Position numbers and translations under genes: made by a program. The notes beneath the pieces are model-generated. The model was not told the DNA's origin, searched no databases, and saw nothing but the letters and a program-made list of their open reading frames with translations. From Candidatus Heritagella gallinarum (GTDB lineage Bacteria > Bacillota > Clostridia > Oscillospirales > Acutalibacteraceae), in assembly GCA_904394685.1 (NCBI GenBank), contig CAJFNK010000004.1:1-64000 (forward strand): DNA of 64,000 bases, given 5' to 3'. Shown here one piece after another: positions 1 through 64,000 of the stretch. Positions within the stretch are counted from its first letter, which is position 1, and each line of letters begins with the position of its first letter.

Positions 1-564
1 GCTGCGGGGGTCGATTTCAATGGCACGGTTCAACGCTATGATAGCGTCCTCATAGTTTAATTCCTTGAGGTACTTTTCGCCCAGAGAAAGCTGTTCCTGA
101 TACTGGCCGCCCTGATAGGCGTTCCAGCCAAACCAGCCGCCCACACCCAGACCAGCCAGCACCAGCAGCATAACCAGCACCCACACGAGCGGCTTTTTGC
201 CTTTATGCGGTTTTGCGGGTTTAGTGGGATTTCCCGCATTTTGGCTGGGGATGGCTTCCGGCGGGGAATACTGGAAATACTGGACAGAGGCTGGCTGAAA
301 AGCCGAATCAGGAACAGAGCTGGAAACCGGGCCGGAAATCGGAGCCTCTGAGCGGGGCGGCGCCGGTGGGGTGTCGATGTTTTCGCTTGGGGTGAGCAAT
401 ATCGTTTTATCGTCAGAGGACGGGCTGACGGCACTTTTTTGAGGGGAAAGCAGCACGGTCTCATCATCGGAAGGGGCTGGCGATGAAACAGAAAGGGGTG
501 AACCGCAGCTCTCGCAGAAGCGGGAATCGTCTGGGTTAAAGGTTCCACATTTTGGACAATACAT
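1..564 (-). CDS. Zinc-ribbon / TPR membrane protein (3' end outside window)
   Basis: The frame is open from an ATG at 564 to the window edge (188 codons, no stop). Its start is set by AAAGGAG seven bases upstream. The N-terminus (MYCPKCGTF, then CESCG) is a CxxC...CxxC zinc ribbon. A low-complexity Ser/Pro linker of about 100 residues follows, then one membrane helix (around LVWVLVMLLVLAGLGVGGW), then the start of a TPR-like repeat (YEDAIIALNRAIEID). This zinc-ribbon, linker, helix, TPR plan is common in Firmicutes membrane proteins of unknown role. The ribbon should be cytoplasmic and the TPR outside, if topology follows the usual rule. Function is not known. Confidence 0.85.
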   Translation of the reverse strand, partial: MYCPKCGTFNPDDSRFCESCGSPLSVSSPAPSDDETVLLSPQKSAVSPSSDDKTILLTPSENIDTPPAPPRSEAPISGPVSSSVPDSAFQPASVQYFQYSPPEAIPSQNAGNPTKPAKPHKGKKPLVWVLVMLLVLAGLGVGGWFGWNAYQGGQYQEQLSLGEKYLKELNYEDAIIALNRAIEIDPRS

Positions 565-627
565 GGCAAAATCTCCTTTAAGTCGGGGCAACATGCCCGG
601 AATAGCTAATGATAACAATCCATTCTC

Positions 628-656
628 ATTATATAGCCATCAAAAAGCAAATACAA
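628..656 (-). promoter_or_regulatory. Sigma-A-type promoter of the zinc-ribbon gene
   Basis: On the minus strand TTGTAT (651-656) and TATAAT (628-633) are separated by 17 bp. An inverted repeat TAATGA-N13-TCATTA (607-631) overlaps the -10 box and could be an operator. Confidence 0.6.
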
Positions 657-729
657 TTTGTGACAGGAACTGTGACAGCCTTTTTAAAAATCGGACATAA
701 AGTGGGATGATGCCGCCTTTTTTCTTTCG

Positions 730-758
730 TTGCAATAAAAGGCGGTTCGGGGTATAAT
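730..758 (+). promoter_or_regulatory. Promoter of the AraC-MarR-NUDIX operon
   Basis: TTGCAA (730-735), 17 bp, TATAAT (753-758), about 40 bp before the AraC gene start. Confidence 0.7.
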
Positions 759-799
759 ACAAATCAGGTAACAGAAACTTTATGGAAGGAGAGAGCGCT

Positions 800-1642
800 A
801 TGGCGTTGGAAAAAAAGACCCTTCCCCTGTATGAAAACCGGCAGGGCGTGTTAACCTGCCAGAACAGCCGGAATCTGCGCTTTCCGCCTCACCTTCATTC
901 GGATTTGGAAATTATATTTGTGGAAAGCGGATGGTTGACGGTTTGTGACGGGGATGTTCCCTACCAGCTTTTTCCGGGGGATTGTGCTGTGATTTTCCCC
1001 GGCCGGATTCACAGCTTTGAAACTCCGGAAGAAAGCCACTCCCTGCTGGCGCTGTGCCCGGTGGAGATGGCCGGGGATTTCCGGCATGGGCTTTTGCGCT
1101 CCCATCCCAAAGTGCCGGTGGTTCCGGCTCAAAAGCTGCACCGGGATGTGGCGTATGCCATGCGGGGGATTTGGGAAATCTCGGAGCAGGGAGAAAATTT
1201 TTCGGCGGCAAAGGCTTTTGTCCAGCTGGTGTTGGCAAGGGTACTGCCCTGCATGGAGCTTACCGAAAATGTGGGGCTGCCGATGGCAGACCTGACCGCA
1301 CAGGTAATTGGCTGGATTTCGGAAAATTATGCCAGCCCAATTTCGCTGGATATTCTGGCGGAACAGCTTGGGGTGAGCAAATATCGGATCTCCAGAGTGT
1401 TTGGAGAAAAATTGCAAACCAGTTTGAGCGATTATGTCAACCGGCTGCGGATTCATCAGGCACAATCCATGCTGCACGGAACCGACCAGGATGTGCTTTC
1501 GATTTGTCTGGCGTGTGGATATGAGAACCCCCGGACGTTTAACCGGGAATTTAAGCGGATATGCGGCTGTACGCCACGGGAATACCGGCAGCGCAAAGCC
1601 GGAGAAGGGATTGCCGTGCATGCGGTGGATAAGGAGTGGTAG
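800..1642 (+). CDS. AraC-family transcriptional regulator
   Basis: 280 aa. The first ~150 residues form a cupin-type sensor domain (HLHSDLEIIFVESG, then PGDCAVIFPG near residue 65). The C-terminal ~100 residues are the double helix-turn-helix of AraC/XylS proteins (LGVSKYRISRVFGEKL; then CGYENPRTFNREFKRICGCT followed by PREYR). An ATG lies 18 bases upstream at 782, but GGAAGGAG sits between the two, so 800 is preferred. It is the first gene of a three-gene operon and ends two bases before the MarR gene. The ligand and target genes cannot be inferred. Confidence 0.9.
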   Translation: MALEKKTLPLYENRQGVLTCQNSRNLRFPPHLHSDLEIIFVESGWLTVCDGDVPYQLFPGDCAVIFPGRIHSFETPEESHSLLALCPVEMAGDFRHGLLRSHPKVPVVPAQKLHRDVAYAMRGIWEISEQGENFSAAKAFVQLVLARVLPCMELTENVGLPMADLTAQVIGWISENYASPISLDILAEQLGVSKYRISRVFGEKLQTSLSDYVNRLRIHQAQSMLHGTDQDVLSICLACGYENPRTFNREFKRICGCTPREYRQRKAGEGIAVHAVDKEW

Positions 1643-1644
1643 CA

Positions 1645-2094
1645 ATGGGACAGGAAACCATTATGAACCGGTTTCTGGTGGAGGTTTTTCACGAGGTGCT
1701 GCGCCGGGAGGATGCGGCGATTGCCGAGGCGGGATTTAATTTATCTTCCCGTGAAATCCATGTGATTGAGGCGGTGTGTGAAGCGGAAAACCGGGGAGAA
1801 GGCGAAAACAGCAGCGCTGAAATCGCCGCCCGGCTGGGCGTGACGGCCGGGACGCTTTCGGCGGCGGTAAAGGTGTTGGAGCGAAAGGGCTATCTGTATC
1901 GCCGCCGGGATGAACGTGATAAGCGGATTGTGCGGTTGTGGGCAACCGAAACCGGATGGAACGCCAACCGCTTTCACGAGGAATTCCACCAGAAGATGAT
2001 TCAGGCAGTGCTGGACGTATTGGATGAACAGGAGGCGGCCATCTTTGCCAAAGCATTGGAGGCCATCGCCGTGTTTTTCAGAAACGGCAGATAA
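1645..2094 (+). CDS. MarR-family transcriptional regulator
   Basis: 149 aa winged-helix protein. The recognition region is visible as SAEIAARLGVTAGTLSAAV, followed by the wing RRRDERDKRIVRLWATETG. The start is the ATG nine bases after AAGGAG (1631-1636), rather than the GTG at 1636. It begins two bases after the AraC stop, so the two regulators are probably translationally coupled. The C-terminal helices should form the dimer. An AraC and a MarR regulator in one transcript suggests layered control, but no target is evident beyond the following NUDIX gene. Confidence 0.88.
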   Translation: MGQETIMNRFLVEVFHEVLRREDAAIAEAGFNLSSREIHVIEAVCEAENRGEGENSSAEIAARLGVTAGTLSAAVKVLERKGYLYRRRDERDKRIVRLWATETGWNANRFHEEFHQKMIQAVLDVLDEQEAAIFAKALEAIAVFFRNGR

Positions 2095-2107
2095 GGGGGA
2101 GGCTGTG

Positions 2108-2656
2108 ATGAACGAACCCATCAAGGTGTTGAAAGAAATTGAAAACTGGGATGTCTTGGATGAAAACCGCCAGCTTACAGGGCGCATCCACCCACGGGGA
2201 ACCCCCATGGCAAAAGGGGAGTTCCATCAGGTGGTGCATATCTGTATTTTTCACGGTGGGAAGCTGCTGGTGCAGCAAAGGCAGGTGTGGAAAAGGAGCT
2301 GGCCCGGCCGCTGGGACATTTCGGTAGCAGGCTGTGTATTGGCGGGGGAAACCAGCCGTCAGACGGCAGAGCGGGAAATTTCCGAGGAAATCGGGATTTC
2401 GCTTTCGCTGGCAGGAAAGCTCCCCTGGATGACGATGGTGTATGAGGATTGTTTTGATGACTGGTGGATTGTGGAGCAGAAGGAGCCGCTGCCGCCGCTG
2501 CATCTTCAGGAGTCGGAAGTGATGGACGCCCGATGGGTAAGCCCGCAGGAGCTGGAAGCGCTGCTTGATTCCGGAGAGATGATTTCCCATCCCCCGCTTC
2601 GCTGGATTTTAGAAGAATGGAAACAGGGGAGAAATGGCAATAAAAGCCGTTTTTGA
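2108..2656 (+). CDS. NUDIX hydrolase
   Basis: 182 aa. The Nudix box is complete: G-x5-E-x7-REISEEIGI around residues 78-100, the Mg2+-binding site of nucleoside-diphosphate-X hydrolases. The N-terminus (WDVLDENRQLTGRIHPRG) resembles the isopentenyl-diphosphate isomerase-like/YfcD branch, whose substrates are poorly defined. The start ATG follows AAGGGGGAGG by a few bases. The frame is open back to 2024 but has no ribosome binding site there. Third gene of the AraC-MarR operon. Confidence 0.85.
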   Translation: MNEPIKVLKEIENWDVLDENRQLTGRIHPRGTPMAKGEFHQVVHICIFHGGKLLVQQRQVWKRSWPGRWDISVAGCVLAGETSRQTAEREISEEIGISLSLAGKLPWMTMVYEDCFDDWWIVEQKEPLPPLHLQESEVMDARWVSPQELEALLDSGEMISHPPLRWILEEWKQGRNGNKSRF

Positions 2657-2738
2657 AGGGATGAAAATCCACTGAAAACAAGGAAAGCGAACGGTTCTGT
2701 AAAAAACCGAATGAAACCGAACAAAAGCGAAAAAAGCC

Positions 2739-2788
2739 AATACAAATACAAAAACAAATACTAACACTAACACTAACACAAATACAAA
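2739..2788 (+). repeat. A/C-rich low-complexity six-base repeat
   Basis: Degenerate hexamers of the type AATACA and ACTAAC recur about eight times between the NUDIX gene and cysK, just before a long hairpin. G is nearly absent from this strand of the tract. Confidence 0.6.
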
Positions 2789-2800
2789 GACGAATAGAGA

Positions 2801-2854
2801 GTGGGTTTCCTGATTCTTCTCCCAAAGAAGGGAGAAGAATTACAGGAAACCCAC
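2801..2854 (+). other. Long hairpin between the NUDIX gene and cysK
   Basis: Arms GTGGGTTTCCTG + TTCTTCTCCC (2801-2823) and GGGAGAAGAA + CAGGAAACCCAC (2830-2854) pair over 22 bp, with a 1/3-base bulge and a 6-base loop. No T-run follows, so it is not a standard intrinsic terminator. It lies 80 bp upstream of cysK and may be a leader element or a repeat-derived palindrome. No T-box motif is present. Confidence 0.7.
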
Positions 2855-2935
2855 TAAGATAACGGTGTCGCCTCGCTTCGTCTTTGAAAAATAAATTAAT
2901 TTTCACAGATAAATGGCCGAAAGGAGAGAACTGCC

Positions 2936-3862
2936 ATGATTTACAAGAGTATCCCCGAACTGATTGGAAACACCCCTTTGCTGGAACTGGGACGGTATAG
3001 CGCCCTGCATGGGCTGAGCGTTCCGCTGCTGGCGAAGCTCGAAGCCTTTAACCCCGCCGGAAGCGTGAAAGACCGTGTGGGGCTGAACATGATTCTGGAT
3101 GCAGAAGAAAAAGGGCTGCTGCGTCCCGGCTCGGTGATTATCGAGCCAACCAGCGGAAACACCGGGATAGGGCTAGCCTGCGTGGCGGCCTCCAGAGGCT
3201 ATCGGGTGATTTTGACCATGCCGGAATCCATGAGCATCGAGCGGCGCAAGCTGCTGGCGGCCTATGGGGCAGAACTGGTGTTGACCGAGGGCAAAAAGGG
3301 GATGCAGGGCGCTGTGGACAAGGCAGCAGAGCTGGCCAGAGAAATTCCGGGGGCGTTTTTGGCAGGGCAGTTTGAGAACCCCGCCAACCCGCAGGCGCAC
3401 CGCAAGACCACCGGCCCGGAGATCTGGCGTGACACCGAGGGCAAAGTGGACATCTTTGTAGCGGGAATCGGAACCGGCGGCACAGTGAGCGGTACCGGCG
3501 GCTATTTGAAGGAGCAGAAGCCCACGGTGGAAGTGATTGGCGTGGAGCCTGCCGATTCTCCGCTGCTGACCGAAGGAAAGGCTGGCCCTCACGGGCTGAT
3601 GGGCATTGGGGCAAACTTTGTGCCGGGGAACTATGACGCATCTGTGTGCGATAGGGTGATGACGGTAAAGACCCCGGACGCTTATCAGGCGGTGCGGGAG
3701 CTGGCCAAAAGCGAGGGATTCCTGGCAGGCATTACGTCGGGGGCGGCGCTATGGGCGGCAACCCAGGCGGCAAAGCTGCCGGAGAATCAGGGGAAACAGA
3801 TTGTGGTGCTGCTGCCGGACACCGGCGAGCGGTATCTCTCGACCCCTTTGTTTAATGAATAA
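2936..3862 (+). CDS. cysK: Cysteine synthase A (O-acetylserine sulfhydrylase)
   Basis: 308 aa, the usual length. A PLP enzyme that makes L-cysteine from O-acetylserine and sulfide in the cytoplasm. The PLP lysine is K45 in NPAGSVKDR. The substrate loop TSGNTG, the glycine-rich phosphate site GIGTGGTVSGTG and the C-terminal TSGAA are all present. The ATG follows AAAGGAGAG with good spacing. It is the only sulfur-assimilation gene here. The 280-bp leader has a long hairpin but no recognisable cysteine riboregulator. A cystathionine beta-synthase-like role is less likely, because no CBS domain is present. Confidence 0.95.
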   Translation: MIYKSIPELIGNTPLLELGRYSALHGLSVPLLAKLEAFNPAGSVKDRVGLNMILDAEEKGLLRPGSVIIEPTSGNTGIGLACVAASRGYRVILTMPESMSIERRKLLAAYGAELVLTEGKKGMQGAVDKAAELAREIPGAFLAGQFENPANPQAHRKTTGPEIWRDTEGKVDIFVAGIGTGGTVSGTGGYLKEQKPTVEVIGVEPADSPLLTEGKAGPHGLMGIGANFVPGNYDASVCDRVMTVKTPDAYQAVRELAKSEGFLAGITSGAALWAATQAAKLPENQGKQIVVLLPDTGERYLSTPLFNE

Positions 3863-3904
3863 ACCTTGATCTTGTGTAAGCGTACGGAGAGGAAGCTGTT
3901 TGCA

Positions 3905-5305
3905 ATGAAAGCGTTTATGAACGAAGATTTCCTGTTGGAAAGCCAGCCTGCACGGCGGCTGTTTCACGATTGGGCAGAAAAGATGCCTATTGTGGATTAT
4001 CACTGCCATATCGAACCTCGTGATATTGCAGAAGACCGCCGGTTTGAAAATATCGCCCAGGTGTGGCTGGGGGGCGACCACTACAAATGGAGGTTGATGC
4101 GTTCTAACGGGACGCCGGAAGAAGAAATTACCGGAAACGCCCCTGACAGGGTAAAGTTCCAGCGGTTTGCCGAGGCGCTGCCCCGTGCCATTGGAAACCC
4201 GCTGTATCACTGGACGCATCTGGAGCTGAAACGGTATTTTGACTATGAGGGGCCGCTGAACGGGGAAACAGCGGAGCAGGTGTGGAGCCTGTGCAACGAA
4301 AAGCTGGCTGATCCGTCTTTTAGTGCCCGTAATCTGATTCTTCGGTCAAATGTGGAATTTGTAGGCACTACAGATGATCCGGCAGATTGCTTACAGTTCC
4401 ATCAGGAGATTCAAAAAAGCGGCTTTGCGGTACGGGTTAGCCCTTCGTGGCGGCCGGATAAGGCTGTGAAAATTGAAAAGACAGACTTTGTGGCATATAT
4501 CAGCCAGCTGGGGGAATCGGCCGGGATAGAGATCAGGCGGTTTGCTGATTTGCTGGAAGCGCTGAAGAAGCGGCTGGACTGGTTTGAAAGCCTTGGCTGC
4601 CGTGCCAGCGATCATGGGCTGGAAGGGATTCCCTGCCGGGTTCTCCCCGAAAAGGAGATTGGGGCGATTTTTAGAAAACGGCTGGAAGGGGAGCGGGTTT
4701 CCTGGGAAGAACAGGAAGCCTATCAAACAGCGCTGCTATTGTTTTTGGGGCGTGAATATGCCCGGCGTGGCTGGGTGATGCAGATTCATTACAGCGCTAT
4801 GCGGAATCCAAACTCCCGGCTTTTTGCCGCTGTGGGCGCTGATACAGGGTTTGACTGTATTGATATTGACCCGACCGCCCGCAAGCTGGCGGGATTGTTG
4901 GATTTATTGGAGCGGGAAGGCAGCCTGCCCAAAACGGTGTTGTATTCTCTCAACCCGGCGGATAATGCTATGTTAGGGGCGTTGATTGGAAGCTTTCAGG
5001 GTACAGAAGCCCAGGGCAAGGTGCAGCACGGAAGCGCCTGGTGGTTTAATGATACCAAATCCGGGATGGAAGCCCAGCTGACCAGTTTTGCCAACCTGTC
5101 AGTATTGGGGAATTTTATCGGGATGCTCACAGATTCCAGAAGCCTGCTTTCCTATACACGGCATGAATATTTCCGAAGGATTTTATGTAATCTGATTGGG
5201 CGCTGGGCGGAAAATGGAGAAATCTTTTGGGACGAAGAACAGTTGGGCAATCTGGTGCAGGATATTTGCTGCCGGAATGCTATTCGGTATTTTGGGCTGC
5301 AATAA
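3905..5305 (+). CDS. uxaC: Uronate isomerase (glucuronate/galacturonate isomerase)
   Basis: 466 aa, matching the UxaC family. It interconverts D-glucuronate/D-fructuronate and D-galacturonate/D-tagaturonate, the entry step for pectin and glucuronide sugars. The N-terminus MKAFMNEDFLLES and the amidohydrolase metal motif VDYHCHIEP (near residue 30) are diagnostic. Other family blocks include QIHYSAMRNPN and GSAWWFNDTKSGMEAQ. ATG 3905 gives the family N-terminus; its SD (GGAGAGG) is rather distant. It starts 42 bp after cysK and may be co-transcribed. No other uronate genes (uxuA, uxaB, kdgK) lie nearby. Confidence 0.95.
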   Translation: MKAFMNEDFLLESQPARRLFHDWAEKMPIVDYHCHIEPRDIAEDRRFENIAQVWLGGDHYKWRLMRSNGTPEEEITGNAPDRVKFQRFAEALPRAIGNPLYHWTHLELKRYFDYEGPLNGETAEQVWSLCNEKLADPSFSARNLILRSNVEFVGTTDDPADCLQFHQEIQKSGFAVRVSPSWRPDKAVKIEKTDFVAYISQLGESAGIEIRRFADLLEALKKRLDWFESLGCRASDHGLEGIPCRVLPEKEIGAIFRKRLEGERVSWEEQEAYQTALLLFLGREYARRGWVMQIHYSAMRNPNSRLFAAVGADTGFDCIDIDPTARKLAGLLDLLEREGSLPKTVLYSLNPADNAMLGALIGSFQGTEAQGKVQHGSAWWFNDTKSGMEAQLTSFANLSVLGNFIGMLTDSRSLLSYTRHEYFRRILCNLIGRWAENGEIFWDEEQLGNLVQDICCRNAIRYFGLQ

Positions 5306-5482
5306 GTTTTCAACAGGTTTTTAAAAGTTGGTTGAAAACAAAACGGGTTGCAAAAAGCTGGCTCCGGATAAGGGGTCAGCTTTTTTGCTTTGGTAGGGAT
5401 GGCTATCAGTTTCCTGAAAATTATTAGCCCGATTTTTAAATCAGGGATTTTGTCAATCTGGCTCCGCTCCCTGCTTTTAACG

Positions 5483-5716
5483 GCTTCCTCTATCTGCTCG
5501 CATTTCCGGGCAAGATTTGCCCGGAAATTCTTGCTAGTTAAGATTGCCAGTTAGATTGCTTTTTTAGGCTGCGCTTCGCTTGCCGTTTATAGGGGGCTCC
5601 TCGCCCCCTTTTCTCGCCTGCCGGCTCGGTCGGTGCCCTATTGTGTGCCACTGGCACACGGCACCCCCTCGCCAGAGGGAATAATCCCCTCTGGACTCCA
5701 TAAGTGGCTCCGCTCC
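5483..5716 (+). repeat. Dispersed intergenic repeat, copy 1
   Basis: Matches 12223-12437 along most of its length. Shared blocks include GCTTCCTCTATCTGCTCG at the left end, GGCTGCGCTTCGCTTGCC, CGCCTGCCGGCTCGGTCGG, the palindrome GTGTGCCACTGGCACAC, and AGTGGCTCCGCTCC at the right end. It contains several short palindromes and no coding potential. It ends 12 bp before the metG promoter. Confidence 0.85.
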
Positions 5717-5727
5717 GTTTTTTTCGA

Positions 5728-5755
5728 TTGCATTTCTCTTTGAACATGGTATAAT
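5728..5755 (+). promoter_or_regulatory. Promoter of metG
   Basis: TTGCAT (5728-5733), 16 bp, TATAAT (5750-5755). The core GAACATGGTATAATAA is identical to that before the FHA-FtsW gene at 10261. Confidence 0.75.
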
Positions 5756-5819
5756 AAAATATATTTGGGTTTTACCGAATCAAAAAGGTACCCTGTAAAT
5801 CAACTTGGAGGGAACATCC

Positions 5820-7796
5820 ATGGACAAAAAGACGTTTTATATCACTACACCCATCTATTATCCGTCCGGCAACCCCCATATCGGACACAGCTACTGCACC
5901 GTTGCCAGCGACGCCATCGCCCGCTATAAACGAATGCAGGGGTGCGACGTCATGTTCCTTACCGGCACCGATGAGCATGGTCTCAAAATTGAACAGAAGG
6001 CCGCTGCCGAGGGGATTTCTCCCAAGGAGTATGTGGATCATATCGTTTCCATCTTCCAGAACCTGTGGAAACTTTTGAATATCAGCAACGACCGCTTTAT
6101 CCGTACTACCGATGAGTACCACATCAAAGGCGTACAGAAAATCTTTAAGGAACTGTATGACCGTGGGGAAATCTACAAGGGCAAGTATGAAGGCTGGTAT
6201 TGCACCGACTGCGAGGCCTTCTGGACGGAAACCCAGCTCAAGGACGGCAAGTGCCCCGACTGCGGCCGTGAAGTGAAATGGGCCGAAGAAGAAGCCTATT
6301 TCTTCCGTCTTTCCAAATACGGCGACCGCATTTTGAAGCTCTATGAGGAACATCCCGAATTTATTCAGCCCGAAAGCCGCAAAAACGAGATGATTAATTT
6401 CATCAAGCAGGGACTGGGCGACCTGTGCGTTTCCCGCACCAGCTTTACCTGGGGCGTGCCGGTGGACTTTGACCCCAAGCATGTGGTGTATGTGTGGGTA
6501 GACGCTCTGCCCAACTATATCACCGCTCTGGGCTATGGCAGCGACGACCTTTCGGACTACAACAAATACTGGCCGGCCGACGTCCACTTTGTGGGCAAAG
6601 AGATCGTCCGGTTCCACACCATTATCTGGCCTGCCATCCTGATGGCGCTGGATCTGCCCCTGCCCAAGCAGGTGTATGGTCACGGCTGGCTGCTGTTTGG
6701 CGACGGCACCAAGATGAGCAAATCCAAGGGCAACGTGGTGGACCCCTATATCCTCTGCGAGCGCTATGGCGTGGATGCGATCCGTTATTTCCTGCTGCGT
6801 GAAATCCCCTTTGGCAGCGACGGCCTGTTCACCAATGAGGCGCTGATTGCCCGCATCAATTCTGACCTGGCCAACGACCTGGGCAACCTGCTGTCCCGTA
6901 CCACCGCCATGGTGCAGAAATACTTTGGCGGCGTGATCCCCGCTGAGAAAGAAGCCGAGCCGCTGGACAACGAGCTGATCGAGATGGCTTCTACCCTGCG
7001 TGACCGCTGCGATGCCGCTATCGACAAGTATCAGTTCTCCAACGCACTGGCCGAGATTTGGAAGCTGATTGCACGCAGCAACAAATATATCGATGAAACC
7101 ATGCCCTGGGCGCTGGGCAAGGACGAGAGCAAAAAAGCCCGTCTGGCTGCTGTGATGTACAATCTGTGCGAGAGCCTGCGGATTGTTTCCATCCTGCTTT
7201 CTCCCTTTATGCCTCAGACTACGCCCCGGATTCAGGAGCAGCTGGGCGTTTCCGGCGAGGCCGTTTCTTATGAGAGCGCCGGCAAGTGGGGCGTTCTGCC
7301 TGAGAGCGCAGAGATTCGCAAGGGCGAAACGCTGTTCCCCCGCATTGATGTGAACAAGGAGATCGAGGAGCTGAACAAGCTGATCCCCAATCCCATGGAG
7401 CAGAAGAAGGAAGAAGCCAAGGCCGAGGCTCCCAAAGCAGAGGCCGCCGAGAAGAAGGCAGCCCCCGAAGGGGTGGCCATGATCGGCATTGAGGACTTTG
7501 CCAAGGTGGAGCTGCGGGTGGCCGAGGTGCTGGCCTGCGAGCCGGTGAAGCGTGCCAAGAAGCTCCTGAAGCTGACGCTGAATGACGGCGAAGGCGAGCG
7601 CACGGTTGCCAGTGGAATTGCCCAGTGGTATAAGCCGGAGGAGCTGACCGGGCATCATATTGTGCTGGTGGCGAACCTGAAGCCTGCCAAGCTGTGCGGG
7701 GTAGAGAGCCAGGGAATGATTCTGGCAGCCGATACGCCGGACGGGGTAAAGGTGCTGTTTGTGGACGAGATCCCCGCTGGTTCCAACATTCATTAA
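5820..7796 (+). CDS. metG: Methionyl-tRNA synthetase with C-terminal tRNA-binding domain
   Basis: 658 aa. It charges tRNA-Met. HIGH is at residues 20-23 and KMSKS at about 298-302. A four-cysteine zinc insert (CTDC...CPDC) lies near residues 128-150. An alanine/lysine/glutamate-rich linker around residue 540 joins the catalytic and anticodon parts to a C-terminal OB-fold (EMAP-like) domain: FAKVELRVAEV, then GVESQGMILAA. The ATG lies behind TTGGAGGG; an upstream TTG at 5805 overlaps that SD and is unlikely. No T-box leader is present, unlike many Firmicutes metG genes. A promoter precedes it and a terminator follows, so it is a single-gene unit flanked by inverted repeat pieces. Confidence 0.97.
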   Translation: MDKKTFYITTPIYYPSGNPHIGHSYCTVASDAIARYKRMQGCDVMFLTGTDEHGLKIEQKAAAEGISPKEYVDHIVSIFQNLWKLLNISNDRFIRTTDEYHIKGVQKIFKELYDRGEIYKGKYEGWYCTDCEAFWTETQLKDGKCPDCGREVKWAEEEAYFFRLSKYGDRILKLYEEHPEFIQPESRKNEMINFIKQGLGDLCVSRTSFTWGVPVDFDPKHVVYVWVDALPNYITALGYGSDDLSDYNKYWPADVHFVGKEIVRFHTIIWPAILMALDLPLPKQVYGHGWLLFGDGTKMSKSKGNVVDPYILCERYGVDAIRYFLLREIPFGSDGLFTNEALIARINSDLANDLGNLLSRTTAMVQKYFGGVIPAEKEAEPLDNELIEMASTLRDRCDAAIDKYQFSNALAEIWKLIARSNKYIDETMPWALGKDESKKARLAAVMYNLCESLRIVSILLSPFMPQTTPRIQEQLGVSGEAVSYESAGKWGVLPESAEIRKGETLFPRIDVNKEIEELNKLIPNPMEQKKEEAKAEAPKAEAAEKKAAPEGVAMIGIEDFAKVELRVAEVLACEPVKRAKKLLKLTLNDGEGERTVASGIAQWYKPEELTGHHIVLVANLKPAKLCGVESQGMILAADTPDGVKVLFVDEIPAGSNIH

Positions 7797-7805
7797 GAGA
7801 AAAGG

Positions 7806-7838
7806 GCCGCCCAGGGAGACCTGCGGCGGCTGTTTTTT
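7806..7838 (+). terminator. Intrinsic terminator of metG
   Basis: GCCGCC (7806-7811) pairs with GGCGGC (7825-7830), with an inner AGG/CCT pairing, then a T-run. Confidence 0.8.
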
Positions 7839-7850
7839 CTGAGAGAAAAG

Positions 7851-7879
7851 GCGGAGCCACTTATGGAGTCCAGAGGGGA
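7851..7879 (-). repeat. Inverted 29-bp piece of the dispersed repeat
   Basis: An exact reverse complement of 5685-5713, the right end of repeat copy 1. metG therefore lies between inverted copies of this 29-bp block. Confidence 0.85.
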
Positions 7880-7942
7880 CTGTACTTCTTTGCAAAATTA
7901 TAAAAAAATTGAGGGTTCTGTCATAAAAGGAGTGGTATCCGT

Positions 7943-8731
7943 ATGTATCCTCATCATGAACAGGCTTTAGAAAACTTAAAAGCATATTTTTCCAAGGAAC
8001 CGGGTGTAATCGCTGTGATCTTCGGCGGTTCCGTTGCCAAAGGGTTGGAGCGCCCGGACTCCGATATCGACGCTATGATTGTGGTTACAGATGAACGCTA
8101 CGAAGAACTGAGAAATCAAAATCTTCTTTCGCAAGTCATTTTTGGCTATTGCGATTATGAAGGCGGCTATTTCGATGTGAAATACATGACCAAGGGCTAT
8201 CTGGCTGCTGCCGCAGATCATGGAAGTGAACCCACTCGGAATTCTTTCGTGAAAAGCCGCTGCCTGATGACCACCGACCCGGAAATCCCGGAGCTGGTGG
8301 AGCGGATTCAAACCTTTCAGAAACAGGAAAAGGCCGATAAACAGCTTTCATTTTATGCCGCACTCAGCCTGAACACGGGGTATTTTTGGCACTTCATCCA
8401 AGAAGATCCCCTTCTCAAAGCCCGGACTGTCAGTGATATCGCATTTTTTACGCTGCGCCTTTTGCTGGAAGATCGGGAAATCTTCTTTCCCTGTGCCAAA
8501 AGCCTGATAAAAACTGTCGAACGTCTTTCTGATAAGCCTGCGGGTGTACTGGAAAATTGCCGTGCTTTTCTGGAAAATCCCTGTGACGATACGCTGCACG
8601 CCTTTGTAAACCCGGTGCTCGCTTTTATCGAGTTTCGTCCGCCAGAAAATTACGATCTCGTACTTTCCCGTTATACCGAAGACAATGAGCAGTGGTGGTA
8701 TCAATCCCGTCCGCTGATTGCGGAATGGTAA
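7943..8731 (+). CDS. Nucleotidyltransferase-domain protein
   Basis: 262 aa. The N-terminal ~100 residues carry the polymerase-beta-type nucleotidyltransferase signature GGSVAKG...SDIDAMIVV (residues 29-47), with the catalytic Asp-x-Asp. The helical C-terminal half is not recognised. Related proteins include antibiotic adenylyltransferases and MNT-type antitoxins, but neither assignment is supported: no HEPN partner gene is adjacent. ATG 7943 follows AAAGGAG. The gene looks more A+T-rich than metG and uses more TTT/AAA codons, which may mean recent acquisition. No promoter is obvious. Confidence 0.75.
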   Translation: MYPHHEQALENLKAYFSKEPGVIAVIFGGSVAKGLERPDSDIDAMIVVTDERYEELRNQNLLSQVIFGYCDYEGGYFDVKYMTKGYLAAAADHGSEPTRNSFVKSRCLMTTDPEIPELVERIQTFQKQEKADKQLSFYAALSLNTGYFWHFIQEDPLLKARTVSDIAFFTLRLLLEDREIFFPCAKSLIKTVERLSDKPAGVLENCRAFLENPCDDTLHAFVNPVLAFIEFRPPENYDLVLSRYTEDNEQWWYQSRPLIAEW

Positions 8732-8764
8732 AAGATTGATTTGAACCCAGAGGAGGACTTACTT

Positions 8765-9538
8765 TTGGATTCCCTAATTTTTGATTCTCATGCACATTAT
8801 GATGATTCCGCATTTGACAGCGATAGGGAGGAGCTGCTGGCCATGCTGCCGCAAAAAGGCGTTTGCCATGTGATTAACGCCGGGGCAAGCCTGAAAGGCA
8901 GCGCCGCCTCGATTGCGCTGGCGGAAAAATATGAATATTTTCACGCTGCCGCCGGGATTCATCCCGAAGACGCTTTTGGCCTGCCGGAGGACTGGCAGGA
9001 ACAGCTGAAAAAAATGCTGGCACACCCCAAGGTGGTGGCGGTGGGCGAGATTGGCCTGGACTACTATTATGAGGACGCCTGTCCCAGAGAGATTCAGCAG
9101 CAGGTGTTTGAGGCGCAGCTGAAACTGGCCAAAGAGTTTGACCTGCCGGTGATTATCCACGACCGGGAAGCCCACGGCGACACCATGGAGTTTTTGCGGA
9201 AATACCGTCCCAGAGGGGTAGTCCACTGCTTTTCGGGCAGCGCCGAAATGGCAAAAGAAGTGGTTTCGCTGGGAATGTATGTTGGATTAGGCGGGGTCGT
9301 CACCTTTAAAAACGCCCGCCATCCGCTGGAAGTGGCGGCGGTTGTGCCGCCGGATAGGCTTTTGAACGAAACAGACGCCCCCTATATGGCGCCGGTGCCG
9401 TATCGGGGCAAGCGGTGTGACTCCACGCTGATTCCCTATTCTGCGGCAAAGATTGGGGAGATCAAAGGGGTTTCTGCCCAGGAGGTTCTCTCGTGGGGCA
9501 AAGAAAACGCCGCTCGTCTGTTTGGCATTACACTGTGA
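8765..9538 (+). CDS. tatD: TatD-family metal-dependent DNase/deoxyribonuclease
   Basis: 257 aa TIM-barrel metallo-hydrolase. The metal motif is FDSHAHYDD at the N-terminus; VGEIGLDYYY, VIIHDREAH, VVHCFSG and LNETDAPYM follow in the family order. TatD proteins are 3'-5' exonucleases acting on DNA/RNA. The likely start is TTG 8765, nine bases after AGAGGAGG; the frame is open to another TTG at 8741 that precedes that SD. A radical-SAM gene of the TatD-linked family follows at 16 bp, so they form an operon. Confidence 0.93.
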   Translation: MDSLIFDSHAHYDDSAFDSDREELLAMLPQKGVCHVINAGASLKGSAASIALAEKYEYFHAAAGIHPEDAFGLPEDWQEQLKKMLAHPKVVAVGEIGLDYYYEDACPREIQQQVFEAQLKLAKEFDLPVIIHDREAHGDTMEFLRKYRPRGVVHCFSGSAEMAKEVVSLGMYVGLGGVVTFKNARHPLEVAAVVPPDRLLNETDAPYMAPVPYRGKRCDSTLIPYSAAKIGEIKGVSAQEVLSWGKENAARLFGITL

Positions 9539-9554
9539 TCAGGGAGGGAAGAAC

Positions 9555-10157
9555 ATGACCATTACCTATGAATACCATTCCAATCTGTATGTGAATTTAA
9601 CCAACCGGTGTCCCAACCGGTGCGAGTTCTGTCTGCGTACCCACAGCGCCGGGAGCATCTATGCCGATGACCTGTGGCTGGAACGGGAACCTTCGAAAGA
9701 GGAAATTCTGGAGGATATTAAAAAGCGGGATTTGAGCCAGTATCGACAGCTGGTATTCTGTGGATATGGCGAGCCCACCTGCCGGTTCGATGACATCCTC
9801 TGGCTGTGTGACGAGGTGAGGAACTTCAGCCCCATCGACATCCGCCTGAACACCAACGGGCTTTCCGATCTGATCAACGGGCGCAAAACAGCGCCGGAGC
9901 TGGACGGCCGTCTGGATGTGGTTTCGGTGAGCCTGAACGCCTGCAATGCGGAAAAATATGAGGAGCTGTGCCACTCGGACTATGGGCTGGAGGCTTTCCC
10001 GGCCATTTTGCGCTTTACCGGGGAAGCGGGGCTGTATGTCCCCAAGGTATATATGACAGTGGTGGACACCATGCCCCAGACGGAGATTGACGAATGTCGC
10101 AAGATCTGCGAAGGACTGGGAGCAATTTTCCGTGTGAGAAAATACATACCGAATTAA
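9555..10157 (+). CDS. TatD-associated radical SAM protein
   Basis: 200 aa. The radical-SAM cluster motif is NRCPNRCEFCLR (CxxxCxxC) near residue 20. FCGYGEPTCRFD corresponds to the GGE-like SAM-binding strand, and LNTNGLSDLI follows. Short radical-SAM proteins directly downstream of tatD form a recognised family (TatD_link_rSAM) whose reaction is unknown. ATG 9555 follows GGGAGGGAA. A strong terminator closes the operon. The conserved linkage suggests repair or RNA/DNA processing, which is inference only. Confidence 0.88.
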   Translation: MTITYEYHSNLYVNLTNRCPNRCEFCLRTHSAGSIYADDLWLEREPSKEEILEDIKKRDLSQYRQLVFCGYGEPTCRFDDILWLCDEVRNFSPIDIRLNTNGLSDLINGRKTAPELDGRLDVVSVSLNACNAEKYEELCHSDYGLEAFPAILRFTGEAGLYVPKVYMTVVDTMPQTEIDECRKICEGLGAIFRVRKYIPN

Positions 10158-10161
10158 TTTT

Positions 10162-10205
10162 GCACACCGCCGGGAAGGAGAGGCTTTTCCGGCGGTGTTC
10201 TTTTA
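10162..10205 (+). terminator. Terminator of the tatD operon
   Basis: ACACCGCCGG and CCGGCGGTGT pair around a 14-base loop and are followed by TCTTTT. Confidence 0.85.
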
Positions 10206-10244
10206 TGTCGGAAATCTCACATTTTTGTAAGCTTTTAAATTTGT

Positions 10245-10274
10245 TTACTTTTCCCGCTTCGAACATGGTATAAT
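10245..10274 (+). promoter_or_regulatory. Promoter of the FHA-FtsW gene
   Basis: TATAAT at 10269-10274 with a weak -35 TTTACT at 10245-10250 (18 bp). The 16 bases around the -10 box are identical to the metG promoter. Confidence 0.6.
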
Positions 10275-10352
10275 AACTTCACGGCACCTGCTGGGAAATT
10301 GGAATCGATCATGTTTTTTGAAAAAGCTCCCGAAGAAAAGGAGATGATACGG

Positions 10353-12065
10353 ATGCCGGATCTCAACGAACTGTTTGCTTCCTGGGGATACCAGGCGCTC
10401 TATACGTTTTTGTATGCACTTCGGATGGTGACGCCGTTTCTGGTGTTGCTGATCGTGCTGCAATGCTATCGCTCGGTCAAGATGGGCAGAAGGCCGCAGG
10501 CGCCGGTGATTATGCTGGAAGAAATGACGACGCATGTGAAGCTGCCGGTGTTATATTGGGAAAACTCGATTGGCCGGAGCAAGAGCTGCGATATTTCTCT
10601 GCCGGATGCCACCATGTCCCGTGACCACGCTGTGTTGATGCGGCGGGAACAGGGCTGGCTGGTGGTGGACACCAATTCCAAGGCAGGAACCTTTGTCAAC
10701 GGGCACAAGCTCAAGCCCACCGAACCAAAAGCGGTGTATCCGGGCGACACGATTTCGATGGGAAGCTCGGTGCTTTCGCTGCGCCAGACCACCGAGGCCG
10801 ATATTAAAAAACGAAAATTTTTCCAGCGGGAAGGAAAGAACCCGCCCTCACCGGCAGGGTTGTTTTTCCTCACCGTTCTGGTTCATTTGATTATGGCGGT
10901 GCAATGCTGCTTTGGGGCGGCAAAAGAAGGCGAGGTGTTCACCTGGGAGCCTCTGGCGCTGTTGGCGGCGCTGTTGGTGGTGGAGTGGACGCTCTATCTG
11001 TTCTCGACCAAAGGGCTGGGCAGAGTCAGCTTTGAGGTGGAAACAGTGGCGCTGCTCTTTAGCGGCATCGGGATTTTCCTGCTGGCGGGGGACAGCATGT
11101 CTGTGGCCATCACCCAGCTGGCGGCGATGCTGCTGGGAATCATCATTTTCTGTATCCTCATCTGGTTTATGGGAGATTTGGAGCGTGTGACCAAATGGCG
11201 GTTCCCGCTGGCGCTTTGTGCGGTGGGGCTGCTGGCGATCACGCTGCTGATCGGCACGAGCATCAACGGCTCGAAAAACTGGATATTCATAGGGCCTATC
11301 AGCATCCAGCCTTCGGAGCTGGCAAAGATCGTATTTATTTTTGCCGGGGCTGCCACGCTGGACAAGCTCCAGACGACCCGAAACCTGACGGAATTTATCG
11401 TGCTGGCGGCGCTTTGCGGCGGCTGCCTGGTATTGATGCGGGATTTAGGCTCGGCGGCGCTGTTTTTCGTGACGTTTTTGATTATTTCGTTTATGCGTTC
11501 GGGGAGCATCCGCACCATTGCGCTGGCGTGTTCGGCGGTGGTGATCGGGCTGTTTATGTTCCTCAAGGCCAAGCCCTATGCGGCAGCCCGGTTTATGGGG
11601 TGGCGGCATGTCTGGGAGCATATCAACGACAGCTATGGCTATCAGCAGAGCCGCACCATGACCTATGCGGCCAGCGGCGGATTTTTCGGCACCGGCCTGG
11701 GCAACGGATATCTGCATAACGTGGCGGCGGGCAACAGCGACTTGGTGTTTGGCATGATGGCAGAGGAGCTGGGGCTGCTGCTGGCGGTAATCACGGCGGT
11801 TTCGGTGATGCTGTGGGTATTCTATGCCAGAAGCGACGTGACACGCAGCCGCTCGACGTTCTACTCCATATCGGCTTGTGCGGCGGCGGGGATGCTGCTG
11901 GTGCAGGCATGTTTGAATATCTTTGGCCCGCTGGACGTAATTCCGCTTACCGGCGTAACGCTGCCCTTTGTGAGTGCCGGTGGTTCGAGTATGCTTTCGG
12001 TGTGGGGAATGATGGCGTTTATCAAGGCTTCGGATGAGCGAACGTATGCGGTGCGGCGGAAATAG
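10353..12065 (+). CDS. FHA domain-FtsW/RodA/SpoVE fusion (lipid II polymerase family)
   Basis: 570 aa. A single N-terminal helix (residues ~8-35) is followed by a cytoplasmic FHA phosphothreonine-binding domain (IGRSKSCDISLPD, MSRDHAVL, NSKAGTFVNG; residues ~70-145). About ten transmembrane segments of the SEDS glycosyltransferase fold come next. SEDS blocks are NGSKNWIFIG, QPSELAKI, DLGSAALFF and PLTGVTLPFVSAGGSS. SEDS proteins polymerise lipid II with a partner class B PBP, and such a PBP is the next gene. The FHA domain suggests control by a Ser/Thr kinase, as in actinobacterial FhaB/RodA/PbpA clusters. Start 10353 is nine bases from AAAAGGAG; 10344 and 10311 are alternatives. Confidence 0.92.
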   Translation: MPDLNELFASWGYQALYTFLYALRMVTPFLVLLIVLQCYRSVKMGRRPQAPVIMLEEMTTHVKLPVLYWENSIGRSKSCDISLPDATMSRDHAVLMRREQGWLVVDTNSKAGTFVNGHKLKPTEPKAVYPGDTISMGSSVLSLRQTTEADIKKRKFFQREGKNPPSPAGLFFLTVLVHLIMAVQCCFGAAKEGEVFTWEPLALLAALLVVEWTLYLFSTKGLGRVSFEVETVALLFSGIGIFLLAGDSMSVAITQLAAMLLGIIIFCILIWFMGDLERVTKWRFPLALCAVGLLAITLLIGTSINGSKNWIFIGPISIQPSELAKIVFIFAGAATLDKLQTTRNLTEFIVLAALCGGCLVLMRDLGSAALFFVTFLIISFMRSGSIRTIALACSAVVIGLFMFLKAKPYAAARFMGWRHVWEHINDSYGYQQSRTMTYAASGGFFGTGLGNGYLHNVAAGNSDLVFGMMAEELGLLLAVITAVSVMLWVFYARSDVTRSRSTFYSISACAAAGMLLVQACLNIFGPLDVIPLTGVTLPFVSAGGSSMLSVWGMMAFIKASDERTYAVRRK

Positions 12066-12097
12066 GCGGGCATTGCCAAAAATACGATGTGGCTATC

Positions 12098-12195
12098 TAG
12101 GGGCGGTTATCAACCGCCCGGAAAACGTAAACCAAATCCAAAATCAATTTTGGCATCGAACAGGACGCAGGCGGGCGCATGATATGCGCCCCTAC
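12098..12195 (+). repeat. REP-like palindromic repeat
   Basis: Contains GGGGCGGTTATCAACCGCCC and CGGGCGCATGATATGCGCCC, G+C-rich palindromes typical of intergenic REP elements. It sits between the FHA-FtsW gene and repeat copy 2. A related block is at 14640. Confidence 0.65.
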
Positions 12196-12222
12196 GGAAA
12201 AACCGATAGAGCGCCTCTATCT

Positions 12223-12437
12223 GCTTCCTCTATCTGCTCGAATTGCTGGGCAATTTTTGCCGGTTTTGTTTTTCATTTAGCTTTTTTGGGCTGCGCTTCG
12301 CTTGCCTTTTGTAGGGGCTCCTCGCCCCCCACATTCTCGCCTGCCGGCTCGGTCGGTGCCTTATTGTGTGCCACTGGCACACGGCACCCCCGCCAGAGGG
12401 AATAATCCCCTCTGGACTCCCTAAGTGGCTCCGCTCC
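12223..12437 (+). repeat. Dispersed intergenic repeat, copy 2
   Basis: Near-identical to 5483-5716 over its right 140 bp and diverged but alignable in its left part. It ends about 10 bp before the ribosome binding site of the PBP gene, so it separates the SEDS-PBP pair by 400 bp. Confidence 0.85.
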
Positions 12438-12466
12438 ACTGTTTTGGAAAGGATGGTATCTGTTTT

Positions 12467-13840
12467 ATGAAGACTACGGGTTTCCGTTCATTTATTCTCT
12501 ATCTCATTACTGCCGGATTCGTATTCTGTATGTGCTTTTTCCTCTTTGAATTCTTTACCAAAGGCGGAGAATGGGCCATGCAGCCCTATAACCAGCACCT
12601 TGTAGCCGGCGGCCAGCTCACCTGGGCGGGAAGCATCCAAGACCGCAACGGGACTCTCCTTGTGGGAAGCAAAGACGGAAAACGGGTATATAACGACAAC
12701 GCCGCCATCCGCACGGCTACCGTCCACACCGTGGGAGATCAGAACGGCTATATTTCTACCGGCATCCAGCTGGTATACCGCCCTCAACTGGTGGGCTATA
12801 ACCCGGTATTGGGCGTTACCACCATCACCGGAAATACAGCAGGCGGGAATATCAACCTGACGATTGACAGCGGCCTTTGTGAATCCGCCATGGAACTGCT
12901 GGGTTCCCGAAAAGGCGCTGTCATTATCTATGACTACACGACCGGGGAGATTCTGTGCAAGGCCAGCACCCCCTCGTTTGACCCCGAAAATGTTCCCGAA
13001 GATATCGAAACCAACGAGAAGTACAACGGCGCTTATCTGGACAGGACGATTTCTTCTTCCTTTACGCCCGGCTCTACCTTTAAGGTGGTAACAGCGGCCA
13101 GTGCGATGGAACATCTTTCGGACTGGGAGAGCCGCACCTATACCTGTAACGGCTCGGTGACGATCAACGGGCAGAAGATCACCTGTATGGGCAACCATGG
13201 GGAAATCGGGATGCAGGCGGCTTTGGGAAATTCCTGCAACGTTTATTTTGCACAGCTGGCGGTGGATTTGGGAAAGGACGCCATGACCGAAACCGCCAAT
13301 GAAATGGGCTTTAATCAGGCACAAAAGCTGGATGAGATCGTTGTGACCGCCAGCACCTATGATGTGTCGGAGGCCGATGACAATGCGCTGGCATGGTCGG
13401 GAATCGGGCAATATAAAACGCTGGTTACGCCGTATCACATGATGCGGATGATGGGCGCCATCGCCAACGGTGGGGCGCCGGTAGAGCCGCATCTGGTGAG
13501 CAGCATGAGCGGCTCCGGCCTGAGCAGCTATCAGTCGAAAACAGAAACCGGCGATAGGATGATGGAAGAATCTACCGCAAAAGCCCTTCAAAAGATGCTG
13601 CGGGGCAATGTGGAAAGCTATTATGCCAGCGGGATGTTCCCCGACAGTATGCAGGTATGCGCCAAAACCGGCACGGCTGAGGTGGGCGAAGGAAAAGAGG
13701 ACACCGGCTGGGTGGCAGGCTATTGTGCAAATCCCGACACCCCCTATGCGTTTGCGGCGGTGGTAGAGGAAGGCGGATTTGGCAGCCAGTCGGCAGCGCC
13801 GATTGTTTCGGAGCTTTTGCGCCAGCTGGAATCAAAATAA
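12467..13840 (+). CDS. Class B penicillin-binding protein (peptidoglycan transpeptidase)
   Basis: 457 aa, anchored by one N-terminal helix (residues 6-27). The transpeptidase domain has its three motifs in order: SxxK as SFTPGSTFK (near residue 203), SxN as GNSCNVYF and KTG as CAKTGTAE. The short N-terminal module (GSIQDRNGTLL) is typical of PbpA/class B enzymes partnered with RodA-like SEDS proteins. The FHA-SEDS protein is encoded just upstream, so they probably form one wall-synthesis unit. ATG 12467 follows GGAAAGGATGG. The long gap contains repeat DNA rather than a promoter I can recognise. Confidence 0.93.
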   Translation: MKTTGFRSFILYLITAGFVFCMCFFLFEFFTKGGEWAMQPYNQHLVAGGQLTWAGSIQDRNGTLLVGSKDGKRVYNDNAAIRTATVHTVGDQNGYISTGIQLVYRPQLVGYNPVLGVTTITGNTAGGNINLTIDSGLCESAMELLGSRKGAVIIYDYTTGEILCKASTPSFDPENVPEDIETNEKYNGAYLDRTISSSFTPGSTFKVVTAASAMEHLSDWESRTYTCNGSVTINGQKITCMGNHGEIGMQAALGNSCNVYFAQLAVDLGKDAMTETANEMGFNQAQKLDEIVVTASTYDVSEADDNALAWSGIGQYKTLVTPYHMMRMMGAIANGGAPVEPHLVSSMSGSGLSSYQSKTETGDRMMEESTAKALQKMLRGNVESYYASGMFPDSMQVCAKTGTAEVGEGKEDTGWVAGYCANPDTPYAFAAVVEEGGFGSQSAAPIVSELLRQLESK

Positions 13841-13858
13841 AAATAAAAGTAGAGATAG

Positions 13859-13902
13859 AAAACCCGGTGTGGGGCTTCAAACGGCCTGCATACCGGGTTT
13901 TT
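13859..13902 (+). terminator. Terminator after the PBP gene
   Basis: AAACCCGGT and ACCGGGTTTTT pair across a 26-base loop. This separates the wall genes from the virion-type cluster. Confidence 0.75.
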
Positions 13903-14002
13903 GTGTTATCGGGAATAAAAAAGTGGGGAGAAGGGAAAAGCGGAAACATGGTAGAGTACGGGCAGGCGGGAAACCGTCAAAACAGGCAGAAAGGAGAGAA
14001 CC

Positions 14003-14617
14003 GTGGTGCGAGAGAAAGAATGGCTGACATGGTTTTCGCAGGAAGGGGACGGAGAGGGGGATTCTGGCAAGCGCCAAAAGAAACCGGAAGCGAAAAAGCG
14101 CTTGGAATCTGAGAAGGATTCGGAATCTGGGAAAGATTCGCAATCTCCCAAAGACTTGGAATCTGCCAAAGACTCCGAGCGCACCCTTGCCAAAGAGGAA
14201 TATCTGGCAGAGATGCGGGCCAGAGGAGAAGAAGAAGTCCGGCGCAAGATGGAACGCAGCGCAGCAGACTGGATTCGGGAGAGCCGGGCGCTGGAAATCG
14301 CCTATCCGGGCTTTAAGCTGGAAAATGAATGTCGTGACCCCCGTTTTTTGCAGCTGCTGGAAATCGGGATGGACATGAAATCGGCGTTTGAGGCGCTGCA
14401 TCACAAGGAGATTCTGGCCAGTGCGGTGCGGTATGCGGCAGAGAGCGTGACCCGAAAGCTGGTGGATAGCTTGCAGAGCCGGCAGGGACGGATGCTGGAA
14501 AACGGAGTGTCCGGCAGGAGCAGTGGCGTTGTCCGGCCGGATGTGAAGCGCATGACCCGAAAAGACCGGGAAGAAGCGGAAAGACGGGCGCTTCATGGGG
14601 AGAGAATCACGTTTTAA
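14003..14617 (+). CDS. Capsid scaffolding-like protein
   Basis: 204 aa, highly charged. Residues 15-60 are a Lys/Glu/Ser/Asp repeat region, with KDSE/KDLE-type units repeated several times. The rest is predicted helix (YPGFKLENECRDPRFLQLLEIGMDMKS read in two parts) ending in MTRKDREEAERRALHGERITF-like sequence. That C-terminal pattern is typical of scaffolds directly before N4-gp56-type major capsid genes in Firmicutes phages (recalled, not searched). GTG 14003 or GTG 14006 follows AAGGAG. First gene of the virion-type run; no terminase or portal precedes it. Confidence 0.7.
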   Translation: MVREKEWLTWFSQEGDGEGDSGKRQKKPEAKKRLESEKDSESGKDSQSPKDLESAKDSERTLAKEEYLAEMRARGEEEVRRKMERSAADWIRESRALEIAYPGFKLENECRDPRFLQLLEIGMDMKSAFEALHHKEILASAVRYAAESVTRKLVDSLQSRQGRMLENGVSGRSSGVVRPDVKRMTRKDREEAERRALHGERITF

Positions 14618-14639
14618 AAAAGGGTTTGATTTGACCGTG

Positions 14640-14735
14640 TAGGGGCGCACGAACACCGGCGGTGTTCTCTGTGTGCGCCCGGAACGTCCCCCTCAATGAT
14701 ACCGGATGTCGAACCGCCCGGAATGTACCGCTCCC
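14640..14735 (+). repeat. REP-like palindromic repeat inside the capsid cluster
   Basis: GTAGGGGCGCAC...GTGTGCGCCCGG with an inner ACACCGGCGGTGT, of the same kind as 12098-12195. It lies between the scaffold and capsid genes. Confidence 0.6.
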
Positions 14736-14789
14736 GTTTTGAAATGAATAAAAATTTTGGAATCCACTGAATATGGAGGAGTTGATTGT

Positions 14790-15800
14790 ATGAATGATCT
14801 GAAACTGAATTTGCAGCTGTTTGCAGTCCAGACCACCACCACCAACGGGGAAAACAACGATTTGACCCCCGAAATGAAAACCTATTACGAAGATCGCCTC
14901 ATCGATCTGGCGGAACCCAGACTGGTTCACGACCAGTTTGGCGACAAGTATCCCATTCCCCAGAACGGCGGCAAGGTGATCGAGTTCCGCAAGTATAGCC
15001 CGCTGGCAAAGGCGCTGGAACCCCTGACCGAAGGCGTGACCCCCGACGGTAACAGCCTGAATGTGACCGCTGTAACCGCCGAGGTCAAGCAGTACGGCGA
15101 TTATATCCAGCTTTCCGATATGCTGCAGCTCACCGCTATCGACAACAACGTGGTGCAGTGTACCAAGCTGCTGGGCGCTCAGGCAGGCCGCACGCTGGAC
15201 ACCCTGACCCGTGAGGTTCTGAGCGGCGGCACCAACGTGATTTATGCGCCCAAGGTGGCCGACGGCGTAGAAACCCCGGTTTCTTCCCGTGCCCAGCTGG
15301 ACGCTACCAGCCGTCTGACGGTGGATTTGGTGTTCAAGGCAGCCGCCACACTGGAGGCCATGAACGCCGCCCCCATCGACGACAGCTATGTGGCCATTAT
15401 CCATCCCTTTGTGGCCTATGACCTGATGCGCTGTGAGGAATGGGTGGACGCTCACAAATACGCCAGCCCGGACAACATCTATGCCGGGGAGATCGGCAAG
15501 ATCGGCAACGTGCGCTTTGTAAAGTCTACCGAAGCAAAAATCTGGAAGGGTGAAGGCTGCCCGGATGGGCTGGCGGTGTTCTCCACGCTGGTGTTGGGTG
15601 CAAGCGCTTATGGCGTGACCGAGGTGACCGGCGGCGGGCTGCAGCACATTGTAAAGCAGCTGGGCTATGGCGAAGACCCCCTGAACCAGCGCTCCTCCTG
15701 CGGCTGGAAGGCGACCCGTGCCGCCAAGCGTCTGGTAGAGGAATATATGGTGCGGATTGAATCCTGCTCCGCTTATTCCGCAACGGCAGAAGCCAACTGA
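14790..15800 (+). CDS. Major capsid protein, N4-gp56 family
   Basis: 336 aa. Family features are the N-terminal LKLNLQLFA, the block LVHDQFGDKYPIPQNGGK, PLAKALEPLTEGVTPDG, TVKQYGDY-like VKQYGDYIQLSDMLQLTAIDN, and a long C-terminal region with YGVTEVTGGG. These define HK97-fold capsid subunits of the N4-gp56 type, which form the icosahedral shell. No cleavable delta domain or protease gene is seen. ATG 14790 follows GGAGGA by nine bases. All family blocks look intact, so the gene does not look like a decayed remnant. The surrounding region lacks packaging genes (see findings). Confidence 0.9.
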   Translation: MNDLKLNLQLFAVQTTTTNGENNDLTPEMKTYYEDRLIDLAEPRLVHDQFGDKYPIPQNGGKVIEFRKYSPLAKALEPLTEGVTPDGNSLNVTAVTAEVKQYGDYIQLSDMLQLTAIDNNVVQCTKLLGAQAGRTLDTLTREVLSGGTNVIYAPKVADGVETPVSSRAQLDATSRLTVDLVFKAAATLEAMNAAPIDDSYVAIIHPFVAYDLMRCEEWVDAHKYASPDNIYAGEIGKIGNVRFVKSTEAKIWKGEGCPDGLAVFSTLVLGASAYGVTEVTGGGLQHIVKQLGYGEDPLNQRSSCGWKATRAAKRLVEEYMVRIESCSAYSATAEAN

Positions 15801-15821
15801 GTTTGAAAGGAGTGCTTGCAC

Positions 15822-16055
15822 ATGGCAGGAAAGAAAATGGTAAAGGTAAAGCTGTTTAAGGATTACGGCGAGTACCGGGACGACGTGTTTGTGGCGGTGA
15901 ACGGGGAAAGCTACCTGCTCCAGCGGGGCGTGGAGGTAGAGGTGCCCGACTATATCGCCGAGGTGCTGCAACATTCCGCCGAGCAGGACGAGAAAACCCA
16001 GCAGCTGATGGCGCAGACTCAGGCACGATATCAGAAAAAGACCGCCTCTTTATGA
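15822..16055 (+). CDS. Small capsid-associated protein, unrecognised
   Basis: 77 aa, lysine-rich N-terminus then acidic middle (VAVNGESYLLQRGVEVEVPD) and a glutamine-rich helix. Proteins of this size and pattern often follow the capsid gene in Firmicutes phages, but the role (head decoration or completion) is unknown. ATG 15822 follows GAAAGGAG. A CCGCCTC/GAGGCGG hairpin spans the stop codon. Confidence 0.65.
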   Translation: MAGKKMVKVKLFKDYGEYRDDVFVAVNGESYLLQRGVEVEVPDYIAEVLQHSAEQDEKTQQLMAQTQARYQKKTASL

Positions 16056-16097
16056 GGCGGCTCCTTGTGAGGTAACTCATTATGAGGAGGAAACGCT

Positions 16098-16466
16098 ATG
16101 ACCATTGACGAAGCAGTGGCCCAGTGCGACCGGGTAAAGCCCAACCAGTATCCCAAAAGCGAAAAAATCCGCTGGCTCTCCCAGCTGGACGGGACGATTC
16201 AGAAGGAAATCCTGGACTACTATGAGGCGGGGGAATTTGCGGGATATGGGGAAGACACGCCGGGCGAAACCGAGCTGCTGGCCCCGGAACCCTATACCGG
16301 GATTTATGAAGCGTATCTCTCGGCACAGGTGGATTTCCACAACGGGGAGTTTAGCCGCTATCAGAACAGCGCACAGCTCTATAACACGATTCTTTCGGCG
16401 CTGGCGGCGTGGTTTCGGAGAACCCGGATGCCCCTGCAGGAAAACTCCATCCGCTGTCAATTTTAA
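16098..16466 (+). CDS. Head-tail connector-like protein
   Basis: 122 aa, mostly helical. The pattern KPNQYPKSEKIRWLSQLDG, then YDxIYxxYLxAQxDxxNGE-like sequence, then LAAWFRRTRMP at the C-terminus is what I know from gp6-type connector/adaptor proteins downstream of phage capsid genes. Assignment is by pattern and position only. ATG 16098 follows GAGGAGG. Confidence 0.65.
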   Translation: MTIDEAVAQCDRVKPNQYPKSEKIRWLSQLDGTIQKEILDYYEAGEFAGYGEDTPGETELLAPEPYTGIYEAYLSAQVDFHNGEFSRYQNSAQLYNTILSALAAWFRRTRMPLQENSIRCQF

Positions 16467-16476
16467 AGAAAGGAAG

Positions 16477-16510
16477 TCCCCCGTCTGTTGCTGCTGCGGC
16501 AGGCGGGGGA
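16477..16510 (+). other. Stem-loop between connector and next gene
   Basis: TCCCCCG-T-CTG (16477-16487) pairs with CAG-G-CGGGGGA (16499-16510). It lies between a distant SD (AAAGAAAGGAAG, 16465-16476) and ATG 16525; folding would bring the SD to about 14 bases from the start. Confidence 0.6.
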
Positions 16511-16524
16511 TTGCGGTATCAGAG

Positions 16525-18273
16525 ATGTTTTTACCATATATGGGCGAGGTGCCCCGTGTTCGCTCGGTGCTAAACCAGTTTGGCGGCTATTGCCACACCA
16601 ACACCTGCACCGATGGGCAGTTTTATGAGATGGGCAACCTTTCGGCACGGGACGCCCCCCTGCTGCGCCCCCGCAAGCAGAGGGGCACCATCCGGCAGTT
16701 TTCTCAGCCCTGGGGGCTGTTTGGGCGGGAAAAGCTGTGCTGGGTGGACGGAACCGATTTTTATTATAACGGCTTTTTGGTGGGGACGGTTGAAGCCAGT
16801 GAAAAGCAGTTTGTGGGGATGGGCGCCTATCTGCTCATCTGGCCGGACAAGAAATATTACAACATCCAGACTGGGGAGTTTGGCGATTTGGGGGCTTCTT
16901 TCACCAGCGACGGCTCGGTGGGGTTCACCCTTTCCAAGCAGGACGGGACAGCCTATGAAGGCTATACCGCCAGCGCCGAGCCGCCGGAATCCCCCGAAAA
17001 CGGCGCTTTGTGGCTAGACACCAGCCAGACGCCCCATGTGCTCAAGGAATATGCCTCCTCTGGGCGGATGTGGGTGGAAATTGCCACCACCTATGTAAAA
17101 ATCAGCTTTGCCAATCTGGGAAAGCTGTTTCAGCAGTATGACGGGGTAACAGTTTCGGGCTGCACCGGGACAGCCAAGGGGCTGAACGGCTCGTGTGTGA
17201 TTCAAAGCCAGGGGGATGACTGGATTGTGATTCCCGGCGTGCTGGACACCGCCTATGAGCAGTCGGAGCCGGTGACGATTGCCAGGGAAATCCCGGACAT
17301 GGAATTTTTGACCGAGAGCGAAAACCGGGTGTGGGGCTGCTCCTCCAAAAAGAACGAAATCTATGCCTGCAAGCTGGGCGACCCCACCAACTGGAATTGC
17401 TTTGAAGGCATTTCCACCGACAGCTATGCGGCTACGCTGGGTTCGGACGGGGCGTTTACCGGCGCCTGTACGCATCTGGGCTATGTGCTGTTTTTTAAGG
17501 AGGACATGATTCACAAGGTGTATGGAACCCAGCCCTCTAACTTCCAGATTACCAACAGCCCGGTGCGGGGGGTCAAGAAGGGCAGCGAACGCTCGCTGGT
17601 GATTGTAAACGAAACGCTCTATTATCACAGCCGCAACGGGGTGTGCGCCTATGACGGCGGGATGCCGGTGGCGATATCGGCTTCACTGGGCAGCGGGGTG
17701 TATCAGAACGCCCGTGCAGGCACGGTGGGCGACTGCTATTATCTCTGCATGGAAAGCCCGGAAAACGGCTGGGAGCTGTTTGTGTATGACGAATCCGCCG
17801 GGCTGTGGCACCGGGAGGACAAAACCTGTGTGCGGTGGTTTGCCAGAGTGGGGGGCGAACTGTATTTTATCGCAGAGGACAACCGCCTGTATGCAGTAAA
17901 CGGCAGCACGTCCCTTTATGAAGGGGATGAAGGCTCGCTGGGAGAAACCGAAGCGCCGGTTTCGTGGTTTGCCGAGAGCGGGGACATGTATACCGAGGTG
18001 AACCGGTATCTGGCAGGGATGCAGTTCTGCTTCCATCTGGAGCCGGGAAGCCGGGTGACGGTCAAGCTGCGGTATGATAACGGCGACTGGGAACCGGTGG
18101 CGGAGATCTCCACGCAGGAAAAGCGCTATTATAACCTGCCGGTGATTCCCCGGAGATGCGGGATGCTGCGGCTGCGCCTGGAAGGCGTGGGCGACATGCA
18201 GCTCTATTCTGTGACCCGCACCATGGAGGACGCTACCGAGCTGCCGGAGCCGGGAAACTGGAAAACGCCGTAG
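16525..18273 (+). CDS. Virion protein, possible beta-propeller head/tail stabilisation protein
   Basis: 582 aa, beta-rich. It begins MFLPYMGEVPRVRSVLNQF and has repeated strand-turn units (TESENRVWGCS, NEIYACKLGDPTNW, GYVLFFKEDMIHKVYG, NETLYYHSRNGVCAYDGG, YYLCMESPENGWELFVYD, GELYFIAEDNRLYAVNG). These spaced repeats suggest a propeller like the P22 gp10/T7 tail-tube-associated group, by pattern only. The frame is open back to 16222, but that stretch overlaps the connector gene and looks non-coding. ATG 16525 has no close SD; a stem-loop upstream may reposition one. Confidence 0.65.
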   Translation: MFLPYMGEVPRVRSVLNQFGGYCHTNTCTDGQFYEMGNLSARDAPLLRPRKQRGTIRQFSQPWGLFGREKLCWVDGTDFYYNGFLVGTVEASEKQFVGMGAYLLIWPDKKYYNIQTGEFGDLGASFTSDGSVGFTLSKQDGTAYEGYTASAEPPESPENGALWLDTSQTPHVLKEYASSGRMWVEIATTYVKISFANLGKLFQQYDGVTVSGCTGTAKGLNGSCVIQSQGDDWIVIPGVLDTAYEQSEPVTIAREIPDMEFLTESENRVWGCSSKKNEIYACKLGDPTNWNCFEGISTDSYAATLGSDGAFTGACTHLGYVLFFKEDMIHKVYGTQPSNFQITNSPVRGVKKGSERSLVIVNETLYYHSRNGVCAYDGGMPVAISASLGSGVYQNARAGTVGDCYYLCMESPENGWELFVYDESAGLWHREDKTCVRWFARVGGELYFIAEDNRLYAVNGSTSLYEGDEGSLGETEAPVSWFAESGDMYTEVNRYLAGMQFCFHLEPGSRVTVKLRYDNGDWEPVAEISTQEKRYYNLPVIPRRCGMLRLRLEGVGDMQLYSVTRTMEDATELPEPGNWKTP

Positions 18274-18313
18274 CAGCGGGAGTTTCGTCCGAACAAAAAG
18301 GAGATGGAAAGAG

Positions 18314-19081
18314 ATGAAGGGATTATCATTTACCCTGCCGGGGCTGGAACAGGCGACAGATCCCCGGCAGCTGAGAACCTGTTTGCTGCGCCTGGTGGAG
18401 GAGCTGCAATATGCCCTCTCTAACCTGGACATGGGGAATTTTACGGCGGACACGCAGAAACGGCTGGAGACGGTGGAGAAAACCGCCCAAAAAGCCGATG
18501 AAACCGCCAACGAAAACGCAGCGGCCGCCAAAGCGGGATTTGAGGAAGTCTATGAGGAGATTATCCGAACCGCCGGGGAGCTTTCCAGCGAGTTTGAGGT
18601 TTCTCTGAACCAGCGGGAGGACTCCATCCTCTCGCAGGTTTCGGAGGAGTTTACCGCCAAATCGGACACGGCCCAGCTGGAAGAAACCTTTCGCTCGGAG
18701 CTGGAACAGACCAGCCAGAAAATCGAGATGCGGTTTTCGGATGCCGCCAACCTGACGCAGGAAGTGGCGGGGGATTTGCAGGAATACCAGAACCTGGTGG
18801 AAACGTATATCCAGTTTAACACAGAGGGCATCACCCTGGGAAAGCAGGGCAGCCCGTTTCAGGCGGTGCTGGGAGAAGAACGGCTTTCGTTTTTGCAAAA
18901 CGGCGTGGAAATCGCCTACCTCTCGAACAACAAGCTGTATATCACCAGCGGCGAAATCCTTGACCGCTTTACGGTGGGCAACGACGCAAGCGGGTATTTT
19001 GACTGGATTCCCCGTGGCAGCGGCAATCTGGGAATGAAATGGAGAAAGCCGGCGCCGCCTGCGGCTTTGCAGCGGCGATGA
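18314..19081 (+). CDS. Coiled-coil tail protein
   Basis: 255 aa. Residues ~35-160 are strongly coiled-coil (Glu/Ala/Lys/Thr, few prolines). The C-terminal ~70 residues (ITLGKQGSPFQAVLG, LSNNKLYITSGEI, FTVGNDASGYFDWIPRGSG) match the end domain of phage tail/endopeptidase-like proteins. Possibly a tail fibre stalk or baseplate component. ATG 18314 follows AAAAAGGAG. It sits between the propeller-like gene and the large fibre gene. Confidence 0.65.
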   Translation: MKGLSFTLPGLEQATDPRQLRTCLLRLVEELQYALSNLDMGNFTADTQKRLETVEKTAQKADETANENAAAAKAGFEEVYEEIIRTAGELSSEFEVSLNQREDSILSQVSEEFTAKSDTAQLEETFRSELEQTSQKIEMRFSDAANLTQEVAGDLQEYQNLVETYIQFNTEGITLGKQGSPFQAVLGEERLSFLQNGVEIAYLSNNKLYITSGEILDRFTVGNDASGYFDWIPRGSGNLGMKWRKPAPPAALQRR

Positions 19082-19100
19082 CCGGGGAAGGGGGCTTTGT

Positions 19101-21020
19101 ATGCCGGAACTTGTAAAAAATTACAGCAACGGCTCTGCCATTAAAATTGTCTATTCGGTGTCCCAGAATGTGAGCAAAAACCAGAGCACCGTCACCATGA
19201 CGCTGTATGTCCACCGTGACAGCTATGGCCCCAGCTGGAACACCCACTGTAATTCCTATATCCAGCTGGACGGCGCCAATGTGATGACCTATACCGGGAG
19301 CTTTCGTATCAGCACCAGCTGGGTGAAAATCGGCTCTACGGTGAGCAAAACGGTTACGCACAACAGCGACGGCACCAAAACCATTGCGCTCAAGGGCTTT
19401 TTTGACTCGCAGGGACTGACCACCAAGCTGGACGACCTCACCGTTACGGGCAATGTGACGCTGAAAACCATTCCCCGTGCGTCCAAGGTGAACGGGGTTT
19501 CGGGCAGCACCATCGGCAGCCCGATCACGGTTTCCATCAGCCGGGAGGTATCGGGCTTTACCCACAAGGTTTATTATTCCTTTGGAAGCGTGAAAGACCG
19601 GCTGCTGGGCAGCAATGTGGGAACCAGCCTGACCTTTACGCCGCCGATGGAGGACTGCGGGCAGGTTCCCAACAGCACGAGCGGCACCGCTACCATTCGG
19701 GTGGACACCTATAACGGCAGCACCAAAATTGGCTCGTCCAGCAAAAACATCACGCTGAAAGTGCCGTCGTCGGTGGTGCCTACCATGACCGGGATTAGCT
19801 TTACCCCGATAAACGGGCAGGTTCCGGCGGGGTGGGAGATTTATGTCCAGACCAAAAGCAAGGTGACGGCCAAAATTACCGGGGCGGCGGGCGCTTATGG
19901 CAGCACCATCAAGAGCTATTCGATATCGGGCGGGGGATATTCCGGGACGTCGTCCAGCCTGACCACCGGCTTTTTGAATAAAGCGGGCAGTATCTCGTTC
20001 ACAGCCAAAATTACCGACAGCCGGGGGCGCACCGCCACCAAAACCGCCAGCATCTCTGTGGAGGAATACGCTCCGCCGGTGCTTTCTTTGGCAAAGGCGT
20101 TCCGGTGCAACGAACAGGGAGAGGAACAGGACGACGGGGCGTATCTCTCGCTCACGCTCCAGTTTTCGGGGCATGACCTGGGCGGCAAAAACGCCATCAC
20201 CGGCGGATACCGCACCCAGGCCGAGGAGGGAAGCTGGTCGGGGCTTTCGCCGGCAGAAAACGGCAAAGCGGTGATTTTTCCCGCCAACCCGGATTTGACC
20301 CTGACGGTACAGGCGCAGGCCGCCGACACCTTTGGAGAGGTCACGAAAGACCTGACGGTGAACTCCACCCGGTTTATCATGGACTTTCGGGCGGGAGGAA
20401 ACGGAATCGCCTTTGGAAAAGCGGCGGAATATGACGACCTCTTGGACACCAACTGGGAAGCGAGGTTCCGCAAGGGAATCCAGATGATGGACGCCAATGG
20501 GGCGTTTTATGCGTTGGTTTATAATGGCGCTAACCTCTGGATCGGAGCACTCCGTACAGATGACAGCGGCGAAACACTGGCAGGGCATCATACCGGGAAA
20601 ACCTATATCAGCGCCGGGATCGACGAAGTGACCGGGAAGGGGCATAACAGTATTTATGTCAGCGTCCCTTCTTCTGAATCAGAAGCCCAGAATTTTGAAG
20701 CGCTGCACAAAGGGAATACCATGCAGAAATTATGGAGCGGCTCCTGGAGCAGCGGCACGATCACGGTACCTGGCAGCGACCAGTACAGCATATTCAAGAT
20801 TTCCATGCAGGGACAGGGCACTACCATTTTGGCGGCAAAGCAGGCACAGTATGTGAGAGGCGGAAACAGCTATTCTTCCGACACCCCCTCGGTTGTTTTT
20901 TATCATTTTGCGGCAACATTCAGCGGCGAGAAATGGACGTTTGTGGCGTGTAACAGTAACGCTCTGGGCAGTACCAGCCTGAACAAAATCACGGTTACAG
21001 AAATCTGGGGAATTGTATAA
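19101..21020 (+). CDS. DUF859-type phage minor structural (tail fibre) protein
   Basis: 639 aa, Ser/Thr/Gly-rich beta protein. The N-terminal part (NYSNGSAIKIVYSVSQN, LYVHRDSYGPSWNT, VTHNSDGTKTIALKGFF) and FRAGGNGIAFGKAAEYDDL near residue 440 match the DUF859 siphovirus structural family. A further ~190 residues of unknown fold end the protein (NSIYVSVPSSESEA, ITVTEIWGIV). It is probably a receptor-binding or tail-tip fibre. ATG 19101 follows GGGGAAGGGGG, 19 bp after the coiled-coil gene. Confidence 0.8.
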   Translation: MPELVKNYSNGSAIKIVYSVSQNVSKNQSTVTMTLYVHRDSYGPSWNTHCNSYIQLDGANVMTYTGSFRISTSWVKIGSTVSKTVTHNSDGTKTIALKGFFDSQGLTTKLDDLTVTGNVTLKTIPRASKVNGVSGSTIGSPITVSISREVSGFTHKVYYSFGSVKDRLLGSNVGTSLTFTPPMEDCGQVPNSTSGTATIRVDTYNGSTKIGSSSKNITLKVPSSVVPTMTGISFTPINGQVPAGWEIYVQTKSKVTAKITGAAGAYGSTIKSYSISGGGYSGTSSSLTTGFLNKAGSISFTAKITDSRGRTATKTASISVEEYAPPVLSLAKAFRCNEQGEEQDDGAYLSLTLQFSGHDLGGKNAITGGYRTQAEEGSWSGLSPAENGKAVIFPANPDLTLTVQAQAADTFGEVTKDLTVNSTRFIMDFRAGGNGIAFGKAAEYDDLLDTNWEARFRKGIQMMDANGAFYALVYNGANLWIGALRTDDSGETLAGHHTGKTYISAGIDEVTGKGHNSIYVSVPSSESEAQNFEALHKGNTMQKLWSGSWSSGTITVPGSDQYSIFKISMQGQGTTILAAKQAQYVRGGNSYSSDTPSVVFYHFAATFSGEKWTFVACNSNALGSTSLNKITVTEIWGIV

Positions 21021-21033
21021 GGAGGCAGCCAAC

Positions 21034-21435
21034 ATGCAGATACAGGTAACAGACGGATATATTACCGGTTATGCCCAGACCGGCGGGTTTGTGGATGGGA
21101 TAGAGGTGCCGGATGATTTTTTGGGGGATATGACCCCGGAAGAAATCCGGTGCTGCCGGTTTGAAAACGGGGCGGTGGTATTGGATGAATCCCGGCTTTT
21201 GCAGCAGCAGGAAGCTGGCGAGCTGGAACAGCTTCGGGAAATGCGGGCAATTGAATGTTTCCCGGTGGTCAACCGTGGAAAGCCCTGGTATGACCGGCTG
21301 ACCCCGCAGCAGCAAAGCGAACTGGACAGCTGGTATCAAAGCTGGCTGGATGTTACCATTAGCCATGACATCCCCCAGATGCCGGCCTGGATACGGGGTG
21401 GGCTGAAAGCAGGAACCAGAGAATATATACAATAA
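21034..21435 (+). CDS. Tail-fibre-associated small protein
   Basis: 133 aa. N-terminal MQIQVTDGYITGYAQTGG leads into a short beta region. The C-terminal NRGKPWYDRLTPQQQSELDSW-type helix and LDVT...IPQMPAW pattern are those of small proteins encoded after tail fibres in Firmicutes phages, often labelled tail assembly chaperones. AAGGAGG lies eight bases before ATG 21034. Function is inferred from position. Confidence 0.65.
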   Translation: MQIQVTDGYITGYAQTGGFVDGIEVPDDFLGDMTPEEIRCCRFENGAVVLDESRLLQQQEAGELEQLREMRAIECFPVVNRGKPWYDRLTPQQQSELDSWYQSWLDVTISHDIPQMPAWIRGGLKAGTREYIQ

Positions 21436-21483
21436 GGCAAAAACGCAAACAATATTTCTTTTTGTATAAAGGAGGGGTGGGAG

Positions 21484-22362
21484 ATGGCCACCACGCATAA
21501 GGTACAATGGGGGGACACCCTGTGGGATTTATCGAGAAAATATGGGGTTTCCATCGACTCAATTGTGAAGGCAAACAAGCAGATCAAAGACCCGCACTGG
21601 ATTTATACCGGCGACACGTTGGTAATTCCAACCGGAGGTTCTTCGGGTTCTTCTTCCTCAAAGGGAAGCCAGTCAGGCGCCAAGCAGAGCAAGCCGCCCG
21701 CTTATGAATCGGGAAAACCGACGTATAAGCCTTCGGGAAGCCTGACAGCGCTGGAAAACCAGCTCAAGAAGCTGGAATCCCAGAGGCCGGGGGAATACAA
21801 CTCCCAGTATACGGAGCAGATTTCGCAGTTGGTAGATCAGATTCTGAACCAGAAGGAATTTTCGTATGATTTGGCGTCTGACCCCATGTATCAGCAATAT
21901 AAAGCGCAGTATATGCAGCTGGGCAATCAGGCGATGCGGGACGTGATGGGGCAGTCGGCCGCCCTGACGGGAGGATATGGCAGCAGCTATGCCGCCACAG
22001 CGGGGAGCCAGGCATACAACCAGTATCTGACGCAGCTGAACCAGCAGGTGCCGGAGCTTTATAATGCGGCCTACAGCCGGTATACAGCGGAGCAGGACCG
22101 GATGCTGGACCAGATGGATCTGCTGATGGAAATGGATCAGGCGGATTATGAAAAATACCGGGAACAGGTTTCGGACTATCAGGATCAGCTGGACTATTAT
22201 AAAGACAAATATCTCGAGCAGCAGGAGCGGGAATTCCGGGAATATCAGGAGAAGCTGGACGCATGGCAAAAGGACCGGGACTATTACTACAAGAAGGGGC
22301 AGGACGCACAGGACCAGAAGCGCTGGGAAGAAGAAATGCGGCGTAAATGGTATACGATGTGA
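21484..22362 (+). CDS. LysM-containing virion protein with coiled coil
   Basis: 292 aa. One LysM peptidoglycan-binding domain at residues 4-50 (HKVQWGDTLWDLSRKYGV, IYTGDTLVIP). A Ser/Gly linker and a helical domain containing FSYDLASDPMYQQYK and LTGGYGSSYAATAGSQAYN follow, then a Tyr/Gln/Glu-rich coiled coil to the end. The middle block recurs in Firmicutes phage virion proteins (recalled). There is no signal peptide, so it probably reaches the wall as part of a particle or by lysis. Last gene of the virion-type run; a MITE begins 38 bp later. Confidence 0.78.
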   Translation: MATTHKVQWGDTLWDLSRKYGVSIDSIVKANKQIKDPHWIYTGDTLVIPTGGSSGSSSSKGSQSGAKQSKPPAYESGKPTYKPSGSLTALENQLKKLESQRPGEYNSQYTEQISQLVDQILNQKEFSYDLASDPMYQQYKAQYMQLGNQAMRDVMGQSAALTGGYGSSYAATAGSQAYNQYLTQLNQQVPELYNAAYSRYTAEQDRMLDQMDLLMEMDQADYEKYREQVSDYQDQLDYYKDKYLEQQEREFREYQEKLDAWQKDRDYYYKKGQDAQDQKRWEEEMRRKWYTM

Positions 22363-22399
22363 TTGTTTTTGGGAGAAAAGGGATTTGGGAAAATTTTTT

Positions 22400-22582
22400 A
22401 GGGCGTTTCTGAAAACTAAGAAATTGACGAATTTTCCGCAAGCAACAGGCAGATACAAGGCAAAAAACGCAGGAATCTTTTATGGATTCTGAGTATTTTT
22501 AACGCAGTAGCTGCCGTTGCACGACATCATGAAATGATGTCCGTAGGAAAAGATAATAATTTCGACTTTTCAGATAGCCCCT
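22400..22582 (+). mobile_element. MITE-like element, copy 1
   Basis: 183 bp. Imperfect terminal inverted repeats AGGGCGTTTCTGAAAAC and (reverse strand) AGGGGCTATCTGAAAAG. A second copy lies in the opposite orientation at 59240-59401. Too short to encode a transposase. TA is present on both sides of this copy, a possible target duplication. Confidence 0.8.
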
Positions 22583-22666
22583 AGTTTAAAAAGCCTTTTA
22601 TCCCAATTCTTTCTTATCCAAACCCTATCAAAAGGATGGTTTGCTGCTCAGGCCGCAGCGGGCCCC

Positions 22667-22735
22667 TACTTTCTTGCCAGAAGAAAGTAGGCAAAGACTG
22701 GGCAAAGGGACCGCCTTGGTCCCTTTGCAATCCCC
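22667..22735 (+). repeat. Palindromic intergenic repeat
   Basis: Two hairpins: CTACTTTCTT/AAGAAAGTAG (22667-22690) and GCAAAGGGACC/GGTCCCTTTGC (22702-22728). A sequence of this kind is common between Clostridia genes. No coding potential. Confidence 0.6.
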
Positions 22736-22808
22736 CACGAAAAGCCTTGTGAGGTTATTGCTCCAAATTCCCCCCGCAAACAGTTTTCGGGAAGTTTACA
22801 GGAATCTT

Positions 22809-22837
22809 ATGACATTCCGGTCACGGTATGATATAAT
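22809..22837 (+). promoter_or_regulatory. Promoter of the yfhO-glycosyltransferase operon
   Basis: ATGACA (22809-22814), 17 bp, TATAAT (22832-22837), about 35 bp before the start codon. Confidence 0.7.
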
Positions 22838-22871
22838 AGGCGTATGAATCCGGTGACGGGAGGAATTTTTT

Positions 22872-25403
22872 TTGGAAACTCTGCAAAAACAGATGGAACG
22901 CCGGCTTTTGGGCTGGCGCTCTAACTGCTATCTCAAAGCCTTTTTTTATGCCATTGGGCTTTCTTTTTTGGTGTTCTTACCTTTTGTAATCGTGGATAAC
23001 GGGTACTTCCTCTATTATGGCGACTTTAACGTCCAACAGGTGCCGTTCTATCAGATGTGCCACGATGCGATTCGCTCCGGCAATATCGGCTGGAGCTGGA
23101 CAACTGACTTGGGTGCCAATTTTATCGGCTCCTATTCGTTTTATCTGCTGGGAAGCCCCTTTTTCTGGCTAACGCTGCCGTTCCCCAGCGAGGCCGTGCC
23201 ATATCTTATGGCGCCCCTGCTGGTGCTGAAATTTGGCTGCGCTTCGCTCACCGCCTTTATCTACCTGCGCCGCTATGTGCGCCGGGAAAGCTGGGCGGTA
23301 GTAGGCGGCATCCTCTATGCCTTTTCCGGTTTTTCGGTTTATAATGTCTTTTTTAACCATTTCCACGAGGCAATCGTGGTGTTCCCGCTGATGCTGGCCG
23401 CTCTGGATGAATATATGGAGAACCGCCGCCGGGGCGTGTTTGCGCTGGCGGTGTTTGCCTGCTGCTTCGTCAATTACTATTTCTTTGTGGGACAGGTGGT
23501 TTTCTGCCTGCTCTACTGGTTTGTGAGGATGTTTGCCGGAAGCTGGGAAATCAGCCTCAAGGACTTTTTTCTGCTGGCGCTGGAAGCGGTGCTGGGCGTG
23601 GGCATGGCCTGTGTGCTGCTGGTGCCCTCGGTACTGACGGTGCTGCAAAATCCCCGTGTGGATAACCCGCCCGACGGCTGGAACGCCCTGCTATATGACC
23701 GCAACCAGCGGTATCTACATATTTTGCAGAGCTTCTTCTTCCCGCCCGATATCCCGGCACGCCCCAATTTTACCCCGGACTCCGGCTCAAAATGGGCTTC
23801 GCTGGGGGCATGGCTGCCGCTGCTTGGCATGACCGGCGTGATTGCATGGCTTCAGCTGCACCGCCGCCACTGGGTAAAGAGGATTTTGGGAATCTGTTTC
23901 CTGATGGCCATGGTGCCCATCCTCAACTCTGCTTTCCAGCTGTTCAATTCCTCGTATTATGCCCGCTGGTTCTATATGATTACGCTGATGACCACACTGG
24001 CCACCCTGCTTTCGCTGGAAAGCAGCCGGGTAGACTGGAAACGTGCCATCAAGTGGAACACGGCAATTGTGCTGGCGATTGCCCTGCCGATTGGCCTGAT
24101 GCCTCACACCGAAACGCAGGACGAAAAAACCGTTACCCAGTATGGGCTGGAGGAATATCCCAGCCGCTTTTGGGCGTATGTGGCCATTGCCCTTTTGTGC
24201 CTTGCCATCCTCTCGGTGGTGTTCCGGTTCTATCGCCGCAATCCCCGGTTGTTCCGGCGCAGCATTGCCGCTTGCCTGGCGGGGGTGAGCGTGCTGTATT
24301 CCATCTTTGTATTGGCGCTGGGAAAAACACAGAGCGAAAATTCCCATGTGTTCCTCATGCCTTATTGCCTCAACGGCGGGAAGGACGTGGAGGTGCCCGG
24401 TGGGCTGGAAAACTGCCGCTCCGATTTTTATGATTCTCTGGATAACGCCGGAATGTTCTGGCAGATTCCCAACATACAGGCGTTTCATAGCATTGTCCCC
24501 GGCTCGATTATGGAGTTTTATCCGAGTATCGGCGTGACCCGTGACGTGGGCTCCCGCCCCGAAGTGAGCCATTATGGATTGCGTGGGCTGGTTTCGTGCA
24601 AATGGCTGTTTGACGACACCCACGACTCCGAGTATTTTGGCGGCACTCTGCGGGATGACCCCCAGATGCCCGGCTGGACGTTCTATGGCACTCAAAATGG
24701 ATATGACGTATGGCAAAATCAATATTATATCCCCATGGGGTTCTGTTATGACCAGTGTGTCAGCCGGGAGCAGTATGACGCAACCACCGAAGGCCAGCGG
24801 GAGCTGCTGCTGCTCAAGGCCATGGTGCTGGACGAGGAGCAGATGGAGCGCTATTCCGACTGCCTGACCCCCATAGAGAGCGTGAATACCCTTTCGTATA
24901 CAGAGGAAGCCTATTTGCAGGATTGTCTGGATCGAAAAGAAACCGCCTGCACCTCGTTCTCCTATGACAACGAAGGATTTTCAGCGGTGTCAGAAGGGGA
25001 AAACGACCGGCTGGTGTTTTTCAGTGTGCCTTATGAAGAAGGCTGGAGCGCCACCGTTAACGGGCAGGAAGTGCCGGTAGAAAAAGTCAATGTGGGCTTT
25101 ATGGCGGTAAAAGTCCCGGCGGGTACTGCCGAGATTCGCTTTACCTACCGTACGCCCGGACTGATGCTGGGAATGGCCGCAACAGCGGTGAGTGTGGGTT
25201 TGCTGGTGGTCTATCTGCTGGTTTGCCGCTGGAAACGCCGCCGCACGCCAAAGCCCTGCCGCCGTCCGGCACTGAAAGCGGCGCCGGTGCGGGAAATGGG
25301 TGAAAAGGCGGGAATTCATTTCTCCTTGCCGCAGCCCCTGCATCAGGGAGCGGATGGGCCTGAAACGGAAGGATACGAGCAAGAACCACATTCGGATGAC
25401 TGA
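22872..25403 (+). CDS. yfhO: YfhO-family membrane protein (GT-C-type glycosyltransferase)
   Basis: 843 aa. Twelve or more transmembrane helices fill residues 20-470. A large extracytoplasmic domain and a final helix (about residue 765) precede a basic cytoplasmic tail. YfhO blocks include DNGYFLYYGDFNVQQVPFY, WSWTTDLGANFIGSYSFYLLG (read in parts) and the beta motif WSATVNGQEVPVEKVN. In Bacillus the YfhO protein works with the undecaprenyl-sugar-forming enzyme CsbB to glycosylate lipoteichoic acid on the outer face. A CsbB-like gene follows here. The start is TTG 22872, eight bases after GGGAGG. Confidence 0.9.
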   Translation: METLQKQMERRLLGWRSNCYLKAFFYAIGLSFLVFLPFVIVDNGYFLYYGDFNVQQVPFYQMCHDAIRSGNIGWSWTTDLGANFIGSYSFYLLGSPFFWLTLPFPSEAVPYLMAPLLVLKFGCASLTAFIYLRRYVRRESWAVVGGILYAFSGFSVYNVFFNHFHEAIVVFPLMLAALDEYMENRRRGVFALAVFACCFVNYYFFVGQVVFCLLYWFVRMFAGSWEISLKDFFLLALEAVLGVGMACVLLVPSVLTVLQNPRVDNPPDGWNALLYDRNQRYLHILQSFFFPPDIPARPNFTPDSGSKWASLGAWLPLLGMTGVIAWLQLHRRHWVKRILGICFLMAMVPILNSAFQLFNSSYYARWFYMITLMTTLATLLSLESSRVDWKRAIKWNTAIVLAIALPIGLMPHTETQDEKTVTQYGLEEYPSRFWAYVAIALLCLAILSVVFRFYRRNPRLFRRSIAACLAGVSVLYSIFVLALGKTQSENSHVFLMPYCLNGGKDVEVPGGLENCRSDFYDSLDNAGMFWQIPNIQAFHSIVPGSIMEFYPSIGVTRDVGSRPEVSHYGLRGLVSCKWLFDDTHDSEYFGGTLRDDPQMPGWTFYGTQNGYDVWQNQYYIPMGFCYDQCVSREQYDATTEGQRELLLLKAMVLDEEQMERYSDCLTPIESVNTLSYTEEAYLQDCLDRKETACTSFSYDNEGFSAVSEGENDRLVFFSVPYEEGWSATVNGQEVPVEKVNVGFMAVKVPAGTAEIRFTYRTPGLMLGMAATAVSVGLLVVYLLVCRWKRRRTPKPCRRPALKAAPVREMGEKAGIHFSLPQPLHQGADGPETEGYEQEPHSDD

Positions 25404-25419
25404 GAAAGGAATGGTAGCA

Positions 25420-26379
25420 ATGCCAATTGTATATCTGGTAATCCCCTGTTATAACGAGGAAAAAGTCCTACCCGAAACCAACCGCCGCCTCACCGAAAAG
25501 CTGCGGGGGATGGTGCAGGCCGGCATGGCAGATGAACAAAGCCGCATCCTCTATGTAGACGACGGCAGCCGTGACAAAACCTGGGAGCTGATTCGAGCCT
25601 ACCATGAAGCCGACCCCATGGTGCGGGGCGTCAAGCTGGCGCACAACCGGGGGCATCAAAACGCCCTGCTGGCCGGGTTGATGACGGCGATGAAAGACTG
25701 TGATTGTGCAATCAGTATGGACGCTGATTTGCAGGACGATGTGGACGCTATCGACCAGTTTGTGGCAAAGTTTCTGGAAGGCTGCGACGTGGTGTATGGG
25801 GTTCGCAACAAGCGGGATACCGACACAGCCTTTAAGCGCTGCACCGCCGAGGGCTTTTATAAGTTCATGAAGTTCCTGGGCGCCGACATCGTGTTCAACC
25901 ATGCCGACTACCGCCTGATGAGCCGCCGGGCGCTGGAAGGGCTTTCGGAATACCGGGAGGTCAACCTGTTTTTGCGGGGCATTGTGCCGCTCATCGGCTA
26001 TCGCAGCGACTATGTGTACTATGACCGCCACGAGCGTTTTGCCGGGGAGTCCAAGTACCCGCTGAAAAAGATGCTCTCGTTTGCCATGGACGGCGTGACC
26101 TCTTTCAGCGTGAAGCCGCTCAAAATGATCTCCAATCTGGGGATGCTGATTTCAGTTCTCAGCGTGCTGGGGCTGATCTATGCGCTGATCTCCTATTTTA
26201 CCCACAACGCAGTGGCGGGCTGGACAGCGATTGTATCCTCTATCTGGCTGCTGGGCGGGCTGGAAATGCTCTGTCTGGGCGTGGTGGGAACCTATATCGG
26301 AAAGATTTACAGCGAGGTCAAGGCACGTCCCCGCTTCCGGATTGAGGAAAATCTGGGAGAAACAGATAAATCTGCATAA
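25420..26379 (+). CDS. CsbB/GtrB-like polyprenyl-phosphate glycosyltransferase (GT2)
   Basis: 319 aa. GT2 fold with VIPCYNEE (residue ~8), VDDGSRDKTW and the metal motif DADLQDD, followed by two C-terminal membrane helices (MISNLGMLISVLSVLGLIY; LLGGLEMLCLGVVGTYIG). This class transfers a sugar from UDP-sugar to undecaprenyl phosphate on the inner membrane face. Start 25420 is nine bases from GAAAGGA; earlier ATGs at 25396 and 25411 are in frame. It begins 16 bp after yfhO, so both make one glycosylation system, probably for a wall polymer (inference from CsbB-YfhO). Confidence 0.9.
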   Translation: MPIVYLVIPCYNEEKVLPETNRRLTEKLRGMVQAGMADEQSRILYVDDGSRDKTWELIRAYHEADPMVRGVKLAHNRGHQNALLAGLMTAMKDCDCAISMDADLQDDVDAIDQFVAKFLEGCDVVYGVRNKRDTDTAFKRCTAEGFYKFMKFLGADIVFNHADYRLMSRRALEGLSEYREVNLFLRGIVPLIGYRSDYVYYDRHERFAGESKYPLKKMLSFAMDGVTSFSVKPLKMISNLGMLISVLSVLGLIYALISYFTHNAVAGWTAIVSSIWLLGGLEMLCLGVVGTYIGKIYSEVKARPRFRIEENLGETDKSA

Positions 26380-26455
26380 TTCTCCAAAAATCAGCTTGAT
26401 TAATTCTATACTGGAATTATATTTTGTACAAATCCAGATATAATAAGGAATAATG

Positions 26456-26487
26456 CAGAATCCGGCCACACCGGATTCTGTTTTTTG
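26456..26487 (+). terminator. Terminator of the yfhO operon
   Basis: CAGAATCCGG (26456-26465) and CCGGATTCTG (26471-26480) pair around a 5-base loop and are followed by six Ts. It rules out the upstream ATG at 26453 for the LCP gene. Confidence 0.85.
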
Positions 26488-26542
26488 CCCGTTTTTCAAA
26501 TCTGATGATGGCCGGGAATGGCCGGTTAAGGAGATGAATTCT

Positions 26543-27760
26543 TTGAAAGGAACGCCTGACTTAAAAGGAACGCCTGATTTAAAAGGAACCCCCGATTTGA
26601 ACGAGGTGTCGGAGAAGAACCAGTCGGAGAATGAAAGCGTGGATATTTATTCTCATTCCAAAAAACCCCGTTCCAAAAAGATGCTGGTGCTGAGTATCTG
26701 TTTGTCTGTGTTCAGCGTGCTGCTGATCCTGACGGGTTCTGCGGCGCTTTATGCCAATTCCCTGCTGTCGAGATATCAGTATGTGGAGGATGAGCCAGAC
26801 CCGGATACAACGGTTTCTAAAAAGCCCATTGCCAGCGTAACCGACCAGAAACCCGAAGAAGGCAAAGCAGAAAAGATCGACGGCCTGTATCATGACGATA
26901 TGGTCACCAATATCCTGCTGCTGGGCGTGGATGACTATATGCCCAACGACCCCGGCCGCAGCGACTCGCTGCTGATGGTTTCACTCGACCGCCGCCATCA
27001 GAAACTGAAAATGACTTCGTTTATGCGGGATACCTATGTTTCGATTCCCGGCTATAACATGTACAAGCTGAACACCGGTTATTTCCTGGGCGGCGCCCCC
27101 TTGCAGGTAAAGACCATCGAGAAGAATTTCAGCGTGGATATCGACCGCTATATCATCATCGATTTTTCGGCGTTCCCCAAAATCATCGACGCTCTGGGCG
27201 GCATCACGCTGGAGCTGAGCGCCGACGAGGCTGCGATTATCAATAAGGAATCCGGCGAAACCGGCGCTGTGGAGGGTGTAAACCACCTGAGCGGCAAGCA
27301 GGCTCGCTACTTCTCCCGAATCCGTGACTATAAGTTTACCGATAAGACCACCGGCGAAGTGTTCTACAACGACTATGGACGTATCCGCCGCCAGCAGTAT
27401 GTGATGGATACGCTGGTTGCAGAGTTTAAAAACGTGGACGCCGGAAAGATTCTGACACTGGCCAATGAAATCGTGCCGTATCTGGTGAGTAATATCAGCC
27501 CCGACGAGATGCTGACGCTGGCCAAGGACGCTCTGACCTATATGAGCTATCCCATTGAATCGGTTCAGGTGCCTCATGACGAGCTGCATTATGGCGAAAC
27601 ACTGCATCCGGCGCATATTGGCGCTCCATATAGCGTGTTGATTCCCGATATTGAGGAAAACACCCTGTATCTCAACCACTTCCTCTATGAAGATTCCTTC
27701 CCGGAGCTGGCCGACTATAAGCTGCCCAGCGAGCGGGGAGAAAATCAGAACGAAGAATAA
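26543..27760 (+). CDS. LytR-CpsA-Psr (LCP) family wall-polymer ligase
   Basis: 405 aa. It begins with three KGTPDL repeats, then a charged cytoplasmic region, one membrane helix (MLVLSICLSVFSVLLILTGS) and the extracellular LCP domain. LCP motifs are ILLLGVDDY, RSDSLLMVSLD, KMTSFMRDTYV and HLSGKQARYFSRIRD, carrying the Arg/Asp residues that bind polyprenyl pyrophosphate. LCP enzymes attach teichoic acids or capsule to peptidoglycan. TTG 26543 lies nine bases after AAGGAG; ATG 26534 directly abuts it. Next to the YfhO-CsbB pair, this marks an envelope-glycopolymer block. Confidence 0.9.
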   Translation: MKGTPDLKGTPDLKGTPDLNEVSEKNQSENESVDIYSHSKKPRSKKMLVLSICLSVFSVLLILTGSAALYANSLLSRYQYVEDEPDPDTTVSKKPIASVTDQKPEEGKAEKIDGLYHDDMVTNILLLGVDDYMPNDPGRSDSLLMVSLDRRHQKLKMTSFMRDTYVSIPGYNMYKLNTGYFLGGAPLQVKTIEKNFSVDIDRYIIIDFSAFPKIIDALGGITLELSADEAAIINKESGETGAVEGVNHLSGKQARYFSRIRDYKFTDKTTGEVFYNDYGRIRRQQYVMDTLVAEFKNVDAGKILTLANEIVPYLVSNISPDEMLTLAKDALTYMSYPIESVQVPHDELHYGETLHPAHIGAPYSVLIPDIEENTLYLNHFLYEDSFPELADYKLPSERGENQNEE

Positions 27761-27761
27761 A

Positions 27762-27800
27762 ACAGACAGCCTCCGGAAAAACCGGAGGCTGTCTGTTTTT
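27762..27800 (+). terminator. Terminator of the LCP gene
   Basis: ACAGACAGCCTCCGG and its perfect complement around AAAAA, then five Ts. Confidence 0.95.
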
Positions 27801-27838
27801 CGGAGGAAAGAAAAGCAGCGCTGACTGACTGCTTATAC

Positions 27839-28576
27839 TCAGGAATCATAGTTTGCCGTTAGCAGGATTGTAGCATCGAGAATCACGGCGTTCTGATAAC
27901 TCTCAATCTGATCATTTTCGGTCATGGCCCCTGCCAGCGTGCTTTCATAATCCGTATACCAGCTGGCGGTAACTGATGGGTTTTTGAGATAGGTTTCCCA
28001 CTGGTCGTCGTTCATTTTTTCCCCAATATCCGGGCCGGTGTTGGCGATCCTTTCCCGCAGGGAGTTTTTTTGCTCCTTGCTCAGCTCATCCTGCAGCAGG
28101 CCGCCCTGCCAGTGCTTTCTCGTTTCGCTGGAGGTCATGGTGCGGGGTTCCCCGTCTTGGAAATAAACGGTCACGCTTTCACAGGGCTTCCCAAAGGCTT
28201 TTTCCATGGCTCCCGCAACTTTTTTCATGTCGGCGTCTGCCGGATAAAAGATATCCGCCCGGAAAAACGAGCCTTTTCCGTCTTTGCTTGGCCCAAAATA
28301 CAGGATGGTTCCCGCAGATTCCACCCCGAACACCTCGGCTTTTTCGATAAGTGCGATGGCGTCCCCTGTTTTTTCGTCGCTGACCCGCAGGTTTTCGCCC
28401 AGAGCATCCCGGCTGGTGTCAAGGCTTTCCAGCACCGAATCAATGCTGCTTCCCCACGGGGCATCGGGGAAGGCCGGAGAACCCGACTGGGACGGCGCCT
28501 GCGTGCAGGCCGACAGGGTCATCACAGATATTGCCAAAATTGCTGCAAGAAAACTTTTCTTCATCCGTTTTTTCAT
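27839..28576 (-). CDS. Lipoprotein of unknown function
   Basis: 245 aa. A basic start (MKKRMKKSF), hydrophobic stretch and lipobox LSAC predict a signal-peptidase II lipoprotein on the outer membrane face. After a Ser/Pro linker the mature part begins APWGSSIDSVLESLD, a pattern seen in small secreted proteins with an N-terminal 'PWGxSxxEV' block. No catalytic motif is evident. The start ATG 28576 is preceded by AGGAGGAG. The gene has its own promoter and is convergent with the LCP gene. Confidence 0.8.
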   Translation of the reverse strand: MKKRMKKSFLAAILAISVMTLSACTQAPSQSGSPAFPDAPWGSSIDSVLESLDTSRDALGENLRVSDEKTGDAIALIEKAEVFGVESAGTILYFGPSKDGKGSFFRADIFYPADADMKKVAGAMEKAFGKPCESVTVYFQDGEPRTMTSSETRKHWQGGLLQDELSKEQKNSLRERIANTGPDIGEKMNDDQWETYLKNPSVTASWYTDYESTLAGAMTENDQIESYQNAVILDATILLTANYDS

Positions 28577-28638
28577 CCGACTCTCCTCCTTTTTCATGTG
28601 AGGTCGCATATCATGCAGAATGATTAATTCTTGACTTA

Positions 28639-28666
28639 ATTATATCATTTTTTTAAAAAATGTAAA
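28639..28666 (-). promoter_or_regulatory. Promoter of the lipoprotein gene
   Basis: Minus-strand TTTACA (28661-28666), 16 bp, TATAAT (28639-28644). Confidence 0.7.
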
Positions 28667-28896
28667 TAAAATATAGGTAACATTTTGGATACAGTATTGT
28701 AATCTCTTAAAAATACAGAAACCATTTATCGATTTACTTTCAATACGGAATCTTTGTAGATACAAGGGTTGATTGGCTGTATGATACAGATAAATCTGCA
28801 TAAGCAGGGAAGATAAGGGAGAGACGCACAGTAAATTTGTCGGTTTTGTGAATAATCTGTAAAAGAGATGCAAATAAAAATTGTGAAAATCACATA

Positions 28897-28925
28897 TTGC
28901 CGAATTTTGCAGTTCCCCGTATACT
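28897..28925 (+). promoter_or_regulatory. Promoter of the NCS2 permease gene
   Basis: TTGCCG (28897-28902), 17 bp, TATACT (28920-28925). The rest of the 28667-28896 stretch is A+T-rich with nothing recognised. Confidence 0.6.
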
Positions 28926-28941
28926 GATACACATAGGAGAA

Positions 28942-28989
28942 CCCGGCAGGGGCCGCTCAGGCGGAAACCTTGCCGGGATGTTCGTTTTT
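28942..28989 (+). promoter_or_regulatory. Leader hairpin before the permease (possible attenuator)
   Basis: CCCGGCA (28942-28948) pairs with TGCCGGG (28971-28977) around an inner CCGC/GCGG stem, with TTTTT following at 28985. It lies inside the predicted 130-base leader. It does not match the purine riboswitch core. A second hairpin (AGCGCC/GGCGCT) lies just before the SD. Confidence 0.5.
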
Positions 28990-29059
28990 CCCGCTGGGGA
29001 GGCGGACGGGAATTTTAAGAGCGCCTTTTTATCGGCGCTGGAAAGGATTGGTTATTGAT

Positions 29060-30445
29060 ATGGCATCCAAACTCAAAACCGTGATTCATCCCAAGGGCGA
29101 CTTTTTTGACCTCAAGGGAAATCACACCAACGTGCGCACCGAAGTGGTGGCCGGCCTGACTACCTTCTTCACCATGGCGTACATCATCTTTGTCAACCCG
29201 GATATTCTGGGCGCTGCCAAAATGGACGCAGGCGCTGTGATGCTGGCAACCTGTATCTCGGCTGCTATCGGCACCCTGCTCATCGGCCTTCTGTCCAACT
29301 ACCCGCTGGCGCAGGCTCCCGGAATGGGCCTGAACGCCTTCTTTGCCTTTACCATCTGTGGACAGTATGGATACAGCTGGCAGGCTGGTCTGGCTGCGGT
29401 GTTCATCTCCGGCGTTCTGTTCATCCTGCTCACCGCTACCGGCGCCCGTGAGGGCATTGTCAATGCCATCCCCATGCCGATCAAAAAGGCAATCAGCGGC
29501 GGCATCGGCCTGTTTATTGCAATCGTCGCCCTGAAAAACGCCAACCTGGTGGTTGCCAACGAGAGCACCCTGGTGGGTCTGGGCGATTTCAGCAATCCCC
29601 GTGTGCTGCTGGCCATTATCGGCCTGATTATCACCATCGTGCTGGTGGTATGGAATGTAAATGGCGGCCTGTTTATCAGCATCCTGGCTACTTCTGCCAT
29701 TGCTGCTGTGATGCAGTATGCCATGCAGCTGCCCATGGGTCTGCCTGAGTCCGTCCAGCTTGAAAGCTTCCCCTCTCTGGCTCCCACCTTCGGCCAGTTC
29801 TTCAACGGCTTTGGCGAGCTGATTGATGTCAATCAGGGCGTTGGCGTTGCCATCTTCTCCCTGATCTCTGTTTTGATCTCCCTCACCATGGTGGATATGT
29901 TCGACACTGTTGGTACCCTGTATGGCACCGCCGGAAAAGCCGGCTTCCTCACCAAAGAGGGCAAGCTGCCCAACGCCAGCCGTGCCCTGCTGGCTGATGC
30001 AATCGCTACCTCTACCGGCGCTGTGATGGGTACTTCCACCGTTACCACCTTTGTAGAGTCCAGCGCAGGTATTTCTGCCGGCGGCCGCACCGGCCTCACC
30101 AGCGTGACCACCGCTGTTTGCTTTGTCATTGCTATTTTCCTTTCCCCGTTCCTGGGCTTCATCCCCAGCGAAGCTACCTCTCCCGTTCTGGTGCTGGTAG
30201 GCGTGATGATGATGGGCGGCGTGCGTGATGTGGATTGGAATGATATGGAGATCGCCATCCCCGCATTCCTGACCATCGCCATGATGCCGTTTGCATACAG
30301 CATCTCCGAGGGCATTGCCTTTGGCTGCATCAGCTACACCATTATCAAGATGTGCCGTGGCAAGTTCAAGGAGGTTCATCCGGTTATGTATGTGATCTCC
30401 GCCCTGTTTATTGTCCGTTACATCCTGTTGATTGTCAATGCTTGA
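29060..30445 (+). CDS. NCS2-family purine-type permease (AzgA/PbuG-like)
   Basis: 461 aa with about 12-13 membrane helices. Motifs of the AzgA branch are RTEVVAGLTTFFTMAYIIFVNP, read in two parts, then APGMGLNAFFAFT, MVDMFDTVGTLYG and TSTVTTFVESSAGISAGGRTGL. This branch carries proton-coupled uptake of adenine, guanine or hypoxanthine. Start ATG 29060 gives the family N-terminus; SD GGAAAGGA is 12 bases away, and the frame is open upstream to 28970 without an SD. Codons are strongly biased towards C-ending ones, suggesting high expression. Single-gene unit with a structured leader. Confidence 0.92.
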   Translation: MASKLKTVIHPKGDFFDLKGNHTNVRTEVVAGLTTFFTMAYIIFVNPDILGAAKMDAGAVMLATCISAAIGTLLIGLLSNYPLAQAPGMGLNAFFAFTICGQYGYSWQAGLAAVFISGVLFILLTATGAREGIVNAIPMPIKKAISGGIGLFIAIVALKNANLVVANESTLVGLGDFSNPRVLLAIIGLIITIVLVVWNVNGGLFISILATSAIAAVMQYAMQLPMGLPESVQLESFPSLAPTFGQFFNGFGELIDVNQGVGVAIFSLISVLISLTMVDMFDTVGTLYGTAGKAGFLTKEGKLPNASRALLADAIATSTGAVMGTSTVTTFVESSAGISAGGRTGLTSVTTAVCFVIAIFLSPFLGFIPSEATSPVLVLVGVMMMGGVRDVDWNDMEIAIPAFLTIAMMPFAYSISEGIAFGCISYTIIKMCRGKFKEVHPVMYVISALFIVRYILLIVNA

Positions 30446-30511
30446 TCGTCAATGCTTGACTGTAAACGCTTGCCGTTTATGAACGGATCATCCTGAACCC
30501 CAAAGAATAGA

Positions 30512-30557
30512 GAAACTCCCCTCTGATGCAGGAAAAACTGCATTGGAGGGGAGTTTC
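30512..30557. terminator. Bidirectional terminator between permease and ROK gene
   Basis: GAAACTCCCCTC...GAGGGGAGTTTC with an inner ATGCAG/CTGCAT stem, serving the two convergent genes. Confidence 0.85.
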
Positions 30558-30592
30558 TATCATAGTTCTATTTAGGGGCTATAGAATAGCTG

Positions 30593-31852
30593 TCAGTCAT
30601 AAAGCTGGTTGTTGTCTAAGAACTTGCGGCACACATAATAGGCGCCGCCCATCAGCAGGGCTTCATCGGTCTGGAAGGGGGCATAGTCGATGAGCAGGTC
30701 GGCGCCGGTGCGGAAGAACGGGGTGGAAACCACGGCACTGCGAAGGTTTTCGAGGAAATAAGCGCCTGCCTGTTGATAGATACCCTGGATGATGATCTTT
30801 TGCGGGTCGTGGAAAATGACCATGGAGCGAATCAGCACGGTAAACCAGTTGATGACCTGGTCGAGGCTCTGGCAGGCGCACGTCTCGCCCTGGTTGGCGG
30901 CCTCAAACAGGGCCTGCATGGTGAGTTCGCCCGAAGCTGCGGCGGTCGGGATGGAGGAGTCCGGGAATTGGCCGGCCAGTTCGGCGGTGCGGCGCAGCAC
31001 GACGGGCGGGGAAACCAGCACCTCAAAACAGCCCTTTGCCCCACAAATGCAGGAGAGGGAAGAATGAGGGTCGATGATGGTGTGGCCAAATTCGCTCATA
31101 AAGCCGTGGGTGCCGTTTTGCAGCTCGTGGTTTTTGATCACGCAGCCGCCGGTGTGGTTGTCAACTGAAAGGTGAATCAGGGAGCGCAGGGGCTGGTTGA
31201 CGGGGTCGAGAAGGTCGGCGTAGCCGCAAAGCGAGCTGCCGTTTTCGATATACAGCGGAGCTTCAAAAGGCAGGTTGCGGGCGAAATCTTCGAGAACCGG
31301 CAGATTGCGTGGCCAACGGTGGTGGACGGAATAGCGGATGATTCCATGGGAGGAATCGATGATGCCGTCGCCGTATACCATGATACCGCAAACCTGCTCT
31401 CCGGTAATGCCAAACTGTTCCATGGCCTCTACAATCCCGTGGGAGGCAGACTCGATACAGGCGGCATAGTCGGTTTCGAGAATGGAAATTTTCTTGGAGT
31501 AGTCAAAAACCACCTGTGATTTCAAGTCCATGATATGGACCCGCACCTCGTCAAACGGCAGGTTGACCAGAATAATATATTGATAGGTGGGGTTGAATAC
31601 AAATAGTTCCGGCTTTTTTCCGCCTTCGTCGGTGGACTCCCCTTTTCCTGCCGAGAGAATCAGCTTTTTCTGCACCAGTTCACTGGTGATTTTGGTAATG
31701 GTGGTCTTGCTCAAACCCACCCGCTCTGAAATTTCACTCACAGAAAGTTTATCTGCATAACGGAACAAAGAGAGCACCAGTTTTTGATTGTTATATTTGA
31801 TATTCCGGGGTTTGCTGCTTTTCCTTCGGGAGCCGATAAATTCTTCAGCCAT
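30593..31852 (-). CDS. ROK-family transcriptional regulator (NagC/XylR type)
   Basis: 419 aa. The N-terminal winged helix (ISERVGLSKTTITKITSELVQK, read in parts) is followed by a ROK sugar-binding domain with SEFGHTIID and the zinc motif CICGAKGCFE. The usual kinase Asp is in a non-canonical context (VDNHTGGCV), in line with a regulator rather than a kinase. ATG 31852 follows AAAGGAG; the frame extends to 31945 without an SD. It is divergent from citrate synthase, with the promoters back to back. The sugar ligand is unknown. Confidence 0.9.
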   Translation of the reverse strand: MAEEFIGSRRKSSKPRNIKYNNQKLVLSLFRYADKLSVSEISERVGLSKTTITKITSELVQKKLILSAGKGESTDEGGKKPELFVFNPTYQYIILVNLPFDEVRVHIMDLKSQVVFDYSKKISILETDYAACIESASHGIVEAMEQFGITGEQVCGIMVYGDGIIDSSHGIIRYSVHHRWPRNLPVLEDFARNLPFEAPLYIENGSSLCGYADLLDPVNQPLRSLIHLSVDNHTGGCVIKNHELQNGTHGFMSEFGHTIIDPHSSLSCICGAKGCFEVLVSPPVVLRRTAELAGQFPDSSIPTAAASGELTMQALFEAANQGETCACQSLDQVINWFTVLIRSMVIFHDPQKIIIQGIYQQAGAYFLENLRSAVVSTPFFRTGADLLIDYAPFQTDEALLMGGAYYVCRKFLDNNQLYD

Positions 31853-31948
31853 AAAATCGGCATCTCCTTTCTCTTGCAAAATCTGAAAAAACTCCTTTTT
31901 GGCGCTGCGAGTGGGAAACTCCCACCTGAAAAACGGAATATACACTTC

Positions 31949-31994
31949 GTTTATAAACTATAACTATTGTATCATACCAGAAGAAAAAATACAA
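31949..31994 (-). promoter_or_regulatory. Promoter and possible operator of the ROK gene
   Basis: Minus-strand TTGTAT (31989-31994), 17 bp, TACAAT (31966-31971). A perfect palindrome GTTTATAAAC (31949-31958) lies just downstream of the -10 box, placed for autoregulation. Confidence 0.55.
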
Positions 31995-32105
31995 GGCGGA
32001 AGCATAGAGAGGTGTTTTTTGCAAGAAAAAGAGGATTGAATTGCAAAAAATTGCATTTTTGGTAGATAAATTTACAAAAAATACATGTGATTGAATGGAA
32101 ATGTG

Positions 32106-32114
32106 TGCTATACT
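32106..32114 (+). promoter_or_regulatory. Extended -10 promoter of citrate synthase
   Basis: TGC-TATACT at 32106-32114, without a good -35 at standard spacing (TTGAAT is only 12 bp upstream). The rest of the 380-bp divergent region holds nothing else recognised. Confidence 0.5.
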
Positions 32115-32232
32115 AGTAAAATATTAGTGACTGATGAAAAAGGACACGAAGGGCTGCTGAAACGGAATTGCCGGGTCAGGAATGAGTGACCGAATCAGGC
32201 CCAATAATTTAACATGAAAGGATGGGAAAACA

Positions 32233-33597
32233 ATGGCAAATGTGTATTCCGAGATTACTCCCGAGATCGAGCGTCTGGCGGAGTTGTGCCAAAAAAACGG
32301 GAAAATTGACCCGGAGTTGTATACCAAATATGATGTAAAGCGTGGCTTGCGTGACCTCAACGGCAAGGGCGTGATGGCTGGTTTGACCGAGATCTCTGAA
32401 ATCCGGGCTACCAAAAAAGTGGATGGAAAAGACGTCCCCTGTGAGGGCCAGCTTTTTTATCGTGGCATAAATGTAGAAGATCTGATTCGCAACTGTGTAA
32501 AAGAGCGCCGCTTTGGCTTTGAAGAAACCACCTATCTGCTGCTGTTTGGCGAGCTTCCCACACGGGAGCAGCTGGCAGAGTTCAGCCAGCTGTTGGCACA
32601 CTACCGCAGCCTGCCTACCAGCTTTGTGCGGGATATCATCATGAAGGCTCCCAGCCGTGACATGATGAACACGTTGGCCAGAAGCGTGTTGACGCTGTAT
32701 TCTTATGACGATTTTGCCAGCAATATCTCCATTCCCAATGTGCTGCGCCAGTGCATGCAGCTGATTGCCCTGTTCCCGCTGCTTTCGGTTTATGGCTATC
32801 AGGCCTACCGCCATTATCACGACGGACAGAGCCTGTTCATTCATCCCCCGATGGCAAACCTGTCTACGGCAGAAAACATCCTGCACATCCTGCGGGCAGA
32901 CTGCCAGTATACCCAGCTGGAAGCCAAGGTGCTGGATATCGCCCTGATTCTGCACGCCGAGCATGGCGGCGGTAACAACTCCACGTTTACCACCCATGTG
33001 GTGTCTTCTTCCGGTACGGATACATATTCTGCCATCGCAGCCGCTCTTGGCTCGCTGAAGGGACCCAAGCACGGCGGCGCCAACATCAAAGTGGTGCAGA
33101 TGTTTGAGGATATGAAACAGGTAGTAAAAGACTGGAAGGACGAGGAGGAGGTTTCGTCTTATCTTCGCCGCCTTCTGCATAAACAGGCGTTTGATAATGC
33201 CGGCCTGATCTATGGTATGGGCCATGCGGTGTATTCTCTCTCCGACCCCCGTGCCAAGGTGATGGAGGCATTTGTAAAGAGCCTTTCGGAGGAAAAAGGA
33301 CGTCTGGAAGAATATGAGCTGTATTCGTCCGTGGCCCGTCTGGCGCCTCAGATTATCGCACAGGAAAGAAAGATCTACAAGGGCGTCAGCCCCAACGTGG
33401 ACTTCTTCAGCGGCTTTATTTACAGTATGCTGGATTTACCGCTGGAACTGTATACCCCCATTTTTGCAATCGCCCGTATTTCCGGCTGGAGCGCCCACCG
33501 TATCGAGGAGCTGACCAACGCCGGAAAGATCATCCGTCCTGCCTATGGCTCGGTGCAGGAGGAACGCCCCTACATAGCCATCGACCAGAGAAAATAA
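32233..33597 (+). CDS. Citrate (Si)-synthase family enzyme
   Basis: 454 aa. Condenses acetyl-CoA with oxaloacetate (or a related 2-oxoacid). Active-site blocks are ILHAEHGGGNNSTF, GPKHGGANIKVVQ, GMGHAVYSLSDPRA and PNVDFFSGF, the last with the catalytic Asp. The ~45-residue N-terminal extension is typical of the Clostridia branch; 2-methylcitrate synthase activity cannot be excluded. ATG 32233 follows GAAAGGATGGG. No aconitase or isocitrate dehydrogenase gene lies nearby. A palindromic repeat array follows. Confidence 0.92.
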   Translation: MANVYSEITPEIERLAELCQKNGKIDPELYTKYDVKRGLRDLNGKGVMAGLTEISEIRATKKVDGKDVPCEGQLFYRGINVEDLIRNCVKERRFGFEETTYLLLFGELPTREQLAEFSQLLAHYRSLPTSFVRDIIMKAPSRDMMNTLARSVLTLYSYDDFASNISIPNVLRQCMQLIALFPLLSVYGYQAYRHYHDGQSLFIHPPMANLSTAENILHILRADCQYTQLEAKVLDIALILHAEHGGGNNSTFTTHVVSSSGTDTYSAIAAALGSLKGPKHGGANIKVVQMFEDMKQVVKDWKDEEEVSSYLRRLLHKQAFDNAGLIYGMGHAVYSLSDPRAKVMEAFVKSLSEEKGRLEEYELYSSVARLAPQIIAQERKIYKGVSPNVDFFSGFIYSMLDLPLELYTPIFAIARISGWSAHRIEELTNAGKIIRPAYGSVQEERPYIAIDQRK

Positions 33598-33626
33598 AGA
33601 ATACGCTTTACAATTCAGCGTTTTTT

Positions 33627-33722
33627 GATGCCGGTATCTTTTGTGGATGCCGGCATCTTTTTGTAGATGCGGCATCTTTTGTAGATGCCAACATTTTTTG
33701 TAGATGCCAGCATTTTATTTTT
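33627..33722 (+). repeat. Five-unit palindromic tandem repeat after citrate synthase
   Basis: Units of 18-20 bp begin at 33627, 33646, 33666, 33684 and 33703. Each starts with a GATGCCGGCATC-type palindrome and continues with a T-rich tail (TTTTGTA). Each unit therefore resembles a mini terminator, and the array may end transcription of the citrate synthase gene. Confidence 0.85.
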
Positions 33723-33825
33723 TTGGTTCTACCGGGCTGCCCCCCAACATATCCATAAAAAGAGAAGTATCCGGCAGGAATGGTGAGTTCCTGCTGCAAA
33801 TCTGGCAGGAAAAGGGGAAATGGCA

Positions 33826-34944
33826 ATGGCACGAAAAGCCCGGTGGGGGACGAGAGTGATTTCGGCAGCGGTGGCGCTGGTAGCCGCCGGGTGCTTTACT
33901 GTTCGGATTTTGCCGTGGTTCAATGGGGAACGGGCGGCGCTGGCAACCGCCGACCTTTTTTTGCCAAAGGCGGCACAGGAAGTGTATCGTCAGGAGCTGA
34001 CGGTAAAAGAAAGCGTGATCGAGCCGGACGGTTCGGGAAATCTGGCGCAAACACAGCCGGAACCGGAAGCCAGCCCAACCCCGTCTGCTACGCCAAAGCC
34101 CACACCCACCCCAAAACCAACACCTGTACCAACGCCCAAGCCGGGCGCCAAAGCCTATCCGATTACCGAAACGCAGATGGGCGGCGGAACACAGGTGGGG
34201 AATCTGTTTATCCGCAACAGCACCAAGCAAAATCTGGATTTTAAAAAGGAGCTGCAAACCCTTCCCGACCTGAAGATCAAAGCGGACGGGACCCCGATGG
34301 TGCTGATTTACCATACCCACACGACCGAGAGCTATCTTCCCTCAGAAAGTCCGTGGTTCTATGAGGGGACCGAAACCCGCAGTCAGGATGGGAACCAGTC
34401 GGTGGTGATGGTGGGCAACGCCATTGAAGCCCAGCTGAAAGCGGCGGGATTCGGGGTTATCCACGACACCACGATTCATGATTACCCGGCGTATACCGGC
34501 GGATATACCCGTTCAGCCGAAACCATGAAGAAAAATTTAAAAAAATATCCTTCTATTCAAATCACACTGGATATCCACCGGGATGCGATTGGGGGAAATG
34601 ATGGGGAACGAATCAAACCCACCGCCACCGTAAACGGGAAAAAGGCGGCGCAGTTTATGATCCTGACCGGCTGCGACGACGACGGCACGCTGGGATTCCC
34701 CAACTGGCGGAAAAATCTGGGGCTTGCGCTCCAGCTGCAACAAACCGCCTCTGATTTGTATCCCGGCCTTGCCCGGCCGCTGAACTTCTGCAACCGGGTT
34801 TATAATGAAAATCTCACCACCGGCTCGCTGCTGGTGGAATGTGGCACCGAAGTCAACACCGTGGAAGAAGCAGCCTATACAGGCAGGCTGTTTGGAGAAG
34901 TGCTGGTAAAAACATTGCAAAAAATTATGGAATCGCAGGGATAA
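33826..34944 (+). CDS. spoIIP: Stage II sporulation protein P
   Basis: 372 aa. N-terminal membrane anchor (VISAAVALVAAGCFTV), a Pro/Thr linker (TPKPTPTPKPTPVPTPKP, residues ~88-105) and the SpoIIP amidase/endopeptidase domain with IYHTHTTESY, DIHRDA and VECGTEVN. With SpoIID and SpoIIM it degrades septal peptidoglycan to drive forespore engulfment. Start 33826 is nine bases from AAAGGGG; ATG 33820 is too close. No gpr gene, the usual Bacillus neighbour, is adjacent. Direct evidence that the organism is a spore former. Confidence 0.93.
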   Translation: MARKARWGTRVISAAVALVAAGCFTVRILPWFNGERAALATADLFLPKAAQEVYRQELTVKESVIEPDGSGNLAQTQPEPEASPTPSATPKPTPTPKPTPVPTPKPGAKAYPITETQMGGGTQVGNLFIRNSTKQNLDFKKELQTLPDLKIKADGTPMVLIYHTHTTESYLPSESPWFYEGTETRSQDGNQSVVMVGNAIEAQLKAAGFGVIHDTTIHDYPAYTGGYTRSAETMKKNLKKYPSIQITLDIHRDAIGGNDGERIKPTATVNGKKAAQFMILTGCDDDGTLGFPNWRKNLGLALQLQQTASDLYPGLARPLNFCNRVYNENLTTGSLLVECGTEVNTVEEAAYTGRLFGEVLVKTLQKIMESQG

Positions 34945-35086
34945 GCGGAAAAAGCAACCGGAGCAAACGGAAAAACCTATACGAAAGGGAATAAGGATTT
35001 GCCGAAAGGCCATACTAAAGTACAGATTTTTGAAAAGATTGCGGCAAGGAATGGAACCTTGTCTGGAACTAAGAAAGGATTACAGG

Positions 35087-35395
35087 ATGAAAGGGAAACC
35101 ACGGATCAAAAAATCGAGCCGGGAAAAATCCTGGTTCTGGATACCGTTTGCGCTCACCATCAGTTTATTAGTGTTGTTTTTCTGTATGGCGGTGGTGGAT
35201 GTCCGATGCCGCCAGATGGGGCTGGGAGATTATACACCGGCTGTGAGCATGCAGACCGCCATTGGCGGAAGGACGCTGCTGCATATCGATATACTGGGAG
35301 TAGAAGGGGATTTGGATATTACGCTTGTTGATAACTTGGTGGAATATGTTGAAGAAAAATTACAATTTGTAATAACTGGCGGGAAATCGGCATGA
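35087..35395 (+). CDS. Small single-pass membrane protein, unrecognised
   Basis: 102 aa. A very basic N-terminus (MKGKPRIKKSSREK), one helix (FWIPFALTISLLVLFFCMAVV) and a ~65-residue outside part (IGGRTLLHIDILGVEGDLD). AAAGGA sits eight bases before the ATG. It follows spoIIP by 142 bp with nothing recognised between. A sporulation role is possible by position only. Confidence 0.6.
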   Translation: MKGKPRIKKSSREKSWFWIPFALTISLLVLFFCMAVVDVRCRQMGLGDYTPAVSMQTAIGGRTLLHIDILGVEGDLDITLVDNLVEYVEEKLQFVITGGKSA

Positions 35396-35477
35396 TAACC
35401 GGCGGCGATGTTGCCGCAAGTGCTGCCGGGAGGTTATAAACAATTTGTGAAATGAGGCTTTTACAGGGGGAGGAGAG

Positions 35478-35505
35478 TTGTTTTTTGTCGAAAATCTGCT
35501 ATAAT
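35478..35505 (+). promoter_or_regulatory. Promoter of the Pro/Thr-rich protein gene
   Basis: TTGTTT (35478-35483), 16 bp, TATAAT (35500-35505), with an extended TGC before the -10. Confidence 0.65.
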
Positions 35506-35584
35506 GATTTCATACTGGATGAGTATGCGCCGGAATGATTCCGGCATCAGATAGATTTGCCAAAAAACAATGGAGGTGCCGGAT

Positions 35585-36295
35585 TTGAAAACGTGGAAAC
35601 GGATTGTGGGAATACTGCTGGGCATCATGTTGATTACGATGCTGTGCAGCCCTGTATGGGCAGAGCCTTTGCCGGAAAGGGAGACCAGAACCGAAACGCA
35701 GGTAGAGGAGCCTACCCCCGACCCGGAGGAAACGCCAGATCCTGAACCACAGGAAACGCCTACTCCAGATCCACAAGAAACACCTACTCCCAAGCCAGAC
35801 AAAACACCTACTCCGAAGCCCGAAAAAACGCCTGCTCCAAAACCAAAGGAAACACCTACCCCACAGCCTCAAAAAACGCCTGCTCCAACTTTAAAACCAA
35901 CAGAGAGGCCTATCTCACAGACAACTTCCAAGCCTTCGCCAACCCCCACGCCAACCCCTACCGCAACCCCGACTGCAACCCCTTCTGCTTCGCCTTCTCC
36001 CACCCCTGTTGGCGGGACCGTGAGCAGCCCGGTCAGCTCGGAGTATAAAAGCGATATTTCGGTAACCGTGTCTTCTACCGACACCAGCCGGGTCAACCTC
36101 ATCGGGATTCTGGCCTGGGTATGTATTGGATTGGGCATTGTGGTCGTATTGCTGGTGCTGCTCAGCAACCGCTATGGCCCCCGCAGCGGAGGAGGCCGCA
36201 AGCGCTATCAGAGAAGCGGCTCTCGCCGCAAGAAGAAGGGCCGCCTGCTCAGCGACCGCTATTATCGGGATAACTATCGAAACCGGTATCGGTAA
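35585..36295 (+). CDS. Pro/Thr-rich wall-spanning membrane protein
   Basis: 236 aa. A signal peptide (IVGILLGIMLITMLCSPVWA) is followed by about ten imperfect repeats of the type ETPTPxP/KTPAPKP (residues ~38-125) and a Ser/Thr region. A C-terminal membrane helix (LIGILAWVCIGLGIVVVLLVLL, read in parts) and a basic tail (SGSRRKKKGRLL) complete it. It is built to cross the wall and be anchored at its C-terminus; there is no LPxTG motif. The start is TTG 35585 behind GGAGGTG; ATG 35570 overlaps that SD. Function unknown. Confidence 0.75.
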   Translation: MKTWKRIVGILLGIMLITMLCSPVWAEPLPERETRTETQVEEPTPDPEETPDPEPQETPTPDPQETPTPKPDKTPTPKPEKTPAPKPKETPTPQPQKTPAPTLKPTERPISQTTSKPSPTPTPTPTATPTATPSASPSPTPVGGTVSSPVSSEYKSDISVTVSSTDTSRVNLIGILAWVCIGLGIVVVLLVLLSNRYGPRSGGGRKRYQRSGSRRKKKGRLLSDRYYRDNYRNRYR

Positions 36296-36297
36296 TC

Positions 36298-36338
36298 AAA
36301 AGCCTGTATGAGGAAATTTCCTCATATGGGCTTTTTTT
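36298..36338 (+). terminator. Terminator after the Pro/Thr-rich gene
   Basis: AAAGCC...ATGAGGAAATTTCCTCAT...GGGCTTTTTTT hairpin. Confidence 0.8.
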
Positions 36339-36370
36339 GAAGAATGTGAGGAAATATCTGGTAAATTCTA

Positions 36371-36399
36371 TTGAAAAACCCAATTTGAACCGGTATACT
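36371..36399 (+). promoter_or_regulatory. Promoter of the M23 peptidase gene
   Basis: TTGAAA (36371-36376), 17 bp, TATACT (36394-36399). Confidence 0.65.
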
Positions 36400-36436
36400 G
36401 AAACTATATTATGTATACTGGGAGGTGCCGTTTGCT

Positions 36437-37699
36437 TTGAAGCCACAAAGAAAGAAAAAGACAGTCAAAAAAATCATGGCCGGCCTGTTATCAGTCTGTA
36501 TGCTGCTTACCGGGATTGGGGCAGCAGTTTTTGCCGATGTCCTTTCTGACTTGGAAGAACAGAAGAACGATTTGCAGGCACAGCAAAAAGAGCTGGAAGA
36601 AAAAAGCCAGCAGCTGAACGAGCAGCTGGAAAAGCTAAAAGATGACCAGTCTAAGCAACAGGAATATTATGATTCCCTGGAAGAACAGATCGAAGTGGTG
36701 ATGGATCAGATCGACACCGCCAACGAACGGCTGGAACAGCTGGATGCCGGGATTCAGGAGAAGCAGGAAGAAATCTCCGGCGCACAGACCCAGCTGGACG
36801 GGGATTTTGAGCAGCTCAAGGAGCGGCTTTGCGCCCTGTATAAGATGGGAAATGCAGGCACGCTGGAAATCCTGTTGAGCGCCGAGAACCTGCCGGATTT
36901 GATGCGGAAAACTGAGATGATGTCGGCTGTTACCCGGCATGATACCCAGCTGATGGATTCCATCCGGGAGCAGATGCAGGGAATGTCTGAACAGAAAGCC
37001 CAGCTGGAAGCCGACCGGGACGAAGCCGCCTCTTTGCGGGAGCAGCTGGAAGAAAAGCGCCAGGAACTCACCTCTTTGCAGCAGGAGAGCGCACGGGTGC
37101 TGGAGGAGCTGGGCAAGACGGAAGAACAGCTTTCTCAGGAAATCAGCGACGCCGACCAGCAGAAGGAGCAGCTGCTGGAACAGCTTTCGGAAATCCAGAA
37201 GCAATGGCTGGCCGAGAAAAACAAGCCCACGCCTACCCCGGAACCCACTCCTGACCCGGAGCCTGACCCCGACCCAGAGCCGGAACCGACTTCTCCGCCG
37301 TCCTCCACCGGCTATACCTGGCCGGTTCCCGGATTTCCCAAAGTAGGCGACGGCTGGTATGAAGGCGGGCGTGCCCACAAGGGCATTGACATCATCGGCG
37401 CCGGGATTTATGGACAGCCCATTGTGGCGGCACAGAGCGGGCAGGTGTTGACCGCCTATACAGCGGATGAATGGGGCTTTGGCTGGGGCTATCATGTGAT
37501 GATTGGCCATGACGACGGCTATGCTACCCAATACGCCCATATGAGCCGGGTGGCAGTTTCTACTGGGCAGTATGTAAAGAAAGGGCAGATCATCGGGTAC
37601 GTAGGCAATACCGGCGACTCTTATGGCGCCCACCTGCATTTTGAGCTTTGGGAAAACGGTGAGCGCATCAACCCGGAGATCGTGCTGCCCTATCGCTGA
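36437..37699 (+). CDS. M23 peptidoglycan endopeptidase with coiled coil (EnvC/PcsB-like)
   Basis: 420 aa. Signal peptide (IMAGLLSVCMLLTGIGAAVFA), a Gln/Glu-rich coiled coil (residues ~35-260) interrupted by ERLCALYKMGNAGTLEILLS, a Pro/Asp/Glu linker (TPTPEPTPDPEPDP) and a LytM/M23 domain. Zn ligands are seen in AHKGIDIIG and HLHFEL, so it should be an active hydrolase rather than a degenerate activator. The plan matches division or elongation hydrolases controlled by FtsEX-type transporters. TTG 36437 follows GGGAGG. It has its own promoter and terminator. Confidence 0.9.
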   Translation: MKPQRKKKTVKKIMAGLLSVCMLLTGIGAAVFADVLSDLEEQKNDLQAQQKELEEKSQQLNEQLEKLKDDQSKQQEYYDSLEEQIEVVMDQIDTANERLEQLDAGIQEKQEEISGAQTQLDGDFEQLKERLCALYKMGNAGTLEILLSAENLPDLMRKTEMMSAVTRHDTQLMDSIREQMQGMSEQKAQLEADRDEAASLREQLEEKRQELTSLQQESARVLEELGKTEEQLSQEISDADQQKEQLLEQLSEIQKQWLAEKNKPTPTPEPTPDPEPDPDPEPEPTSPPSSTGYTWPVPGFPKVGDGWYEGGRAHKGIDIIGAGIYGQPIVAAQSGQVLTAYTADEWGFGWGYHVMIGHDDGYATQYAHMSRVAVSTGQYVKKGQIIGYVGNTGDSYGAHLHFELWENGERINPEIVLPYR

Positions 37700-37723
37700 G
37701 AAAAGAATCGACTGCTACATATG

Positions 37724-37765
37724 CGTCCGAAAACGTGGAGAAAGCTGCGTTTTCGGACGTTTTTT
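37724..37765 (+). terminator. Terminator after the M23 gene
   Basis: CGTCCGAAAACG and CGTTTTCGGACG pair perfectly around 12 bases and are followed by six Ts. Confidence 0.93.
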
Positions 37766-37786
37766 GTTTGGGAAAACGCTTTTTTC

Positions 37787-37816
37787 TTGCCCTTTTTGCC
37801 CTACCTGTGCTATACT
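37787..37816 (+). promoter_or_regulatory. Promoter of lepA
   Basis: TTGCCC (37787-37792), 18 bp, extended -10 TGC-TATACT (37808-37816). Confidence 0.65.
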
Positions 37817-37866
37817 GATTCTGATTATTGTGATTTGAATTTACCGGAAAGAACAGGTGATTTGCA

Positions 37867-39675
37867 TTGGCAGTGCCACAGGATAAAATACGCAATTTCA
37901 GTATCATTGCCCACATCGACCACGGGAAAAGCACCCTGGCCGACCGGATTCTGGAGCAGACGCAGGCGGTTGCCCTGCGGAATATGGAAGACCAGCTGCT
38001 GGACAACATGGATTTGGAGCGGGAGCGGGGCATTACCATCAAAGCCCACGCCGTTACCTTGGTCTATCGGGCGCAGGATGGGGAGGATTATGTTTTCAAC
38101 CTCATCGACACCCCCGGCCATGTGGACTTTAACTATGAGGTTTCCCGTTCGCTGGCGGCCTGCGAGGGCGCTGTGCTGGTGGTGGACGCCTCTCAGGGCA
38201 TCGAAGCCCAGACACTGGCCAACACCTATCTGGCGGTGGACGCCGGATTGGAGCTGGTGCCGGTGATTAACAAGATCGACCTGCCCAGCGCCGACCCGCA
38301 ACGGGTGGCCGACGAGGTGGAGGACGTGATCGGGATTCCCGCCCAGGACGCCCCCCGCATCTCTGCCAAGCAGGGTATCAATATCGACCAGGTGATGGAG
38401 CGTATCGTGCAGGATATCCCCGCACCGCAGGGCGACCCCGAAGCGCCCTTGCAGGCGTTGATTTTCGACTCCTATTATGACGCCTACAAAGGGGTCATCG
38501 TGTATGTCCGCATCAAGGAGGGAACAGTGCGCCCCGGCGACACCATCCGCATGATGGCGGTGGGGAGCGAGTTCACCGTGGTGGAGTGTGGCTATCTGCG
38601 GGCCACCTCTCTCGAACCGGCAGATGCGCTTTCGGCCGGCGAGGTGGGCTATATCGCCGCTTCTATCAAGAATGTGCGGGAGGCTCGTGTGGGCGATACC
38701 GTCACGCTGGCAAACCGCCCGGCCGCCGAGCCGCTGCCCGGCTATCGTGCGGTGCAGCCCATGGTGTTCTGCGGTATCTATCCGGCAGACGGCGCTCATT
38801 ACAGCGATTTGCGGGATGCGCTGGAAAAATTGCAGCTCAACGACGCTGCCCTTACCTTTGAGCCGGAAACCTCGGTGGCGCTGGGCTTTGGCTTCCGCTG
38901 CGGCTTTTTGGGGCTGCTCCATATGGAGATTTTGCAGGAGCGTCTGGAGCGGGAATACAATCTGGACTTGATTACCACCGCCCCCAGCGTGGTATATCAC
39001 ATCACCAAAACAGACGGCGAGATGGTAGCGGTGGACAATCCGACCAACTATCCCGACCCCACCCTGATCGCCAAGGCCGAGGAACCCATGACCGAGGCGC
39101 ATATCTATTCGCCCAGCGAGTATGTGGGCAATATTATGGAGCTTTGTCAGGAGCGCCGGGGCGTGTTTAAGGATATGAAATATCTGGACGCCGACCGTGT
39201 GGACATCCATTATGAGCTGCCCCTGAACGAGATCATCTATGACTTTTTTGACGCATTGAAGTCCCGCACCCGTGGCTATGCCTCTTTTGACTATGAGCTG
39301 ATCGGCTATCAGAAGTCCAATCTGGTCAAGCTGGATATCATGCTCAACGGCGAGGTGGTGGATGCGCTGTCGTTTATTATCCATGCGGACAAAGCCTATG
39401 GGCGTGCCCGCAAGATGGCGGAAAAACTGGCGGAGAAAATCCCCCGTCAGCTGTTTGAGGTGCCGATTCAGGCCTGTATTGGTGGAAGGATTATTGCCCG
39501 TGAAACGGTGCGTGCGCTGCGCAAAGACGTGTTGGCAAAATGCTATGGCGGCGATATCACCCGAAAGAAGAAGCTGCTGGAGAAGCAGAAAGAGGGCAAA
39601 AAGCGGATGCGCCAGCTGGGCACCGTAGAAGTGCCGCAGGAAGCCTTTATGAGCGTATTGAAGCTGGACGAATAA
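37867..39675 (+). CDS. lepA: Elongation factor 4 (LepA)
   Basis: 602 aa, the standard length. A ribosome-dependent GTPase related to EF-G that acts on stalled or back-translocated ribosomes. G1 is AHIDHGKST (residues ~14-22), the switch II region is DTPGHVDF and G4 is [10 protein letters not shown]. The LepA-specific C-terminal domain ([22 protein letters not shown], read in parts, then [15 protein letters not shown]) is complete. The start is TTG 37867 with a weak SD (AGGTGA). A long antisense frame opposite it is a shadow. Confidence 0.97.
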
Positions 39676-39697
39676 AAGCAGCTTACCAATTCCAATA

Positions 39698-39811
39698 AAA
39701 AAGCCAATGATTTGCACAAACAGCGAGAGTGTCCAAGGCAACGCAAGCCCTGAGTGACATCGAGCCACTTGCTTTTGCCATGACAATCCGCTGGCAGACC
39801 ATTGGCTTTTT
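39698..39811 (+). ncRNA. Nested stem-loop between lepA and hemW
   Basis: Outer arms AAAAAGCCAATG (39698-39709) and CATTGGCTTTTT (39800-39811) enclose an inner stem: AAGGCAA + GCAAG (39735-39747) with CTTGC + TTGCC (39768-39779). The T-rich 3' arm could make the whole a terminator with a structured 90-base loop, or a leader/sRNA. It matches no riboswitch I know. The hemW SD lies seven bases downstream. Confidence 0.5.
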
Positions 39812-39831
39812 CTGTGAAAGGAGGTTTTTCC

Positions 39832-40950
39832 GTGCTGGGGTTATATGTACATATCCCGTTTTGCGACGGGAAATGCCCCTACTGCGATTTTTATTCCCGC
39901 CCAGGGGATGAAGAAGTGAAAGAAGCCTATACCCGTTCGTTGGAAGCCCGCCTTGCACAATGGGGAGAAAGGCTGCAAAAAGAGGGCGTCCCCACACAAG
40001 TGGATACCCTGTATTTTGGCGGCGGCACGCCCAATTTGTTGGGGGCTTCCCGCCTTGCACGGCTGATTGCGGCGGCCAGACGAAATTTTGCCCTTTGCGA
40101 TGTGGAAATCACAGTGGAAGTCAACCCGTCCACCCGGCTGGACGAGTTTTTCCGGGAGATTTTCGCCGCCGGAGCCAACCGGCTGTCGATTGGGCTGCAA
40201 TCTGCCCATGAGCAGGAGCTGCAAGCCTTGGGGCGCCGCCATACGGCACGCCAGGCCGCCGAAACGGTGGAGGCTGCCCGCAGAGCGGGATTTTCCAATC
40301 TTTCGCTGGACTTGATGCTGGCCATTCCCGGCCAGACGATGCAAAGCGCCCTCTCGTCGGTGGCGTTTTGCCGGGAGCTGGGGGTTCCGCACGTTTCCGC
40401 CTATCTGCTCAAGGTAGAGCAGGGGACGCCGTTTTGGGAGCGCCGGGAGGCATTAAACCTTCCCGACGAGGATGAAACCGCCGACCGGTATCTGGCGGTA
40501 TGCGAGGCGCTGGAACAGTCGGGGCTAAAGCAATATGAAATCAGCAATTTTGCTGTTCCCGGAAAAGAGAGCCGCCACAACCTCAAATACTGGCACGGGG
40601 AGGAATATCTGGGGCTTGGCCCCGGCGCCCATTCCTTTGTAGAGGGAAAGCGCTTTTATTTTCCCCGTGACCTTTCGGGCTTTTTGCAGGGGGCGCCGCC
40701 GGTTGCCGATGGGGAGGGCGGGACGCTGGAAGAAGCGCTGCTGCTCCGCCTGCGCCTGACCGAGGGGATTACCAGGGAAATGCTGCTGCCCTTTGGGGAG
40801 AAGGGGGAAGCGGCCTTTTTATGGATGGAGAAAAAAAGCCGTCCCTATCGTGCGGCGGGACTTTTGCAGCGGGAGCCGGGAAGGATTGCCCTGACGCCGA
40901 AAGGCTTTCTGGTTTCCAACGAGCTGATTGCCGAGCTTCTTCCCAAATAA
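39832..40950 (+). CDS. hemW: HemW-like radical SAM heme chaperone
   Basis: 372 aa. The HemN/HemW signature YVHIPFCDGKCPYCDF (CxxxCxxC) is at the N-terminus. YFGGGTPNLL, IEVNPST-like VEVNPSTRL and SIGLQS follow. HemW proteins bind heme and an Fe-S cluster and lack the extra HemN residues needed for coproporphyrinogen oxidation. Position after lepA is a classic Firmicutes arrangement. The start is GTG 39832, eight bases after AAAGGAGG. Confidence 0.92.
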   Translation: MLGLYVHIPFCDGKCPYCDFYSRPGDEEVKEAYTRSLEARLAQWGERLQKEGVPTQVDTLYFGGGTPNLLGASRLARLIAAARRNFALCDVEITVEVNPSTRLDEFFREIFAAGANRLSIGLQSAHEQELQALGRRHTARQAAETVEAARRAGFSNLSLDLMLAIPGQTMQSALSSVAFCRELGVPHVSAYLLKVEQGTPFWERREALNLPDEDETADRYLAVCEALEQSGLKQYEISNFAVPGKESRHNLKYWHGEEYLGLGPGAHSFVEGKRFYFPRDLSGFLQGAPPVADGEGGTLEEALLLRLRLTEGITREMLLPFGEKGEAAFLWMEKKSRPYRAAGLLQREPGRIALTPKGFLVSNELIAELLPK

Positions 40951-40984
40951 GAGCAGGGGATATTGTAAAAAGGAGTTATTTTTC

Positions 40985-42229
40985 ATGCGGTTAAGCTATC
41001 AACATACCCGTTATGCCTGTTATGCGGGATATATCACACAGGCAATTATCAACAACCTTGCCCCACTGCTGTTTATCATCTTCCAAACCAGCTATGGGCT
41101 GAACTTTGAGATGGTAGGGCGGTTGATCCTGATCAATTTTGGCACACAGATTCTGGCCGACCTGATTGCGGTAAAGTTTGCCGACACCTTTGGCTATCGG
41201 GCTTCTGCCGTGGCGGCACATGCGTTCAGTGCGGCTGGGCTGGTGCTGCTGGGAATCCTGCCGCAGGTGCTTGCATCCCCCTATATGGGGCTGGTGATTG
41301 CCGTGGTGGTGTATGCACTGGGCGGCGGTCTGCTGGAAGTGCTGGTAAGCCCGATTGTCGAGTCGCTTCCGGGCGACAAAAAGGCCAGCGATATGAGCTT
41401 GCTTCATTCCTTTTATTGTTGGGGACAGATGGGAGTTGTGCTCATCAGCACACTGCTGCTCACCTTTCTGGGAACCGATATCTGGATGTGGCTGCCGATT
41501 GGATGGGCGGTTCTGCCGTTTGCCAACCTGTTTTTCTTTATGAAAGTACCGCTTGTCCCGCCTGTGCCGGAAGAAAAGCTGATGACGGTGGGGCAGCTGT
41601 GTAAGAACAAGCTCTTTCTGCTGATGCTGGTGGTGATGCTGTGTGCCGGCGCCAGCGAACTGACCATGAGCCAGTGGTCGTCCCTGTTTGCTGAAACCGG
41701 TTTGGGGGTTTCCAAAACATTGGGCGATTTGTTGGGGCCCTGCCTGTTTGCCGCCCTCATGGGGACAGGACGCCTTTTATACGGCCTGTATGGCAGCCGG
41801 CTCAACCTGAGAAACAGCCTGATTTTCTGCGGCTGTCTGTGCATCCTGTGCTATCTTACCACCGTGTTTGCGCCTCATCCGCTGCTCTCTCTGGTTGGCT
41901 GTGCGGTGTGTGGTTTTTCGGTGAGCCTGATGTGGCCGGGCGCCTTTTCGGATACCGCTGCCCGGTTCCCCATGGGCGGCACAGCCATGTTTGGCATGAT
42001 GGCGGTGTTTGGTGATCTGGGAGCTTCGCTGGGGCCGTGGATGTCCGGCGTGGTGAGTGACCTTTCGCAGAAAACCAACCTCTTGCAGCAGATTCAGAGT
42101 TCAACCGGAGAAGAACTCTCTCAGCTGGGACTGAAAACCGGCCTGCTGGCGGCTGTGATTTTCCCGCTGGTTCTGGTATTGTCGATGTTGTATTTGAAAA
42201 AACGTCGTAAGGCAGATATAAAAGAATAA
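40985..42229 (+). CDS. MFS transporter
   Basis: 414 aa with about 12 membrane helices. It begins MRLSYQHTRYACYAGYITQAIINN. The conserved loop after helix 2 is poorly matched (LADLIAVKFADTFGYR), and the second half holds WPGAFSDTAARFPMGG. The closest pattern is the sugar/FucP-like or YfkF-like group, but the substrate is not assignable. ATG 40985 follows AAAAGGAG, 34 bp after hemW, so it may be co-transcribed. A terminator follows, then the A+T-rich island begins. Confidence 0.85.
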   Translation: MRLSYQHTRYACYAGYITQAIINNLAPLLFIIFQTSYGLNFEMVGRLILINFGTQILADLIAVKFADTFGYRASAVAAHAFSAAGLVLLGILPQVLASPYMGLVIAVVVYALGGGLLEVLVSPIVESLPGDKKASDMSLLHSFYCWGQMGVVLISTLLLTFLGTDIWMWLPIGWAVLPFANLFFFMKVPLVPPVPEEKLMTVGQLCKNKLFLLMLVVMLCAGASELTMSQWSSLFAETGLGVSKTLGDLLGPCLFAALMGTGRLLYGLYGSRLNLRNSLIFCGCLCILCYLTTVFAPHPLLSLVGCAVCGFSVSLMWPGAFSDTAARFPMGGTAMFGMMAVFGDLGASLGPWMSGVVSDLSQKTNLLQQIQSSTGEELSQLGLKTGLLAAVIFPLVLVLSMLYLKKRRKADIKE

Positions 42230-42243
42230 AAAACAAGTATGTA

Positions 42244-42282
42244 AAAAACCCGTTCTGTGCTAATAAAGTCAGAACGGGTTTT
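42244..42282. terminator. Terminator after the MFS gene
   Basis: AAAACCCGTTCTG and CAGAACGGGTTTT pair around a 12-base loop. T-runs on both sides make it bidirectional. Confidence 0.9.
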
Positions 42283-42327
42283 GAATTATAAACAGCAAAA
42301 ATATAAAGAGATATCACCGGAGTTGTT

Positions 42328-42549
42328 TCACGATTGGAATTTTTCAGAAGAGGTCTTTTTATATAGAACAAATTTTCCATTCCGATCACAAATTGCCAAA
42401 ATCACATCTTGTGGAGAGTGAATATGACGCTGTTTTAATTGCTTGTCCAGCCAAGTTAAATCCAATCCCATACGTTTTAAATTATCCTCCAAAATACGAC
42501 CATCCATAATGAGTTCCGTGAATAACAGTTCCTGTTCTGGGGATAGATG
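42328..42549 (-). pseudogene. DUF421 (YetF/YcaP-like) C-terminal fragment
   Basis: Minus-strand reading gives about 73 residues with no complete protein: ELLFTELIMDGRILEDNL, KRMGLDLTWLDKQLK, SPQDVILAICDRNGKFVLYKK, then a TGA at 42328-42330. This resembles the C-terminal soluble domain of DUF421 membrane proteins (consensus idea: xGKIxxxNL...DLxxxLRxxG...). The membrane part is absent and an in-frame TAG lies immediately upstream (42550-42552), so it is a truncated remnant. Confidence 0.6.
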
Positions 42550-42652
42550 CTAATATTATGCATCTGCTTACTCATATGAATGCAAATTTATAGCAAAACA
42601 CCTATTACAATTCAAACCCTGATGGAAGAATTGCAATAGGTGTTTATTTCCA

Positions 42653-43099
42653 TTATTTGTGCTTTTCAGTACACTCTGCTTCTTCCTTCGTTCTATGAAC
42701 CGTTCCAAAGGGATGTTTGGGCGGTGCATAAATCGAATACAGCTTAAGTGGCGTGCGACCAATGTTGACAATATTATGCCATATGCAAGCCGGAATAACA
42801 AAAGCAAAGTTGCCGTTCACTCTCTGCTGGCAGTCCAGATTATCCTTACATTTTCCCATCTTAACTAAAGCATATCCATCTTCAATCCGGATAAACTGGT
42901 CGGTGTCCTCATGCATTTCCAGTCCTATACTACCACCAACCGGGATGCACATCAAGGTAACTTGCAAATGATCCCCGGTCCATAATGCAGTCCGATAGTT
43001 GGAGTTTATTTTTGTCATACGGTCAATGTTCGTAATCATTGGTTCCGGCCCACAATCCTTTATTTGTAAATTGCATGTGTGATTGTTGTTATGATACAT
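42653..43099 (-). CDS. Cupin-domain protein
   Basis: 148 aa. The cupin fold is visible as VTLMCIPVGGSIGLEMHEDTDQF (read in parts), IEDGYALVKMG and FVIPACIWHNIVNIG, with the metal-binding His/Glu pattern H-x3-DQF...H. The N-terminus holds several histidines and asparagines (MYHNNNHTC). ATG 43099 is six bases after AGAGGTG. Small cupins of this type occur beside sugar-metabolism and spore-coat genes. It is A+T-rich and the only clearly intact gene in this decayed island. Confidence 0.8.
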   Translation of the reverse strand: MYHNNNHTCNLQIKDCGPEPMITNIDRMTKINSNYRTALWTGDHLQVTLMCIPVGGSIGLEMHEDTDQFIRIEDGYALVKMGKCKDNLDCQQRVNGNFAFVIPACIWHNIVNIGRTPLKLYSIYAPPKHPFGTVHRTKEEAECTEKHK

Positions 43100-43157
43100 G
43101 GTCTTCACCTCTTATAAAAACGATAGAAAGCAGTTCTGATACAGTTACAAGTGAAAG

Positions 43158-43200
43158 TCCCGGCTGCAATCCAGCTCCAAAGGCTGCCCTGCAGCCGGGG
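43158..43200 (-). terminator. Terminator of the vWA gene
   Basis: Plus-strand TCCCGGCTGCA and TGCAGCCGGGG pair. On the minus strand the hairpin precedes ACTTTC. Confidence 0.6.
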
Positions 43201-43207
43201 TGATTCG

Positions 43208-44593
43208 TTACAGAACCGTGATTACCGAATCACAGCATCTATAATCTGTGTCGATATTATGGGCGATAAAACGAGCTTTAAAATTTCGGGGATTGCATAT
43301 GGCCTCGGGCATCCCTCCCGATACATCCAAATCTTCCGGAAGGACAAACTTGATACATTTAACCAGGACATCCCGACAGTTGGGGGAGTCGTGTGCAGGA
43401 ATAGTAATCGCTTTCATTCCCCGTTGATACTCGTCTCCGTTAGGTCCGATCTCGGTGAGAATTACGGCTAAAGCAACCCGTTTCCCAGGGCAGACATTTT
43501 TGATCGTGACATCCAATTGAAGAATTCGTCCCAGAGATTCCAGATAGGTGTCTCCCACATCGATAACGACGGAATCCTGACATCCGTCAATGGTCAAATC
43601 CACGGGAACCGGGCAGGGTTCGGGATTTACAACAATGCCACATTCAACTGTTACGGAAGGATCGGGAAAAACAACTACGTTTCCTTCGTTGTCCGAATAG
43701 GTGATGGACTGGTTGACCAGTTTTTGTCCAGGGTCTGGCGCAATATGCTTAATATAGAATTCTAAAGATGCGCCCTCATTTGCAGATACGCCCAGTTCTG
43801 AAATCTTCTATTGAATGGTGTTGGAATCTATCATCATAGCGGTCCCTTTGGTGGGCGGGATCATACTTGTGATAGCAAAATCAGAATTGACTACTTCGTC
43901 AATAACAATATTGGTAGCGCCTGTTTTAGAAATGTTTGCGGCCAAATCCTTAAACAGTTCTTCTAAATCTGCATCATCTGGTGTGACTGCCACATGGGAG
44001 GCGTCCGGGTCGGTGGCCCAGTCGTTCAGCACACTTACATCAATACCGTCCGACCCAATCAAACCGATGCAATAAATAATTACACCGGACGCCCTTGCTG
44101 CTGCCGCAACCGGAGCCGGCGGAGGGCCTGCCGTGGTTTTACCATCCGTAAACAGCACAATCACCTTTGCGTTTGTAGAAAGAGGGTCAAAGAGTTGTGT
44201 GGCCTTTGCAAAAGCATCTGCGTGGTTGGTAGAACCGTCTGCCGTGAGGCTGTCTACCGCATTTTTTAGCGTGTCTACAGAAGTGATCAGCTGTGTGTCT
44301 GCTGTTGCAGTATCGGAAAAACTAACAATGCCCATCCGGCTTCCAGAACCAATATTTCCATCTTGCGAGCTATCGGTTGCTTCATCAATGATATCAATAA
44401 AGGTTTTTGCCCCAGCTTTCATGTTGGCAAGCGGACTGCCTGCCATACTTCCGGATCTGTCCAGCACCAAGACAATATCGGTAGGGCTAGATGAAATATC
44501 CGGTGAAGCAGAAAGTGCAAGGGTCACCTTCAGCATTCCATCACAGTCAATGCGGTCCACATCGATTTGCTTATTCGAGTTTGTAACCCCCAT
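43208..44593 (-). pseudogene. von Willebrand factor A protein interrupted by one amber codon
   Basis: 462 codons read continuously on the minus strand except for a single in-frame TAG at 43808-43810. The first 262 codons hold a vWA domain with a full MIDAS: IVLVLDRSGSMAGS (DxSxS), DGSTNHADAF and LFTDGKT. After the stop the same frame continues as KISELGVSANEGASLEFYIKH and then a cysteine-containing beta domain (CIKFVLPEDLDVSGG, CCDSVITVL). The context NTIQ-stop-KISELGV suggests a former TGG (Trp), one transition away. ATG 44593 follows AGGAGG. No signal peptide. Confidence 0.8.
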
Positions 44594-45000
44594 CGTGTTT
44601 CCTCCTAAATATAAAATCGAGGAAAAATATCCCGATTTATCTTATGTTCTCAAGCAAAAGGTGGACACACTGTCTTGCAACTTTTTTAGAAAATGTAATG
44701 GGCTAACAAGTTGTATGAGTGTAAAAGTGTTATAGTCAGCAAATCCACAAGAGGAGCACTACAGGTAATAAAATCTCTGGATCTCATCCGGCGGCGGTAG
44801 CTCCACTTCAGATTTTTGGAGATGGACAGTGATTCTTTCTGTGAAGCGGCGCCCAAAATAATGAGAAACGTTTCGCTTCCTAAGCTCCCTGTATTTATAT
44901 TTTCTTTAGCTGCAACCTTTATTTTGACAGAAATGTTCCCCAAATATGCCGCAAACATATCCCCGAAGCTCAAAGGGATTTAAGTTCTGCTCTGACCTTG
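44594..45000. other. A+T-rich stretch without a recognised gene
   Basis: A minus-strand frame at 44686-44973 (95 codons) has no SD, resembles nothing known and probably is not a gene. A palindrome GAAACGTTTC of the LacI-operator type lies near 44870. Nothing else is recognised. Confidence 0.5.
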
Positions 45001-45776
45001 CTATGAGATCAATTTTGATTGGAAAGCAATTAAGGGAAAAACATCGCTGTGGAATCCCTGAAAATGTTTACGCTTTTTTTGGAGCATAGCCTAAAAAAGC
45101 ATGCGGATATGATTGGCTTCGAAACCCGTAACGATGCGAATCTGTTTACTGCAGAACCGGTCATGTGGGATATGCAGCAGATTGGAGACTCTTGGACTCC
45201 CGGTTGGGCGGATTTTGAAAATTTCGATAAGGTATTTAGCCAATACGAGACGGAAGAATTCAAAGAGTACTGCACTATTATGCGTGACTGGTACAATGAA
45301 GGGACTTGTGCGAAAAGATGGAGCTACTCTGAAAGACGCTGCACCCGACCGTAAAGCAGGCAGAATTAAGCTGGAATTTCTGGGAAGCTATCCAAATACT
45401 CTGGACGCACACGAAAATAGTAGTAGCAACCTCGATGCATAGAAAATGTCAGAGACTGAAATCAAGGACGGTGAGTATACGGCTGCCAGTTATTCAGTTG
45501 CAACCAGCAGAATGTATATGGCTCCTGATAACGGTTCCGCCACCTGTACCGTTCTGAATACTGTCGGAAAGAAAAAAGAAAGATGTGTGTAACTTATTTA
45601 ACTGCTCAATACAGGTTACAAACTCTACAAGTTAATTAAGCAGGGAAAGAAGGATTCGACTATAAGTATGATGATCAGGGTAATTGGGTTCATGTAGAAG
45701 GTAAATATAATTTTAACAGTATGCAGTGGCAACTGGCACAGTATGATGTATGGAAAGAGGCAAATTCAGTAAAGTA
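45001..45776 (+). pseudogene. Decayed sugar ABC transporter solute-binding protein (DUF3502-like)
   Basis: Four pieces of one protein in different frames. First: ADMIGFETRNDANLF, GDSWTPGWADFENFDKVF and EFKEYCTIMRDWYNEG (45049-45305). After a frame change: KDAAPDRKAGRIKLEFLG and SYPNTLDAHE, then a stop at 45440. Third: KDGEYTAASYSV, MYMAPDNGSATCTVLN (45447-45592). Last: EGFDYKYDDQGNWVHVEG ending at 45776. Together they follow the C-terminal half of extracellular sugar-binding lipoproteins. The N-terminal half and its lipobox are missing. At least two frameshifts and a stop make it non-functional. Confidence 0.75.
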
Positions 45777-46084
45777 ACAGCTGGGAAAGTATTCCGAAAA
45801 GCCACTTTTTCTATACATATGGAGAAAGTCAAAAAATAATAAAATAAATTCTCAAACAAAAATGAATTTGTTATAATTATTAGAGATTTGTCGTTGGCAA
45901 AATAAAATCGCAATAGTAAAATGAGTGTATCAAATATTCCTCCTAAATTTACAGCTCGTTTTATTATTTGCCGTAAAGATAACAAGACGAGCCCTGTATC
46001 TGGAGAAAAATTATGATTTCAAAATTTTTAGAAAGGAGCAGTTGCGTAGTATCAGGAAACAAAAAGATTAAGGAGGAAGAATTT
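45777..46084. other. A+T-rich intergenic stretch
   Basis: About 300 bp with no recognised gene, terminator or clear promoter; only the SD AAGGAGG (46070-46076) of the next frame is identifiable. Confidence 0.5.
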
Positions 46085-47747
46085 GTGAAAACTGTATTGA
46101 AAAAAGCAGCGTCTCTATGTTTGTCAGCGACTATTTTAGCAACCTCTTATATAAATCTGCTTCCATCGTCGGTTACACAAGCGCAGCAGGTAGCAGGAAA
46201 TGCTCCGTTTATCAATACCTGGTTGGTATCCGGCCCATTTGACGAAGCAGCTGCGGATGAAATTTATCAAATTTCTGCCCCGGAAGAACGGGAAAATCTG
46301 GCTTTAAAGGCTCATGCAGAGGCAAACAGCGTTTTCCATAATACCGATGAGGATTTGGTTACCTTTGCAGGCTCTAAAGCAATCGACGGTTCAAAATCTA
46401 CCGAATGGGTATCGTATTTCCCAGATGGAATTTTACCTAAACAGCTTACTTTGACTTGGGATGATCCTATTACTGTTCAGGAAATTGCGGCTTATGACCG
46501 TAAAAGTACCGATCCAGGAGATAATACCACTTCAATCCTATGTGAATTATACAATGCACAGGATGAATTAATTATTTCTGGTGAGACAACAGACCCTACT
46601 TTCGATCAGGTAGGAAATGTAGTTTTCGATACGCCCCAGAATAATGTTTCGAAAATTGTCTTAACCATGCAGAAAAACAACGGAAGTTTTTTGAATCCCG
46701 GAATTCCGGAAGTAATGGTATATGCTGAGAAAGAGGCGGGAGCAATTCCGGAAGATCCTGATACTGAGATCAATCCGGTTTTGGGAGAAAATTTTGGAAC
46801 CGAGACGGAAGAACTTCCGTGGGAATATTTTGATGATCGGTTGTGGAACCGGAGTTATGATGACTACAATGACTTATATGGATACTATGACATTAAACAG
46901 AATATTCCTACGCAGAATCAATATCTGTATGCCCATACCTATGTATATAGCCCCACAGAGCAAAACGCACAAGTACGGGTAGGAGCCAGTGGTTCTTATA
47001 GCGTTTTTGTAAATGATGTACAAGTACAGGGGGCAACAGAACCTGTATTGGTGCAGAAAGATTTGACGGTGAAGGACATTACGCTCAAAAAGGGATGGAA
47101 CAAACTGCTGATTCAAATCAATCATACCTTTACGGATGATGTGTACCGTGATCACAATAAGATGGACAATAATGTGATCTATGCAGGATTTTACGGCCGT
47201 ATCACGGATAGTAACGGAAATGAAATTGAAGGATTACAGTATTCTGTTAGTGGCAATGTCAAGGAGAATGCGCCGCTGCAAATCGATACAGGTGCCTTAA
47301 AAGCCAATCAGGATGACGATGATAATCTTCCCGAAGGAAATATGCCGACTGGATATACGGAATGGCCCTATGTTTGGAATGTATCAACAGCCAATAACAG
47401 CTATGGTGTACATGCGACAGCTTTCCAGCTAATGGCAAGCGGCGGCAAACCGGGATACAGTTGGAAAATTACTGAGGGCAGTTTGCCAGAAGGCGTTACA
47501 TTAAACCTTGACGGAACTTTTGATGGTTATGTAGACGATGACCCCGGAGATTATCCGTTTACCGTACAAGTGACCGACAGTGAAGGAAATACGGCTGATA
47601 AGCAGTTGAGTATCCATGTAAAAGAGCGACCCAACAAGCTTTTTGAAGAAGGACGTGTCAGTGCACTCAGCCATGCTATTGGAGTGTATCCCAGTCTGGT
47701 AGACCCTAATTTTTCTGCAGACTTATGGGCACAACGTGCCAAGGCAG
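46085..47747 (+). pseudogene. Secreted fucosidase-like glycosidase, truncated at its 3' side
   Basis: Open from GTG 46085 (SD AAGGAGG eight bases upstream) to 47779, but only the N-terminal modules remain. Signal peptide (KKAASLCLSATILATS), a carbohydrate-binding discoidin-like region (AIDGSKSTEWVSYFPDG, VQEIAAYDRKS), a beta domain (VRVGASGSYSVFVNDVQV), and a putative-Ig repeat (LMASGGKPGYSWKITEG, LPEGVTLNLDGTFDG). Then the very start of a GH29-like catalytic domain (RVSALSHAIGVYPSLVDPNF). The frame then changes character at HSYHFRYG and stops. The catalytic domain is lost by deletion. Confidence 0.7.
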
Positions 47748-48233
47748 AGGGTCACTCTTATCATTTCCGATACGGTTAAAAACCGTGGTGATACTTCCAC
47801 TCCATTGATGCTGCTTTATCATATGAATGTGGGTTATCCTTTGCTTTGCGAACAGGCAGTCGTATCCATTCCATCCAGCAGGGTCACGCCCCGTGATGCC
47901 AGGGCAGCAGAGGGATTGGATCGTTGGGACAAAGTAGAATCTCCCACTCCGGGATTTAAGGAGCAGTGTTATTTTCATCAATTTGAACAACAGGGAAAAG
48001 CCTCTGTTTATAATCCGGAAAAAAAGGTGGGATTGGAGATTTCTTTTGACACAGAGGAACTCCCGCTTTTTACCGAGTGGAAAATGATGGGGGTACGGGA
48101 TTATGTTCTGGGTCTGGAACCGGGTAATTGCCATCCTAATGGACGCAATATCATGCGTCAGGAAGGAAATCTGTCCTTTATAGAGCCTGGAACGGAAAAG
48201 AACTATTCTGTTCGGGTAACCTGTTTTGAGTAA
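47748..48233 (+). pseudogene. DUF4432 (aldose-epimerase-like) C-terminal fragment
   Basis: A different frame from the preceding glycosidase. ISDTVKNRGDTSTPLMLLYHMNVGYPLL, read in parts, and VRDYVLGLEPGNCHPNGRN, EPGTEKNYSVRVTCFE match the C-terminal half of DUF4432 proteins, which act on or bind aldose sugars. About 160 residues remain. The N-terminal half is missing and the start (GTG 47736) lies in the neighbouring gene's remnant, so it is a deletion product rather than a gene. Confidence 0.7.
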
Positions 48234-48237
48234 ATGA

Positions 48238-48433
48238 AAAATATATCTGAAAATATCAGGAAGCGACCTGTCTGGTAATCTAAAACTAATCCTTCATAGC
48301 CACCTTTGGGACCTTGGATGCACTGTCCAAAACTTTAGGTTTGATGCCTTTTGGCTTTGACTAGATCTCTTTCAAAAATATTCTTCCTCGTATAATACGT
48401 TTCAAGGTTAATAATCAGGTATCAGCAGGCTAT
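48238..48433. other. Intergenic stretch at the island's right end
   Basis: Nothing recognised in these ~200 bp; the following hairpin (48434-48481) ends the region. Confidence 0.5.
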
Positions 48434-48481
48434 AAAAGCGGAGTCTCCACCCTGAAAAATCAGGCGGAAACTCCGCTTTTT
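48434..48481. terminator. Terminator at the island's right end
   Basis: AAAAGCGGAGT...ACTCCGCTTTTT with an inner CCTGA/TCAGG stem. Confidence 0.8.
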
Positions 48482-48617
48482 GCTGCTGATATGCAATTTT
48501 TTATTTTACAGGTAAACGGTTTCTGGAAAATCACTCCAAAAGCCCGCAAACCCGCATGAAACCTAAAGAAAAAAGAGTTGATAAATTAGATATCCGCTCC
48601 AAATGCGAGAACAAAGC

Positions 48618-48657
48618 AAAAGAAAAGGCCAAACCTGGAACGCAACTTGCGTCCAGG
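48618..48657 (-). terminator. Terminator of tRNA-Leu
   Basis: CCTGG-ACGCAA/TTGCGT-CCAGG hairpin (48634-48657) followed on the minus strand by TTTGGCCTTTTCTTTT. Confidence 0.75.
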
Positions 48658-48664
48658 CTCAGCC

Positions 48665-48749
<85 letters not shown>

Positions 48750-48760
48750 CTGATTTTTTT

Positions 48761-48790
48761 ATTATACCTAATCTCTGCTAAAAAAGCAAG
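48761..48790 (-). promoter_or_regulatory. Promoter of tRNA-Leu
   Basis: Minus-strand TTGCTT (48785-48790), 18 bp, TATAAT (48761-48766), 12 bases before the tRNA. Confidence 0.7.
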
Positions 48791-48848
48791 ATTTTCTCTC
48801 CTAAAATTGTAGTTGTCCTTGTCTTTTTATTTTTTCACAATATTCTTA

Positions 48849-48877
48849 TTGACAGCATCCGGGGGGTATGGTATTAT
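48849..48877 (+). promoter_or_regulatory. Promoter of the DUF2325-DUF3793-flavodoxin operon
   Basis: TTGACA (48849-48854), 17 bp, TATTAT (48872-48877). The -35 is consensus. Confidence 0.85.
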
Positions 48878-48896
48878 GAGTTAGTCAAACCTAACC
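48878..48896 (+). promoter_or_regulatory. DtxR/IdeR-like operator 1
   Basis: GAGTTAGTCAAACCTAACC, an imperfect palindrome (TTAG...CTAA), starting directly at the end of the -10 box. It resembles the metal-dependent DtxR-family consensus. Confidence 0.65.
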
Positions 48897-48918
48897 GTTT
48901 GATTTGTTTTTTATCCAT

Positions 48919-48937
48919 GAGTTAGCTTTAACTAACC
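48919..48937 (+). promoter_or_regulatory. DtxR/IdeR-like operator 2
   Basis: GAGTTAGCTTTAACTAACC, sharing the arms of operator 1, 41 bp downstream (about four helical turns). Confidence 0.65.
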
Positions 48938-48966
48938 TATATATTGGCACAGGGAGGAGTCTGGAA

Positions 48967-49254
48967 ATGAGCGTGGTAATCGTCGGTGGAAATGAACGGA
49001 TGGTATATCAATATGAGGACGTTTGTAAAAGCTATGGCTGCAAAGCCAAAGTGTTTGTAAAAGAAAACGGCGCACTCAAAAAGAAACTGGGAACCCCTGA
49101 TCTGTTGATCGTGTTTGTCAATACCGTTTCACACAAAATGGTTATCAGCGCAACCCAGGAAGCAAAACGAAATTGTGTACCGATTGCACGAGTACATACC
49201 AGCAGCATTTCTGCTTTGGAAAACCTTTTGTGTCAACACTGTGGAGGAAAATAA
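48967..49254 (+). CDS. DUF2325 family protein
   Basis: 95 aa. A Rossmann-like small protein starting MSVVIVGGNERMVYQYEDVCKS with VNTVSHKMVISATQEAK in the middle, the DUF2325 pattern. ATG 48967 is seven bases from GGGAGGAG. DUF2325, DUF3793 and flavodoxin genes often accompany Feo iron-uptake genes in gut Firmicutes (recalled); no feoA/feoB is present here. Two metal-type operators precede it. Molecular role unknown. Confidence 0.88.
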   Translation: MSVVIVGGNERMVYQYEDVCKSYGCKAKVFVKENGALKKKLGTPDLLIVFVNTVSHKMVISATQEAKRNCVPIARVHTSSISALENLLCQHCGGK

Positions 49255-49809
49255 ATGGTATTGGAAAAGATTCTGATTGAAAATGGCGCACCCACTCTGG
49301 CAAACCTTAAAACCGCCAGTTTGTTTACCCTTCCTGTGGAAGACGACAGAGAAACGCAACAGGTTTTGAAAAAGTGGGAGAGGGATTTGGGACAAAAAGG
49401 GATTTCCATCGAAATACTTCGTGCCAGCCCGCAGAGCCTGTTGGTGTATGTATACCGAAAAAAACGGCTTCAGCGTGATCTGGAACATCCCAGAGCCCAG
49501 TGTATCCTTTGCTCTCAGGGGTATCGACATCACTCCTCTCAGGAGGCGCTGGACATCTTGAAAATGCGAATTTCTACGCAAGACGGTTTTCCCCACGAAA
49601 TTGGGCTGTTTCTGGGATATCCACCGGAGGATGTACAGGGATTTATCCAAAACCGAGGACAAAACTGCAAATGTTGCGGGTGCTGGAAAGTATATGGAGA
49701 TCCGGAATCGGCTACTCGGCAATTTGCACGGTTTAAAAAATGCAGAGAAGTTTATCTTCGAATGTTTAACGGAGGACGGAGCCTGCACCAGCTGACCGTA
49801 GCCTCCTGA
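49255..49809 (+). CDS. DUF3793 family protein
   Basis: 184 aa, starting immediately after the DUF2325 stop (TAA-ATG) with GGAGGAAAATAA as SD. Family features are VLVYVYRKKRL-like YVYRKKRL, FPHEIGLFLGYPPEDVQGFI (read in parts) and the cysteine motif CKCCGCWKVYGD, a possible metal or Fe-S site. The H-E-x-G-x-F-L-G-Y-P block is diagnostic. Unknown function, consistently tied to iron or redox operons. Confidence 0.9.
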   Translation: MVLEKILIENGAPTLANLKTASLFTLPVEDDRETQQVLKKWERDLGQKGISIEILRASPQSLLVYVYRKKRLQRDLEHPRAQCILCSQGYRHHSSQEALDILKMRISTQDGFPHEIGLFLGYPPEDVQGFIQNRGQNCKCCGCWKVYGDPESATRQFARFKKCREVYLRMFNGGRSLHQLTVAS

Positions 49810-49902
49810 CACCGCAAAAAATATACCTAACCCAAGAACCCCATCCGGCATTTTGATAACAGCCGGGATGCCTATTCTATATTTATCAAAGGAGTGTCAA
49901 CT

Positions 49903-50325
49903 ATGAGCAAAATCGCAGTCGTTTATTGGAGCGGAACTGGAAACACACAGGCCATGGCCGATGCAGTTGCTGCCGGGGCTTCACAGGCAGGGGCGGATGT
50001 TACCGTATATGAAGCCGCTGATTTCAGCGCCACACAGCTGGAAGAATTTGATGCGGTTGCATTTGGCTGCCCATCTATGGGGGCAGAACAGCTGGAAGAA
50101 AGTGAGTTTGAACCCATGTTTTCATCCTGCGAGCCTTTGCTGAACGGCAAAAAGCTGGCGTTGTTTGGCTCTTATGGGTGGGGAGATGGTGAATGGATGC
50201 GAAACTGGGAACAAATCTGCCGGGAGGATGGAGCCGTTCTGGTGTGTGACAGTGTGATTTGTCAGGAATCCCCCGATGAAGAAGCACAGGAATCCTGTAT
50301 GGAGCTTGGTAAGGCACTGGTATGA
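49903..50325 (+). CDS. Flavodoxin
   Basis: 140 aa. The FMN phosphate loop is WSGTGNTQAMA (residues 8-18). A second FMN loop appears as GCPSMGAEQLEESEFEP, and GSYGWGDGEWM is typical of clostridial flavodoxins. An electron carrier that replaces ferredoxin when iron is short, which fits the operators upstream. ATG 49903 follows AAAGGAG. Third and last gene of the operon. Confidence 0.93.
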   Translation: MSKIAVVYWSGTGNTQAMADAVAAGASQAGADVTVYEAADFSATQLEEFDAVAFGCPSMGAEQLEESEFEPMFSSCEPLLNGKKLALFGSYGWGDGEWMRNWEQICREDGAVLVCDSVICQESPDEEAQESCMELGKALV

Positions 50326-50366
50326 TCGCAAGAAAACTCCGCTGTCTTCGTGATGATTGAGTTTGG

Positions 50367-50415
50367 AACAGCAGAAACGGCAAACACATTTGTGCTTGCC
50401 GTTTCTGCTGTTTTG
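50367..50415. terminator. Bidirectional terminator between flavodoxin and the ABC permease
   Basis: A 17-bp perfect stem, AACAGCAGAAACGGCAA and its complement, around a 12-base loop, with flanking T/A runs. Confidence 0.95.
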
Positions 50416-50448
50416 TCTATAAGGAGAGGAAAATTCGCCCAATCCCCA

Positions 50449-53400
50449 TTATTCAATTGATTTCAGGGATTCTACCATACTGATCTTTCGCAGCTTGCGT
50501 TCCATTACCAGATTGACCAGCAGCGAGAACAGCATGGTGAGCAGGAAGGACCACAGATAGCTCAGGAATTTGATGTTTCGTCCGAACATCACCATGTCTA
50601 CCTCAACGGTGTTGATGACAAAGATGTGCAGCACCACGCCAAGCCCCAGTCCTACCATACAGCCCAAAAGGGTCAGCATGATGATTTCACGATAGACATA
50701 CATGCTCACTTCCCGGTCGAAGAATCCCAGAACCTTGATGGTGGCGATCTCCCGTTGGCGCTCGGTGATGTTGATGTTCGTCAGGTTATACAGGACGATA
50801 AACGCCAGCATCCCGGCGCAGAAGATGAGGATCAGCACCACATAATTCAAAGTCCCCAGCATGTCGTTAAAGGTGTCCACCGTTTCCTGAGAGAACGATA
50901 CCATCTTGACCTGGCTGTTTTCCAAAAGGGAATCCGCCACCTGCTGGTGGTCTTCTTCTTTGCAGATGCCCAGCACCTGGTTCCATTCCAGATTGCCAAA
51001 CAGCGATTCATAGGCCGCAGAACCCATATAGAGATAATGGTACACATACTGCTCTGTCACGCCGGTGATGGTGACATCCCGCCAGCGGTCGCCGATTTTT
51101 ACCCGCAGGGTGTCGCCTTGTTCGGCGCCGGTGAGCTGGGAGAGTTTCTCGCTGATAATCACGCTGTTATCGTCAAAGGGAACGGTGTCGTGGCCTTTTC
51201 GTGTACGGAATTCTATCAGATCGGTAAAGACCACGCTGTCTTGCGGAACCTGTATATAGATGTTGACGGTGTTGCCGTCGGAATCCGTCACCTCACCGGA
51301 ATGTTGGGCGGCAAATACAGGGCTGTCCAGATATTGCTCCATCAACCCCTGTGTGCTTTCCATGTCGGTGCCGTCCTCCAGCGTAACGGTGGTGTCATAG
51401 TGATAGAGTTCACCATACTGGATGTCCAGAATATCCGAGATGGAATCCCGGATGCCAAACCCGGTTACGAGCAGCGCTGTACACCCGGCGATGCCCGCCA
51501 TGGTCATAAACAGGCGGCGCTTATAGAGGAACAGATTGCGGGCGGTGACTTTATGCGTAAACGACAGGCGTTTCCAGATCGGAGTAATGCGTTCCAGCAA
51601 AATCCGCTTGCCTGCCTTGGGAGATTTGGGGAGCATCAGTGAAGCCGAAACCTCCCGCAAAGCGCCCCAGCATACCGAGAACGTGGCGCCCATGGTGCAG
51701 ACCATCAGCACCAGCAGCGAAATCAGCGCATAGCCAACCCGATACGGCGCAACCATATCCGGCCCAGCATAAATCATCCGGTAGGCGTTCCACACCACTT
51801 GCGGAAGCACCTGGAATCCGATCAGCGGCCCGATGATGCAGCCCAGCAGCGTGGCGCTTCCTGCATAGAAAAGATATTTACAGGCGATTCGCCCTTTGGT
51901 ATACCCCAGCGCCTTATAGGTTCCGATGATGACCCGTTCTTCTTCCACCATGCGGGTCATGGTGGTGAGCGCCACCAGTGCCGCTACCAGAAAGAAGATC
52001 ACAGGGAACACGGTGGAGAGAGAGGCCATGCGGTTGGCGTCGTTCTGAAAGCTCACAAACCCGGTGTTTGCGCCCCGGTCCAGCACATACCATTGCGCTG
52101 TGGCAATATCGTTGATTTTCTGCTGGGATTCGTCAATTTCCTTTTGGGCGTCCTCCAGCTTCTTTTCGGCCTCTGCCTTTTGCTGCTCATATTCTTCCTG
52201 CCCCTGTTTCAGCTCCTGCTCGCCTTCTTCGAGCTGGGCTTCGCTTTCCTTTAAAAGGGCTTGCTGTTCTTTCAGCTCCTTTTGCCCGTCGGTGATTTCC
52301 TGCTGGCCGTCGTTCAGCTTCTTCTCGTTGGCATCGATTTCGGCCTGTCCGGCCTCTAGCTCGGCAGCGGCGGCGTCAAGCTGCTTTTGGCCTTCTTCCA
52401 GTTGGGCGTTAACCGTGGCTTCTTCTTCCGCCAGCTGCTTTTCACCGGCTTCCAGCTCTGCCTCGCCTTCGGTAACGGTTTGCTGCTGCTTTTCCACTTC
52501 GTCGTTGGCTTCTTCCCACATGGAGCGGGCTTTTTTCAGGGTTTCCCGCAGGGATTCAGCCTGTTCTGTAAGCCCGGCATCCTCCAGCTTTTCAATCTGG
52601 CTTTCCAGGTCGCTTATCCAGGTTTCGATTTCGGTCAGCGCAGCCTGTGCCAACTGAAGCTGCTTCTTGCCGTCCTCCAGCTTTTGGCGGTTTTCTTCAA
52701 TTTCCTTGCGGGCATCGGCAAAGCCCTGTTCTGCCTGTGCCTTCTGGTCTTGAAACTCGCTCAGCTTTTGCTGGTATTGCAGCTGTCCCCAACGCAAATC
52801 CCACTTGGCGTTTTCCAGGGTATCTCGTCCACGGTCCAGCTCCTCCTGCGATTCTTCCAGCTGCTGTTTGCCTTCTTCCAGCGCCAGTTTTCCGTCTTCG
52901 AGCTTTTGCTTGCCGTCCTCAATTTCTTTTTGGGCATCCAAAAGCTCCTGTTCCGCCTCTGCCAGCTGCTGTTCTGCTTTTGCCTTTTCCTCGTCCAGCT
53001 TTTTCTGGCCGTCGTCGAGTTCTTTTTGGGCTTCTCCCTTTACTTCATTGGTGCGAATCACCGTTCGTTCCTCGCCGGTTTCTTCCAGCGTTTCCTGAAT
53101 CTGGTCAATTAGCGCCTCATACTTGCCGTCAAAGGCATTGAGTGAATCCGCCTCGTCTACGGTGGCGAAAATCTCGGTATACGCTTCCTGGTCAAAAGCG
53201 CTTTGCGGCAAATAGGCATAAAGGTCAAGCTGGCCGTCTCCCATAGCGGTAGAACCAATGGTAAAAGAGAGATAATAGGAGGTTTGCACCAGCCCGACCA
53301 CCGTGAGCTCTTTTTCTTTGATGCCGTCGTTGTTTACCGTGATGGTTTTTCCCACCGGGGACTCCATTTCCTCCGTCTGGCGCATACCGAGGACACATTC

Positions 53401-53826
53401 AGAGTCATTTTCGGGCCAGCGCCCTTCGAGCAGGATGGGACGGTTGATATAATCCGGATTGTCTTCGGAAAGATCATCGGGCAGGCTGTGAAAGCGGGTG
53501 GAGAGTTCCACATCGTCCAGCATGACCGGGGTATCCACCTGATAGCCGGGCATCACACCGGTAATCCTCGACACCTCCCGAACTGCCTGTACGTCATCAT
53601 CGGTCAGGCCCAATGTGGAGAGAATCTGGATATCCATCATATTGGAGTCATCGTAGTAGCCGTCTACCGTGTCCCGCATGTTGGGGGCGCAGGAGAGAAG
53701 CCCGCAAAAGAATCCGGCTCCCAGCGCCACAATTCCCAGAATGGCAAAAAACCGGCTCCGGGAATGGAATACTGCCCGCAGGGTGTCTTTTCCGGCGGCA
53801 GAAAGGCCGTGTCGCTTTTTCGCCAT
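50449..53826 (-). CDS. FtsX-like ABC permease with ~340-residue coiled coil
   Basis: 1125 aa. N-terminal helix (FFAILGIVALGAGFFCGLLS), an extracellular MacB-like region, and a Gln/Glu/Lys coiled coil over residues ~255-595 made of repeats such as KLEDGKxxLEEGxxQL. An FtsX permease domain, a second extracellular domain and three C-terminal helices follow. The N-terminal start overlaps the ATPase stop (TAATG), so the two are coupled. The fold resembles FtsX permeases that pass ATP-driven motion to outside partners such as wall hydrolases, or export peptides. The substrate is not shown. Confidence 0.9.
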   Translation of the reverse strand: MAKKRHGLSAAGKDTLRAVFHSRSRFFAILGIVALGAGFFCGLLSCAPNMRDTVDGYYDDSNMMDIQILSTLGLTDDDVQAVREVSRITGVMPGYQVDTPVMLDDVELSTRFHSLPDDLSEDNPDYINRPILLEGRWPENDSECVLGMRQTEEMESPVGKTITVNNDGIKEKELTVVGLVQTSYYLSFTIGSTAMGDGQLDLYAYLPQSAFDQEAYTEIFATVDEADSLNAFDGKYEALIDQIQETLEETGEERTVIRTNEVKGEAQKELDDGQKKLDEEKAKAEQQLAEAEQELLDAQKEIEDGKQKLEDGKLALEEGKQQLEESQEELDRGRDTLENAKWDLRWGQLQYQQKLSEFQDQKAQAEQGFADARKEIEENRQKLEDGKKQLQLAQAALTEIETWISDLESQIEKLEDAGLTEQAESLRETLKKARSMWEEANDEVEKQQQTVTEGEAELEAGEKQLAEEEATVNAQLEEGQKQLDAAAAELEAGQAEIDANEKKLNDGQQEITDGQKELKEQQALLKESEAQLEEGEQELKQGQEEYEQQKAEAEKKLEDAQKEIDESQQKINDIATAQWYVLDRGANTGFVSFQNDANRMASLSTVFPVIFFLVAALVALTTMTRMVEEERVIIGTYKALGYTKGRIACKYLFYAGSATLLGCIIGPLIGFQVLPQVVWNAYRMIYAGPDMVAPYRVGYALISLLVLMVCTMGATFSVCWGALREVSASLMLPKSPKAGKRILLERITPIWKRLSFTHKVTARNLFLYKRRLFMTMAGIAGCTALLVTGFGIRDSISDILDIQYGELYHYDTTVTLEDGTDMESTQGLMEQYLDSPVFAAQHSGEVTDSDGNTVNIYIQVPQDSVVFTDLIEFRTRKGHDTVPFDDNSVIISEKLSQLTGAEQGDTLRVKIGDRWRDVTITGVTEQYVYHYLYMGSAAYESLFGNLEWNQVLGICKEEDHQQVADSLLENSQVKMVSFSQETVDTFNDMLGTLNYVVLILIFCAGMLAFIVLYNLTNINITERQREIATIKVLGFFDREVSMYVYREIIMLTLLGCMVGLGLGVVLHIFVINTVEVDMVMFGRNIKFLSYLWSFLLTMLFSLLVNLVMERKLRKISMVESLKSIE

Positions 53827-54527
53827 TACCACTCAATCCTTTCTGCCGGGAGAGGTGCGTCGTTGAGCGTCATTTCCTGCACCCGCCCGCTTTTAATATG
53901 AATCACCCGGTCTGCCATGGCGGTGAACGCCTGGTTATGGGTAATCACAATCACGGTTTTTCCGGTGTTCCGGCAGGTATCCTGCAAGAGCTTGAGAATA
54001 TTCTTGCCGGTAACATAGTCCAAAGCACCGGTAGGCTCATCGCACAAAAGCAGCTTTGGGTTTTTGGCCAGCGCACGGGCAATGGCCACCCGCTGCTGTT
54101 CGCCGCCCGAAAGCTGAGAGGGAAAGTTCTTCATGCGCTCCTCCAGCCCCACCAGCCGGAGCGCCTCGGCGGCGTCCATCGGGTCACGGCAGATTTGAGA
54201 GGCCAGCTCTACATTTTCGAGCGCTGTGAGGTTTTGCACCAGGTTATAAAACTGGAACACAAATCCCACGTCATACCGGCGGTATTCGGTGAGCTTTTTG
54301 GGAGAATAAGCGCTGATTTCCGAGCCGTCCAGTAAAATTTTCCCTCCGGAGCAGGTGTCGATTCCGCCCAGAATATTGAGGACGGTGGTTTTTCCGGCTC
54401 CGCTGGGGCCTACGATCACCACAAATTCGCCCTTTTCTACGGTAAAGTTTACACCATCAGCGGCGGCGATTTTCTGTCCGCCCATCTCATAAAATTTTGT
54501 TACATCCCGAAATTCAACAAATGCCAT
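53826..54527 (-). CDS. ABC transporter ATP-binding protein (MacB/LolD type)
   Basis: 233 aa. Walker [10 protein letters not shown] (residues ~40-48), Q-loop FVFQFYNL, signature [16 protein letters not shown], Walker [13 protein letters not shown] and H-loop ITHN are all present. Length and motifs place it in the MacB/FtsE class that partners FtsX permeases. It overlaps the permease by one base. TATACT near 54580 on the minus strand may be its -10, without a clear -35. Confidence 0.94.
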
Positions 54528-54624
54528 ATGAAATCCCCCGCTTTTCGGTTGTTGTTATCTTGTTTACAAAATTAGTATAGCGGGTTTTTATGAATAAATC
54601 TATGGATTATTTGCGGATTTTATG

Positions 54625-54662
54625 AAAACAAAACAACCCTCTCCCTAACGGGAGAGGGTTGT
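54625..54662 (-). terminator. Terminator of the Fur-family gene
   Basis: ACAACCCTCTCCC and GGGAGAGGGTTGT (54633-54662) pair. On the minus strand a TTTTGTTTT tail follows. Confidence 0.85.
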
Positions 54663-54892
54663 ACGTTGGAAAATCGTCTTACAGAATTGATAAATTCCAA
54701 ATTGAAAAAATGGGCTTTTATAACCTGAATAAGCGAATCATTGATAAAATTGTGGTCTCCGTTTTGCGTCTGCTAGTCATCAGGATTCTCAGATGTTTGT
54801 CGCATGGAATACGGCCAAAGCCAACACGGTGCTTTTAAGAGATTTTTAGAAAATATAGATCTATTTCCCACAGGCTTTTGTAGAAAGTTGAT
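54663..54892. other. Intergenic stretch downstream of the Fur-family gene
   Basis: About 230 bp, A+T-rich, no gene or repeat recognised on either strand. Confidence 0.5.
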
Positions 54893-55282
54893 TCAGTTGT
54901 GAGGCTCCTGCTTTTTACAGGCCGGGCATTTGCCGTATAAAGTCAACTGGTGACGGTCAATAGAAAAACCGGTTTCTTCTTCCAGCTTTTCTTCCATCGC
55001 AGAGAGAGGACATTCGTGCAGCCGGATGCGGCTGTGGCATTGGGTACACACCAGATAGTGCCCGTGTCCCTCCCGCCCCGAATAGCGGAACACGCCGTCG
55101 GGCGAGGTTTCCCGGTCGATGAGGCCGTCGGCAGCAAAACGCTCCAGGTTGCGGTATACGGTGGAGAGCGCCAGGGTGGGGAACCGCTCCCGCAGGATGG
55201 CAAAAATCTCCTCGGCGGATATAGGGCCGTGCGCCAGTGTTACCTGTTCCAATATCGCCGCCCTGCGCTGTGTGTTCTTCAT
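54893..55282 (-). CDS. Fur/PerR-family metal-dependent repressor
   Basis: 129 aa. Winged-helix N-terminus (ISAEEIFAILRERFPTLALSTVYRNLERFAADGLI, read in parts). A dimer/metal domain carries GHYLVCTQCHSRIRLHECPL and CPAC near the end, so the structural Zn site (two CxxC) is complete. Fur, PerR and Zur cannot be told apart from this alone. ATG 55282 is ten bases from GAAAGGAG. Divergent from the cysteine desulfurase gene, with both promoters in the 160-bp gap. Confidence 0.92.
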   Translation of the reverse strand: MKNTQRRAAILEQVTLAHGPISAEEIFAILRERFPTLALSTVYRNLERFAADGLIDRETSPDGVFRYSGREGHGHYLVCTQCHSRIRLHECPLSAMEEKLEEETGFSIDRHQLTLYGKCPACKKQEPHN

Positions 55283-55317
55283 GGTGGGGCACTCCTTTCC
55301 CAATACTCTGCCCTTTC

Positions 55318-55345
55318 ATTATATCGTTTCCCGGCAAAAAATCAA
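55318..55345 (-). promoter_or_regulatory. Promoter of the Fur-family gene
   Basis: Minus-strand TTGATT (55340-55345), 16 bp, TATAAT (55318-55323). Confidence 0.65.
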
Positions 55346-55366
55346 GTTCCCAGCGGGCGGGTTCTG

Positions 55367-55375
55367 TGCTATAAT
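55367..55375 (+). promoter_or_regulatory. Extended -10 promoter of the desulfurase operon
   Basis: TGC-TATAAT at 55367-55375; the -35 (TTCCCA) is poor. Confidence 0.55.
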
Positions 55376-55439
55376 AAAAAGTAAACTTTATGAAGCTGTC
55401 TGGAGAAATCAGGCATGCTCTGGATTCGGAGGGTTCCTT

Positions 55440-56579
55440 TTGCGGGAAATTTATTTGGATAACAGCGCCACTACCCGGGTGTGTCCCCAGGCAGCGCAAA
55501 AAGCAGTTGAATTGATGACAGAATGTTACGGCAACCCCTCGTCCCTTCACACACTGGGATTCCGTGCGGAGCAGGAGCTTTTGTCGGCACGAAAGGCCGT
55601 GGCCGGTGCGCTTTCGGCGCTTCCAGAAGAAATCACGTTTACTTCCGGCGGTACCGAGGCGAACAATCTGGCGATTTTTGGGGCAGTATATGCCCGGCGG
55701 CACCGGAACCACCGGATTGTCACCACGATGATTGAACATCCATCGGTGTTGCAGGTGATGGCGCAGCTGGAAAAAGAAGGCTGGCAGGTGGTCTATCTGA
55801 AACCGGATTCTTTGGGCCGCATTTCCCCGCAGCAAGTGGAAGAAGCCATCACGCCGGACACGGCGCTGGTGAGCATGATGGCGGTCAATAATGAGGTGGG
55901 GAGCATCCTGCCCATTGAAGCCGCCGCCCGTGTGATCCGGCGGCAAAAAAGCCAGACTCTGCTGCATGTGGACGCTGTGCAGGCATTTGGCAAGCTGCCG
56001 CTTCGGCCGGGCAAAACCGGAATCGACTTGATGACGATCAGCGCCCATAAAATCCACGGCCCCAAAGGGGCGGGCGCTTTGTATATCCGAAAAGGCGTGC
56101 ATATCCCCGCCCGCACGCTGGGCGGCGGGCAGGAGCGCAACCTGCGTTCCGGCACCGAGGCGCTTCCGGCGTGGTGTGCGTTTGGGGCGGCGGTGAAGGC
56201 GCTTCCGCCGGTGCAGCAGGAGCAGGAAGAAATCAAAAAGCTCTGGCAGCGCTGCCGGGAGGGCATCGCTGCCATCCCCGATGCGGTAATTCAAAGCCCG
56301 GAGGATGGGCTTGCGTATATCCTCAACTTTTCGTGCGGCGGCGTAAAGGCCGAAACCATGCTGCATTTTTTGGAGGAGCGGGGGATTTATGTATCGTCCG
56401 GCTCCGCCTGTGCCAAAGGCCATGCCAGCCATGTGCTTGAGGCGATGGAGCTGCCCCGGATGCAGGCGCTTTCTTCTATCCGGGTGAGCTTTTCCCGTGA
56501 AAACACCATGGAGGACGCAGAGGCACTGGTGCAGGCGGTGCGGGAAGGCATGGAAACGCTGGTGCGTGCCAGAGCCTGA
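55440..56579 (+). CDS. Cysteine desulfurase (NifS/IscS family)
   Basis: 379 aa. PLP enzyme that takes sulfur from cysteine. YLDNSATTRV at the N-terminus, FTSGGTEANN, the PLP lysine in ISAHKIHGPKG and the catalytic-Cys loop SSGSACAKGHAS are present. The TTG start at 55440 has GGAGGG six bases upstream; the frame is open back to 55119 without support. thiI follows at 157 bp, so this is probably the NifZ-type desulfurase dedicated to tRNA 4-thiouridine synthesis. Confidence 0.95.
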   Translation: MREIYLDNSATTRVCPQAAQKAVELMTECYGNPSSLHTLGFRAEQELLSARKAVAGALSALPEEITFTSGGTEANNLAIFGAVYARRHRNHRIVTTMIEHPSVLQVMAQLEKEGWQVVYLKPDSLGRISPQQVEEAITPDTALVSMMAVNNEVGSILPIEAAARVIRRQKSQTLLHVDAVQAFGKLPLRPGKTGIDLMTISAHKIHGPKGAGALYIRKGVHIPARTLGGGQERNLRSGTEALPAWCAFGAAVKALPPVQQEQEEIKKLWQRCREGIAAIPDAVIQSPEDGLAYILNFSCGGVKAETMLHFLEERGIYVSSGSACAKGHASHVLEAMELPRMQALSSIRVSFSRENTMEDAEALVQAVREGMETLVRARA

Positions 56580-56735
56580 AAAAGTTTGCACTGTAAATTT
56601 CCGGTAAATAGGCTGCCGGACACTGTTTTTTCATAAATTTATGCTATGCTGAAAACTCGGAGCGAAAAGCTGGGAGTCGAAGCTGGTAACTCGAATCTCC
56701 GGCAAAAGCCGGGGTTCGGTGAAAGGAAGGAAATT

Positions 56736-57923
56736 ATGCAGGAAACCATACTGATTAAACTGGGAGAACTGGTGCTCAAGGGATTAAACCGCAAAAATTT
56801 TGAGTCGGTTCTGCTCAAAAATATCCGGCGCCGGCTGTCGGGGCTGGGAGAATTTGAAGTCAAATCCGCTCAGTCCACCATCTATGTGATTCCCAAAAAC
56901 GAGGATGCCGATTTGGATGCTGCCGAGGAGAAAATCGGCAAGATTTTCGGCATCGTGGCCTATTCCCGTGCGTGTGTGGCAGAAAAAGAGCTTTCAGCTA
57001 TTCAAAAAGCAGCTGCCGAGTATCTGCGGGAAGAACTGCTGGACGCTTCTACCTTTAAAGTGGAAACCAAGCGCTCCGATAAAAAATTCGCCTATAATTC
57101 CCCGGAAATCTCCAACGAGGTGGGGGGCTATCTTCTGGAGCAGTATCCTCACTTGTCCGTAAACGTCCACGAACCGGATTTAATTGTCCGGGTAGAGGTT
57201 CGGGATTTTGGCGCATATGTCCACGGCAATCCCCGTCCCGGCGCAGGCGGGATTCCGGTGGGAACCGGCGGCAAGGCGGCGATTCTCATCAGCGGCGGAA
57301 TCGACAGCCCGGTGGCGGCGTGGAGCATTGCCAAGCGTGGCGTGGAGCTCACCGGTATCCATTTTGCCAGCCCGCCCTATACCAGCCAGCGTGCCGAAGA
57401 AAAAGTGGTGCGCCTACTGGAAAAGGTGAGCGAATACAGCGGGCGGATGGAGATGATTACCGTCCCGTTTACCCGGATTCAGGAAGAAATCCTTGCCAAA
57501 TGCCCGGAGGAGCTGTTTACCATCATCATGCGCCGGTTTATGATGCGGGCAGCCGAGCGGATTGCCCGCCGGAACCATTGTGAGGCGCTGATTACCGGCG
57601 AGAGCCTGGGGCAGGTGGCCAGCCAGACCATGCAGGCCATTGCCTGCACCGACGCTGTGGCGAACATGCCGGTGTTCCGTCCGCTGATTGGAACAGACAA
57701 GGCGGAGATTGTGGCTACGTCGTATAAAATTGGCACCTATGACATCTCCATCGAGCCTTATGAGGACTGCTGCACGGTGTTTACCCCCAAGCATCCCCGT
57801 ACCCGCCCGATTCCCCATTTGGTGGAAGCGGCAGAGAGCGCTCTGGATGTGGAGGGGCTGCTGGCGGATTGCCTGCAAAACCTGCGGTATACCAAAATCG
57901 GCTGGTACCGCAAAGAAGAATAA
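56736..57923 (+). CDS. thiI: tRNA 4-thiouridine sulfurtransferase
   Basis: 395 aa. N-terminal ferredoxin-like and THUMP RNA-binding regions (MQETILIKLGELVLKGLNRKNFE, read in parts; YVIPKNEDADLDAA), then the PP-loop ATPase motif ISGGIDSPVAAW and GESLGQVASQT. The C-terminal rhodanese domain of the E. coli enzyme is absent, as in Bacillus, where NifZ supplies sulfur directly. ATG 56736 follows AAAGGAAGG. It makes s4U8 in tRNA and may also help thiamine thiazole synthesis. Confidence 0.95.
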   Translation: MQETILIKLGELVLKGLNRKNFESVLLKNIRRRLSGLGEFEVKSAQSTIYVIPKNEDADLDAAEEKIGKIFGIVAYSRACVAEKELSAIQKAAAEYLREELLDASTFKVETKRSDKKFAYNSPEISNEVGGYLLEQYPHLSVNVHEPDLIVRVEVRDFGAYVHGNPRPGAGGIPVGTGGKAAILISGGIDSPVAAWSIAKRGVELTGIHFASPPYTSQRAEEKVVRLLEKVSEYSGRMEMITVPFTRIQEEILAKCPEELFTIIMRRFMMRAAERIARRNHCEALITGESLGQVASQTMQAIACTDAVANMPVFRPLIGTDKAEIVATSYKIGTYDISIEPYEDCCTVFTPKHPRTRPIPHLVEAAESALDVEGLLADCLQNLRYTKIGWYRKEE

Positions 57924-57989
57924 AAGTAGAACCCCACTTTGTTGTCTATAAACGGTACCCTGTTTGAAACACGGAAAGGAAGCCTTTTG

Positions 57990-59252
57990 ATGAATGCTGA
58001 AATTCTCTCTGTTGGTACAGAATTGCTGCTGGGTCATACGGTCAACACCGATACCACCATCGTGGCCAGAGAGCTTTCCACCATCGGAATCAATGTGTTG
58101 TATTGCGCTACGGTGGGAGATAACCCCGCCCGGCTGGAAGAAGCTGTGCGGCAGGCACTTTCCCGCAGCGATATCCTGATTACCACCGGCGGCCTGGGGC
58201 CTACGGGGGACGACCTCACCAAAGAAACCGTGGCCAGTGCCGCCGGAAAAAAGCTGGTGCTGCATGAGGAAAGCCTGCGGCGTATCGAGGAATATTTTAA
58301 GGGCAGAACATGGGGCGAGAGCCAGAAAAAACAGGCGTTGCTGCCCGAAGGCTGCACGGTGCTGCCAAACGATGTGGGGACTGCCCCCGGATGCGTGTTT
58401 GAAACCGATGCAGGCAAGCTGGTGGTCATGCTTCCCGGCCCGCCCTCGGAGCTGACCCCCATGCTCACCCGGTATGCAATCCCCTGCTTGGCAGGCAGGG
58501 AGCAGGCGGTCATCGTTTCAGAAAACCTGCATGTGTTTGGTATGGGAGAGGGTTCTGTCGCCGAGATGATCGATGACCTGATGCAGGGCGCCAACCCCAC
58601 TGCCGCCACCTATGCCAAAGAAAACGAGATGTTTGTGCGGGTAACAGCCAGAGCTTCCACCGAGGAAGAAGCCCGAAAGATGATGAAGCCGCTGTCGGAG
58701 GAGATTCGCCGCCGGATTGGCAGCTTTGTGTATGCGAACGACTGTGAAACGCTGGAGGAGCTGGTGGTGCGGGAGCTGCTGCGGCAAGGGAAAACCCTTG
58801 CTACGGCGGAATCCTGTACCGGTGGGCTGCTTTCCAAGCGCATCACCGATGTGTCGGGCGCTTCTCAGGTGTTCGAGATGGGCGCTGTGACATATGCCAA
58901 CCGCATTAAAGAGCAGGTGTTGGGTGTTTCTCACCAGACGTTGGAGGAGCATGGCGCAGTCAGCCCCCAAACCGCCGCCCAAATGGCAGAGGGGATTCGC
59001 CGGGCGGCTGGCAGCGATTTGGGAATTGGTATCACCGGCATTGCAGGCCCCGGCGGCGGAACGCCGGAAAAGCCGGTTGGACTGGTGTATATCGCCCTGA
59101 GCGATGGCGAGACCACCTGGGTTCGCCGCATGAATCCCGGCAGCGCCGGGCGTCCCCGTTCGAGAAGCTGGCAGCGCAACGCCGCCGCCTCTCATGCGCT
59201 GGATATGGTGCGCCGGTATCTGTTGGGGCTGGGCGGACTAGGGGCTATCTGA
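57990..59252 (+). CDS. cinA: CinA-like protein (competence/damage-inducible; NMN deamidase domain)
   Basis: 420 aa. N-terminal molybdopterin-binding-like domain (AEILSVGTELLLGHTVNTD, TTGGLGPTGDDLT) and C-terminal nicotinamide-nucleotide amidase domain (ATAESCTGGLLSKRIT, GITGIAGPGGGTPEKPVG). It recycles pyridine nucleotides and may work with ADP-ribose. ATG 57990 follows GGAAAGGA. The final four codons and the TGA come from the inserted MITE (from 59240), so the C-terminus was altered by that insertion; all catalytic blocks precede it. It follows thiI by 66 bp. Confidence 0.93.
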   Translation: MNAEILSVGTELLLGHTVNTDTTIVARELSTIGINVLYCATVGDNPARLEEAVRQALSRSDILITTGGLGPTGDDLTKETVASAAGKKLVLHEESLRRIEEYFKGRTWGESQKKQALLPEGCTVLPNDVGTAPGCVFETDAGKLVVMLPGPPSELTPMLTRYAIPCLAGREQAVIVSENLHVFGMGEGSVAEMIDDLMQGANPTAATYAKENEMFVRVTARASTEEEARKMMKPLSEEIRRRIGSFVYANDCETLEELVVRELLRQGKTLATAESCTGGLLSKRITDVSGASQVFEMGAVTYANRIKEQVLGVSHQTLEEHGAVSPQTAAQMAEGIRRAAGSDLGIGITGIAGPGGGTPEKPVGLVYIALSDGETTWVRRMNPGSAGRPRSRSWQRNAAASHALDMVRRYLLGLGGLGAI

Positions 59253-59401
59253 AAAGTCGAAATTATCGTCTTTTCCTACAATCAAGGACAGCTACTGCGT
59301 TAAAAAACTCGGAATCCATCAAGGATTCCTGCGTTTTTTGCCTTGTATCTGCCTGTTGCTTGTGGAAAATCCTTTAATTTCTTTGTTTTCAGAAACGCCC
59401 T
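59240..59401 (-). mobile_element. MITE-like element, copy 2 (inverted)
   Basis: 162 bp, the reverse orientation of 22400-22582, with the same termini (AGGGGCTATCTGAAAAG and AGGGCGTTTCTGAAAAC). It begins within the last codons of cinA and supplies its stop codon. The inner part is about 20 bp shorter than copy 1. No clear target duplication. Confidence 0.8.
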
Positions 59402-59459
59402 GGAAAACCCACAAAGATAACAAGACAGGCTGTTTTGCAGCTGGAATATGGAGGTAAGC

Positions 59460-60560
59460 ATGGCAAAAAAGCATACGCCCAAGCATCAGCGGCCCAAAAA
59501 GCCGTTCTTGCAGAGCTGGCTTCCCTGGAAAGGGGACAGCGCCGGGCAGGTCGTATTAAAGCTGGTGACGCTGGTGATGCTGGTGGTGTTTTTGGGCTCC
59601 GCCGGTTATCTGGTCAACGAGCTGTTGATTCTTCCCGCACAGACCGACCAAGTGAACCATGAAATTCAAGACTTGTTTTATAATATAGAACCGGAAAGCT
59701 CGCAGGACTCCTCCCAGCCGTCGGAGAGTGGAAGTGGGGAAGAATCCTCTCAGACTGAGAGCAAAACGGAAAGTCAGAATACAAGGCCGGAACTGACGGA
59801 TGAACAGGCCAGAGAGCAGATTAAAAAGCTGCAAAAGGTCAATCCGGATATCGTGGGATGGCTTCGGATTCCCAATACCGTGATCGACTATCCGGTATTA
59901 AAATCTTCGGAGGACGACCCGGAGCATTATCTGTATCGCAACTATAAAGATGAATACACCAAATATGGCAGCATCTTCATGCAGGCCGGTACCGCTTTGG
60001 ATGGCTCTGACCAGAACCTGATCCTCTATGGCCACAGCATGAAGGATGGCCGCATGTTTGCCCAGCTGCTGCGCTTTGGCGAGTTGGATGTGTATAAGCA
60101 GTCGCCGGTGATTACCTTTAATACAGCAGATGGCGGCGGAAAATGGAAGATTATCTCTGTGTTCAAAACCAATACGGAGAAAAGCCAGGGAGAACCGTTC
60201 TACTATACCTATAAGCACTTTAACTCGGATTCTTCCTATCTCAACTTTGTCTATCAGGTGCGCCAGCGTTCTATTTTAAATACCGGTGTAGACTTTAACG
60301 AGAACGACACCATCCTCACCCTGTCTACCTGTTCCTATGAATTTGACGGCTTCCGCACAGTCGTGGTGGCCCGTCAGGTGCGGGAAGGGGAAGACCCAAC
60401 GGTGGATACCTCTAAAGCAAGTTACAATCAAAAGGTGGTCTATCCCCAGTGCTGGTATGAGCGCTATGGCGGCAGTGTGCCAAAATGGCCGGAGACCTTT
60501 GAGGAAGCGTTGGAGCAGGGCGTAATCGACTGGTATACCAAGCCTTCTGAAAACTCATAA
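59460..60560 (+). CDS. srtB: Class B sortase
   Basis: 366 aa. A basic N-terminus, one membrane helix (VVLKLVTLVMLVVFLGSAGYL, read in parts), an acidic Ser/Gln linker, then the sortase barrel. The catalytic residues lie in YGHSMKDGRMF (His) and LTLSTCSYEF (Cys), and Arg in GFRTVVVAR. Class B features include the N-terminal DIVGWLRIPNTVIDYPVL. Sortase B anchors proteins, often heme-uptake or pilus-base proteins, to peptidoglycan; no substrate with a sorting signal is encoded in the window. ATG 59460 lies behind GGAGG; 59448 is in frame. Confidence 0.93.
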   Translation: MAKKHTPKHQRPKKPFLQSWLPWKGDSAGQVVLKLVTLVMLVVFLGSAGYLVNELLILPAQTDQVNHEIQDLFYNIEPESSQDSSQPSESGSGEESSQTESKTESQNTRPELTDEQAREQIKKLQKVNPDIVGWLRIPNTVIDYPVLKSSEDDPEHYLYRNYKDEYTKYGSIFMQAGTALDGSDQNLILYGHSMKDGRMFAQLLRFGELDVYKQSPVITFNTADGGGKWKIISVFKTNTEKSQGEPFYYTYKHFNSDSSYLNFVYQVRQRSILNTGVDFNENDTILTLSTCSYEFDGFRTVVVARQVREGEDPTVDTSKASYNQKVVYPQCWYERYGGSVPKWPETFEEALEQGVIDWYTKPSENS

Positions 60561-60570
60561 ATACCGATTC

Positions 60571-60606
60571 GGGCAGCTTTTCGATGGATAAAAGCTGCCC
60601 CTTTGC
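60571..60606 (+). terminator. Terminator after sortase B
   Basis: GGGCAGCTTTT and AAAAGCTGCCC pair around 8 bases, then CTTTG. Confidence 0.75.
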
Positions 60607-60659
60607 ATATTTTATAGAAGTCCGGTGTATTTGATAACGGCTGGAAAGGTGTGAAATTC

Positions 60660-62462
60660 ATGGATTTATTTGGACAGTTCCGGGCGGCAGATTCCCTGTT
60701 CCGCCTGATAACCGGCGACATGGCGCATGTGACTTCCTACCCCTTTTGCCCAAGAGAGCCTGCTTTGCCGGGCAGGTCAGAGCCGATTGGGATGTCTTTA
60801 CCTGAGGAACAGGGCGTTCCCAGCAGCCTGGTGGAAAAATTTTTACGTCTGCTGGAAGAAGACCCGACTCTCTGTCCCCACGGCGTGGTGATTTTGCGCC
60901 ATGGGGAGCGGATTGCCGAAGCGGCCTGGAAGCCGTATTCGGGCAAGATTCCGCAGATGCAGTTTTCCCTTTCCAAAAGTGTGACCGGGATGGCGGTGGG
61001 GCTGGCTATTTCCGAAGGGTTGCTCTCGCTTGATGACCGGATGCGGGAAATTTTCCCCGAAAAACTGCCGCCTTTTTATATGGGCAAGCCGGGGGATGTG
61101 ACGGTACGCCAGCTTCTCACCATGTCTTCTGGTGTGCGGTTTAATGAACTTGGCTCTGTTTCCGAAAAAGACTGGGTGCGGGCGTGGCTGCTTTCGGACT
61201 GTGCCTTTGCACCGGGGAGCCAGTTTTCCTATAACAGCATGAACAGCTATCTGCTGGCGGCCGCTGTGTGCCAAAAAGCGGGGATGAGCCTCACCGAATA
61301 CCTCACGCCCCGCCTGTGGGAGCCGTTGGGCATTGCCGTCCCTCATTGGGAAACCTGCCCGATGGGCATTGAAAAAGGGGGATGGGGGCTGTATCTGCTG
61401 CCCGGCGATATGGCAAAGCTGGGGCAGCTCTATCTGCAAAACGGCGTTTGGAAGGGACAGCAGGTTTTGCCCCAAAGCTGGGTAGAAGAAGCCACCCGGC
61501 GGCAGATTGACTGCCGGATGGGGGAGCGGGACGCCTGGTATGGCTATCAGCTTTGGGGGCTGGCCTGGGGAAACGGCTATCAGTTTAACGGTGTGTTCGG
61601 GCAGTATGTGGCAGTTTTGCCGGAACAGGATATGGTGGTCGCTGTGACCAGTGGAAATGACCAGCTGTTTGAGGACAACACCCTTCGCTATCTGGAAGAA
61701 TGTTTCTGTATCCCTGGCGCACTGTCTGACCATTCTCTTCCGCCGAATCCTCGTGAAACACGGGCACTGCGGAAAACGCTCGAAAGCCTGTGGGTAATCT
61801 CCGAGATGCGTCCGGACATATGCCCAATGGAGAAACAGCAGAAGCCGGGCTTTTGGGGGCGTTGGCGACAAAAACACACGGAAACCACCTTGCGGCTGCC
61901 GGATGCGGCCCGGTATAACGGGCGAAGCTATCAATTTTCACGCAACAGCGTTTCCCTGCTGCCGCTGATTATCGCCGGGGTGAGGGGGAATTTCCCCGGA
62001 AATCTACAAGAAGTGCGGTTCCGGTTTGGCTTGCAGAGTGCCCGGTTCTGGTTCCGGGAGGGGGACGAATCCTATGTCCTCGAAGCGGGGTATCCCGGCA
62101 GGATGATTCCCGGAAGCATCACCGTACACGGAGAGCGCTACCCAGTGCGGTGCGGCGTTTGGGAAGGGCGGGACGAAGACGGCCGACTGGTGGTCAAGCT
62201 GTATCTGGTGTTTCCCGAAACCCCCAGCGTGCGGGTGCTCAAGCTGATTTTTTATGGGGTGGACGGCGAAAAGCTGATGCTGCGCTCGGATGAGCACCCC
62301 TCGGCGGCACGGGCGGTTGACATGTTTGCCGGGCTGGTGACCGGTGGGCGTTCGGCAGAGGAGGTCATCCCGCCCGGATTGCAGCGCCTCCCGGCGTTTG
62401 GCCGGGTACGGGGGCTTTTGCGTCCTAAAGCAAAGGGACAATGGAAGCGTGAGCCGCAATAG
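60660..62462 (+). CDS. Class C beta-lactamase-like serine hydrolase
   Basis: 600 aa. Residues ~45-350 form the serine-hydrolase domain. The nucleophile motif is FSLSKSVTG (SxxK), followed by FSYNSMNSYLL (YxN-type); the third motif (KTG/HxG) is degenerate (FNGVFGQ). No signal peptide is visible, so it may be cytoplasmic. The C-terminal ~230 residues form a beta-rich domain without a match I know. Enzymes of this group hydrolyse D-peptides or esters rather than beta-lactams. ATG 60660 is nine bases from GAAAGGTG; GTG 60651 is an alternative. Confidence 0.82.
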   Translation: MDLFGQFRAADSLFRLITGDMAHVTSYPFCPREPALPGRSEPIGMSLPEEQGVPSSLVEKFLRLLEEDPTLCPHGVVILRHGERIAEAAWKPYSGKIPQMQFSLSKSVTGMAVGLAISEGLLSLDDRMREIFPEKLPPFYMGKPGDVTVRQLLTMSSGVRFNELGSVSEKDWVRAWLLSDCAFAPGSQFSYNSMNSYLLAAAVCQKAGMSLTEYLTPRLWEPLGIAVPHWETCPMGIEKGGWGLYLLPGDMAKLGQLYLQNGVWKGQQVLPQSWVEEATRRQIDCRMGERDAWYGYQLWGLAWGNGYQFNGVFGQYVAVLPEQDMVVAVTSGNDQLFEDNTLRYLEECFCIPGALSDHSLPPNPRETRALRKTLESLWVISEMRPDICPMEKQQKPGFWGRWRQKHTETTLRLPDAARYNGRSYQFSRNSVSLLPLIIAGVRGNFPGNLQEVRFRFGLQSARFWFREGDESYVLEAGYPGRMIPGSITVHGERYPVRCGVWEGRDEDGRLVVKLYLVFPETPSVRVLKLIFYGVDGEKLMLRSDEHPSAARAVDMFAGLVTGGRSAEEVIPPGLQRLPAFGRVRGLLRPKAKGQWKREPQ

Positions 62463-62525
62463 GCGCACAATGTGTGGGCAAGAAGAAATAGACACAAAGA
62501 AAGAGTAGCTTTTTGTGGTTTTTCC

Positions 62526-62555
62526 TTGACGGCGAGATGGTTTATCTATTACAAT
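62526..62555 (+). promoter_or_regulatory. Promoter of the DUF1015 gene
   Basis: TTGACG (62526-62531), 18 bp, TACAAT (62550-62555). Confidence 0.7.
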
Positions 62556-62615
62556 AGTAACGTATCAAAGCGTAAAAACGCTGCTTATGAATCTTGTTGG
62601 AGGAGTGAACCCGTC

Positions 62616-63917
62616 ATGGCCGAAATCAAACCGTTTTATGGTCTGCGATTTACCGAAAAGGCCGGTGCAATCGAAGCCCTTACCTGCCCGCCTTATGATA
62701 TTATCAGCGAAGCCCAGCGTCTGGCTTATTTGCAGGAAAACCCCTGCAATGTAATCCGGCTGGAACTGCCCAAGGGGGAAAACCCCTATGAAGAAGCCGG
62801 GAAAACACTGAAAGACTGGGAGGAGCAGGGAATCCTGCGTCAGGACACCCAGCCGGCGATTTATGTGTATGAGGAGGAATTCCGCTCGGCGGTGACAGAG
62901 GGCGAAGTGAAAAAGGTCAAAGGCCTGATTTGCCGGGTAAAGGCAGAGCCGTTTGCAAAAGGCGTGGTACTGCCGCACGAAGAAACCCTGAGTAAGGCCA
63001 AAGAAGACCGCCTGAATCTGATGAAAGCCACTGGATGCAATTTCAGCCAGATTTATTCTTTGTATATGGACGAAGAACATGTGACACGGGAGAGGATTGA
63101 TAACCTCTCGAAGGACACGCCCCGGTATGAATTTAGCGACGGGTTGGTCACGCACCGTTTGTGGATTATCAATGACCCGGTAGCCATTCAGGCCATCTGC
63201 GAGGATTTTGCAGACCGTAAGCTCTATATTGCCGATGGACATCACCGGTATGAAACCGCCGTCAACTTTAGCCGCTATTGCCACGAAACCGGCCGTTGCC
63301 CAGAGGGTGGCGATGCGGATTATGTGATGATGATGCTGGTGGATATGGAGCACGAGGGACTGGTGGTATTCCCCACACACCGGCTGGTGCGAAACCTGGA
63401 AGGCTTTGACGCACAGGCTGTGCTGGCGGGATGCAAGGAGCATTTTGAGATCGAGGAATTTGAAGGCGACGCCCAGATGGAAGAAAATATGAAATCTCGG
63501 CTCAAGGCGCAGTATGACGAAGGGAAAAAGGCCTTTGCCTTTTATGCAGGCGGCAATCGCTGGTATCTTCTCGCCCTGCGTGACCTTTCGGTGATGGAAA
63601 AGCTGTTGCCGGAAAAAAGCGCCGCTTCTCAGGGATTGGATGTCACCGTGTTGCATCAGCTGGTGCTGGAAAAGCTGATGGGAATCGACCGGGAGAATAT
63701 GGCAAATCAGGTGAACCTCACCTATACCCGTTCGATGGAAGAAGCGCTGGAATCGGTGCAAAAGGGCGAGAGCCAGTGCGCTTTCCTTTTGAACCCCACC
63801 CGTGTAACAGAGATTCGGGATGTGGCGGCGGCCGGCGAAAAGATGCCGCAAAAGTCCACCTATTTTTATCCCAAGCTGATTACCGGACTGGTGATGAACC
63901 AGATGGAGCTGGATTAA
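62616..63917 (+). CDS. DUF1015 family protein
   Basis: 433 aa. The family N-terminus KPFYGLRFTEKAGAIEALTCPPYDII (read in parts) and the block IADGHHRYETAVNF are clear. DUF1015 includes an archaeal free-serine kinase (SerK-like), and the ADGHHRY motif resembles ParB/sulfiredoxin-like active sites; the bacterial role is unknown. ATG 62616 follows GGAGGAG; the frame is open upstream to 62472 without an SD. It has its own promoter. The last 80 bp of the window hold no recognised gene. Confidence 0.9.
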   Translation: MAEIKPFYGLRFTEKAGAIEALTCPPYDIISEAQRLAYLQENPCNVIRLELPKGENPYEEAGKTLKDWEEQGILRQDTQPAIYVYEEEFRSAVTEGEVKKVKGLICRVKAEPFAKGVVLPHEETLSKAKEDRLNLMKATGCNFSQIYSLYMDEEHVTRERIDNLSKDTPRYEFSDGLVTHRLWIINDPVAIQAICEDFADRKLYIADGHHRYETAVNFSRYCHETGRCPEGGDADYVMMMLVDMEHEGLVVFPTHRLVRNLEGFDAQAVLAGCKEHFEIEEFEGDAQMEENMKSRLKAQYDEGKKAFAFYAGGNRWYLLALRDLSVMEKLLPEKSAASQGLDVTVLHQLVLEKLMGIDRENMANQVNLTYTRSMEEALESVQKGESQCAFLLNPTRVTEIRDVAAAGEKMPQKSTYFYPKLITGLVMNQMELD

Positions 63918-64000
63918 ACACAGAAAAAAGGCCGCTGCTTTTAGGCAACGTCCCATAAGGAAGTAAAAAGAATTTTGGTAGGAACCGGCGTGTTAGGTCA

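Follow-up and report, generated by a model that had tools for sequence, protein, structure and literature searches.

A capsid and tail gene cassette in Candidatus Heritagella gallinarum is probably one module of a chromosome-dispersed, gene-transfer-agent-like element

In a 64,000-nucleotide stretch of the genome of Candidatus Heritagella gallinarum (hereafter the window), nine phage-type structural genes occupy positions 14003 to 22362 between host genes encoding a PBP and YfhO. All nine reading frames lie on the plus strand and are uninterrupted, as described in the earlier note on this DNA. The cassette opens from a GTG start with a protein of 204 aa at the scaffold position (14003..14617; phrog_13908, E = 1.2e-34, with a weak match to the head scaffolding family phrog_2932), followed by a major capsid protein of 336 aa with an N4 gp56-like HK97 fold (14790..15800; phrog_1357, E = 4.7e-88) and a small conserved head protein of 79 aa (15816..16055; phrog_15239, 5e-25), which starts at either TTG 15816 or ATG 15822 and is 87-89% identical in congeners. 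The next gene (16098..16466, 122 aa) belongs to a family without a stated function (phrog_12105, 6.7e-35) that is retained in nearly all homologous clusters, and from its position the product may be the portal-to-nozzle adaptor. It precedes a gene for a tail nozzle protein of 582 aa with a beta-propeller (16525..18273; phrog_511, 7.9e-67), whose start we place at 16525 (MFLPYM..., as in the orthologue) rather than at the first in-frame ATG, 16222; the boundaries of the other eight genes stand as originally drawn. The remaining genes encode a coiled-coil fibre-base protein of 255 aa (18314..19081; phrog_18110, 8e-20; tail fibre and host-specificity families, 1e-9 to 2e-8), found in all four species that have the cassette; a DUF859 tail fibre or receptor-binding protein of 639 aa (19101..21020; PF05895, 5.7e-65; phrog_372, 1.5e-89), which varies among congeners and in genome G003 has moved to contig C33; a small fibre-associated protein of 133 aa (21034..21435), with weak matches to phrog_300 tail fibre (0.074) and DUF2977 (0.0011) and none in the three congeners, where it is not conserved; and a protein of 292 aa with an N-terminal LysM domain (1.7e-13) and a conserved C-terminal helical region (21484..22362). 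Matches to this last protein in other genera often start at residue 74-117, past the LysM domain, and it may be a wall-binding protein of the virion or ejection type.

Structure prediction agrees with these assignments. The AlphaFold2 model of the capsid protein (pLDDT 81.6) has phage N4 capsids as its top PDB matches (3.6e-16), and the best 20 PDB matches of the nozzle model (pLDDT 90.1) are all podovirus tail structures, with P22 gp10 first (E 9.5e-15). PHROG and Pfam profile matches and inspection of open reading frames gave no terminase, portal, integrase, repressor or holin/endolysin within 14003-22362, and no terminase or portal gene adjoins the cassette. The earlier note had taken this to mean an orphan cassette, while allowing that its packaging genes might lie elsewhere; the second of these suggestions holds, within what is probably a gene-transfer-agent-like system. 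Contig C18 of the same genome encodes TerS, TerL, a P22-type portal and a Prp-type protease on the two sides of ileS, with TerS-TerL on one side and, on the other, a portal gene that overlaps the Prp-family protease gene. The genome is therefore not free of packaging and maturation genes, since these are encoded at a separate locus. Domains of the packaging-module genes were confirmed (PF03237, 1.6e-13; PF16510, 4.1e-32; Prp, 8e-14 to 3e-16 in congeners), and TerL contains a Walker A motif (GGAAGGGKS) and acidic nuclease motifs. Other candidate partners were rejected: a PF03354 terminase on contig C82 belongs to the HK97-type siphovirus cassette of another prophage, and a phrog_38 match on contig C75 contains a stop and is unrelated. 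The latter is the only match in this genome to phrog_38, the Pagevirus TerL family, which misses the partner TerL, and TerL and portal queries from the Pagevirus Pascal were too distant to find the partner genes by tblastn.

The two halves of the gene set are conserved together. Four other genomes of the genus were searched: all have kept the packaging genes, and the cassette persists in the three that are most complete. With the window genome this gives five of five and four of five, respectively, the fifth genome being 61% complete. TerL, 88-92% identical, is present in all five, as is a portal gene, one per genome and always apart from the cassette where there is one. This conservation bears on the suggestion, raised in the earlier note, that selection might be keeping a capsid-derived compartment or a wall-targeted structure. 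A DNA-free, encapsulin-like compartment would be in keeping with the HK97 fold, and an encapsulin chain is among the lower-ranked fold matches of the capsid model. Encapsulins, however, are shells lacking portal, terminase and tail, whereas here the capsid protein, which most resembles phage N4 capsids in fold, has been conserved together with a scaffold, portal, TerL, nozzle and fibres. A compartment or wall-targeted structure is unlikely given that none of portal, terminase and tail nozzle has been lost, and the DNA-free compartment itself is very improbable.

Selection on the element is evident from dN/dS values of 0.04-0.27, approximate because dS is near saturation, as against 0.06-0.11 for the flanking host genes (a comparison that leaves out ileS); by gene they are 0.15-0.21 for the scaffold-position protein, 0.05-0.10 for the capsid and about 0.09-0.11 for the LysM protein. 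The proposal that selection keeps the cassette is thus upheld, these values being far from neutral and the same genes intact in four species. No complete prophage occupies the site in closely related genomes. The genes are phage-derived and integration and lysis genes are gone from the locus, as would be the case in a decaying prophage in which nine open frames had survived by chance. That explanation is nevertheless largely refuted, and very little probability attaches to it, by the same intact genes and low dN/dS across four species, by the conservation of unlinked packaging genes alongside the cassette, by a promoter common to the dispersed modules (see below) and by base composition: the GC content of the cassette is 55.9%, host-like (window, 52.5%; flanking host genes, 53.6%) and unlike that of the low-GC island at 42-48 kb (42.8%).

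Within the genus the element genes are dispersed over 2-4 loci, with no single operon of ~10 kb; distances between loci are minimum estimates because the window genome and its congeners are drafts or MAGs. The cassette lies between the PBP and yfhO genes in G000 and G003, in opposite orientations; in G001 it is beside yfhO, in G002 it occupies another place, and no common insertion site that would explain its position was found among the four cassette-bearing genomes. In the capsid tree the genus forms a clade with support of 100 and Faecalibacterium forms one clade. A survey of 300 genomes of the family found capsid and portal together in 24, capsid only in 3 and portal only in 2, and where homologous loci were informative the two genes are mostly contiguous (113 of 124, Faecalibacterium among them). 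Cultured relatives that have the contiguous element include F. prausnitzii and Cuneatibacter sp. NSJ-177. One scan of clostridial genomes yielded 449 confirmed loci of the gene family, of which 80 were kept. On these sequence comparisons, the element is under purifying selection and follows host lineages. Another reading is an element that packages itself, either as a phage satellite or as a genuine prophage some of whose parts act in trans. A capsid and terminase outside a helper phage recall the capsid-forming PICIs, and a homologous capsid does occur in prophage-like regions with holin/endolysin-like ORFs, for example in Massiliimalia timonensis L239. Against this, no integrase, excisionase or replication gene was found beside the cassette or the C18 modules, where the neighbouring ORFs look host-like (for example PBP, yfhO, ileS and ADP-ribosylglycohydrolase); the linked integrase, regulatory, replication, packaging and lysis genes of a functional prophage are not present as a set; PICI capsid islands have no tail nozzle, whereas the cassette encodes a nozzle and fibres itself; three or four unlinked loci could not move as a single genome; and the pattern of the capsid tree is vertical. 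We consider a satellite or prophage of this kind very unlikely.

Upstream of the cassette is a promoter-like element, AAAAAGTGGGGAGA-N20-TAGAGT (13918..13957, plus strand), 77 to 46 bases upstream of the first gene, and the same element precedes TerS and the portal gene on contig C18. Across five genomes, 13 of the 15 module heads have its core, RGGGAG[CA]-N18-20-TAnn[AG]T, where 0.045 would be expected. A strict form gave 13 matches in five genomes compared with none in a reversed control; five of the 13 fall within unrelated host genes or at their margins and were discounted, and the copy at the window cassette is a variant picked up by the looser form, not the strict one. The fibre gene that has moved in G003, a held-out case, carries GGGAGC-N19-TACAAT. 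The cassette of G002 has a degenerate copy only, and the element was not found upstream of TerS in Faecalibacterium or other genera. A relaxed pattern matched as frequently in the reversed control and was uninformative.

The capsid protein begins MNDLKLNLQLF/AVQ, a predicted Prp cleavage site (slash); the motif is degenerate in the scaffold-position protein, many homologues of which have clear LNLQLF[AD] N-termini, and the genome's own L27 bears it as well (MLKINIQLFA). Two Prp-family genes are present, one beside L27 and a second, with an intact His/Cys pair, overlapping the portal gene. In Staphylococcus phage 80alpha, whose capsid and scaffold have an N-terminal LNLQ-F/A motif resembling ribosomal protein L27, the host Prp cleaves both proteins during head maturation (PMC5744158), and by analogy the capsid and scaffold proteins here are probably cut by Prp. 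Phage 80alpha, by contrast, relies on the single host Prp. The Bacillus podophage Pascal (Pagevirus, NC_027372) has the order TerS-TerL-portal-scaffold-capsid and a capsid 36% identical to this one; it differs in being a free lytic phage with a 39.6 kb genome, other fibres and a capsid N-terminus without the Prp motif.

Among the closest known systems is FpGTA of Faecalibacterium prausnitzii ATCC 27766, which forms ~40 nm particles containing ~9 kb of host DNA, although transfer of the packaged DNA into recipient cells was not shown (Borodovich et al., Nat Commun 2026, PMC12946183). GTA-like DNA packaging was also seen in Gemmiger, Onthomonas, Ruminococcus callidus and Christensenellaceae, in which the genes were not found (PMC12946183). 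F. prausnitzii APC923/51-1, a reported FpGTA I carrier, has TerL, portal and major capsid proteins 69%, 53% and 66% identical to those described here and carries a single portal of this kind; judged by sequence, its contiguous homologous operon corresponds to FpGTA I. FpGTA I and II share with the Heritagella element a homologous podovirus-type gene set, with terminase, portal, scaffold, capsid and nozzle all represented in the window genome, as well as loci free of mobility and replication genes, near-ubiquity in the genus and tail/fibre genes in a second locus. The FpGTA TerS also lacks a recognisable DNA-binding domain; the HTH is absent from TerS in G002-G004 and in Faecalibacterium but kept in the window species, where packaging might therefore be sequence-specific. 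In Faecalibacterium, TerS, TerL, portal, protease, scaffold, capsid and nozzle form one 10 kb operon, whereas here ileS parts TerS-TerL from the portal, a break separates portal-protease from scaffold, the fibre genes lie inside the capsid cassette (alone in G003) and the promoter element is different. A holin/endolysin is reported for FpGTA II; the window cassette yielded no holin, endolysin or regulator gene. The alphaproteobacterial RcGTA and CcGTA are likewise domesticated, vertically inherited particle genes spread over several, presumably co-activated loci, with a TerS of reduced DNA specificity, and differ in their siphovirus-like ancestry and their capsid, portal and tail families. For both, packaging has been proven by experiment.

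Taken together, these comparisons lead us to favour, with good though not full confidence, the reading that the nine genes form the head-tail module of a GTA-like element of podovirus type, domesticated, inherited vertically and dispersed over the chromosome. Since the capsid/tail half and the packaging half stand under the same promoter type, this gut bacterium probably still makes particles that carry DNA, as gene transfer agents do. All modules would be turned on by a single activator or sigma factor; scaffold and capsid proteins would build a small procapsid around the portal; and a Prp protease would trim both after LNLQLF/A, as the host Prp does in 80alpha. TerL and a TerS whose DNA-recognition domain is lost or being lost would load the head with pieces of the host chromosome, and the putative adaptor, nozzle, three fibre proteins and LysM protein would complete a short tail that may bind the wall of related cells and deliver DNA. 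Alternatively, DNA-filled particles might kill or coat related cells without gene transfer, like PBSX of Bacillus subtilis, with the LysM protein and fibres aimed at the wall. The authors of the FpGTA study left this open for the homologous particle (PMC12946183), and the LysM protein, with a DUF859 fibre gene that varies, points to the wall as target, yet a portal, a nozzle and a complete terminase under purifying selection are more than a tail-like killer needs and a nozzle of the podovirus type differs from a contractile tail; we regard this alternative as unlikely.

What is new here is the dispersal, the shared promoter, the dedicated Prp and the repeated loss of the TerS HTH. More tentatively than for the GTA-like reading itself, and with slightly more doubt than conviction, we propose a complete and working podovirus-type GTA made from three to four unlinked loci, joined into one regulon by a dedicated promoter (GGGGAGC-N19-TAnnAT), equipped with its own Prp-family protease, shifting from sequence-specific to random packaging as TerS repeatedly loses its DNA-recognition domain, and with relatives widespread in gut Clostridia. 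The gene family now extends to many clostridial genomes. Where its genes are scattered, searches for prophage-like clusters miss them, and the portal-Prp gene pair, the LNLQLF/A motif and the shared promoter provide three handles by which such elements can be found and tested. What looks like an 'orphan capsid' cassette in a gut genome may then belong to a DNA-transfer machine and not be debris.

The nine genes described earlier at 14003-22362 are present as claimed, with clear matches to phage structural families, and genes for packaging, integration or lysis are indeed absent from the locus; the sole boundary altered is the start of the nozzle gene, now placed at 16525. The AlphaFold2 model of the major capsid protein, g2 (pLDDT 81.6), has an HK97-type fold and is nearest to the capsids of phage N4. 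Since the top 20 PDB matches to the g5 model (pLDDT 90.1) are all podovirus tail structures, with P22 gp10 first, g5 is the tail nozzle. Position and domain content suggest a role as portal-nozzle adaptor for g4 and as a wall-binding or ejected virion protein for g9.

The gene order of Bacillus phage Pascal (TerS-TerL-portal-scaffold-capsid), a podophage with a related capsid, pointed to a P22-type portal (phrog_156). The window's genome (G000) contains one such portal, on contig C18, together with a terminase, as anticipated by the earlier note's alternative that the packaging genes lie elsewhere. Within locus L148 (C18:13001-33000), TerS occupies 2111-2635 and TerL 2628-4058 (PF03237, 1.6e-13), the latter encoding a Walker A motif (GGAAGGGKS) and acidic nuclease motifs. 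An ADP-ribosylglycohydrolase gene and then ileS separate TerL from the portal gene (9256-11073), whose stop codon is overlapped, as ATGA, by a Prp-family protease gene (11070-11414). The portal genes of L148 and of a second locus, L151, are both preceded by nearly identical, repeat-like intergenic sequence (GGGGAAACCCCAGACGTGGGTTTCCCC ... CCACCTTTTATAAAAGGTGGACGAAAATTTT; 8880-9110 in L148), a possible route for module moves. G000 also carries fragments of other prophages, one with an HK97-type HNH-TerS-TerL-portal cassette (contig C82, L118) and one with a phrog_38 terminase that is interrupted by a stop codon and lies close to a further Prp homologue (contig C75, L157).

The portal-side Prp may be the maturation protease that the earlier note found missing. 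It has the spacing of the known His/Cys pair (GHA...12...C), and the capsid N-terminus, MNDLKLNLQLF|AVQ, is comparable to the L27-like motif KLNLQFF|A at which host Prp cleaves the capsid and scaffold of phage 80alpha (PMC5744158). Many capsid and scaffold homologues begin in a similar way; among 133 distinct capsids, 43 have the strict motif, versus 3 of 2660 control stretches. The motif and the 80alpha precedent therefore make the portal-side protein a good maturation-protease candidate, although a second, canonical Prp, adjoining the L27 gene in G000 (L27 N-terminus MLKINIQLFA), could also perform this function.

The dispersed modules are preceded by a shared element, A-run-NNN-GGGGAGC-N19-TAnnAT. 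Across the five genomes of the genus the strict form matches 13 times and the reversed pattern never; eight of the matches precede TerS, portal or cassette, and the remaining five fall within or at the margin of unrelated genes. Of 15 module heads, 13 carry the core form (RGGGAG[CA]-N18-20-TAnn[AG]T) 59-102 bases upstream of the start codon (0.045 expected from shuffled sequence), including all five heads kept out of its derivation (TerS in G001, G003 and G004, the portal in G004 and the displaced fibre gene in G003). Because the element lacks a TTGACA -35 box, an activator or special sigma factor likely drives this promoter. Faecalibacterium loci L187, L192, L199 and L205 have an apparent conserved element of their own upstream of TerS (AAAAG-GCACACTGT-GGG ... 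GGTATCCT/GTAGGAT), which differs from the GGGGAGC element.

TerL and portal are present in all five genus genomes, split by ileS in G000-G002 and on separate contigs in G003 and G004. The cassette occurs in three of the four other genomes (capsid 90-93% identical by tblastn), the fourth being 61% complete. The position of the cassette varies: it lies between PBP and yfhO in G000 and, inverted, in G003, adjoins yfhO in G001 and is located elsewhere in G002. The DUF859 fibre gene of G003 lies outside its cassette, on contig C33, and the congeners have no equivalent of g8. In line with the selection surmised in the earlier note, dN/dS (NG86, with dS near saturation) was 0.04-0.27 for the compared cassette genes and 0.04-0.12 for TerL and portal, versus 0.06-0.11 for host neighbours, and none of the compared genes has internal stops.

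Capsid and portal co-occur across the family: among 300 genomes, 24 have both, three the capsid only and two the portal only. Among 124 informative loci, the portal shares the capsid's locus in 113, usually 0.7-1.9 kb upstream, whereas 11 (including two duplicate pairs) lack a portal although their sequence extends 7 kb or more upstream of the capsid; in two further genera (G200, G111) the two genes are far apart on long contigs. The genus and Faecalibacterium each form one clade of the capsid tree (support 100 and 95), on which contiguous and dispersed states require at least seven changes, so dispersal probably arose more than once. It has gone further in the genomes of L241 and L243, where only scaffold, capsid and g3 stay together (beside hisS/aspS in L241) and the portal is distant or on another contig. 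Several IMG/VR 'viral' contigs with this capsid family (L008, L009, L011, L012, L016 and others) resemble the contiguous GTA-like cluster; L008 has a leucine-rich-repeat protein gene between Prp and scaffold. Capsids of L108, L109, L112, L113 and L115, from several genera, carry some 70-110 residues inserted after about residue 250, possibly a surface domain. The capsid homologue of Massiliimalia timonensis (L239:136-15541) is part of a prophage-like region in which a 2893-aa ORF separates portal from scaffold and holin/endolysin-like ORFs follow further downstream; the capsid family is therefore used by real phages too.

As described by Borodovich et al. 2026 (PMC12946183), FpGTA of Faecalibacterium prausnitzii comprises operon I (TerS, TerL, portal, scaffold, capsid) and operon II (tail fibre and lysis genes), and its particles measure about 40 nm and contain about 9 kb of host DNA. 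Strain APC923/51-1, among the reported carriers (PMC12946183), has a contiguous operon (L192) with the gene order of operon I and only one such portal in its genome; judged by sequence, this operon is probably FpGTA I. Its TerL, portal and capsid are 69%, 53% and 66% identical to those of the window's genome. TerS retains a helix-turn-helix-like N-terminal region in G000 and G001, which is absent from TerS of G002-G004 and Faecalibacterium; in G002-G004 the promoter lies 62-63 bases before the shortened gene. Loss of this DNA-recognition domain fits random packaging, as argued by the FpGTA authors for their TerS (PMC12946183). That this GTA-like particle system belongs by descent to the FpGTA family, in dispersed form, is well supported. 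By analogy with FpGTA it would package host DNA; it may also transfer DNA, to which a role like that of PBSX, the Bacillus subtilis particle, is the main rival.
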